Source of the DNA: Sipunculus nudus
Lineage: Eukaryota; Annelida; Sipuncula; Golfingiida; Sipunculidae
DNA: 64,000 bases
Direction of reading: 5' to 3'
Assembly (NCBI GenBank): GCA_026874595.1
Contig: CM049307.1
Location: 72,640,643 to 72,704,642, forward strand
Shown: one piece after another, positions 1 to 64,000 of the stretch
How positions within the stretch are numbered: the stretch's first letter is position 1
Layout of the letters: the number at the start of each line of letters is the position of its first letter
Translations under genes and position numbers: made by a program
The notes under the pieces: model-generated
The model's input: only the letters and a program-made list of their open reading frames with translations
What the model was told of the DNA's origin: nothing
Database searches by the model: none

Positions 1-280
1 TTTCTCGCATGAGGAATTGTATTTCATCCAGCTCATCAGCAAAGCGACAGGTGTAGTCGTAGAGGGTAGAGCGGAAGCCTTCCAAGGTGGCCAGCTTGAG
101 CTGGAGGTGGTAACGGTGTGTCTTGGTTTGGGTTGCAACTGCACGCTGGTATCGCACCATTGTGGCATTGAAGATGTTGTTGGTGTGCAGCAGCTGCTTG
201 CAGGCAAACTGGAACCTGCTGTGGGTGGCATCAAACTGCTTCTGCAGGGCAACCACATCCAAACAGAGTTGAGTATCCAT
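1..280 (-). CDS. Arrayed small-protein gene, copy 0 (3' end outside window)
   Basis: Start codon at 278-280. The last 32 nt of the reading frame and its 3' hairpins lie left of the window. The visible part encodes the consensus protein described under copy 1, with Asp at residue 82. Confidence 0.85.
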   Translation of the reverse strand, partial: MDTQLCLDVVALQKQFDATHSRFQFACKQLLHTNNIFNATMVRYQRAVATQTKTHRYHLQLKLATLEGFRSTLYDYTCRFADELDEIQFLMRE

Positions 281-1551
281 GATAACAAAGCGGTGTAGGC
301 AGTTAACTGGTTTCACCTCAAAGGTTGAAAGAGATTTGATCAGTTTACCATCATGCTTCCCTTTTATAATAAAACTCAGCAGTGCTGCCATCAGTACTCA
401 GTTCAGTGTCACATGCCAAATTGAATGGAGAAGTGATGAGACCAGATCCTGCAAGCTCTGATTACTCAGTGCTTGGCATGCTTGAGTGAGCACTGTCACT
501 TGTCTGAGTACTTCCTTGGGTACTGCTACTCAACATGCATCAGTGAACAAGATGTCTGTATGTTTATGCTTGATTTCTGTGTTACTCCAGTTTTTGATTA
601 TACCTTGTAAACTGTTTGTTTACAGTGTTTGTTGTTGGACTTGGGGGTGAACATTCTTGGGTTTCTGAGTACTTGATGACCCCCATGCATGAGTGAACAT
701 GGTCACTGTTTGTTCACACTGGACAGTTGTTTGACTCTGGTTTGTAAACAATCCAAGTAAATTGTTTATTTGCAAGATTTATTATGTGAATAATTGTTGG
801 AGCCACTGGGTACTTGTTACTCATCAGGTGTCAGTGATGATGGATATTGTTTTTCTGTCCTCGTAAGTGATGTGTTGTAAATTGTTTATTTTTCTAATTT
901 TAATGTTGATACTTGTTTGAGTACTTGTTTTGGCCTGTGAGTACTTGTTACTCATCATGAGTCACTGACCATGTCCCCTTTTTGTATGTATGATGGCTGT
1001 TCTATTACTGTCAATGATTATTAATTGTAAAATGTTGATTTACAGGTTTTATTGTGGATACTTGTTTGAGTTCTTGTTTGGACCCCTGAGTACTTGCTAC
1101 TCATTATGCATCAGGGATCATTGTTCATGTTTTGTGGCTGCTTTATTCTAGTGAGTAATAATGTGTTGTAAATTGTTTATTGACAAGATTTTTTGCTTGT
1201 AGCTTGTGTGAGTACTTGTTTTGGTGATGAGTACCTGTTAACCATGCATTATTGTAAATGGTCATTTCACCCTTCCATTTTTTTATATGGTTTGATTTAA
1301 AATTTCCCCAGAATGTCATATTATCTGACATACAAAGCATCTGAAAGCTGAAGAAGGTATGAAAGGGCCTGCCAGTTGATACATGTACGAGGGTTGAAAG
1401 AATAAAGGTCCATTTCATGTTTTGTGTATTGAAAATGTGCATTGAATATAGAGAATGTGAAATGATGGGGGGAAAAGTGGAAAAGATCTTGTTTTGACTT
1501 TTAAGAGGGAAGGTGATTGTGAAAGCAACAATTGGATCTGGAAGAAGTGCT

Positions 1552-1567
1552 GGCTCTGACAAGAGCC
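1552..1567 (-). promoter_or_regulatory. Histone-type 3' stem-loop (copy 1; same place in every unit)
   Basis: On the minus strand this reads GGCTCT-TGTC-AGAGCC: a perfect 6-bp stem with GG at the base and a 4-nt loop, preceded by ACAAA, 62 nt after the stop codon. The metazoan histone mRNA 3' signal is GGYYYU-UHUH-ARRRCC with an A-rich 5' flank, usually 30-70 nt after the stop. Loop positions 1 and 3 are U, as required; position 2 is G, which the consensus disfavours. The base after the stem is A, as expected, but no purine-rich downstream element is visible. In each complete unit the element lies 62-77 nt below the coordinate of the stop. Two copies (18,150s and 33,090s) carry a change in the closing pair that turns U-A into a U-G wobble and so keeps the stem. 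Confidence 0.65.
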
Positions 1568-1584
1568 TTTGTCTTGTGAGACTG

Positions 1585-1618
1585 CAGGTCCTTGCCTGTC
1601 ATCAAGGCAAGAGACCTG
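1585..1618 (-). promoter_or_regulatory. Long 3' UTR hairpin between stop codon and histone-type loop
   Basis: Arms CAGGTC-T-CTTGCC and GGCAAG-GACCTG pair over 12 bp with one bulged base and a 9-nt loop. It lies 10 nt after the stop codon on the minus strand and repeats in every unit. About a third of copies change one base in the distal arm (plus strand AGG to AAG), which gives a G-U wobble in the RNA, so pairing is kept. The role is unknown; it could be a second protein site or a terminator-like structure. Confidence 0.6.
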
Positions 1619-1628
1619 AAGGATGACT

Positions 1629-1940
1629 TCAGAAGTGAGTCATGTCATTGGTGCCTGCTATTTCTCGCATGAGGAATTGTATTTCATCCAGCTCATGAGC
1701 AAAGCGACAGGTGTAGTCGTAGAGGGTAGAGCGGAAGCCTTCCAAGGTGGCCAGCTTGAGCTGGAGGTGGTAACGGTGTGTCTTGGTTTGGGTTGCAACT
1801 GCACGCTGGTATCGCACCATTGTGGCATTGAAGATGTTGTTGGTGTGCAGCAGCTGCTTGCAGGCAAACTGGAACCTGCTGTGGGTGGCATCAAACTGCT
1901 TCTGCAGGGCAACCACATCCAAACAGAGTTGAGTATCCAT
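1629..1940 (-). CDS. Arrayed small-protein gene, copy 1 (103 aa, unknown function)
   Basis: I do not recognise the protein. It is 103 residues, near-neutral, with Cys at 6, 27 and 78, five His, and an almost unbroken helical, heptad-like pattern from about residue 8 to 94, suggesting a coiled coil or helical bundle. No signal peptide, membrane segment or histone fold is evident. Coding is supported by strongly biased codons (CTG, CAG, AAG, GCC, ACC, TTC), unlike the AT-rich spacer. The start at 1938-1940 is chosen over an in-frame ATG at 2049-2051 (140 aa) because the TATA box and initiator lie between them, and because this ATG has A at -3 and G at +4. No intron is needed. This copy carries His at 82 instead of Asp; copies 2, 3, 6, 8 and 9 share this. 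The 3' end has the histone-type loop. Confidence 0.85.
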   Translation of the reverse strand: MDTQLCLDVVALQKQFDATHSRFQFACKQLLHTNNIFNATMVRYQRAVATQTKTHRYHLQLKLATLEGFRSTLYDYTCRFAHELDEIQFLMREIAGTNDMTHF

Positions 1941-1992
1941 GATAACAAAGCGGTGTAGGCAGTTAACTGGTTTCACCTCAAAGGTTGAAAGA

Positions 1993-2028
1993 GATTTGAT
2001 CAGTTTACCATCATGCTTCCCTTTTATA
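1993..2028 (-). promoter_or_regulatory. Core promoter: TATA box and initiator (copy 1; same in all units)
   Basis: TATAAAAG lies at 2028-2021 on the minus strand. TCAAATC, a perfect YYANWYY initiator, lies at 1999-1993, putting the predicted +1 A at 1997 with the TATA box starting at -31. The predicted leader is 57 nt. Copies 2, 8 and 9 have TTAAATC, which still fits the initiator. The TATA box lies inside the longer 140-codon open frame, arguing that the frame's first 37 codons are not translated. Confidence 0.75.
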
Positions 2029-2139
2029 ATAAAACTCAGCAGTGCTGCCATCAGTACTCAGTTCAGTGTCACATGCCAAATTGAATGGAGAAGTGATGAG
2101 ACCAGATCCTGCAAGCTCTGATTACTCAGTGCTTGGCAT

Positions 2140-2925
2140 GCTTGAGTGAGCACTGTCACTTGTCTGAGTACTTCCTTGGGTACTGCTACTCAACATGCAT
2201 CAGTGAACAAGATGTCTGTATGTTTATGCCTGATTTCTGTTTTACTCCAGTTTGTGATTATACCTTGTAAACTGTTTGTTTACAGTGTTTGTTGTTGGAC
2301 TTGGGGGTGAACATTCTTTGGTTTCTGAGTACTTGATGACCCTCATGCATCAGTGAACACGGTCACTGTTTGTTCACACTGGACAGTTGTTTGACTCTGG
2401 TTAGTAAAAAATCCAAGTAAATTGTTTATTTGCAAGATTTATTATGTGAATAATTGTTGGAGCCACTGGGTACTTGTTACTCATCAGGTGTCAGTGATGA
2501 TGGATATTGTTTTTCTGTCCTCGTAAGTGATGTGTTGTAAATTGTTTATTTTTCTAATTTTAATGTTGATACTTGTTTGAGTACTTGTTTTGGCCTGTGA
2601 GTACTTGTTACTCATCATGAGTCACTGACCATGTCCCCTTTTTGTATGTATGATGGCTGTTCTATTACTGTCAATGATTATTAATTGTAAAATGTTGATT
2701 TACAGGTTTTATTGTGGATACTTGTTTGAGTTCTTGTTTGGACCCCTGAGTACTTGCTACTCATTATGCATCAGGGATCATTGTTCATGTTTTGTGGCTG
2801 CTTTATTCTAGTGAGTAATAATGTGTTGTAAATTGTTTATTGACAAGATTTTTTGCTTGTAGCTTGTGTGAGTACTTGTTTTGGTGATGAGTACTTGTTA
2901 ACCATGCATTATTGTAAATGGTCAT
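2140..2925. repeat. Spacer subrepeats, about six degraded 130-163-bp monomers (shown for copy 1)
   Basis: The spacer repeats the order TTGTAAATTGTTTATTT - ACTTGTTTGAGTACTTG - TGAGTACTTGTTACTCA - ATGCATCAGTGA. In the leftmost unit the GTACTTG anchors fall at about 508, 671, 811, 941, 1091 and 1222, a spacing of 131-163 bp. Several monomers keep a perfect TGAGTA-N5-TACTCA dyad (938-954, 1087-1103). The same block recurs in every unit. Such subrepeats resemble the enhancer or spacer-promoter repeats of rDNA spacers in layout; their role here is unknown. Confidence 0.7.
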
Positions 2926-3288
2926 TTCACCCTTCCATTTGTTTATATGGTTTGATTCAAAATTTCCCCAGAATGTCATATTATCTGACATACAAGGCAT
3001 CTGAAAGCTGAAGAAGGTATGAAAGGGCCTGCCAGTTGATACATGTGAGAGGGTTGAAAGAATAAAGGTCCATTTCATGTTTTGTGTTCTGAAAATGTGC
3101 ATTGAATATAGAGAATGTGAATTGATGGGGGGAAAAGTGGAAAAGATCTTGTTTTGACTTTTAAGAGGGAAGGTGATTGTGAAAGCAACAATTGGATCTG
3201 GAAGAAGTGCTGGCTCTGACAAGAGCCTTTGTCTTGTGAGACTGCAGGTCCTTGCCTGTCATCAAGGCAAGAGACCTGAAGGATGACT

Positions 3289-3600
3289 TCAGAAGTGAGT
3301 CATGTCATTGGTGCCTGCTATTTCTCGCATGAGGAATTGTATTTCATCCAGCTCATGAGCAAAGCGACAGGTGTAGTCGTAGAGGGTAGAGCGGAAGCCT
3401 TCCAAGGTGGCCAGCTTGAGCTGGAGGTGGTAACGGTGTGTCTTGGTTTGGGTTGCAACTGCACGCTGGTATCGCACCATTGTGGCATTGAAGATGTTGT
3501 TGGTGTGCAGCAGCTGCTTGCAGGCAAACTGGTACCTGCTGTGGGTGGCATCAAACTGCTTCTGCAGGGCAACCACATCCAAACAGAGTTGAGTATCCAT
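3289..3600 (-). CDS. Arrayed small-protein gene, copy 2
   Basis: As copy 1, with Tyr at 23 and His at 82. The spacer above it carries markers shared with copies 8 and 9 (CTTGTTCGAG; GTGAGAAATA). Confidence 0.85.
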   Translation of the reverse strand: MDTQLCLDVVALQKQFDATHSRYQFACKQLLHTNNIFNATMVRYQRAVATQTKTHRYHLQLKLATLEGFRSTLYDYTCRFAHELDEIQFLMREIAGTNDMTHF

Positions 3601-4948
3601 GATAACAAAGCGGTGTAGGCAGTTAACTGGTTTCACCTCAAAGGTTGAAAGAGATTTAATCAGTTTACCATCATGCTTCCCTTTTATAATAAAACTCAGC
3701 AGTGCTGCCATCTGTACTCAGTTCAGTGTCACATGCCAAATTGAATGGAGAAGTGATGAGACCAGATCCTGCAAGCTCTGATTACTCAGTGCTTGGCATG
3801 CTTGAGTGAGCACTGTCACTTGTCTGAGTACTTCCTTGGGTACTGCTACTCAAGATGCATCAGTGAACAAGATGTCTGTATGTTTATGCTTGATTTCTGT
3901 GTTACTCCAGTTTGTGATTATACCTTGTAAACTGTTTGTTTACAGTGTTTGTTGTTGGACTTGGGGGTGAACATTTTTGGGTTTCTGAGTACTTGATGAC
4001 CCCCATGCATGAGTGAACATGGTCACTGTTTGTTCACACTGGACAGTTGTTTGACTCTGGTTTGTAAACAATCCAAGTAAATTGTTTATTTGCAAGATTT
4101 ATTATGTGAATAATTGTTGGAGCCACTGGGTACTTGTTACTCATCAGGTGTCAGTGATGATGGATATTGTTTTTCAGTCCTCGTAAGTGATGTGTTGTAA
4201 ATTGTTTATTTTTCTAATTTTAATGTTGATACTTGTTTGAGTACTTGTTTTGGCCTGTGAGTACTTGTTACTCATCATGAGTCACTGACCATGTCCCCTT
4301 TTTGTATGTATGATGGCTGTTCTATTACTGTCAATGATTATTAATTGTAAAATGTTGATTTACAGGTTTTATTGTGGATACTTGTTCGAGTTCTTGTTTG
4401 GACCCCTGAGTACTTGCTACTCATTATGCATCAGGGATCATTGTTCATGTTTTGTGGCTGCTTTATTCTAGTGAGAAATAATGTGTTGTAAATTGTTTAT
4501 TGACAAGATTTTATGCTTGTAGCTTGTGTGAGTACTTGTTTTGGTGATGAGTACCTGTTAACCATGCATTATTGTAAATGGTCATTTCACCCTTCCATTT
4601 TTTTATATGGTTTGATTTAAAATTTCCCCAGAATGTCATATTATCTGACATACAAGGCATCTGAAAGCTGAAGAAGGTATGAAAGGGCCTGCCAGTTGAT
4701 ACATGTGAGAGGGTTGAAAGAATAAAGGTCCATTTCATGTTTTGTGTATTGAAAATGTGCATTGAATATAGAGAATGTGAAATGATGGGGGGAAAAGTGG
4801 AAAAGATCTTGTTTTGACTTTTAAGAGGGAAGGTGATTGTGAAAGCAACAATTGGATCTGGAAGAAGTGCTGGCTCTGACAAGAGCCTTTGTCTTGTGAG
4901 ACTGCAGGTCCTTGCCTGTCATCAAGGCAAGAGACCTGAAGGATGACT

Positions 4949-5260
4949 TCAGAAGTGAGTCATGTCATTGGTGCCTGCTATTTCTCGCATGAGGAATTGT
5001 ATTTCATCCAGCTCATGAGCAAAGCGACAGGTGTAGTCGTAGAGGGTAGAGCGGAAGCCTTCCAAGGTGGCCAGCTTGAGCTGGAGGTGGTAACGGTGTG
5101 TCTTGGTTTGGGTTGCAACTGCACGCTGGTATCGCACCATTGTGGCATTGAAGATGTTGTTGGTGTGCAGCAGCTGCTTGCAGGCAAACTGGAACCTGCT
5201 GTGGGTGGCATCAAACTGCTTCTGCAGGGCAACCACATCCAAACAGAGTTGAGTATCCAT
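4949..5260 (-). CDS. Arrayed small-protein gene, copy 3
   Basis: Same protein as copy 1 (His 82). Its upstream spacer has TTTATTCC and GTTGCTGGATTTGG, shared with copies 5 and 10. Confidence 0.85.
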   Translation of the reverse strand: MDTQLCLDVVALQKQFDATHSRFQFACKQLLHTNNIFNATMVRYQRAVATQTKTHRYHLQLKLATLEGFRSTLYDYTCRFAHELDEIQFLMREIAGTNDMTHF

Positions 5261-6608
5261 GATAACAAAGCGGTGTAGGCAGTTAACTGGTTTCACCTCA
5301 AAGGTTGAAAGAGATTTGATCAGTTTACCATCATGCTTCCCTTTTATAATAAAACTCAGCAGTGCTGCCATCAGTACTCAGTTCAGTGTCACATGCCAAA
5401 TTGAATGGAGAAGTGATGAGACCAGATCCTGCAAGCTCTGATTACTCAGTGCTTGGCATGCTTGAGTGAGCACTGTCACTTGTCTGAGTACTTCCTTGGG
5501 TACTGCTACTCAAGATGCATCAGTGAACAAGATGTCTGTATGTTTATTCCTGATTTCTGTTTTACTCCAGTTTGTGATTATACCTTGTAAACTGTTTGTT
5601 TACAGTGTTTGTTGCTGGATTTGGGGGTGAACATTCTTTGGTTTCTGAGTACTTGATGACCCTCATGCATGAGTGAACACGGTCACTGTTTGTTCACACT
5701 GGACAGTTGTTTGACTCTGGTTAGTAAACAATCCAAGTAAATTGTTTATTTGCAAGATTTATTATGTGAATAATTGTTGGAGCCACTGGGTACTTGTTAC
5801 TCATCAGGTGTCAGTGATGATGGATATTGTTTTTCTGTCCTTGTAAGTGATGTGTTGTAAATTGTTTATTTTTCTAATTTTAATGTTGATACTTGTTTGA
5901 GTACTTGTTTTGGCCTGTGAGTACTTGCTACTCATCATGAGTCACTGACCATGTCCCCTTTTTGTGTGTATGATGGCTGTTCTATTACTGTTAATGATTA
6001 TTAATTGTAAAATGTTTATTTACAGGTTTTATTGTGGATACTTGTTTGAGTTCTTGTTTGGACCCCTGAGTACTTGCTACTCATTATGCATCAGGGATCA
6101 TTGTTCATGTTTTGTGGCTGCTTTATTCTAGTGAGTAATAATGTGTTGTAAATTGTTTATTGACAAGATTTTTTGCTTGTAGCTTGTGTGAGTACTTGTT
6201 TTGGTGATGAGTACTTGTTAACCATGCATTATTGTAAATGGTCATTTCACCCTTCCATTTGTTTATATGGTTTGATTTAAAATTTCCCCAGAATGTCATA
6301 TTATCTGACATACAAGGCATCTGAAAGCTGAAGAAGGTATGAAAGGGCCTGCCAGTTGATACATGTGAGAGGGTTGAAAGAATAAAGGTCCATTTCATGT
6401 TTTGTGTACTGAAAATGTGCATTGAATATAGAGAATGTGAATTGATGGGGGGAAAAGTGGAAAAGATCTTGTTTTGACTTTTAAGAGGGAAGGTGATTGT
6501 GAAAGCAACAATTGGATCTGGAAGAAGTGCTGGCTCTGACAAGAGCCTTTGTCTTGTGAGACTGCAAGTCCTTGCCTGTCATCAAGGCAAGAGACCTGAA
6601 GGATGACT

Positions 6609-6920
6609 TCAGAAGTGAGTCATGTCATTGGTGCCTGCTATTTCTCGCATGAGGAATTGTATTTCATCCAGCTCATCAGCAAAGCGACAGGTGTAGTCGT
6701 AGAGGGTAGAGCGGAAGCCTTCCAAGGTGGCCAGCTTGAGCTGGAGGTGGTAACGGTGTGTCTTGGTTTGGGTTGCAACTGCACGCTGGTATCGCACCAT
6801 TGTGGCATTGAAGATGTTGTTGGTGTGCAGCAGCTGCTTGCAGGCAAACTGGAACCTGCTGTGGGTGGCATCAAACTGCTTCTGCAGGGCAACCACATCC
6901 AAACAGAGTTGAGTAGCCAT
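6609..6920 (-). CDS. Arrayed small-protein gene, copy 4
   Basis: Residue 2 is Ala instead of Asp; otherwise the consensus with Asp 82. The G after the start codon is kept. Confidence 0.85.
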   Translation of the reverse strand: MATQLCLDVVALQKQFDATHSRFQFACKQLLHTNNIFNATMVRYQRAVATQTKTHRYHLQLKLATLEGFRSTLYDYTCRFADELDEIQFLMREIAGTNDMTHF

Positions 6921-8268
6921 GATAACAAAGCGGTGTAGGCAGTTAACTGGTTTCACCTCAAAGGTTGAAAGAGATTTGATCAGTTTACCATCATGCTTCC
7001 CTTTTATAATAAAACTCAGCAGTGCTGCCATCAGTACTCAGTTCAGTGTCACATGCCAAATTGAATGGAGAAGTGATGAGACCAGATCCTGCAAGCTCTG
7101 ATTACTCAGTGCTTGGCATGCTTGAGTGAGCACTGTCACTTGTCTGAGTACTTCCTTGGGTACTGCTACTCAAGATGCATCAGTGAACAAGATGTCTGTA
7201 TGTTTATGCTTGATTTCTGTGTTACTCCAGTTTTTGATTATACCTTGTAAACTGTTTGTTTACAGTGTTTGTTGTTGGACTTGGGGGTGAACATTCTTGG
7301 GTTTCTGAGTACTTGATGACCCCCATGCATGAGTGAACACGGTCACTGTTTGTTCACACTGGACAGTTGTTTGACTCTGGTTTGTAAACAATCCAAGTAA
7401 ATTGTTTATTTGCAAGATTTATTATGTGAATAATTGTTGGAGCCACTGGGTACTTGTTACTCATCAGGTGTCAGTGATGATGGATATTGTTTTTCTGTCC
7501 TCGTAAGTGATGTGTTGTAAATTGTTTATTTTTCTAATTTTAATGTTGATACTTGTTTGAGTACTTGTTTTGGCCTGTGAGTACTTGCTACTCATCATGA
7601 GTCACTGACCATGTCCCCTTTTTGTATGTATGATGGCTGTTCTATTACTGTCAATGATTATTAATTGTAAAATGTTGATTTACAGGTTTTATTGTGGATA
7701 CTTGTTTGAGTTCTTGTTTGGACCCCTGAGTACTTGCTACTCATTATGCATCAGGGATCATTGTTCATGTTTTGTGGCTGCTTTATTCTAGTGAGTAATA
7801 ATGTGTTGTAAATTGTTTATTGACAAGATTTTTTGCTTGTAGCTTGTGTGAGTACTTGTTTTGGTGATGAGTACCTGTTAACCATGCATTATTGTAAATG
7901 GTCATTTCACCCTTCCATTTTTTTATATGGTTTGATTTAAAATTTCCCCAGAATGTCATATTATCTGACATACAAAGCATCTGAAAGCTGAAGAAGGTAT
8001 GAAAGGGCCTGCCAGTTGATACATGTACGAGGGTTGAAAGAATAAAGGTCCATTTCATGTTTTGTGTATTGAAAATGTGCATTGAATATAGAGAATGTGA
8101 AATGATGGGGGGAAAAGTGGAAAAGATCTTGTTTTGACTTTTAAGAGGGAAGGTGATTGTGAAAGCAACAATTGGATCTGGAAGAAGTGCTGGCTCTGAC
8201 AAGAGCCTTTGTCTTGTGAGACTGCAGGTCCTTGCCTGTCATCAAGGCAAGAGACCTGAAGGATGACT

Positions 8269-8580
8269 TCAGAAGTGAGTCATGTCATTGGTGCCTGCTA
8301 TTTCTCGCATGAGGAATTGTATTTCATCCAGCTCATCAGCAAAGCGACAGGTGTAGTCGTAGAGGGTAGAGCGGAAGCCTTCCAAGGTGGCCAGCTTGAG
8401 CTGGAGGTGGTAACGGTGTGTCTTGGTTTGGGTTGCAACTGCACGCTGGTATCGCACCATTGTGGCATTGAAGATGTTGTTGGTGTGCAGCAGCTGCTTG
8501 CAGGCAAACTGGAACCTGCTGTGGGTGGCATCAAACTGCTTCTGCAGGGCAACCACATCCAAACAGAGTTGAGTATCCAT
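8269..8580 (-). CDS. Arrayed small-protein gene, copy 5
   Basis: Consensus protein (Asp 82). The spacer is nearly the same as that of copies 3 and 10. Confidence 0.85.
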   Translation of the reverse strand: MDTQLCLDVVALQKQFDATHSRFQFACKQLLHTNNIFNATMVRYQRAVATQTKTHRYHLQLKLATLEGFRSTLYDYTCRFADELDEIQFLMREIAGTNDMTHF

Positions 8581-9928
8581 GATAACAAAGCGGTGTAGGC
8601 AGTTAACTGGTTTCACCTCAAAGGTTGAAAGAGATTTGATCAGTTTACCATCATGCTTCCCTTTTATAATAAAACTCAGCAGTGCTGCCATCAGTACTCA
8701 GTTCAGTGTCACATGCCAAATTGAATGGAGAAGTGATGAGACCAGATCCTGCAAGCTCTGATTACTCAGTGCTTGGCATGCTTGAGTGAGCACTGTCACT
8801 TGTCTGAGTACTTCCTTGGGTACTGCTACTCAAGATGCATCAGTGAACAAGATGTCTGTATGTTTATTCCTGATTTCTGTTTTACTCCAGTTTGTGATTA
8901 TACCTTGTAAACTGTTTGTTTACAGTGTTTGTTGCTGGATTTGGGGGTGAACATTCTTTGGTTTCTGAGTACTTGATGACCCTCATGCATGAGTGAACAC
9001 GGTCACTGTTTGTTCACACTGGACAGTTGTTTGACTCTGGTTAGTAAACAATCCAAGTAAATTGTTTATTTGCAAGATTTATTATGTGAATAATTGTTGG
9101 AGCCACTGGGTACTTGTTACTCATCAGGTGTCAGTGATGATGGATATTGTTTTTCTGTCCTTGTAAGTGATGTGTTGTAAATTGTTTATTTTTCTAATTT
9201 TAATGTTGATACTTGTTTGAGTACTTGTTTTGGCCTGTGAGTACTTGCTACTCATCATGAGTCACTGACCATGTCCCCTTTTTGTGTGTATGATGGCTGT
9301 TCTATTACTGTTAATGATTATTAATTGTAAAATGTTTATTTACAGGTTTTATTGTGGATACTTGTTTGAGTTCTTGTTTGGACCCCTGAGTACTTGCTAC
9401 TCATTATGCATCAGGGATCATTGTTCATGTTTTGTGGCTGCTTTATTCTAGTGAGTAATAATGTGTTGTAAATTGTTTATTGACAAGATTTTTTGCTTGT
9501 AGCTTGTGTGAGTACTTGTTTTGGTGATGAGTACTTGTTAACCATGCATTATTGTAAATGGTCATTTCACCCTTCCATTTGTTTATATGGTTTGATTTAA
9601 AATTTCCCCAGAATGTCATATTATCTGACATACAAGGCATCTGAAAGCTGAAGAAGGTATGAAAGGGCCTGCCAGTTGATACATGTGAGAGGGTTGAAAG
9701 AATAAAGGTCCATTTCATGTTTTGTGTACTGAAAATGTGCATTGAATATAGAGAATGTGAATTGATGGGGGGAAAAATGGAAAAGATCTTGTTTTGACTT
9801 TTAAGAGGGAAGGTGATTGTGAAAGCAACAATTGGATCTGGAAGAAGTGCTGGCTCTGACAAGAGCCTTTGTCTTGTGAGACTGCAAGTCCTTGCCTGTC
9901 ATCAAGGCAAGAGACCTGAAGGATGACT

Positions 9929-10240
9929 TCAGAAGTGAGTCATGTCATTGGTGCCTGCTATTTCTCGCATGAGGAATTGTATTTCATCCAGCTCATGAGC
10001 AAAGCGACAGGTGTAGTCGTAGAGGGTAGAGCGGAAGCCTTCCAAGGTGGCCAGCTTGAGCTGGAGGTGGTAACGGTGTGTCTTGGTTTGGGTTGCAACT
10101 GCACGCTGGTATCGCACCATTGTGGCATTGAAGATGTTGTTGGTGTGCAGCAGCTGCTTGCAGGCAAACTGGAACCTGCTGTGGGTGGCATCAAACTGCT
10201 TCTGCAGGGCAACCACATCCAAACAGAGTTGAGTATCCAT
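9929..10240 (-). CDS. Arrayed small-protein gene, copy 6
   Basis: His 82 form. The spacer closely resembles that of copy 0, 9,960 bp away. Confidence 0.85.
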   Translation of the reverse strand: MDTQLCLDVVALQKQFDATHSRFQFACKQLLHTNNIFNATMVRYQRAVATQTKTHRYHLQLKLATLEGFRSTLYDYTCRFAHELDEIQFLMREIAGTNDMTHF

Positions 10241-11588
10241 GATAACAAAGCGGTGTAGGCAGTTAACTGGTTTCACCTCAAAGGTTGAAAGAGATTTGAT
10301 CAGTTTACCATCATGCTTCCCTTTTATAATAAAACTCAGCAGTGCTGCCATCAGTACTCAGTTCAGTGTCACATGCCAAATTGAATGGAGAAGTGATGAG
10401 ACCAGATCCTGCAAGCTCTGATTACTCAGTGCTTGGCATGCTTGAGTGAGCACTGTCACTTGTCTGAGTACTTCCTTGGGTACTGCTACTCAAGATGCAT
10501 CAGTGAACAAGATGTCTGTATGTTTATGCTTGATTTCTGTGTTACTCCAGTTTTTGATTATACCTTGTAAACTGTTTGTTTACAGTGTTTGTTGTTGGAC
10601 TTGGGGGTGAACATTCTTGGGTTTCTGAGTACTTGATGACCCCCATGCATGAGTGAACATGGTCACTGTTTGTTCACACTGGACAGTTGTTTGACTCTGG
10701 TTTGTAAACAATCCAAGTAAATTGTTTATTTGCAAGATTTATTATGTGAATAATTGTTGGAGCCACTGGGTACTTGTTACTCATCAGGTGTCAGTGATGA
10801 TGGATATTGTTTTTCTGTCCTCGTAAGTGATGTGTTGTAAATTGTTTATTTTTCTAATTTTAATGTTGATACTTGTTTGAGTACTTGTTTTGGCCTGTGA
10901 GTACTTGTTACTCATCATGAGTCACTGACCATGTCCCCTTTTTGTATGTATGATGGCTGTTCTATTACTGTCAATGATTATTAATTGTAAAATGTTGATT
11001 TACAGGTTTTATTGTGGATACTTGTTTGAGTTCTTGTTTGGACCCCTGAGTACTTGCTACTCATTATGCATCAGGGATCATTGTTCATGTTTTGTGGCTG
11101 CTTTATTCTAGTGAGTAATAATGTGTTGTAAATTGTTTATTGACAAGATTTTTTGCTTGTAGCTTGTGTGAGTACTTGTTTTGGTGATGAGTACCTGTTA
11201 ACCATGCATTATTGTAAATGGTCATTTCACCCTTCCATTTTTTTATATGGTTTGATTTAAAATTTCCCCAGAATGTCATATTATCTGACATACAAAGCAT
11301 CTGAAAGCTGAAGAAGGTATGAAAGGGCCTGCCAGTTGATACATGTGAGAGGGTTGAAAGAATAAAGGTCCATTTCATGTTTTGTGTATTGAAAATGTGC
11401 ATTGAATATAGAGAATGTGAAATGATGGGGGGAAAAGTGGAAAAGATCTTGTTTTGACTTTTAAGAGGGAAGGTGATTGTGAAAGCAACAATTGGATCTG
11501 GAAGAAGTGCTGGCTCTGACAAGAGCCTTTGTCTTGTGAGACTGCAGGTCCTTGCCTGTCATCAAGGCAAGAGACCTGAAGGATGACT

Positions 11589-11900
11589 TCAGAAGTGAGT
11601 CATGTCATTGGTGCCTGCTATTTCTCGCATGAGGAATTGTATTTCATCCAGCTCATCAGCAAAGCGACAGGTGTAGTCGTAGAGGGTAGAGCGGAAGCCT
11701 TCCAAGGTGGCCAGCTTGAGCTGGAGGTGGTAACGGTGTGTCTTGGTTTGGGTTGCAACTGCACGCTGGTATCGCACCATTGTGGCATTGAAGATGTTGT
11801 TGGTGTGCAGCAGCTGCTTGCAGGCAAACTGGAACCTGCTGTGGGTGGCATCAAACTGCTTCTGCAGGGCAACCACATCCAAACAGAGTTGAGTATCCAT
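11589..11900 (-). CDS. Arrayed small-protein gene, copy 7
   Basis: Asp 82 form. Its spacer shares the rare TTAGTAAAAAATCC block with copy 1 exactly 9,960 bp away, although the coding parts differ at codon 82. Confidence 0.85.
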   Translation of the reverse strand: MDTQLCLDVVALQKQFDATHSRFQFACKQLLHTNNIFNATMVRYQRAVATQTKTHRYHLQLKLATLEGFRSTLYDYTCRFADELDEIQFLMREIAGTNDMTHF

Positions 11901-13248
11901 GATAACAAAGCGGTGTAGGCAGTTAACTGGTTTCACCTCAAAGGTTGAAAGAGATTTGATCAGTTTACCATCATGCTTCCCTTTTATAATAAAACTCAGC
12001 AGTGCTGCCATCAGTACTCAGTTCAGTGTCACATGCCAAATTGAATGGAGAAGTGATGAGACCAGATCCTGCAAGCTCTGATTACTCAGTGCTTGGCATG
12101 CTTGAGTGAGCACTGTCACTTGTCTGAGTACTTCCTTGGGTACTGCTACTCAACATGCATCAGTGAACAAGATGTCTGTATGTTTATGCCTGATTTCTGT
12201 TTTACTCCAGTTTGTGATTATACCTTGTAAACTGTTTGTTTACAGTGTTTGTTGTTGGACTTGGGGGTGAACATTCTTTGGTTTCTGAGTACTTGATGAC
12301 CCTCATGCATCAGTGAACACGGTCACTGTTTGTTCACACTGGACAGTTGTTTGACTCTGGTTAGTAAAAAATCCAAGTAAATTGTTTATTTGCAAGATTT
12401 ATTATGTGAATAATTGTTGGAGCCACTGGGTACTTGTTACTCATCAGGTGTCAGTGATGATGGATATTGTTTTTCTGTCCTCGTAAGTGATGTGTTGTAA
12501 ATTGTTTATTTTTCTAATTTTAATGTTGATACTTGTTTGAGTACTTGTTTTGGCCTGTGAGTACTTGTTACTCATCATGAGTCACTGACCATGTCCCCTT
12601 TTTGTATGTATGATGGCTGTTCTATTACTGTCAATGATTATTAATTGTAAAATGTTGATTTACAGGTTTTATTGTGGATACTTGTTTGAGTTCTTGTTTG
12701 GACCCCTGAGTACTTGCTACTCATTATGCATCAGGGATCATTGTTCATGTTTTGTGGCTGCTTTATTCTAGTGAGTAATAATGTGTTGTAAATTGTTTAT
12801 TGACAAGATTTTTTGCTTGTAGCTTGTGTGAGTACTTGTTTTGGTGATGAGTACTTGTTAACCATGCATTATTGTAAATGGTCATTTCACCCTTCCATTT
12901 GTTTATATGGTTTGATTCAAAATTTCCCCAGAATGTCATATTATCTGACATACAAGGCATCTGAAAGCTGAAGAAGGTATGAAAGGGCCTGCCAGTTGAT
13001 ACATGTGAGAGGGTTGAAAGAATAAAGGTCCATTTCATGTTTTGTGTTCTGAAAATGTGCATTGAATATAGAGAATGTGAATTGATGGGGGGAAAAGTGG
13101 AAAAGATCTTGTTTTGACTTTTAAGAGGGAAGGTGATTGTGAAAGCAACAATTGGATCTGGAAGAAGTGCTGGCTCTGACAAGAGCCTTTGTCTTGTGAG
13201 ACTGCAGGTCCTTGCCTGTCATCAAGGCAAGAGACCTGAAGGATGACT

Positions 13249-13560
13249 TCAGAAGTGAGTCATGTCATTGGTGCCTGCTATTTCTCGCATGAGGAATTGT
13301 ATTTCATCCAGCTCATGAGCAAAGCGACAGGTGTAGTCGTAGAGGGTAGAGCGGAAGCCTTCCAAGGTGGCCAGCTTGAGCTGGAGGTGGTAACGGTGTG
13401 TCTTGGTTTGGGTTGCAACTGCACGCTGGTATCGCACCATTGTGGCATTGAAGATGTTGTTGGTGTGCAGCAGCTGCTTGCAGGCAAACTGGAACCTGCT
13501 GTGGGTGGCATCAAACTGCTTCTGCAGGGCAACCACATCCAAACAGAGTTGAGTATCCAT
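13249..13560 (-). CDS. Arrayed small-protein gene, copy 8
   Basis: His 82 form. The spacer markers match copies 2 and 9. Confidence 0.85.
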   Translation of the reverse strand: MDTQLCLDVVALQKQFDATHSRFQFACKQLLHTNNIFNATMVRYQRAVATQTKTHRYHLQLKLATLEGFRSTLYDYTCRFAHELDEIQFLMREIAGTNDMTHF

Positions 13561-14908
13561 GATAACAAAGCGGTGTAGGCAGTTAACTGGTTTCACCTCA
13601 AAGGTTGAAAGAGATTTAATCAGTTTACCATCATGCTTCCCTTTTATAATAAAACTCAGCAGTGCTGCCATCTGTACTCAGTTCAGTGTCACATGCCAAA
13701 TTGAATGGAGAAGTGATGAGACCAGATCCTGCAAGCTCTGATTACTCAGTGCTTGGCATGCTTGAGTGAGCACTGTCACTTGTCTGAGTACTTCCTTGGG
13801 TACTGCTACTCAAGATGCATCAGTGAACAAGATGTCTGTATGTTTATGCTTGATTTCTGTGTTACTCCAGTTTGTGATTATACCTTGTAAACTGTTTGTT
13901 TACAGTGTTTGTTGTTGGACTTGGGGGTGAACATTTTTGGGTTTCTGAGTACTTGATGACCCCCATGCATGAGTGAACATGGTCACTGTTTGTTCACACT
14001 GGACAGTTGTTTGACTCTGGTTTGTAAACAATCCAAGTAAATTGTTTATTTGCAAGATTTATTATGTGAATAATTGTTGGAGCCACTGGGTACTTGTTAC
14101 TCATCAGGTGTCAGTGATGATGGATATTGTTTTTCAGTCCTCGTAAGTGATGTGTTGTAAATTGTTTATTTTTCTAATTTTAATGTTGATACTTGTTTGA
14201 GTACTTGTTTTGGCCTGTGAGTACTTGTTACTCATCATGAGTCACTGACCATGTCCCCTTTTTGTATGTATGATGGCTGTTCTATTACTGTCAATGATTA
14301 TTAATTGTAAAATGTTGATTTACAGGTTTTATTGTGGATACTTGTTCGAGTTCTTGTTTGGACCCCTGAGTACTTGCTACTCATTATGCATCAGGGATCA
14401 TTGTTCATGTTTTGTGGCTGCTTTATTCTAGTGAGAAATAATGTGTTGTAAATTGTTTATTGACAAGATTTTATGCTTGTAGCTTGTGTGAGTACTTGTT
14501 TTGGTGATGAGTACTTGTTAACCATGCATTATTGTAAATGGTCATTTCACCCTTCCATTTGTTTATATGGTTTGATTCAAAATTTCCCCAGAATGTCATA
14601 TTATCTGACATACAAGGCATCTGAAAGCTGAAGAAGGTATGAAAGGGCCTGCCAGTTGATACATGTGAGAGGGTTGAAAGAATAAAGGTCCATTTCATGT
14701 TTTGTGTTCTGAAAATGTGCATTGAATATAGAGAATGTGAATTGATGGGGGGAAAAGTGGAAAAGATCTTGTTTTGACTTTTAAGAGGGAAGGTGATTGT
14801 GAAAGCAACAATTGGATCTGGAAGAAGTGCTGGCTCTGACAAGAGCCTTTGTCTTGTGAGACTGCAGGTCCTTGCCTGTCATCAAGGCAAGAGACCTGAA
14901 GGATGACT

Positions 14909-15220
14909 TCAGAAGTGAGTCATGTCATTGGTGCCTGCTATTTCTCGCATGAGGAATTGTATTTCATCCAGCTCATGAGCAAAGCGACAGGTGTAGTCGT
15001 AGAGGGTAGAGCGGAAGCCTTCCAAGGTGGCCAGCTTGAGCTGGAGGTGGTAACGGTGTGTCTTGGTTTGGGTTGCAACTGCACGCTGGTATCGCACCAT
15101 TGTGGCATTGAAGATGTTGTTGGTGTGCAGCAGCTGCTTGCAGGCAAACTGGAACCTGCTGTGGGTGGCATCAAACTGCTTCTGCAGGGCAACCACATCC
15201 AAACAGAGTTGAGTATCCAT
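14909..15220 (-). CDS. Arrayed small-protein gene, copy 9
   Basis: His 82 form. This unit looks like a direct duplicate of copy 8, an extra unit compared with the copy 1-3 block. Confidence 0.85.
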   Translation of the reverse strand: MDTQLCLDVVALQKQFDATHSRFQFACKQLLHTNNIFNATMVRYQRAVATQTKTHRYHLQLKLATLEGFRSTLYDYTCRFAHELDEIQFLMREIAGTNDMTHF

Positions 15221-16568
15221 GATAACAAAGCGGTGTAGGCAGTTAACTGGTTTCACCTCAAAGGTTGAAAGAGATTTAATCAGTTTACCATCATGCTTCC
15301 CTTTTATAATAAAACTCAGCAGTGCTGCCATCTGTACTCAGTTCAGTGTCACATGCCAAATTGAATGGAGAAGTGATGAGACCAGATCCTGCAAGCTCTG
15401 ATTACTCAGTGCTTGGCATGCTTGAGTGAGCACTGTCACTTGTCTGAGTACTTCCTTGGGTACTGCTACTCAAGATGCATCAGTGAACAAGATGTCTGTA
15501 TGTTTATGCTTGATTTCTGTGTTACTCCAGTTTGTGATTATACCTTGTAAACTGTTTGTTTACAGTGTTTGTTGTTGGACTTGGGGGTGAACATTTTTGG
15601 GTTTCTGAGTACTTGATGACCCCCATGCATGAGTGAACATGGTCACTGTTTGTTCACACTGGACAGTTGTTTGACTCTGGTTTGTAAACAATCCAAGTAA
15701 ATTGTTTATTTGCAAGATTTATTATGTGAATAATTGTTGGAGCCACTGGGTACTTGTTACTCATCAGGTGTCAGTGATGATGGATATTGTTTTTCAGTCC
15801 TCGTAAGTGATGTGTTGTAAATTGTTTATTTTTCTAATTTTAATGTTGATACTTGTTTGAGTACTTGTTTTGGCCTGTGAGTACTTGTTACTCATCATGA
15901 GTCACTGACCATGTCCCCTTTTTGTATGTATGATGGCTGTTCTATTACTGTCAATGATTATTAATTGTAAAATGTTGATTTACAGGTTTTATTGTGGATA
16001 CTTGTTCGAGTTCTTGTTTGGACCCCTGAGTACTTGCTACTCATTATGCATCAGGGATCATTGTTCATGTTTTGTGGCTGCTTTATTCTAGTGAGAAATA
16101 ATGTGTTGTAAATTGTTTATTGACAAGATTTTATGCTTGTAGCTTGTGTGAGTACTTGTTTTGGTGATGAGTACCTGTTAACCATGCATTATTGTAAATG
16201 GTCATTTCACCCTTCCATTTTTTTATATGGTTTGATTTAAAATTTCCCCAGAATGTCATATTATCTGACATACAAGGCATCTGAAAGCTGAAGAAGGTAT
16301 GAAAGGGCCTGCCAGTTGATACATGTGAGAGGGTTGAAAGAATAAAGGTCCATTTCATGTTTTGTGTATTGAAAATGTGCATTGAATATAGAGAATGTGA
16401 AATGATGGGGGGAAAAGTGGAAAAGATCTTGTTTTGACTTTTAAGAGGGAAGGTGATTGTGAAAGCAACAATTGGATCTGGAAGAAGTGCTGGCTCTGAC
16501 AAGAGCCTTTGTCTTGTGAGACTGCAGGTCCTTGCCTGTCATCAAGGCAAGAGACCTGAAGGATGACT

Positions 16569-16880
16569 TCAGAAGTGAGTCATGTCATTGGTGCCTGCTA
16601 TTTCTCGCATGAGGAATTGTATTTCATCCAGCTCATCAGCAAAGCGACAGGTGTAGTCGTAGAGGGTAGAGCGGAAGCCTTCCAAGGTGGCCAGCTTGAG
16701 CTGGAGGTGGTAACGGTGTGTCTTGGTTTGGGTTGCAACTGCACGCTGGTATCGCACCATTGTGGCATTGAAGATGTTGTTGGTGTGCAGCAGCTGCTTG
16801 CAGGCAAACTGGAACCTGCTGTGGGTGGCATCAAACTGCTTCTGCAGGGCAACCACATCCAAACAGAGTTGAGTATCCAT
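16569..16880 (-). CDS. Arrayed small-protein gene, copy 10
   Basis: Consensus protein. The spacer matches copies 3 and 5. Confidence 0.85.
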   Translation of the reverse strand: MDTQLCLDVVALQKQFDATHSRFQFACKQLLHTNNIFNATMVRYQRAVATQTKTHRYHLQLKLATLEGFRSTLYDYTCRFADELDEIQFLMREIAGTNDMTHF

Positions 16881-18228
16881 GATAACAAAGCGGTGTAGGC
16901 AGTTAACTGGTTTCACCTCAAAGGTTGAAAGAGATTTGATCAGTTTACCATCATGCTTCCCTTTTATAATAAAACTCAGCAGTGCTGCCATCAGTACTCA
17001 GTTCAGTGTCACATGCCAAATTGAATGGAGAAGTGATGAGACCAGATCCTGCAAGCTCTGATTACTCAGTGCTTGGCATGCTTGAGTGAGCACTGTCACT
17101 TGTCTGAGTACTTCCTTGGGTACTGCTACTCAAGATGCATCAGTGAACAAGATGTCTGTATGTTTATTCCTGATTTCTGTTTTACTCCAGTTTGTGATTA
17201 TACCTTGTAAACTGTTTGTTTACAGTGTTTGTTGCTGGATTTGGGGGTGAACATTCTTTGGTTTCTGAGTACTTGATGACCCTCATGCATGAGTGAACAC
17301 GGTCACTGTTTGTTCACACTGGACAGTTGTTTGACTCTGGTTAGTAAACAATCCAAGTAAATTGTTTATTTGCAAGATTTATTATGTGAATAATTGTTGG
17401 AGCCACTGGGTACTTGTTACTCATCAGGTGTCAGTGATGATGGATATTGTTTTTCTGTCCTTGTAAGTGATGTGTTGTAAATTGTTTATTTTTCTAATTT
17501 TAATGTTGATACTTGTTTGAGTACTTGTTTTGGCCTGTGAGTACTTGCTACTCATCATGAGTCACTGACCATGTCCCCTTTTTGTGTGTATGATGGCTGT
17601 TCTATTACTGTTAATGATTATTAATTGTAAAATGTTTATTTACAGGTTTTATTGTGGATACTTGTTTGAGTTCTTGTTTGGACCCCTGAGTACTTGCTAC
17701 TCATTATGCATCAGGGATCATTGTTCATGTTTTGTGGCTGCTTTATTCTAGTGAGTAATAATGTGTTGTAAATTGTTTATTGACAAGATTTTTTGCTTGT
17801 AGCTTGTGTGAGTACTTGTTTTGGTGATGAGTACTTGTTAACCATGCATTATTGTAAATGGTCATTTCACCCTTCCATTTGTTTATATGGTTTGATTTAA
17901 AATTTCCCCAGAATGTCATATTATCTGACATACAAGGCATCTGAAAGCTGAAGAAGGTATGAAAGGGCCTGCCAGTTGATACATGTGAGAGGGTTGAAAG
18001 AATAAAGGTCCATTTCATGTTTTGTGTACTGAAAATGTGCATTGAATATAGAGAATGTGAATTGATGGGGGGAAAAGTGGAAAAGATCTTGTTTTGACTT
18101 TTAAGAGGGAAGGTGATTGTGAAAGCAACAATTGGATCTGGAAGAAGTGCTGGCTCCGACAAGAGCCTTTGTCTTGTGAGACTGCAAGTCCTTGCCTGTC
18201 ATCAAGGCAAGAGACCTGAAGGATGACT

Positions 18229-18540
18229 TCAGAAGTGAGTCATGTCATTGGTGCCTGCTATTTCTCGCATGAGGAATTGTATTTCATCCAGCTCATCAGC
18301 AAAGCGACAGGTGTAGTCGTAGAGGGTAGAGCGGAAGCCTTCCAAGGTGGCCAGCTTGAGCTGGAGGTGGTAACGGTGTGTCTTGGTTTGGGTTGCAACT
18401 GCACGCTGGTATCGCACCATTGTGGCATTGAAGATGTTGTTGGTGTGCAGCAGCTGCTTGCAGGCAAACTGGAACCTGCTGTGGGTGGCATCAAACTGCT
18501 TCTGCAGGGCAACCACATCCAAACAGAGTTGAGTATCCAT
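18229..18540 (-). CDS. Arrayed small-protein gene, copy 11
   Basis: Consensus protein. The histone-type loop below it has the wobble variant in its closing pair. Its spacer switches variant family at about 19,035. Confidence 0.85.
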   Translation of the reverse strand: MDTQLCLDVVALQKQFDATHSRFQFACKQLLHTNNIFNATMVRYQRAVATQTKTHRYHLQLKLATLEGFRSTLYDYTCRFADELDEIQFLMREIAGTNDMTHF

Positions 18541-19888
18541 GATAACAAAGCGGTGTAGGCAGTTAACTGGTTTCACCTCAAAGGTTGAAAGAGATTTGAT
18601 CAGTTTACCATCATGCTTCCCTTTTATAATAAAACTCAGCAGTGCTGCCATCAGTACTCAGTTCAGTGTCACATGCCAAATTGAATGGAGAAGTGATGAG
18701 ACCAGATCCTGCAAGCTCTGATTACTCAGTGCTTGGCATGCTTGAGTGAGCACTGTCACTTGTCTGAGTACTTCCTTGGGTACTGCTACTCAAGATGCAT
18801 CAGTGAACAAGATGTCTGTATGTTTATGCTTGATTTCTGTGTTACTCCAGTTTTTGATTATACCTTGTAAACTGTTTGTTTACAGTGTTTGTTGTTGGAC
18901 TTGGGGGTGAACATTCTTGGGTTTCTGAGTACTTGATGACCCCCATGCATGAGTGAACATGGTCACTGTTTGTTCACACTGGACAGTTGTTTGACTCTGG
19001 TTTGTAAACAATCCAAGTAAATTGTTTATTTGCAAAATTTATTTTATGAATAATTATTGGAGCCGCTGGGTACTTGTTACTCATCAGGTGTCAGTGATGA
19101 TGGATATTGTTTTTCTGTTGTCGTAAGTGGTGTGTTGTAAATTGTTTATTTTTCCAATTTTAATGTTGACACTTGTTTGAGTACTTGTTTTGGCCTGTGA
19201 GTACTTGTTACTCATCATGAGTCACTGACCATGTCCCCTTTTTGTGTGTATGATGGCTGTTCTATTACTGTTAATGATTATTAATTGTAAAATGTTTATT
19301 TACAGGTTTTATTGTGGATACTTGTTTGAGTTCTTGTTTGGACCCCTGAGTACTTGCTACTCATTATGCATCAGGGATCATTGTTCATGTTTTGTGGCTG
19401 CTTTATTCTAGTGAGTAATAATGTGTTGTTAATTGTTTATTGACAAGATTTTTTGCTTGTAGCTTGTGTGAGTACTTGTTTTGGTGATGAGTACTTGTTA
19501 ACCATGCATTATTATAAATGGTCATTTCACCCTTCCATTTTTTTATATGGTTTGATTTAAAATTTCCCCAGAATGTCATATCATCTGACATACAAGGCAT
19601 CTGAAAGCTGAAGAAGGTATGAAAGGGCCTGCCAGTTGATACATGTGAGAGGGTTGAAAGAATAAAGGTCCATTTCATGTTTTGTGGACTGAAAATGTGC
19701 ATTGAATATAGAGAATGTGAATTGATGGGGGGAAAAGTGGAAAAGATCTTGTTTTGACTTTTAAGAGGGAAGGTGATTGTGAAAGCAACAATTGGATCTG
19801 GAAGAAGTGCTGGCTCTGACAAGAGCCTTTGTCTTGTGAGACTGCAGGTCCTTGCCTGTCATCAAGGCAAGAGACCTGAAGGATGACT

Positions 19889-20200
19889 TCAGAAGTGAGT
19901 CATGTCATTGGTGCCTGCTATTTCTCGCATGAGGAATTGTATTTCATCCAGCTCATCAGCAAAGCGACAGGTGTAGTCGTAGAGGGTAGTGCTGAAGCCT
20001 TCCAAGGTGGCCAGCTTGAGCTGGAGGTGGTAACGGTGTGTCTTGGTTTGGGTTGCAACTGCACGCTGGTATCGCACCATAGTGGCATTGAAGATGTTGT
20101 TGGTGTGCAGCAGCTGCTTGCAGGCAAACTGGAACCTGCTGTGGGTGGCATCAAACTGCTTCTGCAGGGCAACCACATCCAAACAGAGTTGAGTATCCAT
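19889..20200 (-). CDS. Arrayed small-protein gene, copy 12
   Basis: Ser 70 and Thr 71 replace Arg-Ser; copies 15 and 18 share this. Confidence 0.85.
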   Translation of the reverse strand: MDTQLCLDVVALQKQFDATHSRFQFACKQLLHTNNIFNATMVRYQRAVATQTKTHRYHLQLKLATLEGFSTTLYDYTCRFADELDEIQFLMREIAGTNDMTHF

Positions 20201-21549
20201 GATAACAAAGCGGTGTAGGCAGTTTACTGGTTTCACCTCAAAGGTTGAAAGAGATTTGATCAGTTTACCATCATGCTTCCCTTTTATAATAAAACTCAGC
20301 AGTGCTGCCATCAGTACTCAGTTCAGTGTCACATGCCAAATTGAATGGAGAAGTGATGAGACCAGATGCTGCAAGCTCTGATTACTCAGTGCTTGGCATG
20401 CTTGAGTGAGCACTGTCACTTGTCTGAGTACTTCCTTGGGTACTGCTACTCAAGATGCATCAGTGAACAAGATGTCTGTATGTTTATGCCTGATTTCTGT
20501 TTTACTCCAGTTTGTGATTATACCTTGTAAACTGTTTGTTTACAGTGTTTGTTGCTGGACTTGGGGGTGAACATTCTTGGGTTTCTGAGTACTTGATGAC
20601 CCTCATGCATCAGTGAACACTGTCACTGTTTGTTCACACTGGACAGTTGTTTGACTCTGGTTAGTAAACAATCCAAGTAAATTGTTTATTTACAAGATTT
20701 ATTATGTGAATAATTGTTGGAGCTACTGGGTACTTGTTACTCATCAGGTGTCAGTGATGATGGATATTGTTTTTCTGTCCTCATAAGTGATGTGTTGTAA
20801 ATTGTTTTTTTTTACTAATTTTAATGTTGATACTTGTTTGAGTACTTGTTTTGGCCTGTGAGTACTTGCTACTCATCATGAGTCACTGACCATGTCCCCT
20901 TTTTGTGTGTATGATGGCTGTTCTATTACTGTCAATGATTATCAATTGTAAAATGTTTATTTACAGGTTTTATTGTGGATACTTGTTTGAGTTCTTGTTT
21001 GGACCCCTGAGTACTTGCTACTCATTATGCATCAGGGATCATTGTTCATGTTTTGTGGCTGCTTTATTCTAGTGAGTAATAATGTGTTGTAAATTGTTTA
21101 TTGACAAGATTTTTTGCTTGTAGCTTGTGTGAGTACTTGTTTTGGTGATGAGTACTTGTTAACCATGCATTATTGTAAATGGTCATTTCACCCTTCCATT
21201 TGTTTATATGTTATGATTTAAAATTTCCCCAGAATGCCATATTATCTGACATACAAGGCATCTGAAAGCTGAAGAAGGTATGAAAGGGCCTGCCAGTTGA
21301 TACATGTGAGAGGGTTGAAAGAATAAAGGTCCATTTCATGTTTTGTGTACTGAAAATGTGCATTGAATATAGAGAATGTGAATTGATGGGGGGAAAAGTG
21401 GAAAAGATCTTGTTTTGACTTTTAAGAGGGAAGGTGATTGTGAAAGCAACAATTGGATCTGGAAGAAGTGCTGGCTCTGACAAGAGCCTTTGTCTTGTGA
21501 GACTGCAAGTCCTTGCCTGTCATCAAGGCAAGAGACCTGAAGGATGACT

Positions 21550-21861
21550 TCAGAAGTGAGTCATGTCATTGGTGCCTGCTATTTCTCGCATGAGGAATTG
21601 TATTTCATCCAGCTCATCAGCAAAGCGACAGGTGTAGTCGTAGAGGGTAGAGCGGAAGCCTTCCAAGGTGGCCAGCTTGAGCTGGAGGTGGTAACGGTGT
21701 GTCTTGGTTTGGGTTGCAACTGCACGCTGGTATCGCACCATTGTGGCATTGAAGATGTTGTTGGTGTGCAGCAGCTGCTTGCAGGCAAACTGGAACCTGC
21801 TGTGGGTGGCATCAAACTGCTTCTGCAGGGCAACCACATCCAAACAGAGTTGAGTATCCAT
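21550..21861 (-). CDS. Arrayed small-protein gene, copy 13
   Basis: Consensus protein. The gene copy is nearly identical to copy 16, 4,980 bp away. Confidence 0.85.
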   Translation of the reverse strand: MDTQLCLDVVALQKQFDATHSRFQFACKQLLHTNNIFNATMVRYQRAVATQTKTHRYHLQLKLATLEGFRSTLYDYTCRFADELDEIQFLMREIAGTNDMTHF

Positions 21862-23209
21862 GATAACAAAGCGGTGTAGGCAGTTAACTGGTTTCACCTC
21901 AAAGGTTGAAAGAGATTTGATCAGTTTACCATCATGCTTCCCTTTTATAATAAAACTCAGCAGTGCTGCCATCAGTACTCAGTTCAGTGTCACATGCCAA
22001 ATTGAATGGAGAAGTGATGAGACCAGATCCTGCAAGCTCTGATTACTCAGTGCTTGGCATGCTTGAGTGAGCACTGTCACTTGTCTGAGTACTTCCTTGG
22101 GTACTGCTACTCAAGATGCATCAGTGAACAAGATGTCTGTATGTTTATGCCTGGTTTCTGTTTTATTCCAGTTTGTGATTATACCTTGTAAACTGTTTGT
22201 TTACAGTGTTTGTTGTTGGACTTGGGGGTGAACATTCTTGGGTTTCTGAGTACTTGATGACCCCCATGCATGAGTGAACATGGTCACTGTTTGTTCACAC
22301 TGGACAGTTGTTTGACTCTGGTTTGTAAACAATCCAAGTAAATTGTTTATTTGCAAAATTTATTATGTGAATAATTGTTGGAGCTACTGGGTACTTGTTA
22401 CTCATCAGGTGTCAGTGATGATGGATATTGTTTTTCTGTCGTCGTAAGTGGTGTGTTGTAAATTGTTTATTTTTCCAATTTTAATGTTGACACTTGTTTG
22501 AGTACTTGTTTTGGCCTGTGAGTACTTGTTACTCATCATGAGTCACTGACCATGTCCCCTTTTTGTGTGTATGATGGCTGTTCTATTACTGTTAATGATT
22601 ATTAATTGTAAAATGTTTATTTACAGGTTTTATTGTGGATACTTGTTTGAGTTCTTGTTTGGACCCCTGAGTACTTGCTACTCATTATGCATCAGGGATC
22701 ATTGTTCATGTTTTGTGGCTGCTTTATTCTAGTGAGTAATAATGTGTTGTAAATTGTTTATTGACAAGATTTTTTGTGTGTTGCTTGTGTGAGTACTTGT
22801 TTTGGTGATGAGTACTTGTTAACCATGCATTATTGTAAATGGTCATTTCACCCTTCCATTTTTTTATATGGTTTGATTTAAAATTTCCCCAGAATGTCAT
22901 ATTATCTGACATACAAGGCATCTGAAAGCTGAAGAAGGTATGAAAGGGCCTGCCAGTTGATACATGTGAGAGGGTTGAAAGAATAAAGGTCCATTTCATA
23001 TTTTGTGTATTGAAAATGTGCATTGAATATAGAGAATGTGAATTGATGGGGGGAAAAGTGGAAAAGATCTTGTTTTGACTTTTAAGAGAGAAGGTGATTG
23101 TGAAAGCAACAATTGGATCTGGAAGAAGTGCTGGCTCTGACAAGAGCCTTTGTCTTGTGAGACTGCAGGTCCTTGCCTGTCATCAAGGCAAGAGACCTGA
23201 AGGATGACT

Positions 23210-23521
23210 TCAGAAGTGAGTCATGTCATTGGTGCCTGCTATTTCTCGCATGAGGAATTGTATTTCATCCAGCTCATCAGCAAAGCGACAGGTGTAGTCG
23301 TAGAGTGTAGAGCGGAAGCCTTCCAAGGTGGCCAGCTTGAGCTGGAGGTGGTAACGGTGTGTCTTGGTTTGGGTTGCAACTGCACGCTGGTATCGCACCA
23401 TTGTGGCATTGAAGATGTTGTTGGTGTGCAGCAGCTGCTTGCAGGCAAACTGGAACCTGCTGTGGGTGGCATCAAACTGCTTCTGCAGGGCAACCACATC
23501 CAAACAGAGTTGAGTATCCAT
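23210..23521 (-). CDS. Arrayed small-protein gene, copy 14
   Basis: Consensus protein with a synonymous change at Thr 72, shared only with copy 17. Both also share a leader change (CTC to CCC on the plus strand). Confidence 0.85.
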   Translation of the reverse strand: MDTQLCLDVVALQKQFDATHSRFQFACKQLLHTNNIFNATMVRYQRAVATQTKTHRYHLQLKLATLEGFRSTLYDYTCRFADELDEIQFLMREIAGTNDMTHF

Positions 23522-24868
23522 GATAACAAAGCGGTGTAGGCAGTTTACTGGTTTCACCCCAAAGGTTGAAAGAGATTTGATCAGTTTACCATCATGCTTC
23601 CCTTTTATAATAAAACTCAGCAGTGCTGCCATCAGTACTCAGTTCAGTGTCACATGCCAAATTGAATGGAGAAGTGATGAGACCAGATCCTGCAAGCTCT
23701 GATTACTCAGTGCTTGGCATGCTTGAGTGAGCACTGTCACTTGTCTGAGTACTTCCTTGGGTACTGCTACTCAAGATGCATCAGTGAACAAGATGTCTGT
23801 AAGTTTATGCCTGGTTTCTGTTTTATTCCAGTTTGTGATTATACCTTGTAAACTGTTTGTTTACAGTGTTTGTTGTTGGACTTGGGGGTGAACATTCTTG
23901 GGTTTCTGAGTACTTGATGACCCCCATGCATGAGTGAACATGGTCACTGTTTGTTCACACTGGACAGTTGTTTGACTCTGGTTTGTAAACAATCCAAGTA
24001 AATTGTTTATTTGCAAAATTTATTTTATGAATAATTATTGGAGCCGCTGGGTACTTGTTACTCATCAGGTGTCAGTGATGATGGATATTGTTTTTCTGTT
24101 GTCGTAAGTGGTGTGTTGTAAATTGTTTATTTTTCCAATTTTAATGTTGACACTTGTTTGAGTACTTGTTTTGGCCTGTGAGTACTTGTTACTCATCATG
24201 AGTCACTGACCATGTCCCCTTTTTGTGTGTATGATGGCTGTTCTATTACTGTTAATGATTATTAATTGTAAAATGTTTATTTACAGGTTTTATTGTGGAT
24301 ACTTGTTTGAGTTCTTGTTTGGACCCCTGAGTACTTGCTACTCATTATGCATCAGGGATCATTGTTCATGTTTTGTGGCTGCTTTATTCTAGTGAGTAAT
24401 AATGTGTTGTTAATTGTTTATTGACAAGATTTTTTGCTTGTAGCTCGTGTGAGTACTTGTTTTGGTGATGAGTACTTGTTAACCATGCATTATTATAAAT
24501 GGTCATTTCACCCTTCCATTTTTTTATATGGTTTGATTTAAAATTTCCCCAGAATGTCATATCATCTGACATACAAGGCATCTGAAAGCTGAAGAAGGTA
24601 TGAAAGGGCCTGCCAGTTGATACATGTGAGAGGGTTGAAAGAATAAAGGTCCATTTCATGTTTTGTGGACTGAAAATGTGCATTGAATATAGAGAATGTG
24701 AATTGATGGGGGAAAAGTGGAAAAGATCTTGTTTTGACTTTTAAGAGGGAAGGTGGTTGTGAAAGCAACAATTGGATCTGGAAGAAGTGCTGGCTCTGAC
24801 AAGAGCCTTTGTCTTGTGAGACTGCAGGTCCTTGCCTGTCATCAAGGCAAGAGACCTGAAGGATGACT

Positions 24869-25180
24869 TCAGAAGTGAGTCATGTCATTGGTGCCTGCTA
24901 TTTCTCGCATGAGGAATTGTATTTCATCCAGCTCATCAGCAAAGCGACAGGTGTAGTCGTAGAGGGTAGTGCTGAAGCCTTCCAAGGTGGCCAGCTTGAG
25001 CTGGAGGTGGTAACGGTGTGTCTTGGTTTGGGTTGCAACTGCACGCTGGTATCGCACCATAGTGGCATTGAAGATGTTGTTGGTGTGCAGCAGCTGCTTG
25101 CAGGCAAACTGGAACCTGCTGTGGGTGGCATCAAACTGCTTCTGCAGGGCAACCACATCCAAACAGAGTTGAGTATCCAT
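24869..25180 (-). CDS. Arrayed small-protein gene, copy 15
   Basis: Ser 70/Thr 71 form, 4,980 bp from copy 12. Confidence 0.85.
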   Translation of the reverse strand: MDTQLCLDVVALQKQFDATHSRFQFACKQLLHTNNIFNATMVRYQRAVATQTKTHRYHLQLKLATLEGFSTTLYDYTCRFADELDEIQFLMREIAGTNDMTHF

Positions 25181-26529
25181 GATAACAAAGCGGTGTAGGC
25201 AGTTTACTGGTTTCACCTCAAAGGTTGAAAGAGATTTGATCAGTTTACCATCATGCTTCCCTTTTATAATAAAACTCAGCAGTGCTGCCATCAGTACTCA
25301 GTTCAGTGTCACATGCCAAATTGAATGGAGAAGTGATGAGACCAGATCCTGCAAGCTCTGATTACTCAGTGCTTGGCATGCTTGAGTGAGCACTGTCACT
25401 TGTCTGAGTACTTCCTTGGGTACTGCTACTCAAGATGCATCAGTGAACAAGATGTCTGTATGTTTATGCCTGATTTCTGTTTTACTCCAGTTTGTGATTA
25501 TACCTTGTAAACTGTTTGTTTACAGTGTTTGTTGTTGGACTTGGGGGTGAACATTCTTGGGTTTCTGAGTACTTGATGACCCCCATGCATGAGTGAACAT
25601 GGTCACTGTTTGTTCACACTGGACAGTTGTTTGACTCTGGTTAGTCAACAATCCAAGTAAATTGTTTATTTACAAGATTTATTATGTGAATAATTGTTGG
25701 AGCTACTGGGTACTTGTTACTCATCAGGTGTCAGTGATGATGGATATTGTTTTTCTGTCGTCGTAAGTGGTGTGTTGTAAATTGTTTATTTTTACTAATT
25801 TTAATGTTGATACTTGTTTGAGTACTTGTTTTGGCCTGTGAGTACTTGCTACTCATCATGAGTCACTGACCATGTCCCCTTTTTGTGTGTATGATGGCTG
25901 TTCTATTACTGTCAATGATTATTAATTGTAAAATGTTTATTTACAGGTTTTATTGTGGATACTTGTTTGAGTTCTTGTTTGGACCCCTGAGTACTTGCTA
26001 CTCATTATGCATCAGGGATCATTGTTCATGTTTTGTGGCTGCTTTATTCTAGTGAGTAATAATGTGTTGTAAATTGTTTATTGACAAGATTTTTTGCTTG
26101 TAGCTTGTGTGAGTACTTGTTTTGGTGATGAGTACTTGTTAACCATGCATTATTGTAAATGGTCATTTCACCCTTCCATTTGTTTATATGTTATGATTTA
26201 AAATTTCCCCAGAATGCCATATTATCTGACATACAAGGCATCTGAAAGCTGAAGAAGGTATGAAAGGGCCTGCCAGTTGATACATGTGAGAGGGTTGAAA
26301 GAATAAAGGTCCATTTCATGTTTTGTGTACTGAAAATGTGCATTGAATATAGAGAATGTGAATTGATGGGGGGAAAAGTGGAAAAGATCTTGTTTTGACT
26401 TTTAAGAGGGAAGGTGATTGTGAAAGCAACAATTGGATCTGGAAGAAGTGCTGGCTCTGACAAGAGCCTTTGTCTTGTGAGACTGCAAGTCCTTGCCTGT
26501 CATCAAGGCAAGAGACCTGAAGGATGACT

Positions 26530-26841
26530 TCAGAAGTGAGTCATGTCATTGGTGCCTGCTATTTCTCGCATGAGGAATTGTATTTCATCCAGCTCATCAG
26601 CAAAGCGACAGGTGTAGTCGTAGAGGGTAGAGCGGAAGCCTTCCAAGGTGGCCAGCTTGAGCTGGAGGTGGTAACGGTGTGTCTTGGTTTGGGTTGCAAC
26701 TGCACGCTGGTATCGCACCATTGTGGCATTGAAGATGTTGTTGGTGTGCAGCAGCTGCTTGCAGGCAAACTGGAACCTGCTGTGGGTGGCATCAAACTGC
26801 TTCTGCAGGGCAACCACATCCAAACAGAGTTGAGTATCCAT
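26530..26841 (-). CDS. Arrayed small-protein gene, copy 16
   Basis: Consensus protein. The spacer carries GTTCGTAAAC and TTGTTTAAGTACTTG, shared with copy 19 at 4,980 bp. Confidence 0.85.
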   Translation of the reverse strand: MDTQLCLDVVALQKQFDATHSRFQFACKQLLHTNNIFNATMVRYQRAVATQTKTHRYHLQLKLATLEGFRSTLYDYTCRFADELDEIQFLMREIAGTNDMTHF

Positions 26842-28189
26842 GATAACAAAGCGGTGTAGGCAGTTAACTGGTTTCACCTCAAAGGTTGAAAGAGATTTGA
26901 TCAGTTTACCATCATGCTTCCCTTTTATAATAAAACTCAGCAGTGCTGCCATCAGTACTCAGTTCAGTGTCACATGCCAAATTGAATGGAGAAGTGATGA
27001 GACCAGATCCTGCAAGCTCTGATTACTCAGTGCTTGGCATGCTTGAGTGAGCACTGTCACTTGTCTGAGTACTTCCTTGGGTACTGCTACTCAAGATGCA
27101 TCAGTGAACAAGATGTCTGTATGTTTATGCCTGATTTCTGTTTTACTCCAGTTTGTGATTATACCTTGTAAACTGTTTGTTTACAGTGTTTGTTGCTGGA
27201 CTTGGGGGTGAACATTCTTGGGTTTCTGAGTACTTGATGACCCTCATGCATCAGTGAACACGGTCACTGTTTGTTCACACTGGACAGTTGTTTGACTCTG
27301 GTTCGTAAACAATCCAAGTAAATTGTTTATTTGCAAGATTTATTATGTGAATAATTGTTGGAGCCACTGGGTACTTGTTACTCATCAGGTGTCAGTGATG
27401 ATGGATATTGTTTTTCTGTCCTCGTAAGTGATGTGTTGTAAATTGTTTATTTTTCTAATTTTAATGTTGATACTTGTTTAAGTACTTGTTTTGGCCTGTG
27501 AGTACTTGCTACTCATCATGAGTCACTGACCATGTCCCCTTTTTGTGTGTATAATGGCTGTTCTATTACTGTTAATGATTATTAATTGTAAAATGTTTAT
27601 TTACAGGTTTTATTGTGGATACTTGTTTGAGTTCTTGTTTGGACCCCTGAGTACTTGCTACTCATTATGCATCAGGGATCATTGTTCATGTTTTGTGGCT
27701 GCTTTATTCTAGTGAGTAATAATGTGTTGTAAATTGTTTATTGACAAGATTTTTTGTGTGTTGCTTGTGTGAGTACTTGTTTTGGTGATGAGTACTTGTT
27801 AACCATGCATTATTGTAAATGGTCATTTCACCCTTCCATTTTTTTATATGGTTTGATTTAAAATTTCCCCAGAATGTCATATTATCTGACATACAAGGCA
27901 TCTGAAAGCTGAAGAAGGTATGAAAGGGCCTGCCAGTTGATACATGTGAGAGGGTTGAAAGAATAAAGGTCCATTTCATATTTTGTGTATTGAAAATGTG
28001 CATTGAATATAGAGAATGTGAAATGATGGGGGGAAAAGTGGAAAAGATCTTGTTTTGACTTTTAAGAGGGAAGGTGATTGTGAAAGCAACAATTGGATCT
28101 GGAAGAAGTGCTGGCTCTGACAAGAGCCTTTGTCTTGTGAGACTGCAGGTCCTTGCCTGTCATCAAGGCAAGAGACCTGAAGGATGACT

Positions 28190-28501
28190 TCAGAAGTGAG
28201 TCATGTCATTGGTGCCTGCTATTTCTCGCATGAGGAATTGTATTTCATCCAGCTCATCAGCAAAGCGACAGGTGTAGTCGTAGAGTGTAGAGCGGAAGCC
28301 TTCCAAGGTGGCCAGCTTGAGCTGGAGGTGGTAACGGTGTGTCTTGGTTTGGGTTGCAACTGCACGCTGGTATCGCACCATTGTGGCATTGAAGATGTTG
28401 TTGGTGTGCAGCAGCTGCTTGCAGGCAAACTGGAACCTGCTGTGGGTGGCATCAAACTGCTTCTGCAGGGCAACCACATCCAAACAGAGTTGAGTATCCA
28501 T
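28190..28501 (-). CDS. Arrayed small-protein gene, copy 17
   Basis: Consensus protein with the Thr 72 synonymous marker of copy 14. Confidence 0.85.
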   Translation of the reverse strand: MDTQLCLDVVALQKQFDATHSRFQFACKQLLHTNNIFNATMVRYQRAVATQTKTHRYHLQLKLATLEGFRSTLYDYTCRFADELDEIQFLMREIAGTNDMTHF

Positions 28502-29849
28502 GATAACAAAGCGGTGTAGGCAGTTTACTGGTTTCACCCCAAAGGTTGAAAGAGATTTGATCAGTTTACCATCATGCTTCCCTTTTATAATAAAACTCAG
28601 CAGTGCTGCCATCAGTACTCAGTTCAGTGTCACATGCCAAATTGAATGGAGAAGTGATGAGACCAGATCCTGCAAGCTCTGATTACTCAGTGCTTGGCAT
28701 GCTTGAGTGAGCACTGTCACTTGTCTGAGTACTTCCTTGGGTACTGCTACTCAAGATGCATCAGTGAACAAGATGTCTGTAAGTTTATGCCTGGTTTCTG
28801 TTTTATTCCAGTTTGTGATTATACCTTGTAAACTGTTTGTTTACAGTGTTTGTTGTTGGACTTGGGGGTGAACATTCTTGGGTTTCTGAGTACTTGATGA
28901 CCCCCATGCATGAGTGAACATGGTCACTGTTTGTTCACACTGGACAGTTGTTTGACTCTGGTTTGTAAACAATCCAAGTAAATTGTTTATTTGCAAAATT
29001 TATTTTATGAATAATTATTGGAGCCGCTGGGTACTTGTTACTCATCAGGTGTCAGTGATGATGGATATTGTTTTTCTGTTGTCGTAAGTGGTGTGTTGTA
29101 AATTGTTTATTTTTCCAATTTTAATGTTGACACTTGTTTGAGTACTTGTTTTGGCCTGTGAGTACTTGTTACTCATCATGAGTCACTGACCATGTCCCCT
29201 TTTTGTGTGTATGATGGCTGTTCTATTACTGTTAATGATTATTAATTGTAAAATGTTTATTTACAGGTTTTATTGTGGATACTTGTTTGAGTTCTTGTTT
29301 GGACCCCTGAGTACTTGCTACTCATTATGCATCAGGGATCATTGTTCATGTTTTGTGGCTGCTTTATTCTAGTGAGTAATAATGTGTTGTTAATTGTTTA
29401 TTGACAAGATTTTTTGCTTGTAGCTTGTGTGAGTACTTGTTTTGGTGATGAGTACTTGTTAACCATGCATTATTATAAATGGTCATTTCACCCTTCCATT
29501 TTTTTATATGGTTTGATTTAAAATTTCCCCAGAATGTCATATCATCTGACATACAAGGCATCTGAAAGCTGAAGAAGGTATGAAAGGGCCTGCCAGTTGA
29601 TACATGTGAGAGGGTTGAAAGAATAAAGGTCCATTTCATGTTTTGTGGACTGAAAATGTGCATTGAATATAGAGAATGTGAATTGATGGGGGGAAAAGTG
29701 GAAAAGATCTTGTTTTGACTTTTAAGAGGGAAGGTGATTGTGAAAGCAACAATTGGATCTGGAAGAAGTGCTGGCTCTGACAAGAGCCTTTGTCTTGTGA
29801 GACTGCAGGTCCTTGCCTGTCATCAAGGCAAGAGACCTGAAGGATGACT

Positions 29850-30161
29850 TCAGAAGTGAGTCATGTCATTGGTGCCTGCTATTTCTCGCATGAGGAATTG
29901 TATTTCATCCAGCTCATCAGCAAAGCGACAGGTGTAGTCGTAGAGGGTAGTGCTGAAGCCTTCCAAGGTGGCCAGCTTGAGCTGGAGGTGGTAACGGTGT
30001 GTCTTGGTTTGGGTTGCAACTGCACGCTGGTATCGCACCATAGTGGCATTGAAGATGTTGTTGGTGTGCAGCAGCTGCTTGCAGGCAAACTGGAACCTGC
30101 TGTGGGTGGCATCAAACTGCTTCTGCAGGGCAACCACATCCAAACAGAGTTGAGTATCCAT
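29850..30161 (-). CDS. Arrayed small-protein gene, copy 18
   Basis: Ser 70/Thr 71 form joined to a spacer of the copy 14/17 type (GTAAGTTTATGCCTGG): a recombinant unit. Confidence 0.85.
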   Translation of the reverse strand: MDTQLCLDVVALQKQFDATHSRFQFACKQLLHTNNIFNATMVRYQRAVATQTKTHRYHLQLKLATLEGFSTTLYDYTCRFADELDEIQFLMREIAGTNDMTHF

Positions 30162-31509
30162 GATAACAAAGCGGTGTAGGCAGTTTACTGGTTTCACCTC
30201 AAAGGTTGAAAGAGATTTGATCAGTTTACCATCATGCTTCCCTTTTATAATAAAACTCAGCAGTGCTGCCATCAGTACTCAGTTCAGTGTCACATGCCAA
30301 ATTGAATGGAGAAGTGATGAGACCAGATCCTGCAAGCTCTGATTACTCAGTGCTTGGCATGCTTGAGTGAGCACTGTCACTTGTCTGAGTACTTCCTTGG
30401 GTACTGCTACTCAAGATGCATCAGTGAACAAGATGTCTGTAAGTTTATGCCTGGTTTCTGTTTTATTCCAGTTTGTGATTATACCTTGTAAACTGTTTGT
30501 TTACAGTGTTTGTTGTTGGACTTGGGGGTGAACATTCTTGGGTTTCTGAGTACTTGATGACCCGCATGCATGAGTGAACATGGTCACTGTTTGTTCACAC
30601 TGGACAGTTGTTTGACTCTGGTTTGTAAACAATCCAAGTAAATTGTTTATTTGCAAAATTTATTATATGAATAATTATTGGAGCCGCTGGGTACTTGTTA
30701 CTCATCAGGTGTCAGTGATGATGGATATTGTTTTTCTGTTGTCGTAAGTGGTGTGTTGTAAATTGTTTATTTTTCCAATTTTAATGTTGACACTTGTTTG
30801 AGTACTTGTTTTGGCCTGTGAGTACTTGTTACTCATCATGAGTCACTGACCATGTCCCCTTTTTGTGTGTATGATGGCTGTTCTATTACTGTTAATGATT
30901 ATTAATTGTAAAATGTTTATTTACAGGTTTTATTGTGGATACTTGTTTGAGTTCTTGTTTGGACCCCTGAGTACTTGCTACTCATTATGCATCAGGGATC
31001 ATTGTTCATGTTTTGTGGCTGCTTTATTCTAGTGAGTAATAATGTGTTGTTAATTGTTTATTGACAAGATTTTTTGCTTGTAGCTTGTGTGAGTACTTGT
31101 TTTGGTGATGAGTACTTGTTAACCATGCATTATTATAAATGGTCATTTCACCCTTCCATTTTTTTATATGGTTTGATTTAAAATTTCCCCAGAATGTCAT
31201 ATCATCTGACATACAAGGCATCTGAAAGCTGAAGAAGGTATGAAAGGGCCTGCCAGTTGATACATGTGAGAGGGTTGAAAGAATAAAGGTCCATTTCATG
31301 TTTTGTGGACTGAAAATGTGCATTGAATATAGAGAATGTGAATTGATGGGGGGAAAAGTGGAAAAGATCTTGTTTTGACTTTTAAGAGGGAAGGTGATTG
31401 TGAAAGCAACAATTGGATCTGGAAGAAGTGCTGGCTCTGACAAGAGCCTTTGTCTTGTGAGACTGCAGGTCCTTGCCTGTCATCAAGGCAAGAGACCTGA
31501 AGGATGACT

Positions 31510-31821
31510 TCAGAAGTGAGTCATGTCATTGGTGCCTGCTATTTCTCGCATGAGGAATTGTATTTCATCCAGCTCATCAGCAAAGCGACAGGTGTAGTCG
31601 TAGAGGGTAGAGCGGAAGCCTTCCAAGGTGGCCAGCTTGAGCTGGAGGTGGTAACGGTGTGTCTTGGTTTGGGTTGCAACTGCACGCTGGTATCGCACCA
31701 TAGTGGCATTGAAGATGTTGTTGGTGTGCAGCAGCTGCTTGCAGGCAAACTGGAACCTGCTGTGGGTGGCATCAAACTGCTTCTGCAGGGCAACCACATC
31801 CAAACAGAGTTGAGTATCCAT
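31510..31821 (-). CDS. Arrayed small-protein gene, copy 19
   Basis: Consensus protein. It has the ACT codon for Thr 40 seen in copies 12, 15 and 18, but keeps Arg-Ser at 70-71. Confidence 0.85.
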   Translation of the reverse strand: MDTQLCLDVVALQKQFDATHSRFQFACKQLLHTNNIFNATMVRYQRAVATQTKTHRYHLQLKLATLEGFRSTLYDYTCRFADELDEIQFLMREIAGTNDMTHF

Positions 31822-33168
31822 GATAACAAAGCGGTGTAGGCAGTTTACTGGTTTCACCTCAAAGGTTGAAAGAGATTTGATCAGTTTACCATCATGCTTC
31901 CCTTTTATAATAAAACTCAGCAGTGCTGCCATCAGTACTCAGTTCAGTGTCACATGCCAAATTGAATGGAGAAGTGATGAGACCAGATCCTGCAAGCTCT
32001 GATTACTCAGTGCTTGGCATGCTTGAGTGAGCACTGTCACTTGTCTGAGTACTTCCTTGGGTACTGCTACTCAAGATGCATCAGTGAACAAGATGTCTGT
32101 ATGTTTATGCCTGATTTCTGTTTTACTCCAGTTTGTGATTATACCTTGTAAACTGTTTGTTTACAGTGTTTGTTGCTGGACTTGGGGGTGAACATTCTTG
32201 GGTTTCTGAGTACTTGATGACCCTCATGCATCAGTGAACACGGTCACTGTTTGTTCACACTGGACAGTTGTTTGACTCTGGTTCGTAAACAATCCAAGTA
32301 AATTGTTTATTTGCAAGATTTATTATGTGAATAATTGTTGGAGCCACTGGGTACTTGTTACTCATCAGGTGTCAGTGATGATGGATATTGTTTTTCTGTC
32401 CTCGTAAGTGATGTGTTGTAAATTGTTTATTTTTCTAATTTTAATGTTGATACTTGTTTAAGTACTTGTTTTGGCCTGTGAGTACTTGCTACTCATCATG
32501 AGTCACTGACCATGTCCCCTTTTTGTGTGTATAATGGCTGTTCTATTACTGTTAATGATTATTAATTGTAAAATGTTTATTTACATGTTTTATTGTGGAT
32601 ACTTGTTTGAGTTCTTGTTTGGACCCCTGAGTACTTGCTACTCATTATGCATCAGGGATCATTGTTCATGTTTTGTGGCTGCTTTATTCTAGTGAGTAAT
32701 AATGTGTTGTAAATTGTTTATTGACAAGATTTTTTGTGTGTAGCTTGTGTGAGTACTTGTTTTGGTGATGAGTACTTGTTAACCATGCATTATTGTAAAT
32801 GGTCATTTCACCCTTCCATTTGTCTATATGTTATGATTTAAAATTTCCCCAGAATGCCAAATTATCTGACATACAAGGCATCTGAAAGCTGTAGAAGGTA
32901 TAAAAGGGCCTGCCAGTTGATACATGTGAGAGGGTTGAAAGAATAAAGGTCCATTTCATGTTTTGTGTACTGAAAATGTGCATTGAATATAGAGAATGTG
33001 AATTGATGGGGGGAAAGTGGAAAAGATCTTGTTTTGACTTTTAAGAGGGAAGGTGATTGTGAAAGCAACAATTGGATCTGGAAGAAGTGCTGGCTCCGAC
33101 AAGAGCCTTTGTCTTGTGAGACTGCAAGTCCTTGCCTGTCATCAAGGCAAGAGACCTGAAGGATGACT

Positions 33169-33480
33169 TCAGAAGTGAGTCATGTCATTGGTGCCTGCTA
33201 TTTCTCGCATGAGGAATTGTATTTCATCCAGCTCATCAGCAAAGCGACAGGTGTAGTCGTAGAGGGTAGAGCGGAAGCCTTCCAAGGTGGCCAGCTTGAG
33301 CTGGAGGTGGTAACGGTGTGTCTTGGTTTGGGTTGCAACTGCACGCTGGTATCGCACCATTGTGGCATTGAAGATGTTGTTGGTGTGCAGCAGCTGCTTG
33401 CAGGCAAACTGGAACCTGCTGTGGGTGGAATCAAACTGCTTCTGCAGGGCAACCACATTCAAACAGAGTTGAGTATCCAT
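33169..33480 (-). CDS. Arrayed small-protein gene, copy 20
   Basis: Asn 8 and Ser 18 replace Asp and Ala. The histone-type loop below it has the wobble variant. From here rightwards units are more diverged. Confidence 0.83.
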   Translation of the reverse strand: MDTQLCLNVVALQKQFDSTHSRFQFACKQLLHTNNIFNATMVRYQRAVATQTKTHRYHLQLKLATLEGFRSTLYDYTCRFADELDEIQFLMREIAGTNDMTHF

Positions 33481-34827
33481 GATAACAAAGGGGTGTAGGC
33501 AGTTAACTGGTTTCACCTCAAAGGTTGAAAGAGATTTGATCAGTTTACCATCATGCTTCCCTTTTATAATAAAACTTAACAGTGCTGCCATCAGTACTCA
33601 GTTCAGTGTCACATGCCATATTGAATGGAGAAGTGATGAGACCAGATCCTGCAAGCTCTGATTACTCAGTGCTTGGCATGCTTGAGTGAGCACTGTCACT
33701 TGTCTGAGTACTTCCTTAGGTACTGCTACTCAACATGCATCAGTGAACAAGATGTCTGTATGTTTATGCTTGATTTCTGTTTTACTCCAGTTTGTGATTA
33801 TACCTTGTAAACTGTTTGTTTACAGTGTTTGTTGTTGGACTTGGGGGTGAACATTCTTGGGTTTCTGAGTACTTGATGACCCCCATGCATGAGTGAACAT
33901 GGTCACTGTTTGTTCACACTGGACAGTTGTTTGACTCTGGTTTGTAAACAATCCAAGTAAATTGTTTATTTGCAAGATTTATTATGTGAATAATTGTTGG
34001 AGCCGCTGGGTACTTGTTACTCATCAGGTGTCAGTGATGATGGATATTGTTTTTCTGTCCTCGTAAGTGATGTGTTGTAAATTGTTTATTTTTCTAATTT
34101 TAATGTTGATACTTGTTTGAGTACTTGTTTTGGCCTGTGAGTACTTGCTACTCATCATGAGTCACTGACCATGTCCCCTTTTTGTGTGTATGATGGCTGT
34201 TCTATTACTGTCAATGATTATTAATTGTAAAATGTTTATTTACAGGTTTTATTGTGGATACTTGTTTGAGTTCTTGTTTGGACCCCTGAGTACTTGCTAC
34301 TCATTAGGCATCAGGGATCATTGTTCATGTTTTGTGGCTGCTTTATTCTAGTGAGTAATAATGTGTTGTAAATTGTTTATTGACAAGATTTTTTGTGTGT
34401 AGCTTGTGTGAGTACTTGTTTTGGTGATGAGTACTTGTTAACCATGCATTATTGTAAATGGTCATTTCACCCTTCCATTTGTTTATATGTTATGATTTAA
34501 AATTTCCCCAGAATGCCATATTATCTGACATACAAGGCATCTGAAAGCTGAAGAAGGTATGAAAGGGCCTGCCAGTTGATACATGTGAGAGGGTTGAAAG
34601 AATAAAGGTCCATTTCATGTTTTGTGTACTGAAAATGTGCATTGAATTTAGAGAATGTGAATTGATGGGGGGAAAGTGGAAAAGATCTTGTTTTGACTTT
34701 TAAGAGGGAAGGTGATTGTGAAAGCAACAATTGGATCTGGAAGAAGTGCTGGCTCTGACAAGAGCCTTTGTCTTGTGAGACTGCAAGTCCTTGCCTGTCA
34801 TCAAGGCAAGAGACCTGAAGGATGACT

Positions 34828-35139
34828 TCAGAAGTGAGTCATGTCATTGGTGCCTGCTATTTCTCTCATGAGGAATTGTATTTCATCCAGCTCATCAGCA
34901 AAGCGACAGGTGTAGTCGTAGAGGGTAGAGCGGAAGCCTTCCAAGGTGGCCAGCTTGAGCTGGAGGTGGTAACGGTGTGTCTTGGTTTGGGTTGCAACTG
35001 CACGCTGGTATCGCACCATTGTGGCATTGAAGATGTTGTTGGTGTGCAGCAGCTGCTTGCAGGCAAACTGGAACCTGCTGTGGGTGGCATCAAACTGCTT
35101 CTGCAGGGCAACCACATCCAAACAGAGTTGAGTATCCAT
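34828..35139 (-). CDS. Arrayed small-protein gene, copy 21
   Basis: Consensus protein; a synonymous Arg codon change at residue 92 is shared with copy 23. Confidence 0.85.
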   Translation of the reverse strand: MDTQLCLDVVALQKQFDATHSRFQFACKQLLHTNNIFNATMVRYQRAVATQTKTHRYHLQLKLATLEGFRSTLYDYTCRFADELDEIQFLMREIAGTNDMTHF

Positions 35140-36488
35140 GATAACAAAGCGGTGTAGGCAGTTAACTGGTTTCACCTCAAAGGTTGAAAGAGATTTGATC
35201 AGTTTACCATCATGCTTCCCTTTTATAATAAAACTCAGCAGTGCTGCCATCAGTACTCAGTTCAGTGTCACATGCCAAATTGAATGGAGAAGTGATGAGA
35301 CCAGATCCTGCAAGCTCTGATTACTCAGTGCTTGGCATGCTTGAGTGAGCACTGTCACTTGTCTGAGTACTTCCTTGGGTACTGCTACTCAACATGCATC
35401 AGTGAACAAGATGTCTGTATGTTTATGCCTGGTTTCTGTTTTACTCCAGTTTGAATTTAAAGCTTGTAAACTGTTTGTTTACAGTGTTTGTTGTTGGACT
35501 TGGGGGTGAACATTCTTGGGTTTCTGAGTACTTGATGACCCTCATGCATGAGTGAACATGGTCACTGTTTGTTCACACTGGACAGTTGTTTGACTCTGGT
35601 TAGTAAACAATCCAAGTAAATTGTTTATTTGCAAGATTTATTATGTGAATAATTGTTGGAGCCACTGGGTACTTGTTACTCATCAGGTGTCAGTGATGAT
35701 GGATATTGTTTTTCTGTCCTCATAAGTGATGTGTTGTAAATTGTTTATTTTTCTAATTTTAATGTTGATACTTGTTTGAGTACTTGTTTTGGCCTGTGAG
35801 TACTTGCTACTCATCATGAGTCACTGACCATGTCCCCTTTTTGTGTGTATGATGGCTGTTCTATTACTGTCAATGATTATTAATTGTAAAATGTTTATTT
35901 ACAGGTTTTATTGTGGATACTTGTTTGAGTTCTTGTTTGGACCCCTCAGTACTTGCTACTCATTATGCATCAGGGATCATTGTTCATGTTTTGTGGCTGC
36001 TTTATTCTAGTGAGTAATAATGTGCTGTAAATTCTTTATTGACAAGATTTTTTGTGTGTAGCTTGTGTGAGTACTTGTTTTGGTGATGAGTACTTGTTAA
36101 CCATGCATTATTGTAAATGGTCATTTCACCCTTCCATTTGTTTATATGTTATGATTTAAAATTTCCCCAGAATGCCATATTATCTGACATACAAGGCATC
36201 TGAAAGCTGAAGAAGGTATGAAAGGGCCTGCCAGTTGATACATGTGAGAGGGTTGAAAGAATAAAGGTCCATTTCATGTTTTGTGTATTGAAAATGTGTA
36301 TTGAATATAGAGAATGTGAAATGATGGGGGGGAAAAGTGGAAAAGATCTTGTTTTGACTTTTAAGAGGGAAGGTGATTGAGAAAGCAACAATTGGATCTG
36401 GAAGAAGTGCTGGCTCTGACAAGAGCCTTTGTCTTGTGAGACTGCAGGTCTTTGCCTGTCATCAAGGCAAGAGACCTGAAGGTTGACT

Positions 36489-36800
36489 TCAGAAGTGAGT
36501 CATGTCATTGGTGCCTGCTATTTCTCGCATGAGGAATTGTATTTCATCCAGCTCATCAGCAAAGCGACAGGTGTAGTCGTAGAGGGTAGAGCGGAAGCCT
36601 TCCAAGGTGGCCAGCTTGAGCTGGAGGTGGTAACGGTGTGTCTTGGTTTGGGTTGCAACTGCACGCTGGTATCGCACCATTGTGGCATTGAAGATGTTGT
36701 TGTTGTGCAGCAGCTGCTTGCAGGCACACTGGAACCTGCTGTGGGTGGAATCAAACTGCTTCTGCAGGGAAACCACATTCAAACAGAGTTGAGTATCCAT
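36489..36800 (-). CDS. Arrayed small-protein gene, copy 22 (most diverged)
   Basis: Five replacements: Asn 8, Ser 11, Ser 18, Cys 25 and Asn 33. Asn 8 and Ser 18 are shared with copy 20, 3,320 bp away. The spacer of this unit holds the DIRS-type insertion. The reading frame stays open. Confidence 0.8.
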   Translation of the reverse strand: MDTQLCLNVVSLQKQFDSTHSRFQCACKQLLHNNNIFNATMVRYQRAVATQTKTHRYHLQLKLATLEGFRSTLYDYTCRFADELDEIQFLMREIAGTNDMTHF

Positions 36801-37831
36801 GATAACAAAGGGGTGTAGGCAGTTAACTGGTTTCCCCTCAAAGGTTGAAAGAGATTTGATCAGTTTACCATCATGCTTCCCTTTTATAATAAAACTTAAC
36901 AGTGCTGCCATCAGTACTCAGTTCAGTGTCACATGCCATATTGAATGGAGAAGTGATGAGACCAGATCCTGCAAGCTCTGATTACTCAGTGCTTGGCATG
37001 CTTGAGTGAGCACTGTCACTTGTCTGAGTACTTCCTTGGGTACTGCTACTCAACATGCATCAGTGAACAAGATGTCTGTATGTTTATGCTTGATTTCTGT
37101 TTTACTCCAGTTTGTGATTATACCTTGTAAACTGTTTGTTTACAGTGTTTGTTGTTGGACTTGGGGGTGAACATTCTTGGGTTTCTGAGTACTTGATGAC
37201 CCCCATGCATGAGTGAACATGGTCACTGTTTGTTCACACTGGACAGTTGTTTGACTCTGGTTTGTAAACAATCCAAGTAAATTGTTTATTTGCAAGATTT
37301 ATTATGTGAATAATTGTTGGAGCCGCTGGGTACTTGTTACTCATCAGGTGTCAGTGATGATGGATATTGTTTTTCTGTCCTCGTAAGTGATGTGTTGTAA
37401 ATTGTTTATTTTTCTAATTTTAATGTTGATACTTGTTTGAGTACTTGTTTTGGCCTGTGAGTACTTGCTACTCATCATGAGTCACTGACCATGTCCCCTT
37501 TTTGTGTGTATGATGGCTGTTCTATTACTGTCAATGATTATTAATTGTAAAATGTTTATTTACAGGTTTTATTGTGGATACTTGTTTGAGTTCTTGTTTG
37601 GACCCCTGAGTACTTGCTACTCATTAGGCATCAGGGATCATTGTTCATGTTTTGTGGCTGCTTTATTCTAGTGAGTAATAATGTGTTGTAAATTGTTTAT
37701 TGACAAGATTTTTTGTGTGTAGCTTGTGTGAGTACTTGTTTTGGTGATGAGTACTTGTTAACCATGCATTATTGTAAATGGTCATTTCACCCTTCCATTT
37801 GTTTATATGTTATGATTTAAAATTTCCCCAG

Positions 37832-38067
37832 AATTCAAAAATTAAACGAAACTTACCAAGTTGAAGTTTGATTGGAATTCTGTCGATCCTTGAGTCTGAA
37901 GAGATCACGTGAGATTGCAAGTCCGGAGCTCCCATGAGGCAAGTTTCAGAGGACTACACATGATCGGGCTGGGTGTAACAGGGTGGGCACGTGATCTCTG
38001 CAGACTCAAGGATCGACAGAATTCCAATCAAACTTCAACTTGGTAAGTTTCGTTTAATTTTTGAATT
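37832..38067. repeat. 80-bp inverted repeat (fold-back) at the left end of the DIRS-type element
   Basis: Arms 37,832-37,911 and 37,988-38,067 are reverse complements with one mismatch seen, around a 76-bp centre. The first part of the centre (about 37,911-37,941) matches, in inverse sense, the right terminal part of the element (about 42,524-42,551). This fits the internal complementary region that DIRS elements use to template circle closure, although its palindromic form is unusual. A separate fold-back insertion cannot be excluded. Confidence 0.7.
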
Positions 38068-38127
38068 CTGTCTCACCTCTCGTCTTACGAGATCACGTGA
38101 GATTTTTAGAGTTCATGTGTAGTCAGA

Positions 38128-39234
38128 CTATTGTGAGGCTTGTGTTAAGTTCTGAGTACCAATAACCGGTTTATTGTAATATTTAGTGAAGGTGGACTCT
38201 GCTGTCCAGCCTGCTGTTTTCAATATAGTGTCAATAGGGAGATTACCTCGTACTGCGGCAGATGTTGCTGCAGCTCTGGTGCTATGCGGTGTAAAGATTG
38301 ACATATCAATTCCTGCCTCTTTCAGTGTTGATTTAAGCCACCTGGATATTGTGTCCCTAGATACCGCTCTGTGTGGCTTTTGCAGGGTTAGGAAGAGCCT
38401 ATTTTCATCTTGTCTGTAACTACTTGTTCTTTTTATGTACTCTGATAACACAGTAACCACACATAAACGGCGATCTGGAGCATATGCTTTCAATGTTATT
38501 TCCTGTTGGTGCCTATTTGGAGCTGATTGTTTAACTAGATCACCTACTCTGAGTTTAATCTTTGAAGTGGTCAATGTAATATTGTCTACCCGTAATAAAT
38601 GCAGAAACTGTCCTCTTTGCCCTGTAAGGAGGGCTAGGAGTGTTAGCAGTTTATAGGATAAGAATTTTGTTGACAAGTCTCTTACTGGTGAGAGTGTTCT
38701 TAAATATTGTAACACTGTGTCTGTGTCCCATGTTACACAAGTTTTAGGGATGACCGGCCGAATATTAAATACCCCTTTTAAAAACCTGGTGACAAGCGGA
38801 TGACTACCAAAAGTGCAACCTTCAAATGGCTTGATGATTGTAGACAAAGCTGATCTGACTGTGTTTATTGCACTGTAACTGAGTCCTGATTTTACTAGTG
38901 TGCTCATAAACTCTAAAGCTTGTCCCAGAGATGGTGAAAAGGGATCCACTGACCTTTCACTACAGTACCTATTCCATTGGGAGAGGTAAGTTCGGTACTG
39001 TTTTTGTGTATTTTTCCTCCATGAACAGAGGATAACGGTTGCTGCTGCTGAAGGAATTTCTTGTTTTCTGAGGGCTTGCCTGACAAGAGGCAAGCCAGCA
39101 GAGTCATTTTCGTGAGTCTGTGAGTTTCCTGTGGTTTCTGTGGTAGTTGTAACGTTGTTTGGCTGTGCGGTAGTATGCGGGGGTGATCTGTCAGTAGCTG
39201 CATTGCTTTCGGGAACCACGGTTGTGTTGTCCAA
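38128..39234 (-). CDS. DIRS tyrosine recombinase (368 aa)
   Basis: It integrates the circular DNA form of the element by strand exchange. A low-complexity Thr/Asn-rich N-terminus (about residues 1-50) precedes a SAM-like core-binding domain (about 65-160) and the catalytic domain. Catalytic residues are visible: Arg 207 in TGQRGQ, His 317 and Arg 320 in PHSTRAA, Trp 343 in AGWTAEST, and the nucleophile Tyr at 352 or 353. The frame is uninterrupted and all five catalytic positions are kept, so this part could still be functional. Its start overlaps the end of the RT frame in another phase, the usual DIRS layout. Confidence 0.92.
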   Translation of the reverse strand: MDNTTVVPESNAATDRSPPHTTAQPNNVTTTTETTGNSQTHENDSAGLPLVRQALRKQEIPSAAATVILCSWRKNTQKQYRTYLSQWNRYCSERSVDPFSPSLGQALEFMSTLVKSGLSYSAINTVRSALSTIIKPFEGCTFGSHPLVTRFLKGVFNIRPVIPKTCVTWDTDTVLQYLRTLSPVRDLSTKFLSYKLLTLLALLTGQRGQFLHLLRVDNITLTTSKIKLRVGDLVKQSAPNRHQQEITLKAYAPDRRLCVVTVLSEYIKRTSSYRQDENRLFLTLQKPHRAVSRDTISRWLKSTLKEAGIDMSIFTPHSTRAAATSAAVRGNLPIDTILKTAGWTAESTFTKYYNKPVIGTQNLTQASQ

Positions 39235-41030
39235 AATGGTAAAATTACAATTCCTGTTGCCTGTTCTAGTATTATTTTCTTGATTACTTGTGCAAGGATG
39301 CTGAAAGGAGGAAAAGCATAAAAGTAATATATAGACCAGTCTATGGAAAAAGCATCTACAGCGAGAGCATGTGGATCAGGTTTCCAGGCAACTTAAGGTG
39401 TTACCTGATTGTTCAGCCTGGATGCAAAGAGGTCTATTTCAATAGTACCCCACAGGCTTGTCAACTGTTTAAACAGTTTAGGATTTAGCTGCCATTCTGC
39501 ATCATGATTTACCTCGCGTGATAATTTATCCGCCTCTACATTCTCCCTTCCAGGTAGATGTGCTGCTGACAGCCAAATGTTTCTCTCAACGCACCAGTCC
39601 CAAATTTTCCTAGCAAGAGCATACAGTTGAGGTTTTGTACCTCCTTGCTTGTTTATATAGGTTACAGCGGTGACATTGTCCATAAGTAGCCTGATATGTG
39701 TGTTGCTAAGACTATTGCAGAGAGATTGTAATGCTAAGAAAGCTGCCAGCAATTCTAAATAGTTAATATGATGTTTAGATTCACAACTATTCCAATTGCC
39801 ACCTGTTTTTTGATTTTCTAGCACTCCTCCCCATCCTGTGCCACTAGCATCTGTTGACAATGTGATGTCCGGCTTTCCCCTTCTCATGGGTTTTTCTACA
39901 GAATGTGCATTTCTAATCCACCATTTCAAGTCAGTAACTGCTTTATTAGAGAGCACCATTTTATGTTCATAGTCACCCTTACTCATTCTAACTGCCTCAG
40001 ATTTATCTAGCTCAATGTATTTTGTCCTAAGCGGTCCCAGCGAGACTCCTGGACAGCTTGATACGAGTATACCTAGTACCTCTGCTACCTGCCTGATTGT
40101 TGGACGGGGATATGCATTAAGTCTCTTGCAACACGATACTATGTTGTCTGCCTTCTCTTGTGTTAATGATACAGTCATTGTTTTTGAATTTAGAATGAAT
40201 CCTAAGAATTTTATCTCTTGAGAAGGAGTTAGGACTGATTTCTCATTGTGGACTAAAAACCCCAATCTAGTAAACAGTGAAACTGTATCTGTTACATTTT
40301 TTGCACACTCTTCAAAATCATCACCAATCAAAAGGGAGTCATCAATATAAGCTACATTTACATGCCCCTGTTGTCTTAGTGAGGAATAAACTGGTTTAAG
40401 CAGTTTAGTGAACAAGCGAGGAGCAGGCGACAGTCCGTTAGGCATGCAGGTAAATTTGAAAAACTTTCCCTTCCATGCAAAGCAGAGATATTTCTGAAAA
40501 TCCCTGTGCACAGGCACCGTGTAGTAGGCGTCCTTTAAGTCCACTGATGCTAAATAACAGCCTGGTGTGATTAAGTTGATTGCATGATCCAGTGACTCCA
40601 TTTTAAAGTGGTGGTATTCTATATACTCATTAAGGGCCTTCAAGTTCAGTATTACACGGTATTTCCCATTCTTTTTTGCTCTGAGAAATATGTTTGAAAA
40701 AACACTGCCCGGCTCAAAGCTTGTTTGCTCAATAACCTGTTTGTTCAATAAGTTCTCAATTTCTATTTGAATAATTTTCTCCTCTGCCGTGTTTAGTTTT
40801 AAAGGTTTTGGAATGAAGTTCCTTACAGGGGGGTAATTTGAGGTAAAGTTTAGTTTAACACCCATTACCATGTCCAAAATAAAATCATCTTCTGTTATTG
40901 TTTCCCACTCTTGATAATGTGATTTTATTTTTCCACCTACTGCCTCACATGGTTTACCACGCATTGATCTATCACTAGACATATGTAATGAATTGTCACT
41001 TGCCTGGGCTATACTTGATGTTCCTTCCAT
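38913..41030 (-). pseudogene. DIRS reverse transcriptase-RNase H, one in-frame stop
   Basis: RT copies the element RNA and RNase H removes it. RT core at about residues 80-290: first catalytic Asp 164 in SVDLKDAYY, and YIDD at 228-231. RNase H at about 388-505: Asp 394, Glu 426, Asp 451, Asp 501. An in-frame TAA at 39,393-39,395 ends the 545-residue frame; the same frame then stays open to 38,913 and continues with family-like sequence (KPDPHAVAVDAFS), so the stop is probably a recent lesion. RT and RNase H lie wholly before it, so a shortened enzyme is conceivable. No methyltransferase domain is evident. Confidence 0.88.
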
Positions 41031-41040
41031 TTTGTTTATT

Positions 41041-42252
41041 TCAGCGCGGCCTTGTTTTGTGTTGTTTGTGCCTCTCTTGCCTGTATGACTGTCCTTTCAT
41101 CCCTAAAAAAGGCTTTGTTACTGGTGCTTTGCCCTTTGTGCTTGTGTGTGTTTGCGACTTGTAGTGACTGTTGTTACTCCTGTAGTTTCCTTGGTGTACT
41201 AGACGCTGAGACAGGGCATTTGAATCCTGGATTCTTTGCATAGATTGCTGCAGATTATCACCAAACAACAAGTCTGTTACTGGCACGTCTGCTTTACAGA
41301 GTTCTTTGAATTGGCCCTGCAGGTCCCCCTTTAACAGCTCCCTCCTGCGCAAATTAAGTTCATGATTGGCATGACTGATGATAGCAGTACCATCCATCAG
41401 TTGTCTTATCATGCCGTCCAGATTAACATCATTAATGGACTTCGTGCCCATTTTTAGCTGCAACAGCGTATCAGCTACTTGGATAGATGGGGTAACCCCT
41501 TTCAAGATGGCTGCTTGGACCCGCTGAAGTCTATTGTCTCTTAGCTTTGTATCCTGCCTAAGCTTACTCCAGACTTCTTTGTTAACTCTTGTGCCCTTGA
41601 GTTTTGTCAGATTTGCAGGGGTCAGTACTGAGTCTATCTTCTCCTTTACAGTATCACTAGGATTACCTGTAATGATTTTGTCCACTAACTCTGCGAGTTT
41701 AGGGTTAATTTCAGGGCCAAGATCTTCTCGCTTTTCAAATGACAAAGCTATCTGATCTAAAAATTCAGACTCACCATTGCTGTTAGCTTGAGAAGCAGGT
41801 ACAGAGTCCAAGAGCTGGTTAAGTTCAGTGTCTTGATCGTAAGCCTCTGTGTCCTCCTCATCACTGTCAACATGAGGAGTGTTCCCGGTGAGCGCATGGC
41901 CGCCATCTTGACTTGGAGTGGCACTGGCTCCACTGGTCCCCGGGGTTTGGTCTGAACTGTTGTATCCCTGGTTTTGCTTAAGTTGTCTAATTTCCTGTTG
42001 CATGCCTTGTATAGTGTTGGCTAATGCGGCGTGATTTGCCTCAGAGCTTTCCTTAAAGTCTCTGAACGCGGCCAGCAGGGCGAGCATCTGGGAATCCCCC
42101 TTCTCAGGGCTAGCATCTCGGCAACTTGACTCCAGCTCACTGGGTCTGTCTGCCATTGCTTCCCGGGGTCCCGATTCTTGGATTTTCCTTAACTTAGGCT
42201 GAACATGGCTGCTCCTAGAGCTAGCTGAAGGCCGCTTGCCCTTGTTATCCAT
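41041..42252 (-). CDS. DIRS gag-like protein (403 aa)
   Basis: First frame of the element, ending 10 nt before the RT frame begins. It has a basic N-terminus, a short coiled-coil stretch (about residues 55-95), an acidic Asp/Glu cluster (about 130-145), a helical middle, and a basic C-terminus rich in His, Lys, Arg and Ser. No CCHC knuckle is seen, consistent with DIRS ORF1 proteins. The role as RNA-binding particle protein is inferred from position and composition. The frame is intact. Confidence 0.8.
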   Translation of the reverse strand: MDNKGKRPSASSRSSHVQPKLRKIQESGPREAMADRPSELESSCRDASPEKGDSQMLALLAAFRDFKESSEANHAALANTIQGMQQEIRQLKQNQGYNSSDQTPGTSGASATPSQDGGHALTGNTPHVDSDEEDTEAYDQDTELNQLLDSVPASQANSNGESEFLDQIALSFEKREDLGPEINPKLAELVDKIITGNPSDTVKEKIDSVLTPANLTKLKGTRVNKEVWSKLRQDTKLRDNRLQRVQAAILKGVTPSIQVADTLLQLKMGTKSINDVNLDGMIRQLMDGTAIISHANHELNLRRRELLKGDLQGQFKELCKADVPVTDLLFGDNLQQSMQRIQDSNALSQRLVHQGNYRSNNSHYKSQTHTSTKGKAPVTKPFLGMKGQSYRQERHKQHKTRPR

Positions 42253-42590
42253 CCTTCAATGTTTGTTTACAAACAGTTCTTTTCGGTCCCACAAGCGCGT
42301 GAGCGTGAAATCAGTAGTCCGTTCACAACTAACAGCTAAACTAAACTCTGAACGTCTAAATAACCTAAAACAACTATGGAACTAATGAAAAACTGATTCT
42401 ACAATACAGCCACGATCAGTAGAGCAAGAGAACACTTCTGTACGGTCGAAACCTCAGCCAGAATATGATATTAAATGACCCGCTAGTAACTTACCTTACA
42501 AGCCTCACGGGAACCGGAAGTGCATTGCCTCATGGGAGCTCCGGACTTGCAATCTCACGTGATCTCGTAAGACGAGAGGTGAGACAGAAT
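42253..42590 (-). mobile_element. DIRS 5' leader and right inverted terminal repeat
   Basis: Non-coding. The outer 40 bp (42,551-42,590) repeat 38,065-38,104 in inverse order and contain a small internal dyad (TCTCGT/ACGAGA). The next ~27 bp inwards are mirrored in the centre of the left fold-back. Confidence 0.8.
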
Positions 42591-42903
42591 GCCATATTAT
42601 CTGACATACAAGGCATCTGAAAGCTGAAGAAGGTATGAAAGGGCCTGCCAGTTGATACATGTGAGAGGGTTGAAAGAATAAAGGTCCATTTCATGTTTTG
42701 TGTACTGAAAATGTGCATTGAATATAGAGAATGTGAATTGATGGGGGGAAAGTGGAAAAGATCTTGTTTTGACTTTTAAGAGGGAAGGTGATTGTGAAAG
42801 CAACAATTGGATCTGGAAGAAGTGCTGGCTCTGACAAGAGCCTTTGTCTTGTGAGACTGCAAGTCCTTGCCTGTCATCAAGGCAAGAGACCTGAAGGATG
42901 ACT

Positions 42904-43215
42904 TCAGAAGTGAGTCATGTCATTGGTGCCTGCTATTTCTCTCATGAGGAATTGTATTTCATCCAGCTCATCAGCAAAGCAACAGGTGTAGTCGTAGAGG
43001 GTAGAGCGGAAGCCTTCCAAGGTGGCCAGCTTGAGCTGGAGGTGGTAACGGTGTGTCTTGGTTTGGGTTGCAACTGCACGCTGGTATCGCACCATTGTGG
43101 CATTGAAGATGTTGTTGGTGTGCAGCAGCTGCTTGCAGGCAAACTGGAACCTGCTGTGGGTGGCATCAAACTGCTTCTGCAGGGCAACCACATCCAAACA
43201 GAGTTGAGTATCCAT
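42904..43215 (-). CDS. Arrayed small-protein gene, copy 23
   Basis: Cys replaces Arg at 79, giving Cys-Cys at 78-79. First unit right of the DIRS insertion. Confidence 0.83.
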   Translation of the reverse strand: MDTQLCLDVVALQKQFDATHSRFQFACKQLLHTNNIFNATMVRYQRAVATQTKTHRYHLQLKLATLEGFRSTLYDYTCCFADELDEIQFLMREIAGTNDMTHF

Positions 43216-44561
43216 GATAACAAAGCGGTGTAGGCAGTTAACTGGTTTCACCTCAAAGGTTGAAAGAGATTTGATCAGTTTACCATCATGCTTCCCTTTT
43301 ATAATAAAACTCAGCAGTGCTGCCATCAGTACTCAGTTCAGTGTCACATGCCAAATTGAATGGAGAAGTGATGAGACCAGATCCTGCAAGCTCTGATTAC
43401 TCAGTGCTTGGCATGCTTGAGTGAGCACTGTCACTTGTCTGAGTACTTCCTTGGGTACTGCTACTCAACATGCATCAGTGAACAAGATGTCTGTATGTTT
43501 ATGTCTGATTTCTGTTTTACTCCAGTTTGTGATTATACCTTGTAAACTGTTTGTTTACAGTGTTTGTTGTTGGACTTGGGGGTGAACATTCTTGGGTTTC
43601 TGAGTACTTGATGACCCTCATGCATGAGTGAACAAGGTCACTGTTTGTTCACACTGGACAGTTGTTTGACTCTGGTTTGTAAACAATCCAAGTAAATTGT
43701 TTATTTGCAAGATTTATTGTGAATAATTGTTGGAGTCACTGAGTACTTGTTACTCATCAGGTGTCAGTGATGATGGATATTGTGTTTCTGTCCTCGTAAG
43801 TGATGTGTTGTAAATTGTTTATTTTTCTAATTTTAATGTTGATACTTGTTTGAGTACTTGTTTTGGCCTGTAAGTACTTGCTACTCATCATGGGTCACTG
43901 ACCATGTCCCCTTTTTGTGTGTATGATGGCTGTTCCATTACTGTCAATGATTATTAATTGTAAAATGTTTATTTACAGGTTTTATTGTGGATACTTGTTT
44001 GAGTTCTTGTTTGGACCCCTGAGGACTTGCTACTCATTATGCATCAGGGATCATTGTTCATGTTTTGTGGCTGCTTTATTCTAGTGAGTAATAATGTGTT
44101 GTAAATTGTTTATTGACAAGATTTTTTGTGTGTAGCTTGTGTGAGTACTTGTTTTGGTGATGAGTACTTGTTAACCATGCATTATTGTTAATGGTCATTT
44201 CACCCTTCCATTTGTTCATATGTTTTGATTTAAAATTTCCCCAGAATGCCATATTATCTGACATACAAGGCATCTGAAAGCTGAAGAAGGTATGAAAGGG
44301 CCTGCCAGTTGATACATGTGAGAGGGTTGAAAGAATAAAGGTCCATTTCATGTTTTGTGTACTGAAAATGTGCATTGATTATAGAGAATGTGAATTGATG
44401 GGGGGAAAAGTGGAAAAGATCTTGTTTTGACTTTTAAGAGGGAAGGTGATTGTGAAAGCAACAATTGGATCTGGAAGAAGTGCTGGCTCTGACAAGAGCC
44501 TTTGTCTTGTGAGACTGCAGGTCCTTGTCTGTCATCAAGGCAAGAGACCTGAAGGATGACT

Positions 44562-44873
44562 TCAGAAGTGAGTCATGTCATTGGTGCCTGCTATTTCTCG
44601 CATGAGGAATTGTATTTCATCCAGCTCATCAGCAAAGCGACAGGTGTAGTCGTAGAGGGTAGAGCGGAAGCCTTCCAAGGTGGCCAGCTTGAGCTGGAGG
44701 TGGTAACGGTGTGTCTTGGTTTGGGTTGCAACTGCACGCTGGTATCGCACCATTGTGGCATTGAAGATGTTGTTGGTGTGCAGCAGCTGCTTGCAGGCAA
44801 ACTGGAACCTGCTGTGGGTGGCATCAAACTGCTTCTGCAGGGCAACCACATCCAAACAGAGTTGAGTATCCAT
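44562..44873 (-). CDS. Arrayed small-protein gene, copy 24 (last in array)
   Basis: Consensus protein with its own TATA box and initiator. Its upstream spacer is cut at about 45,206, so it keeps only about 200 bp of unit sequence above the promoter and none of the main subrepeats. Confidence 0.83.
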   Translation of the reverse strand: MDTQLCLDVVALQKQFDATHSRFQFACKQLLHTNNIFNATMVRYQRAVATQTKTHRYHLQLKLATLEGFRSTLYDYTCRFADELDEIQFLMREIAGTNDMTHF

Positions 44874-45206
44874 GATAACAAAGCGGTGTAGGCAGTTAAC
44901 TGGTTTCACCTCAAAGGTTGAAAGAGATTTGATAAGTTTACCATCATGCTTCCCTTTTATAATAAAACTTAACAGTGCTGCCATCAGTACTCAGTTCAGT
45001 GTCACATGCCAAATTGAATGGAGAAGTGATGAGACCAGATCCTGCAAGCTCTGATTACTCAGTGCTTGGCATGCTTGAGTGAGCACTGTCACTTGTCTGA
45101 GTACTTCCTTGGGTACTGCTACTCAACATGCATCAGTGAACAAGATGTCTGTATGTTTATGCCTGATTTCTGTTTTACTCCAGTTTGTGATTATACCTTG
45201 TAAACT

Positions 45207-45352
45207 GCAACCCTGTTTTCAGCGAATACATGTAATTGCTTGTCAACTACCTGTATTCTAGTTGTGTGTGGTTATTTCACCTTTCCATTTGTTTATATGT
45301 AATGATTTAAATTTTCCCAGAATGCAATATTATCTGACATACAAGGCATCTG
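45207..45352. repeat. Degenerate end of the 1.66-kb array
   Basis: The repeat breaks off after TTATACCTTGTAAACTG. From about 45,272 a diverged stretch again matches the unit (TTCCATTTGTTTATATG; TATCTGACATACAAGGCATC) and then stops. This is an internally deleted, decayed edge unit. Confidence 0.8.
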
Positions 45353-46500
45353 AAAGCTAATAATAAATGAAAAGGTGAATTCTGTCACATATTTGTCGAA
45401 TCCAAGGGTACACTCCATAATGAGGATGATTATTAGGGCTTCGCTTGAAAAGCGGGTGCACATAGTAATCGACCTGTCCGTCTGTCTGTCGTGCCGTCCA
45501 TCTGTCCGTCTAGCTGTGTGTCTGTCCGTCCACAGATTCTTTTTCGCATGATAACTCCAGGTAGGATTGACGAATTGAGTTCAAACCTGAAATATTTATT
45601 AACCATCAATTATGGAAGATCCCTTTCGATTTTTGGGTCCAGAGGTCAAAGGTAAAAAAAAGTTATTCACAGTTTGGTGTTAAATTTTAGGTCCCTCTTT
45701 CAGCAGGGTAGAAATCATAATTGTAACCATAATTGTTTGTTCCACCTTAACAGTAGGACAGGTCCTCATGTCAACAGCAACAAGGCATGATATAAGGTCT
45801 TAGTCAGCCATTTTTCTGTAAGTTATGTGGTAAAAACCATTACTGATCACCTAGTAAGGTTGCGCTTTCTTAGCAAATATGCATGCAAAAGGACACACAT
45901 TGTTAACACAATAACTCGTAAAAAGTATTTCATATAAGGTCCCCAGACTCACGGCAATGATGGATCTTTTGATGGGCTACATTATGTTTGAAGATGGGTG
46001 ACCTTGATGGATTTTCAAGGTCACAGAGGTGATAATGCTAAAATGATGTTAACCAAATAGCTCGCAAACAATTTGACTAACACTCACTGAACTTGCACCA
46101 GTAATGTTTGTTATTAAGGGCTAGGTCAAGTTTGAAGATGGATGACCTTGACAGAGGCGATAATTCTCAAGTGATGTTAATGCAATAGCTCACAAAGAAT
46201 TTGATGAACAATCAAATTTGTTTCTGCATAATAACTCCCCTAACATATGATGGATAGGATTCAAACATAACATGAATCACCCATGGCCTGAGGGAGAAGA
46301 TTATTGATATTTAAGTCAGAAGGAAAAAAAAAGTAATGCACAGTTTGGTGTTCAGTTGCTGGTGTCTCCTTCAGCAGGCCAGAAATGGATGAATCTTTTT
46401 CAAGTCACTGGTGTACAGCTGCATAACATTTTCACAGCATATTTTGTACAGACAATTTGAAGATTCCCCAGAAAAGGATACAATGGCCCAACACACCACA
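45353..46500. repeat. Unclassified interspersed repeat with GTCTGTCC-rich start
   Basis: It begins near 45,430 with a GCTTCGCTTGAAAAGCGGG hairpin-like segment followed by a degenerate GTCTGTCC run (about 45,476-45,534). CACAGTTTGGTGTT recurs at 45,669 and 46,339, and a ~130-bp degraded repeat occurs around 46,020-46,210. It looks like a non-coding, tandem-cored invertebrate repeat; no gene is seen. Confidence 0.55.
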
Positions 46501-47640
46501 GTGGCTCTCATTTAAACCATGTTTGGACAAATCTATCTCCACTTCCAACATCTCAAGGAATTTGGACCTATTTTAGTGACCATCAACAAATTTACATTGA
46601 TATTCATATGTAGCCATTCTACACAACACCGCACATCTGTAGACCCAAGCCCAAGAACAGCTGAATCTCAGTTCAAGAGAATGACCATTTTATCACTACT
46701 AACCAGCAGCTGACTCTCTCTTATACTACAAGGTTCATGTACAGACTCAAGCCTCACATATAATAAGGCCAATTGAACATACAAATACTGGAAAAATATT
46801 TGACACAGCCCAGCCAAGACTTCAACCAAGAATAATTGGCACAGGTAATACACAAATACAGAAACTAAAAATGCATGCAGTTCTTTTATATAATTATTTT
46901 GATAGCTTTGAACATTTTCACTTTACCATATCTTTTCTTCCAGTTTATACATGTCAGCTGTTCTTTACAGGTTCTTAAATTTTCAAATATCACTCTATCA
47001 GCCCATGCTACTAAAGTACACCAAATTCACAGTACTTCAATTTATAAGGACTGCATCTTTTGCGGGGCCCTTCCTGACCTGTCAGGTTTCTAGTTACAAG
47101 AATTATTCTTTGTCTGGAACTGCGCCATATGATGCATGTAAAGGGGCTAGTCATGATACAGGACTTGAACCTGATACCTTTTATAAGAATCTGTTTGGAA
47201 CTTATCTGGATCCATTATGCAGTTGTCCAAGAGATGTGTTTATCGAGAATCTTATGCTGAAGGTAGGTGAAGATGTTGACATTCTAGAAAAAATTGCGCT
47301 TGGGTCTATATTTGGAGGCCAAAACTAACAGTGAATTTCCACCCCTAGGATTAATAAAGAGAAAAAAAAACAAGGAAAAAAGATGGTGATTCTCTTGCTG
47401 ATAAATTGACCAAGGACTGCTACCTCTTGTTCTCTTTTCTGCAAGGTGGCCCTGTGAATGAGGTGAAGGAGGTGCTGAGTGCAGCTCCGGACAGGTTGAA
47501 CATGACAGTGACAGTTATGTGACGGAAGTACATATAAAGTAGATGATGCTTTGCATACCTTTACAGTTGGTGAACAACACCAATCAGACACACAGGTTCC
47601 ATAATGTATACAGCAGTGTATTTTAGTATCAAGTACTGAC
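46501..47640 (+). other. Unresolved stretch, possible LINE 5' region
   Basis: A frame at 46,951-47,328 (125 aa, ending FGGQN) and a short open stretch at about 47,380-47,520 (SLADKLTKDCYLLFSFLQGG) have protein-like composition and precede the LINE ORF1 remains on the same strand. I recognise no domain. It may be the decayed N-terminal part of ORF1. Confidence 0.35.
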
Positions 47641-48493
47641 ACATAATCTGATGGAAATGGAAAACAAGAAAATACTTGAGGAAAACAAACAACTAGAGTG
47701 TCAAAATAACACACTTGAAAAAGAACTGTTAATTCTTCAGTCCAAGGTGGATGCTGTTTCAGGGTCATTGTTGCAAACTGAGATCCACTCATTACAAGGA
47801 ACCATAAAGTCAACAAAAATGACTTTCAGAGTGTTAAAGATAGATTTGAGAAAACAGAACAATTAACACAGTCTAACTGTGTATCCATTAAAAATATCAG
47901 GATGCGACTGAAAGTCACCAAAACCCCTCAGAATAATAACAATGGTCCAACATATTCTTCAGTATTGAGTCATACAGAGGTTTTTACTGCTCCGCCTTAC
48001 CCAGTTTCATGTCCGTCTATGAATGTTCAGTCAAAACAAAGTGACCGTGTCAGTATTCCGTTCGAGTGCCCTCCCTGGGATGGGAAGAAGTGCGTTGTTC
48101 CCTGGAATTTACCGATAGGACTACCACTACCTAAGCTAGGGATGCTGCGGTCTCCAGTAAAAACCAGCAGACGTGTGCGGTTAATGTGAGCACAATAGAA
48201 GGGTTGGATAAGTGTGATTCAGGTCGAGAGACTTGTTGTAGGTCAATTGATTTAAATGTTAAATTGATTCCTGTTATATCTCGACACAACACAATGTATT
48301 AACGTCCAAAAACTCTAAACATTATTATGTATTATGTGGGTAACATTCCGAACAGACTGAATGAACAGAAATTGTACAAATTTTTGCAAGATAATGATGT
48401 GATTGTGTTAGATGTAGTTATGTTACCAAGCAGGAATAATACAAGAAAGGCAGCAAAAATAACAGTTGACGTACACGTTACTCTGTTGAAGAC
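47641..48493 (+). pseudogene. LINE ORF1 remnant: coiled coil and RRM-like domain
   Basis: Three phases carry successive parts: a coiled coil (47,651-47,866; ENKKILEENKQLECQNNTLE), a proline-rich linker (47,902-48,189), and an RRM-like segment (48,318-48,493) with YYVGNIPNR resembling an RNP motif. ORF1 of such LINEs makes an RNA-binding chaperone. At least two frameshifts make it non-functional. The frame is cut at 48,493 by the Ty3/gypsy element and resumes in phase after 53,178 for eight codons to TAA at 53,200-53,202. Confidence 0.65.
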
Positions 48494-48673
48494 TGTTATG
48501 TCCCACAGAAGAACCAGACCGAATAAAATGGCATAAACGGAACAAAACTTTAATCCAGGTTCCTAGTCATACATCAACATGGCCGATCCGCCTAACTCTG
48601 CGTCCGGTCACGTGATCCCCAAAAACACATGCCAAAACCCAAACTCGGTTACGGAAAGTGGAAATACATAACA
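48494..48673 (-). repeat. 3' LTR of the Ty3/gypsy element
   Basis: 180 bp, TG...CA with 7-bp inverted ends. It differs from the other LTR at one T/C site near 48,530 and one C/T site near 48,642. Confidence 0.95.
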
Positions 48674-48682
48674 TCTCCTCCC
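48674..48682 (-). other. Polypurine tract
   Basis: GGGAGGAGA on the minus strand directly abuts the 3' LTR, where plus-strand DNA synthesis is primed. Confidence 0.85.
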
Positions 48683-48882
48683 ATCTTAGCTGAGACATCG
48701 CTTAATAAAGTTTTACCATAATTACATGTGAACTGGAGCAGTGGTATAAGTATCCAGATGTGTGTAATATAGTAAGTACAACTGATTACGAGTAAATGTA
48801 AAATTAAAACAAGTCTATACTTTGACATGTTAATGAAACAAAATAAAAACATCAAACATCGCTATACTGTGGCTCACACAAT

Positions 48883-51800
48883 TTACCAGTCTAACCTCTT
48901 TGGTTTCCGGATTACTCGTTTTGGTCGACTCTGAACCAAAGAGTTATCAACACGCGAGCTACTCTTACTATTAGCCAAAGTGTCATCAGAACTATTCGAG
49001 TTCTCATGCGCAACAGAAGATGTATCACATGAAGTACAAGCTTCAGCATCAGAGTCTTTAGCTTGAGTGTCACAAAAAGTGGTATCAATAGCAATAGGAA
49101 TCTCAGGCTGATAAACATTTGAATTACTCACAGGCACAGAGTCATTTGGTACAACTGGCACGGGTAACTGAGTAGGCCCTGAAGATCTCTGTACTTCAGG
49201 TGCAGGCTCATTCTGTGGCAATTCACCATTAACAACATCATCATAACACAATTTCACATGATCCATATGACGCCTCCAGACGCGACCATCAGACAATCGG
49301 ACAGTGAAACTAACAGGACTCAACTGTTCCTGTATCACACCAGAGACCCATTTGGGGCCCTTCATGAAATTTCTCGCGTAAACTTTGTCTCCAATAAAGA
49401 AACTACGCTGTTTGGCTTTCATATCATAGTGGTTCTTCATTTGTTCTTGTTTCTTTAGCACAACTGCCTCTGTATCAGGTCTAAGCAAATCAAACCTTGA
49501 CCTTAACTGGCGCTTCATGAGTAAAACTGAGGGTGATTCGTTTGTCGTAGCATGCGGAGTGATATTGTACGTCAGCAAGAATCTGTTCAATCGCGATTCC
49601 AGGGATCCTTCTTTGGATTTCTTTAACCCATTTTTGATAGACTGTACCGCTCTCTCAGCCAACCCATTACTTGATGGGTGGTACGGTGACACTTTAATGT
49701 GGCAATTCCATTCATATCACAGAATGTCTGGAACTTCTGATTTGCAAAAGATGGTCCATTATCGGAGACGATAGAACATGGGAGCCCATGCATAGCAAAC
49801 GAGTGGCGAAGTTTATCCAGAGTCACCTCCGCACTACTGGAAGTGGTCACATGAGCATCTATAAATTTACTATTAGCATCCACAATCACTAGGATCATTT
49901 TCCCTTCAAAAGGACCAGCAAAATCGATATGGATTCGACTCCAGGGTGTCGAAGGCCAAATCCAAGGCTGCAACGGTGCAACTGGTGGCTTCCTACCCAC
50001 TTGTTGGCACATCTGACATTGCCGTACTGTCATCTCAATGTCACTATCAAGTTTAGGCCACCAAAAGTAAGAGTGGCATAAAGCTTTCATCAGCACTATT
50101 CCTTGGTGTGTATCGTGCAAGTCAGACAACAGTATCTCTCGGAACTTCTTGGGAATGATCACACGCGTGCCCCAAATCAAACAACTGTTCTGCACAGACA
50201 ATTCATGTCGTTTCGGGTAATACGGCCGCAATTCATTATCATCTGGCATAGTGGCAGGCCATCCATGTAACGTGTACTGCAGAACTCGACTCAACTCAGG
50301 ATCATTCCTAGTTTCCTGAGCAATATGTTTTGCTGTGACAATAGACGAAGTATCCACAAACTCCATCGACAACAATATTTCAGGAGGGTCTTGCTCACAA
50401 GCAGGTTGTTTCCGGGCAGGCAGTCGACTTAAGGCGTCAGCATTACAGTGATCTTTGCCAGGACGGTAAACCAGGCTGTAGTCATATGCACCCAATAACA
50501 GAGTCCATCGCTGGATGCGGGCAGATGCCATCAATGATATTGCCTTAGTTTCTTTGAACAGCCCCAACAGTGGCTTGTGATCGGTAACTATAGTAACACT
50601 ACGTCCATACACATATCTGTGGAAATGTTTAAGACCAAAAATCACTGAAAGGGCTTCTTTTTCCACTTGTGCATATTTTTGTTCCGCAGGTGCTAACATG
50701 CGCGACGCATACGCAACTGGCCGTTGTTCTCCTGTTGGCATTTCGTGTGAGAGGACAACTCCCAGACCGTATGGGCTAGCATCACATTCCAAGTACAATT
50801 TCAAATCAGGCTGGTAGTGTACAAGCACTTGTGATGATTGAAGCATTTCTTTGCTTCTCAGAAAAGCACTGGCCTGTTGTTCACCCCAGTGCCATTTAGT
50901 GTCCTTATGTAACAAAGCATACAAAGGTTTCAATATCGTACTAGCATGCGGTAGAAACTTATTGTAGTAGTTCAGCATCCCTAAATAACTACGCAGCTCT
51001 GAGCTGTTGCTCGGAGCTGGTGCCTCTGTGATGCCTTGCACTTTCTCAGGATCCGGATGGATGCCTACTGCGTCAATCACATGACCAAGGTAAGAAACAC
51101 TTTCTTGAGCAAACGAACACTTACTTCGCTTCAGTCGCAACCCACTACTCTGAAGTCGATCAAGGACAGTCCTCAAATTCTGGTCGTGATCAGCTTGTGT
51201 GCTGCCGGTGACAAGAATGTCATCTAAATACACTGTGGTCATAGGTATGTCCTGTAGTAGGTTCTCAAGTGTACGTTGGAATATTCCTGGTGATGCGCTA
51301 ATTCCATAAGGTAGTCTTGTATATGCCATGAGTCCTTTCGGTGTATTGATAGTAGTAAGCATTTGTGACTCAGGGTCCAACTTGAGCTGTTGATAAGCAT
51401 TACTTAGATCTAACTTGGTAAACACAGCACCACCAGATAACTTGGCATATAACTCATCAATGTGAGGCAAAGGGTAGCTATCACCTTTAGCTACTTGATT
51501 AACAGTTAGTCTGTAATCTCCACAAATTCTCACTTCACCAGAGTTCTTCAAAACAGGGACCATGGGTGCCGCCCACTCGCTGGAAATAACAGGTTTAATC
51601 ACACCTTGTTGCTGAAGTCTATCCAACTCAGCCAGCACTTTATCTTTCATAGCAAGAGGAATGGTTCTGGCTTTATGAAATTTTGGAGTGACATTCTCCT
51701 TCACATAAATTTTGACACAAGTATCCTTCAATAAGCCTAACTCATCCTTGAAAACTTCAGGAAATTCATCAAAAAGATCAACTACCTGATGCACCTCTTG

Positions 51801-52085
51801 CCAATCAAGCTTAATCTGTTCTAGCCAGTCTCTTCCCATTAAACTTGGGCCAGTACCAGGCACTACTACTAATTTCAAGGTCTTACATTGCTGTTTGTAT
51901 TGAACACTAACACTGATTTCACCTTCCGGTACAATAATTTCACCTGTGTATGTCTTCAAAGACATTTGCGCTTTATTCAGGACTGTCTTGGAACCAGAGC
52001 ACAATAACTCATTAAACACAGTACTATTCACTATTGAGACTGAACTTCCAGTGTCAATATCCATCACTGTAGGAATACCATTGAT
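48883..52085 (-). pseudogene. Ty3/gypsy pol: protease, RT, RNase H, integrase (frameshifted)
   Basis: Residues count from the ATG at 52,067. Protease DTGS at 5-8; RT with Asp 220 and YLDD at 280-283; RNase H Asp 429, Glu 471, Asp 496, Asp 544; integrase zinc finger His 651/654 and Cys 684/687, core Asp 715 and Asp 769. Near 49,700 the phase shifts by one base. The third catalytic Glu (SSNGLAERAV) and the C-terminal GPKW module continue in the frame 48,883-49,692. The order RT-RH-INT marks Ty3/gypsy rather than Copia. An in-frame TAG at 52,086-52,088 separates it from gag in the same phase, so pol may have been made by readthrough of this stop or as one fused frame before the lesion. Confidence 0.92.
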
Positions 52086-52966
52086 CTAAAGTTCAACTTT
52101 ATATGCACCATTTGCGTTTTTACTTGACATATGATACATTTCATTATACTCTTCAGCGTTAACACGTTGCGACTCTCTCGGTGCCTTAGACTTCAAGCAC
52201 ACTTTAGCAAAGTGGTTCAGTCCGCCACAGCGAGTGCACTTTTTACCTTGTGCTGGACATTTACGGGTCTTCGGGTGTGGCCAACTACCGCCACAACGAT
52301 AACAAGTCTTTGAAGTAGAAGTATTACTAGGCCCATGGGGTTTTACTGGGGCTTTAAAGGGGGTCTTTTGTTTGAGTTTGTTTACACTCTGACTCACCGG
52401 AACCGGATGTGACGTAGGCGTGAGCTTGTCCTCCATCGCTCTTGTCTGATGACGTAAAGATTCCATTGTCCGGCCAAGTTTTAAAAGCTCTGACAAGGTT
52501 AACTGAGGCTTGAAAAGTCCTTCCTCCCTTAATTTCGATGACAGACACCGATGAATAATTTGAGATTTAATGTCCTTGTCCGGGTCATGGAATTCACAAT
52601 TGCTGGAAAGCGTACGTAAGCGAGCATAAAATGCATCCAAACTCTCTCCTACCTCCTGCCGCGCCTCTCTAAACATAAATAACTCGTACTCCACATTTCG
52701 CTTGGGGGCGAAAAAATTTGACAGAGCTGTCTGAGCGGTTTTGTATTCTCCTCGCCAACAGGTGCAGGGACTTGCAAGGTATTAAACACTGTATAAAGTT
52801 CCTCGCCGATTAAATGCAAGAGCATAGCACGCTTCTGTGCAGGTTTGTCGATGTCCGCAGCAGCTAAATAATTATCAAAACGCGCTAGCCATCTGAGCCA
52901 GCGCTGGGCCGCAGTATCCCGGGGCTCATACTCGAACATTGGCATCGAAAGACCCTCGGCAGCCAT
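52086..52966 (-). pseudogene. Ty3/gypsy gag (frameshifted)
   Basis: It begins at the ATG at 52,964-52,966, 32 nt after the 5' LTR. The N-terminal capsid part (FEYEPRDTAAQRWLRWLARF) runs in one phase to about 52,740 and then shifts by one base. The rest (52,086-52,694) carries a retrotransposon capsid segment and two nucleocapsid knuckles: an unusual CX2CX6HX5C and a canonical CX2CX4HX4C (CTRCGGLNHFAKVC). An ATG inside the LTR is open in phase but is not a likely start. Confidence 0.88.
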
Positions 52967-52980
52967 TGTGGGATCGTCAA

Positions 52981-52995
52981 CTTGTCCTGTCGCCA
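52981..52995 (-). other. tRNA primer binding site
   Basis: TGGCGACAGGACAAG begins 3 nt after the 5' LTR. The leading TGG pairs with the universal CCA end of a tRNA; I do not assign the tRNA. Confidence 0.75.
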
Positions 52996-52998
52996 AAA

Positions 52999-53178
52999 TG
53001 TTATGTCCCACAGAAGAACCAGACCGAATAAAACGGCATAAACGGAACAAAACTTTAATCCAGGTTCCTAGTCATACATCAACATGGCCGATCCGCCTAA
53101 CTCTGCGTCCGGTCACGTGATCCCCAAAAACACATGCCAAAACCTAAACTCGGTTACGGAAAGTGGAAATACATAACA
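52999..53178 (-). repeat. 5' LTR of the Ty3/gypsy element
   Basis: Same 180 bp as the left LTR, with the same inverted ends. It is followed on the right by the target duplication AAGAC. Confidence 0.95.
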
Positions 53179-53311
53179 AAGACCAGTAAGTTGGCCAGGT
53201 AATATCTATTGCCACCGTGGATAGGGCAAAGGTAAACTACTAGGTTAGATACAGGTTTACTGATCTTATTTTTGTCCTTTTTTTGTGTAGCATTTTCAGT
53301 CCACCGTTAAA

Positions 53312-55660
53312 ATTTAAGTTATGCTGCTTTAATGTGCGGGGTATCATGCCCAGCACATTAAATCACATAAGTATACATATCATGCTATTCTTTCTGTTAG
53401 CAATATTATTGATTAGGTGTAAGTGAACATTGGCTATTTCCTGATTCACTATGCTTTCTAAGAACTATTCACTCGGATTTTGATTATTTGGGTGTTTCTG
53501 ACAGTCTTCTTGACCCCCTTGATCCCTACAGAAGAGGTAAGGGAGGTGTGGCATTTTTATGGCGAAACCGGTTCATATATCTAATGACAGAATTGTTGGA
53601 ATTCGAATAAGTATGGGAAGCAACACTGATTTGTTCGTCTTTAAAGTTTATTTACCTTCATCTAACTGTACAGTTGAATATCACATGGATTGCTTTGACG
53701 GACTGTTTGATATGTATCATGAGTATTCCATGTTAGGATGTGTCATTATTTTGGGAGATTTCAATTGCGACATTACTAGGGAAGCCAGGACTTACACTAA
53801 TCAACGAATAAATGCACTGGAAAAGTTTATGAAAGACACATGGCTGTATAGCCCTGCCACATGGAAAGAAAGCCTTGGGCCTCATTACACCTTTGACCTT
53901 TATGAAAATGAATGTAGTCTTTCTTTTATAGATCATATTTTGATTCCTGAAAATATGATGCAATCACTTGTTCATGATGACACAAATGTTTCTGATTATC
54001 TGCCATTCATAATCGAGTTAAATTTGCACATACACATAAAATTGTCTGACCCTGAGGTCCGAAATCATGCCTTGAGAAAAAATTAAACTTGAAAAAAATT
54101 ATGGTATGCAAACCCCCTAGCAGAGGAACTTGTAAAATTAGAGAAACCAAAGTTAGAAATTTGCACTATAAGTGATTTGACAACCTATCATGATATGATT
54201 GTAAATACCGTGAACAGAATATTGAGAGCAGGAGTTCCTGTTAAGATGTTTAAAAGATGGCTATAACACAGGTGGAAGGAGGAAATGAAAGCTTGTCATA
54301 ATGAGATGCGAAGGAGTCGAAGGTCATGGTTACAGTCTGGTCGGCATAGAGGAGATGATATTAGGTACAAGAGATATTAAGAAGCAAAACAAATATTCTG
54401 TAGGTCTATGAGACAAATTCATTCCAAATGTGAAAGAGAATTGTTTGAGGCTATTGATACCGATGCCAGCGTAGACATATATAAACTGAGCATTTGTTAA
54501 ACAAAAGCATCGTGGTGGTCCTCTAGGTACAACAGAAATGTTGTTCAATGGTGAATGTAAAACGACCCCATCTGACATAGCCGAATCTTGGGGGAATTCA
54601 TTTCAAGAGTTATACTCGTTAGGTGTTAGCGAGTCTTATGATTCACATCACTGTCACCGCATTAATGAGAGTATAGAGTTGTTCAAAAGAGAATCGTTAA
54701 ATCAATATAATAATGTATTAGATCCTGAAATAACACAGCAGGAGGTAACAGCCGCAGTTAGGGAGCTTCTCTGTGGTAAGGCTGGTGGCCATGACTCTCT
54801 GACCAATGAACATATCAAGTATGGGAATTCAGAGCTCTGGCTGCATTTGACACACCTTTTTAATTTAATTTGGCAGTTAGAGTGGTTTCCTACTGATATA
54901 AAAAAGGGGGTTAAATAATAAGAATCCACAGAAGCATCATGAGAGTCCTGATAACTATAGAGGCATCACTCTTCTACCTATGTGTACAAATTATTTGAGA
55001 AAATTTTGTTTAATAGAATATCCAGGTGGAGTTTTTCAAAGTGTACTAATATTTTTGATGATATGCAGTGTGCATATCAGTTGCAACTGTCTTCCTTGTA
55101 TGTATCCCAAATGTTGCAGGAGTGTATATTTTATAATTTAGAAAGGCATTCCAGAGTATTTGTCTGTTTCCTCGACACCAGGAGGGCTTTTGATGTTGTG
55201 TGGCACAAAGGTTTACTATACAAATTATATACTATAGGTGTACAAGGAAAATCATGGAGAGTAATCAAGGACACCTATTCAGATATCAAGTGTGCCTTTA
55301 TGTTTTAAGGGTGTTTTTAGTGATTTGTTTGGTGTAGAATGGTCTGTACGGCAAGGAGGGGTTTTGTCACCTTGGTTGTACAAACTCTTTATAAATCAAC
55401 TTCTGGTGGACCTGAGGAACAGTGGTTATGGTGCTCAAGTAGGAAATATCTACGTTGGTTCTCCCGCACAAGCAGACGATATTGCCTTAATATCTCTGTC
55501 ACCTTCGGGTCTGCAGGGGATTGATTAACTTATGTCATGAATATAGTGGGAAGTGGAGGTTTGATTACAATGTTGATAAAACTGTGATAATGGTTTTTGA
55601 TAACAGAAGGATAGTTTTCAAACCAAGAATACCTTTTACATTAGGCAGACAATTAATTGT
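53312..55660 (+). pseudogene. LINE ORF2, 5' part: APE endonuclease and RT core
   Basis: Endonuclease motifs appear in order across several phases: CCFNVRG (53,325), SEHWLFPDS (53,423), GKGGVAFLWRN, GDFNCD (about 53,755) and SFIDHIL (about 53,925). The terminal SDH motif reads SDY (about 53,993), losing the catalytic His. RT follows: GKAGGHDSLTNEHIK, FLDTRRAFDVVW (motif A, about 55,170), RQGGVLSP (motif B) and QADDIAL (motif C). Multiple frameshifts and stops make it dead. It is an APE-type non-LTR element of the Jockey/CR1-like broad group; I do not assign a clade. It ends at the insertion at 55,661. Confidence 0.85.
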
Positions 55661-57970
55661 ATCCCCAGACAAAGTCGGGGGATACTATGTTTTCATACCC
55701 GTCCTGCCGCCGCTGCCACCGCCGCTGCCACCGCATAAAAATCTTGTTGGCATGATAACTCAAAAAATATTTCACGGATCTTTACCAAACTTGGTATATG
55801 TATAGATATGGGTGAGTGGAAGACGCCTATTTAAAATGAGGTCATGACCTTGACCAGGAGAGTGTCCTTGACCTTGAATAGTTCCAATTTTGGGGAAAAT
55901 CACACAAATTCTTAAATATCTCAAGAAATCTTGCATGGATTGATCCCAAAATCAAGTTGATGGAAGATCATGGACAGGGTTGTTATGTTCCAGAAACTTG
56001 TGGCGCCACCTATTATTCTTTACTTGTTTTTGTGCTGTTTAATACCCCCAAAATTGCTACTTGACAGTACTGTGAGCATTATAAGTCAAAAACTAATGGA
56101 CAGATTTCTTTTATATTATGCATATACATAGATATGGGTTATGGGATGTTTATTTAAATTGGGGTCATGACCTTTCTATGAGAGTGGCCTTGACCTTGAA
56201 TATTGCCATATATGGTAAAAATCTCACAAAATCATTAATTTCTCAATAAGGGATGCATGGATTGGTCCAAAAATCAACTTGACCGAAGATCTTGGATAGT
56301 AATGTCATGTACCGGAAACAGGTGGCGCCACCTTTTATTCTTTTACTTGTTTTTGTGCCGTTTAACACCCCATCATTGCCACTTAACAGTACTGTGAACA
56401 TTTTAAGTCAAAAACTAATGGACAGATTTCTTTCATATTATACATATACAAAGACATGGGTTATCGGATGATGTTTATATATATTGGGGTCATGACCTTT
56501 CCTATTAGAGTGGCCATGACCTTGAATATTGCCATATATGGTGAAAATTACACAAAATGATTAATATCTCAATAAGGGATGCATGGATTGGTCCAAAAAT
56601 CAACTTAATCGAAGATCTTGGATAGTATTGTCATGTGGCGGAAACAGGTGGCGCCACCTGTATTCTTTTACTTGTTTTTGTGTCGTTTAATACCCCCATC
56701 ATTGCCACTGTCAGCATTATAAGTAAAAAAATAATGGACAGATTTCTTTCATATTATGCATATATATAGACATGGGTTATGGGATCATGTTTATTAGCGA
56801 ACCTGTGAGCTTATGTGATGGTGCAGCATCGTGCGTCGTGTGTTGTGCGTCGTCTGTACATTAACCATAGCTATCTCAAAAACGGCAGGAGCTAGCATCA
56901 CCGAATTTTTTGCAAATATTCAGTCATCCAAAAAACTATATCGGATTCAGTTTATTTTTTTTCTAACTGCATTTTCTTAGATTTTATAGGGAAAAAGCTA
57001 AAAAAAACTTTAAAAATCTTCTTCTCTGAAACTGTCCAGCCAAATTGTCCAATATTTCACAGAAATGATCCCTGGAACAATCTTTCTCAAGTTTGTTCGA
57101 ATGGTTCCAGTTCAGAGATTTTTGGCTGAGTTACATGAGGTTGAACTTTGTTAACTGTGCAAAAAAGCATATTAAAATTTAAATCTCAGAAACAACTGGA
57201 GCTATCATCACCAAATTTTATGCCAATGTTGGTCACATGAGTCATATCTGAAATTGAGGTATTGGTGGCGCCACCTGCATCGGCCTTTTTTGTACGGGGT
57301 CATCAGTGCCCGTATCACACTGACAGCTACAAATAACTTCCTCTCTGAAACAAAATGACCAAATTGTTTAATATCGCACAGAAATGATCCTAGGGTAGTG
57401 CTTTCTGAAGTTTGTTCAAATGGTCTCAGTTCAGTGACTTTTGGCTAAGTTATGGGAAGCTGAATTTAGTCATATGCCATAACAGCCCATTTTAGCTAAG
57501 TGGCTACAAAAATCTTCTTCTCAAAAACCACTGGGCCAAATTCTTAAATCTCACACATTAGTTATCCTTAGATGTTGATAATTCAAGTTTGTTCAAATGG
57601 TCTCAGTTCAGTGACTTTTGGCTGAGTTATGGGGAGCTGAATTTAGTCATATGCCATAACAGCCAATTTTAGCTAAGTGGCTACAAAATCTTCTTCTCAA
57701 CAACCACTGGGCCAAATTCTTAAATCTCACACATTAATTATCCTGAGATGTTGATAATTCAAGTTTGTTCAAATGGTCTCAGCTCAGTGACTTTTGGCTG
57801 AGTTATGGGAAGCTGAATTTAGTCATATGCCATAACAGCCCATGTTAGCTAAGTGGCTACAAAAATCTTTTTCTCAAAAACAACTGGGCCAAATTCTTAA
57901 ATCTCACACATTAATTATCCTTAGATGTTGATAATTCAAGTTTGTTCAAATGGTTTTGATTCAGTGATTT

Positions 57971-58082
57971 TTGGCTGAGTTATGGGAAGCTTAACTTTGC
58001 CATTTTGTTGTATTTTCCCATATGAGTTGGCTGAGTTATGGGAAGCTTAACTTTGCCATTTTGTTGTATTTTCCCATATGAG
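57971..58082. repeat. Perfect 56-bp tandem duplication
   Basis: Two exact copies starting TTGGCTGAGTTATGGGAAGC and ending TTTTCCCATATGAG abut at 58,026/58,027. Identity suggests a recent slip or unequal exchange. Confidence 0.9.
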
Positions 58083-58834
58083 TTATAAACCTACAAAACG
58101 TTTTTCGACTGATGATGATACTGAGGCCAGTTTTTTTAATATTTTGCAAGAATAATTCCCTGAATCATTCTTATAATAATTGTCTTTTATGGTTCCAAAA
58201 AAAGAATTTGGCTGAATTATAAAGATTGAATTGAGTCATTTTACCAAATATGTTAGCTGTGTGAAGCAGATACATCTAGCCTAGCACCAGTTTATCAGCA
58301 TCCATTACATCATGCCTCTAGACATTTAGATTTCAGGTTATCTATGGAAAATATTGACACCTGCAAGAATGTTTTTAAAAGCTTTTAAAAAATGTAGATT
58401 TATGATATTACATATCATCTGTACACTAACTCATAATTTCTCAGGAATAGCAGGAGCTACCATCCCCAAATGTTATGCAATTATCTGTCACATATCAAAT
58501 GTTGATGGATTCATCTATTTTTGCTATCTGCATTTACTTAGATTTTACAAGGAAAAAGCTGAAAAAAAACTTGTAAAAGTCTTCTTCTTGTAAACAGTCC
58601 AGTCAAATTGTCCAAATTTTACAGAAATGATCCCAGAGGCGAGCCCTCTCAAGTTTGTTCAAATGGTTTGTGTTGGTTAAATTTTAGCAGAGTTACATAA
58701 CAGGCCAAGATTGTGCACGTTTCTTGAATAGGTTGAGAAACTGCCAACTGTTTCAGATTTGGCAACAGATCAAGAGTTCATTCAGTGCAGCCAAATATAG
58801 GTCAACAGTTCAGTCAGTGCAGCCAAGCACAAGG

Positions 58835-58926
58835 CATGTGATCACCTCATGGGCAGCATGTGATCATCTCATGGGTAGCATGTGATCACCTCATGAGTAT
58901 CATGTGATCACCTCATGGGTGTCATG
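58835..58926. repeat. 22-bp minisatellite, about four copies
   Basis: Copies of CATGTGATCACCTCATGGGT plus two variable bases follow head to tail with a few substitutions. Each contains a TGATCA palindrome. Confidence 0.85.
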
Positions 58927-59063
58927 CCCCTCAGGGCTGCATATGGAGCCAATCTGTGAGCTTATGCAATTGTGTGGCTACTGTTTCAGATTTGGCAATG
59001 GGCAAAAGGTCAGCCTGGATTTATTTATAGCTTTGGCAGACTGCCAACTGTTTCAGATTATGC

Positions 59064-59156
59064 AACAGGTCAAGAGTTCACTCAGTGCAGCCAGGTACAG
59101 GTCAAAAATTCACTCAGTCTAGCCAGGTGCAGGTCAAGAGTTCACTCAGTGCAGTA
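59064..59156. repeat. About 33-bp tandem repeat, three copies
   Basis: AGGTCAAGAGTTCACTCAGT and near variants recur three times, with the related GGTCAACAGTTCAGTCAGTG also at about 58,800. Confidence 0.7.
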
Positions 59157-60083
59157 GCCTGAGCCAGTAATTTGTCACAGCACACTCGGGGCAACAGCCT
59201 TTCTCACCTAAGCTTGGTCAGCCCCGTGCATCAGACTCAAGGTAAGTTTGATGTATTGGCCTGATATTCTGACCTGTCTATGTGTTTTTATGGCTTTCTC
59301 GTTCACAAGACAGGTGTCGCCATCTACAATGACTTTTGCAAAGTGTATTTGCCTGCTTAATTCTACAGAAGAATTTGATATATCAGCCTGAAATTGGGCA
59401 TATGTGTACATATCAAATAGCTTTGTTGTATACAAGACTGGTGGTGCCACCTACAATAATTTTTGTGTTGTGTGCACCCATGCCAGAATTTCAGCAGTGA
59501 TGTTTGTGTATTGTTTCTTGTTCAAAATGTTTAGTACTTGCATTGTTCATATATATGAAAAGTAGTGGTTCAGCACTGAAGCAATATACCTGGTGTATAT
59601 CCATATGCACAGGTTCACATTAGGTCTGTAGGCCTTGTTTAAATTGGGGTCATGACCTTTCCTATGAGAGTGGCCTTGACCTTGAATATTGCCATATATG
59701 GTGAAAATCACACAAAATCATTAATATCTCAATAAGGGATGCACTGATTGGTCCAAGAATCAACTTGATCGAAGATCTTTGATAGTGTTGTCATGTACTT
59801 GAAACTGATAGCGCCACCTGTTATTCTTTTACTTGTTTTTGTGCCGTTTAATACCCCATCATTGCCACTTAACAGTACTGTGAGCATTATAAGTAAAAAA
59901 ATAATGGACAGATTTCTTTCATATTATGCATATACATAGACATGGGTTAGGGGATGATGTATATTGGAATTGGGGTCATGACCTTTTCTATGAGAGTGAC
60001 TTTTTCTACGAGTGTGGTCTGATATTAATTGTTGCTGAAGATTGGGGGCCTATTCTTAAAGGGTGGGGGGGGGGATTAATTGT

Positions 60084-61199
60084 CTGGGGATACTATGGCA
60101 CCTGCGGTGCCAAGAAATGTCTAGTTAATATTGTTAATAGTTACAAGCATGTGGGCATAATATTACATAGCAAGTTCAGTTCTGAGGAGCGTCTAAAGGA
60201 AGCTTGTCATAAAGGACGCGGAGCCCTGTTATCTCTTATTAGTGCAGGTGTCTGTCCCAAGGGATTAAATCCACTGACATGCACAAATCTTTATAAAGGG
60301 GCGGTTTTACTGAGAGCTATGTATGGGTGTGAGCTCTGGTACAATTTTAAACATACCGATTATCTTCAACTGGAGAGATTTAACAGATTTTGTGCAAAAT
60401 TCATTCAAAATTTATATCAGCAGACTAGATCAGACAAGGTGCTTACTATGCTTGGGGTGCCTCGTATTGAGGCTTATATACATGAATGTAAACTATTATT
60501 CATCTGGAAGCTGTGTTCTCTTAATCCAGAACATACTTCCCATCGGCTCTTTCATTTTAGTTTGGGAAATGCCTTTCTTAATCATAGGATTACCCAGAGG
60601 GGATATGTTGGAGATATTCTGGAATTACTCAAAAAGTATAACCTCTTGAATTATATTGAGAAATTCTTCAGGGAGAGAATTGGCCCTCGAAAACTTTATG
60701 GAAACGGATAGTTATCAACAGGATTGTGACATATAAAGAAGATGAGTATGTCAATAAGGTTAACAATGATACAGAATTTTCCATGTATTATGATATTCAG
60801 AGCCAGTGTTTTGCTCAGTCGGTGTTATGGCATGCAGCTCAAAATATTCCTGAAAAAATGTTGTCTGCTCCAAACTTATTGGTAAATATAGATAGTAAAT
60901 TTGATGAGATACTTTGTCATATTTGTGGTAGGACATTATGTAATGCATATGTACATACAGCCACGGACTGTTATAGAACCATGTATGTGAGAGGTGTATT
61001 TTGAGATTTTGTAACAGATGTGTTTCCAGTTACAGTGAGTGCTTATTTAAATAACTGTGAGGAGAGGCAAGTTCTGATGCACTTATTAGGTAAGCCATTT
61101 CCACTAGCGGATTTTACCTGGGAAATGCATTCGGTCTTCTTATATGGTGCCGCCATCTATTTAGATTGGATTCTGTCTATGGTATCAGACCTTATATGA
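60084..61199 (+). pseudogene. LINE ORF2, 3' part: thumb region and C-terminal zinc motif
   Basis: It resumes the frame cut at 55,660. The first phase (to 60,711) has NSYKHVGIIL and LYGCELWYN-like motifs (AMYGCELWYN), typical of sequence after the RT palm. A phase change near 60,690 leads to 60,726-61,004 with CX2CX9HX4C (CHICGRTLCNAYVHTATDC). An in-frame TGA at 61,002-61,004 is followed by open sequence (DFVTDVFPVTVSAYLNN) to a final TGA at 61,197-61,199, the probable true end. Confidence 0.8.
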
Positions 61200-61280
61200 T
61201 TTAGTTAGTCTGCAGTACACTACTATACTGACTTGAATGGATAAGACCAACAATCATGTATCTATAATTTATATGTCAGT

Positions 61281-62620
61281 TTTTAGCTCAGCTGACTGAA
61301 AGTCATCTGAGCTATAGGGATCACCCTTTGTCCATAGTCTGTCCGGCCTTCCCTTAACAGGGCACAAATCGTAACCACTGTACCTGGAATCTTCTTACTT
61401 AACATCAAGAGAGGTCCATGAAAAATCTCCTTGAAAACCTGAAATTAGGTCTCTGTTACTCATATCCTTTGAGCTATGGGGCTCTGAAGTACCCCCAGAA
61501 TAATGCAAAATTTGATACAAAAGCATAAGTATCTGAATAACTACTGCATTGATCACCATGATTCTTTGCATGAATATTGATCATCGGATGTTCCATCACT
61601 TCCTGCAGACTGGTGGTGCCACCTGTATTTTCTCCAATTTTTACCAATTTTTTTTCTCTTTTTTTTCAGACCTGCAATGAAACTGTCATCTGTTAACAGG
61701 GCACAAATCATAACCAGTGTACCAGGAATCTTCTTACTTGACATCAAGAGAGGTGCATAAAAAATCTCCTTGAAAACCTGAAATTAGATCTCTGTTACCA
61801 TTATCCTTGAGCTATGGGGCTTCGAATTACCCCCCAGAATAATGCAAAATTTGATACAAAAGCTCAAATATCTGAATAACTACTGCATTGATCACCATGA
61901 TTCTTTGCATGAATATTGATCATCGGATGTTCAATCACTTCCTGCGGACTGGTGGTGCCACCTGTATTTTTTCCAATTTTTACAAATTATTTTCTTTTTT
62001 TTCAGACCTGCAATGAAACTGTCATCTGTTAACAGAGCACAAATCATAACCGCTGGACCTGTAATCTTCTTAATTCAAATTTAGGAAGATCCATGAATAA
62101 TCTTTTTGGAAACCTGAAATTAGGTCTCGGTTACCAATATTCTTTGAGCTATGGTGCTGTGAAGTACCCCCCCCCCCAGAATCATCAAAAAGTTGATACA
62201 AAAGCTCAAGTATCTGAATAACTACTGCATTGATCATCATGATTATGTGCATGAACATTGATCATGGGGTGTTCTATCAACTCCTGCAGACTGTTGGTGC
62301 CACCTGTATTTTTTCCCATTTTTTATGATTTTTGTTTTTGTTTTTTTTTAGACCTGCAATGAAAATGTCAGCTGTTAACATGGCACAATTCCTAACTGCT
62401 GGACCTGGAATTTTCTAACTTGACATCAAAGAAGGTTCATGAATATATCTCTGAAAAAGCTCTCTGTTACCCATATTCTCTAAGCTATGGGACTCAGAAG
62501 TACCCCTCAGAATAATTAAAAATTTGATGTTAATTATATTTCAAATACATCTTAAAATACCCTCTTTGTATTATCAAGTTCAGCTGAGCGTCATGGCCCA
62601 TAGGCCACTTGTGTTAATCT
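61281..62620. mobile_element. Tandem-cored interspersed element (HINE/pearl-like)
   Basis: The left end AGCTCAG...CTGAGCT forms a hairpin. About 3.5 degraded copies of a ~330-bp core follow (AGACCTGCAATGAAA at about 61,669, 62,005 and 62,352; GGTGCCACCTGTATTTT each time). The right end CAGCTGAGCGTCATGGCCCA resembles ends of common bivalve repeats. No coding sequence. Assignment to Helitron-related non-autonomous elements is by resemblance only. Confidence 0.5.
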
Positions 62621-62696
62621 TGATTTGATTGCACTTTTGTATCTTTATATGTACATTGGAATATTTGCATTTCAGAGGAAAATAAGTTAACCAACC

Positions 62697-63005
62697 AACC
62701 CTCCAGTTGATACGTGTGAGAGGGCTGGAAGTATAAGTGTCCATTTCATCTTTTTTGTATTGAAAATCTGACAGAAAAATTGACTTGTGAAAGGATTTTC
62801 CTGAGAGCGTTACATCAATAAATAACTTGAGGGTAAATTTTGAAAATAATGCAAGTAATGTTGGACTTAAATGTTCTGATGTAGAGATCTGAGAATAACT
62901 TTGAAACTGAAAGAAATGATGCAATTGGTTCTCTTTCCTTGTAGATAAATATACAGGATATAAGTTGGAGGGGGGGGGGGGGCTGGAAAAGATCTTGTGA
63001 TTGTG
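62697..63005. repeat. Diverged fragment of the 1.66-kb array unit
   Basis: CCAGTTGATACGTGTGAGAG, then ATAAGTGTCCATTTCATCTT and TTGTATTGAAAATCTGACA, match in order the unit segment around 1,370-1,440. GGGGGGCTGGAAAAGATCTTG at about 62,980 matches the unit at about 1,465-1,490. The intervening ~200 bp is unrelated. It lies 17 kb beyond the array edge, so the sequence family predates the present array. Confidence 0.65.
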
Positions 63006-64000
63006 AACTTGTAAAACATGAGCGTGGGTATTTGTAAATTCAATTTAATTATTGTGTGTTAGTGCAGGACAGACAATGTTAATAATGCCAAATTCAGTGT
63101 ATAAGTTCAATATCCTTATAACCTTTTATAAATAATACCCAAAACGAGAGAAGCAGTTGCTGCAGCATAAATGAAAATTGAAAGCTTGTGAAAGTGTCAG
63201 TTATCACTATCATCTATTAATCATTAGTTTGGGATTCCTTTATTTCCATCATCTTAGTTATTTTCTGATAGATTCAAAAATACGACCATTGGATATTTCT
63301 CTCTGTATGAATTGTTGAAGAAAGTGTACTATATTGAAACCTGTCTGACATTAAAGCATTTTCATGTTTTGAAAATAATTTTCTTACAATAAATTGTAGT
63401 GTCTGGAAAGTTTATCCTCATCATAACAAGTAGGATGGAAAGGGGGTGCCATGGCCCCTGAGGCATCCCCTGTTTAACTGTTATCAAAAACCATTTTTGT
63501 GAACTAAGCTAAAAAGAAAGGGGGGGGGGGGCAACCAGCTGAAGGATTAGTAAAGCAAGCTTTGCAAAAAACAAGGGACCCATGGGTCACATTGCTCAGC
63601 TGAATTTTGGAAAATATTAGTAACTGCAAAATATTTTTATTTCTTTTAGTTTTTCATGTATATTATCATTAGAAAAGCTATGAGAAAATGGCCCTGCTAA
63701 AATGAAACTCTGTAAATTATAGAATAATGGACATGAGCTAAACCATTTAGTGATGCACCAAGGGAACAAATAGGCCTACGGTAAGTGTTATATAAAAGTA
63801 ACATTTCATAACAAATAATGTGTGAAGGTAATTAAGTTTTCAAAAGTTAAATATAAATATATGGCCATATGAGTTAAAAATTAATTCCCCAAAGTTTGAC
63901 CAATATTCCTAATTTTAATACTTAGTTAACAGTGTTATTCACACCTGGGCCCCGCCAACTTTGAGAGATGTGAATGAAATGCTACAAAGTATTTATATCT
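63006..64000. other. AT-rich sequence without recognised features
   Basis: It has a G run at about 63,521-63,531 and scattered AT-rich stretches. No open frame, RNA gene or named repeat that I can support. Confidence 0.6.

Follow-up and report, generated by a model that had tools for sequence, protein, structure and literature searches.

The array described here raises the question of whether a gene that does not encode a histone can produce an mRNA with the 3'-terminal stem-loop that textbooks reserve for histone messages. The array lies in the window, that is, the entire 64,000-nucleotide stretch of Sipunculus nudus DNA that was analyzed, and was mapped with BLAST, using one unit and the gene block as queries. 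It consists of 1,660-bp units on the minus strand: positions 1..37834 hold 22 complete genes (gene blocks 1500-36980) plus one truncated by the window start, and the array continues with two complete genes at 42585..45207, beyond a retroelement insertion. The 24 complete units (the 25th is the one truncated by the window start) are 97.7-100% identical across the 621-bp gene block. The retroelement that splits the array (38128-42252) contains a reverse transcriptase ORF (39393-41030), and ORF 38128-39234 resembles, by eye, a tyrosine recombinase, which suggests an element of the DIRS type; a Ty3/gypsy-like element occupies 48883-52694, with reverse transcriptase, RNase H and integrase domains in ORF 49623-52067.

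The original prediction for this locus described a compact gene with a TATA box at -31, a leader of about 57 nt and 103 codons with C/G-rich third positions, and the first unit of the window agrees with this description. The coding sequence of the 103-residue helical protein, which has paralogs across the genome, spans 1629..1940 on the minus strand (stop codon at 1631-1629), with a GC content of 0.65 at third codon positions versus 0.44 at positions 1 and 2. The TATA box TATAAAAG (2021..2028, read 2028-2021 on the minus strand) is located at -88 from the ATG, and a start about 31 nt past it leaves a leader of about 57 nt. A 140-amino-acid ORF was rejected as the product because it begins upstream of the TATA box, which lies inside it. 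The gene is short, intronless and tandemly repeated, with the reading frame and the hairpin contiguous.

The predicted hairpin, GGCTCT-TGTC-AGAGCC, is found at 1552..1567 (minus strand, 1567-1552), directly after CAAA at 1571-1568 and 61 nt past the stop codon, where 62 nt had been claimed; it is perfect in 22 of the 24 complete units, the altered ones being those at 18100 and 33040. The accompanying claim that a downstream element is missing does not hold. The stem is followed on the minus strand by the 12-nt spacer AGCACTTCTTCC (1540..1551), of the same length as in the H4, H2B and H2A genes of this genome, and by the element AGATCCAATT (1530..1539), the histone H2B form of which is AGATCTGAGC; thus, AGATCC at 1539-1534 begins 12 nt past the stem, where H2B of the same genome has AGATCT, one base away. 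Neither AATAAA nor ATTAAA is present within about 430 nt past the stop codon of this unit, which agrees with, and does not prove, an mRNA lacking poly(A). The 3' UTR also contains a second and stronger hairpin (1586..1617, minus strand, 1617-1586) that is placed between the stop codon and the histone-type hairpin and consists of 12 bp with one bulge; its folding energy is -17.7 kcal/mol, none of 200 shuffles was equally good, and across the 24 units, 3 sites in 34 nt vary. This 12-bp bulged hairpin is seen at the equivalent place in other window units, too.

The protein itself does not resemble a histone. Pfam searches with the window protein, 17 aligned family members and the proteins of two other arrays described below gave no histone match, and no Pfam family of any kind scored above the cut-off for the window protein, the aligned members or the other array proteins. 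There was no significant sequence match in the PDB (the best PDB-profile E-value was 0.096), and a Foldseek search with the predicted model returned nothing at E <= 0.001. A Pfam match to DPCD (E 0.026-0.055) and the other sub-threshold Pfam, weak PDB and Foldseek matches were dismissed as generic helical similarity. The single-sequence AlphaFold2 model of the window protein alone (pLDDT 81, pTM 0.55) consists of two long helices, residues 2-48 and 53-100; the protein is near neutral, with a pI of 7.8, and its relatives range from 4.6 to 9.9. Hence, the profile and structure searches that had been proposed for the 103-residue protein led to no known family, and its description as a neutral, helical, non-histone protein stands.

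A search of the 1.43-Gb genome (153 contigs) revealed matches to this protein in at least 108 places, with 150 of 172 candidates scored. The array of the window extends over C2:72.58-72.69 Mb and contains at least 60 copies, well in excess of the at least 25 originally predicted. A second array, at C3:79.21-79.26 Mb, comprises 26 copies, four of them with a stop, and there are 21 dispersed copies with 30-49% identity, both counts again referring to the 150 of 172 candidates scored; a single truncated copy is located at C3:79.15 Mb. Hairpin searches uncovered two further non-histone arrays. On C11 (63.39-63.48 Mb), 46 hairpins are accompanied by the downstream element, and the protein of the one unit read is, by profile comparison, a clear relative (hhalign 94%, E 1.4e-7); a single gene at C4:65.31 Mb groups with this type. 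The other, at C2:30.70-30.77 Mb, has at least 46 hairpins among the matches listed, and the similarity of its protein (hhalign 25%, E 0.00075) is only suggestive of a possible relationship.

Is the gene still maintained as a gene? In ten paralog pairs compared over the last 100-105 codons, dN/dS was 0.12-0.49 (two pairs consist of nearly identical sequences, and the top value involves the copy at C3:50.93 that lacks the hairpin), and by this measure the paralogs are under purifying selection. Inside the window array, the amino acid is altered at 11 of the 14 variable codons, so purifying selection or recent constraint is not visible there. This observation, together with the stop found in 2 of the 60 copies, the homogenized spacer and the broken frame in 4 of the 17 units read from the C2:30.7-Mb array, is what would be expected if the window array were a decaying or non-coding satellite of a once functional gene. 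However, in the other 58 of the 60 copies, the matching region is free of stops, the hairpin and the downstream element vary at just 1 of 46 sites among the 24 units, and the paralogs appear constrained, so we consider a satellite very unlikely.

The hairpin is not a peculiarity of the window array. Outside it, we read 26 paralogous copies in 20 loci, some of them near-identical, and in 23 of these, a hairpin follows the stop codon at 22-74 nt, with one G-U pair in three cases; the copies without it are C2:23.76, C3:50.93 and the truncated C3:79.15. In the histone genes of the same genome, the stem is separated from the downstream motif by 12 nt in H4, H2B and H2A (ATATCT, AGATCT and AGTTCT, respectively) and by 13 nt in H3 and H1 (AGTTCT and AGATCT, with TGATCT in one H1 gene). 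When 22 family 3' ends were aligned with those of H2B, H2A and H4, the region from the hairpin through the element required no internal gaps, and each position of the AGATCTA consensus was occupied by the consensus base in 18-22 of the 22 family rows. The element of the family thus lies at the distance typical of the organism's own histones.

SLBP recognition follows a rule for the loop, namely, uridines at loop positions 1 and 3. In the family, position 3 is U in all 22 rows and position 1 is U in 21, the remaining one having C, as does H3 here; the family hairpin is accordingly of the histone type, with 6 bp, a four-base loop, U1 and U3, soon after the stop. The G at loop position 2 had been raised as an objection to such a reading, and G was indeed seen only in the window array and one other family gene, but both the family and true histones vary at this position (A in H2B, C in H2A, T in H4, H3 and H1), and to that extent the objection loses its force. 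The stem is paired in all 132 family cells, and the outer pair changes from G-C to U-A in 3 of the 22 rows, perhaps in a single event. Nine stem cells in the alignment are doubly changed, a level of covariation that was not reached in any of 500 shuffles; six of the nine come from the three rows of histones, which leaves little covariation to the family itself. A family gene at C4:46074300-46077700 carries two successive GGCTCTTTTCAGAGCC hairpins 30 nt apart, with AGATCT after the second only. A separate array of six H1 genes (C2:27134000-27150500) has the exact GGCTCTTTTCAGAGCC hairpin that is common to family members, and could be the source of the 3' end of the family.

The resemblance was quantified with a covariance model trained solely on the H4, H2B and H2A genes of this genome and scanned over 28 loci and the window. 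True H3 scored 35.9 bits and true H1 23.7-24.5 bits, and the hairpin-bearing family members scored 14.5-40.2 bits, with all other matches in those loci at or below 12.7; the weakest family scores were those of C2:61.84 (14.5 bits, E 0.86) and the C11 array unit (18.0 bits, E 0.11). The three hairpin-less copies gave no match up to E 10. All 24 units of the window were detected, 22 at 21.2 bits and two at 16.3, the next match being at 11.8; the score of the window array is thus below that of real H1. The Rfam Histone3 model (RF00032) aligned end to end in the window at 21.7 bits, and none of its matches there reached the gathering score of 34. In a control scan of three histone and four family loci, this model gave 33.3 bits for H4, 30.6-31.8 for H1, 26.2 for H3, 22.2 for H2A and 21.5 for H2B, compared to 32.6 for C2:61.85, 31.8 for C2:41.94 and 22.0 for the C11 array, with no match in the C3 array at E up to 0.5. 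Because the true histones scanned also remained under 34 bits, the missing gathering score says little, and the window is on a level with true H2B.

It could be argued that 6-bp stems with four-base loops are generic and that the hairpin is a signal unrelated to SLBP, acting in DNA or in another RNA context, such as a Helitron end or a terminator. The distance from the stop, the loop uridines, the flank and the element all match the local histones, however, and a model trained on histones detects the family hairpins, so this explanation seems to us barely credible. The central claim of the original prediction, namely, that a non-histone gene in a tandem array has the 3'-end signals typical of replication-dependent histone genes, is strongly supported at the level of sequence: diverged paralogs carry the signals as well, their register is that of the organism's own histones, and the model built from three of these detects them.

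How specific are these signals in the genome? The pattern GGCTCTTNTCAGAGCC has 165 matches in 1.43 Gb (the first 100 of these were listed) versus none for the reversed-pattern control, so the matches are not due to chance. With A or T in the loop, 56 matches were obtained: six at H1 genes, 38 in the C11 array, 11 at dispersed family genes, one gene holding two, and one, at C13:67.40 Mb, with no recognizable gene or downstream element. Requiring a GCTCTT-type stem, 12 nt and AGATCT yielded 59 matches in 1.43 Gb and none in the control, with 13 at family genes that were read and 46 in the C11 array, where one unit was read. The version with the histone stem had 111 matches (control, 0); among the 100 listed, 96 repeat H2A/H2B strings at histone clusters, as judged by string and place, and the others are one H2B gene, which was read, and three dispersed sites. 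In these searches, the combination of signals is rare and occurs mainly, but not exclusively, on histones and on the family.

The three dispersed sites with a hairpin and downstream element are C5:80122610-80123350, C14:32843380-32844120 and C1:110778400-110779170. At one of them, the signals follow an esterase-like ORF (GDSL, E 0.0011, below the cut-off), for which there are 29 further matches, mostly diverged or partial; these sites possibly belong to a mobile element whose 3' end is of the histone type. Such sites would lend some color to the idea that the entire family derives from a virus or mobile element with 3' ends of the histone type. Against this stand the separate loci of the family members, with their own promoters and apparent purifying selection, and the lack of a relative in viral contigs in a single-protein query, which detects close relatives only; we regard this origin as highly improbable.

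A more substantial rival is that the family captured a histone 3' end and its mRNAs are now mainly polyadenylated, with the hairpin retained as an element of stability or translation. AATAAA occurs within 300 nt of the stop in 12 of the 26 copies read, 10 of which are among the 23 that bear the hairpin, so dual 3' ends are conceivable in the latter, and histone genes of C. elegans combine a hairpin with a polyadenylation signal (PMC1924863). By contrast, the downstream element, which is expected to serve cleavage only, is in register in 22 family rows, and the first window unit, as noted, is free of canonical signals near its stop. We deem this explanation unlikely. Both intact hairpin-less copies have AATAAA at 108-136 nt past the stop. 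One of them, the 47% identical C2:23.76 copy (C2:23762000-23765500), combines AATAAA at 136 nt with the absence of the hairpin and of TACTCA in the 300 bp before the ATG, and is possibly a polyadenylated relative outside the regulon.

With respect to the machinery, the genome encodes SLBP: its RNA-binding domain is found in two exons at C1:29.647 Mb, with 60.7 and 30.5 bits against a Pfam cut-off of 27. For U7 snRNA, the Rfam U7 model gave only chance-level matches in the genome, and the control matched 12 of 14 prokaryote genomes. The candidate TAGATCTGAATTTTGCAAATTTTTCTAG was rejected as a dispersed AT-rich repeat with no hairpin after the Sm-like site (ten of its 84 matches were inspected, and nine were the AT-rich repeat). 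Six other pattern matches, including five that were set against six control matches, yielded no convincing U7 either. The U7 gene is the main gap at the sequence level.

The promoters of the family present a different picture from the 3' ends. The hexamer TACTCA/TGAGTA is present within 300 bp before the ATG in 15 of 19 family genes, versus a mean of 5.2 in first-order simulations; it is absent from this interval in C4:57.9, the C3 array, the C2:30.7 array and C2:23.76. In the window, the spacer at 2035..3150 has 14 such sites, a density of 12.5 per kb compared to a background of 0.44-0.49 per kb. At the sampled histone loci, the density is 0.15-0.60 per kb, so the motif is not enriched. A TATA-like sequence, TATA[AT][AG], lies within 150 bp upstream of 18 of 23 family starts. 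The enrichment of TACTCA in the family and not at histone loci implies that the 3'-end signals are shared, whereas the promoter signals are largely the family's own. The 2035-3150 spacer and other spacers are made up of internal repeats that have diverged and are rich in GAGTACTTG/TTACTCATCATG, and they have an enhancer-like appearance.

We are fairly confident that the window contains part of one array of a non-histone gene family, the pre-mRNAs of which would be cut by the histone 3'-end machinery. Under this scenario, SLBP would bind the hairpin, and the AGATCTA-type element, 12 nt past the stem, would base-pair with the U7 snRNP. Histone pre-mRNA is cleaved 5 nt past the stem, at a CA (PMC6303110), and the family transcripts would probably be cut about 4-5 nt past the stem, near the CA at 1549-1548, to yield a short, intronless mRNA without poly(A), the abundance of which should track SLBP, in S phase or in a maternal store. 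Transcription would proceed from TATA promoters with clustered TACTCA sites, such that promoter timing would be particular to the family and the 3' end would follow the timing of histones. The protein, with its approximately 100 residues, may form a helical hairpin that probably self-associates and is, conceivably, needed in bulk in rapidly dividing cells, for example, those of cleavage-stage embryos or the germ line.

More broadly, and with somewhat less assurance, we favor the view that the SLBP/U7 pathway has been taken over by a non-histone regulon of about 200 genes, comprising some 20 dispersed genes and four arrays with about 26-60 copies each, one of which is only tentatively related; the mRNAs of the regulon would then be made without poly(A) and in synchrony with histones, under a largely private TACTCA promoter code. 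If this is true, a conserved non-histone family with complete cis signals breaks the histone-only rule, and the histone 3'-end pathway can be borrowed for other products, and the protein would be one that is needed in large amounts together with histones. These genes would then be largely missed in poly(A)-selected RNA data, and some twenty diverged natural substrates could help to define the requirements of SLBP and U7. Among the papers listed in our searches of the open-access literature, there was no case of a non-histone gene with a histone-type 3' end, and novelty is claimed within those bounds only.

Among known systems, the closest is provided by the H1, H2A, H2B, H3 and H4 genes of the same genome, with which the family shares a short intronless ORF, tandem arrays, a 16-nt hairpin soon after the stop with an A-rich flank before it, and the element at 12-13 nt. 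Unlike these genes, the family encodes a protein that is not a histone and has no Pfam family, and unlike the histone loci sampled, it has an enriched TACTCA promoter motif; the family stem is GGCTCT, as opposed to GGCCTT, AGCCCT or GGCCCT in histones, although the H1 stem is identical to that of the family. Dual 3' ends are reportedly a feature of the histone gene H2A.X. The C. elegans histone genes (PMC1924863) resemble some family members in the combination of a hairpin with a possible polyadenylation signal, but their products are histones, and canonical signals are absent from the roughly 430 nt that follow the stop codon of the first window unit. Multi-copy arrays expressed in early embryos, such as the Obox clusters, are similar in another respect, namely, the many short, near-identical copies. 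The mRNAs of Obox-type arrays are polyadenylated, and their proteins are unrelated to the window family.
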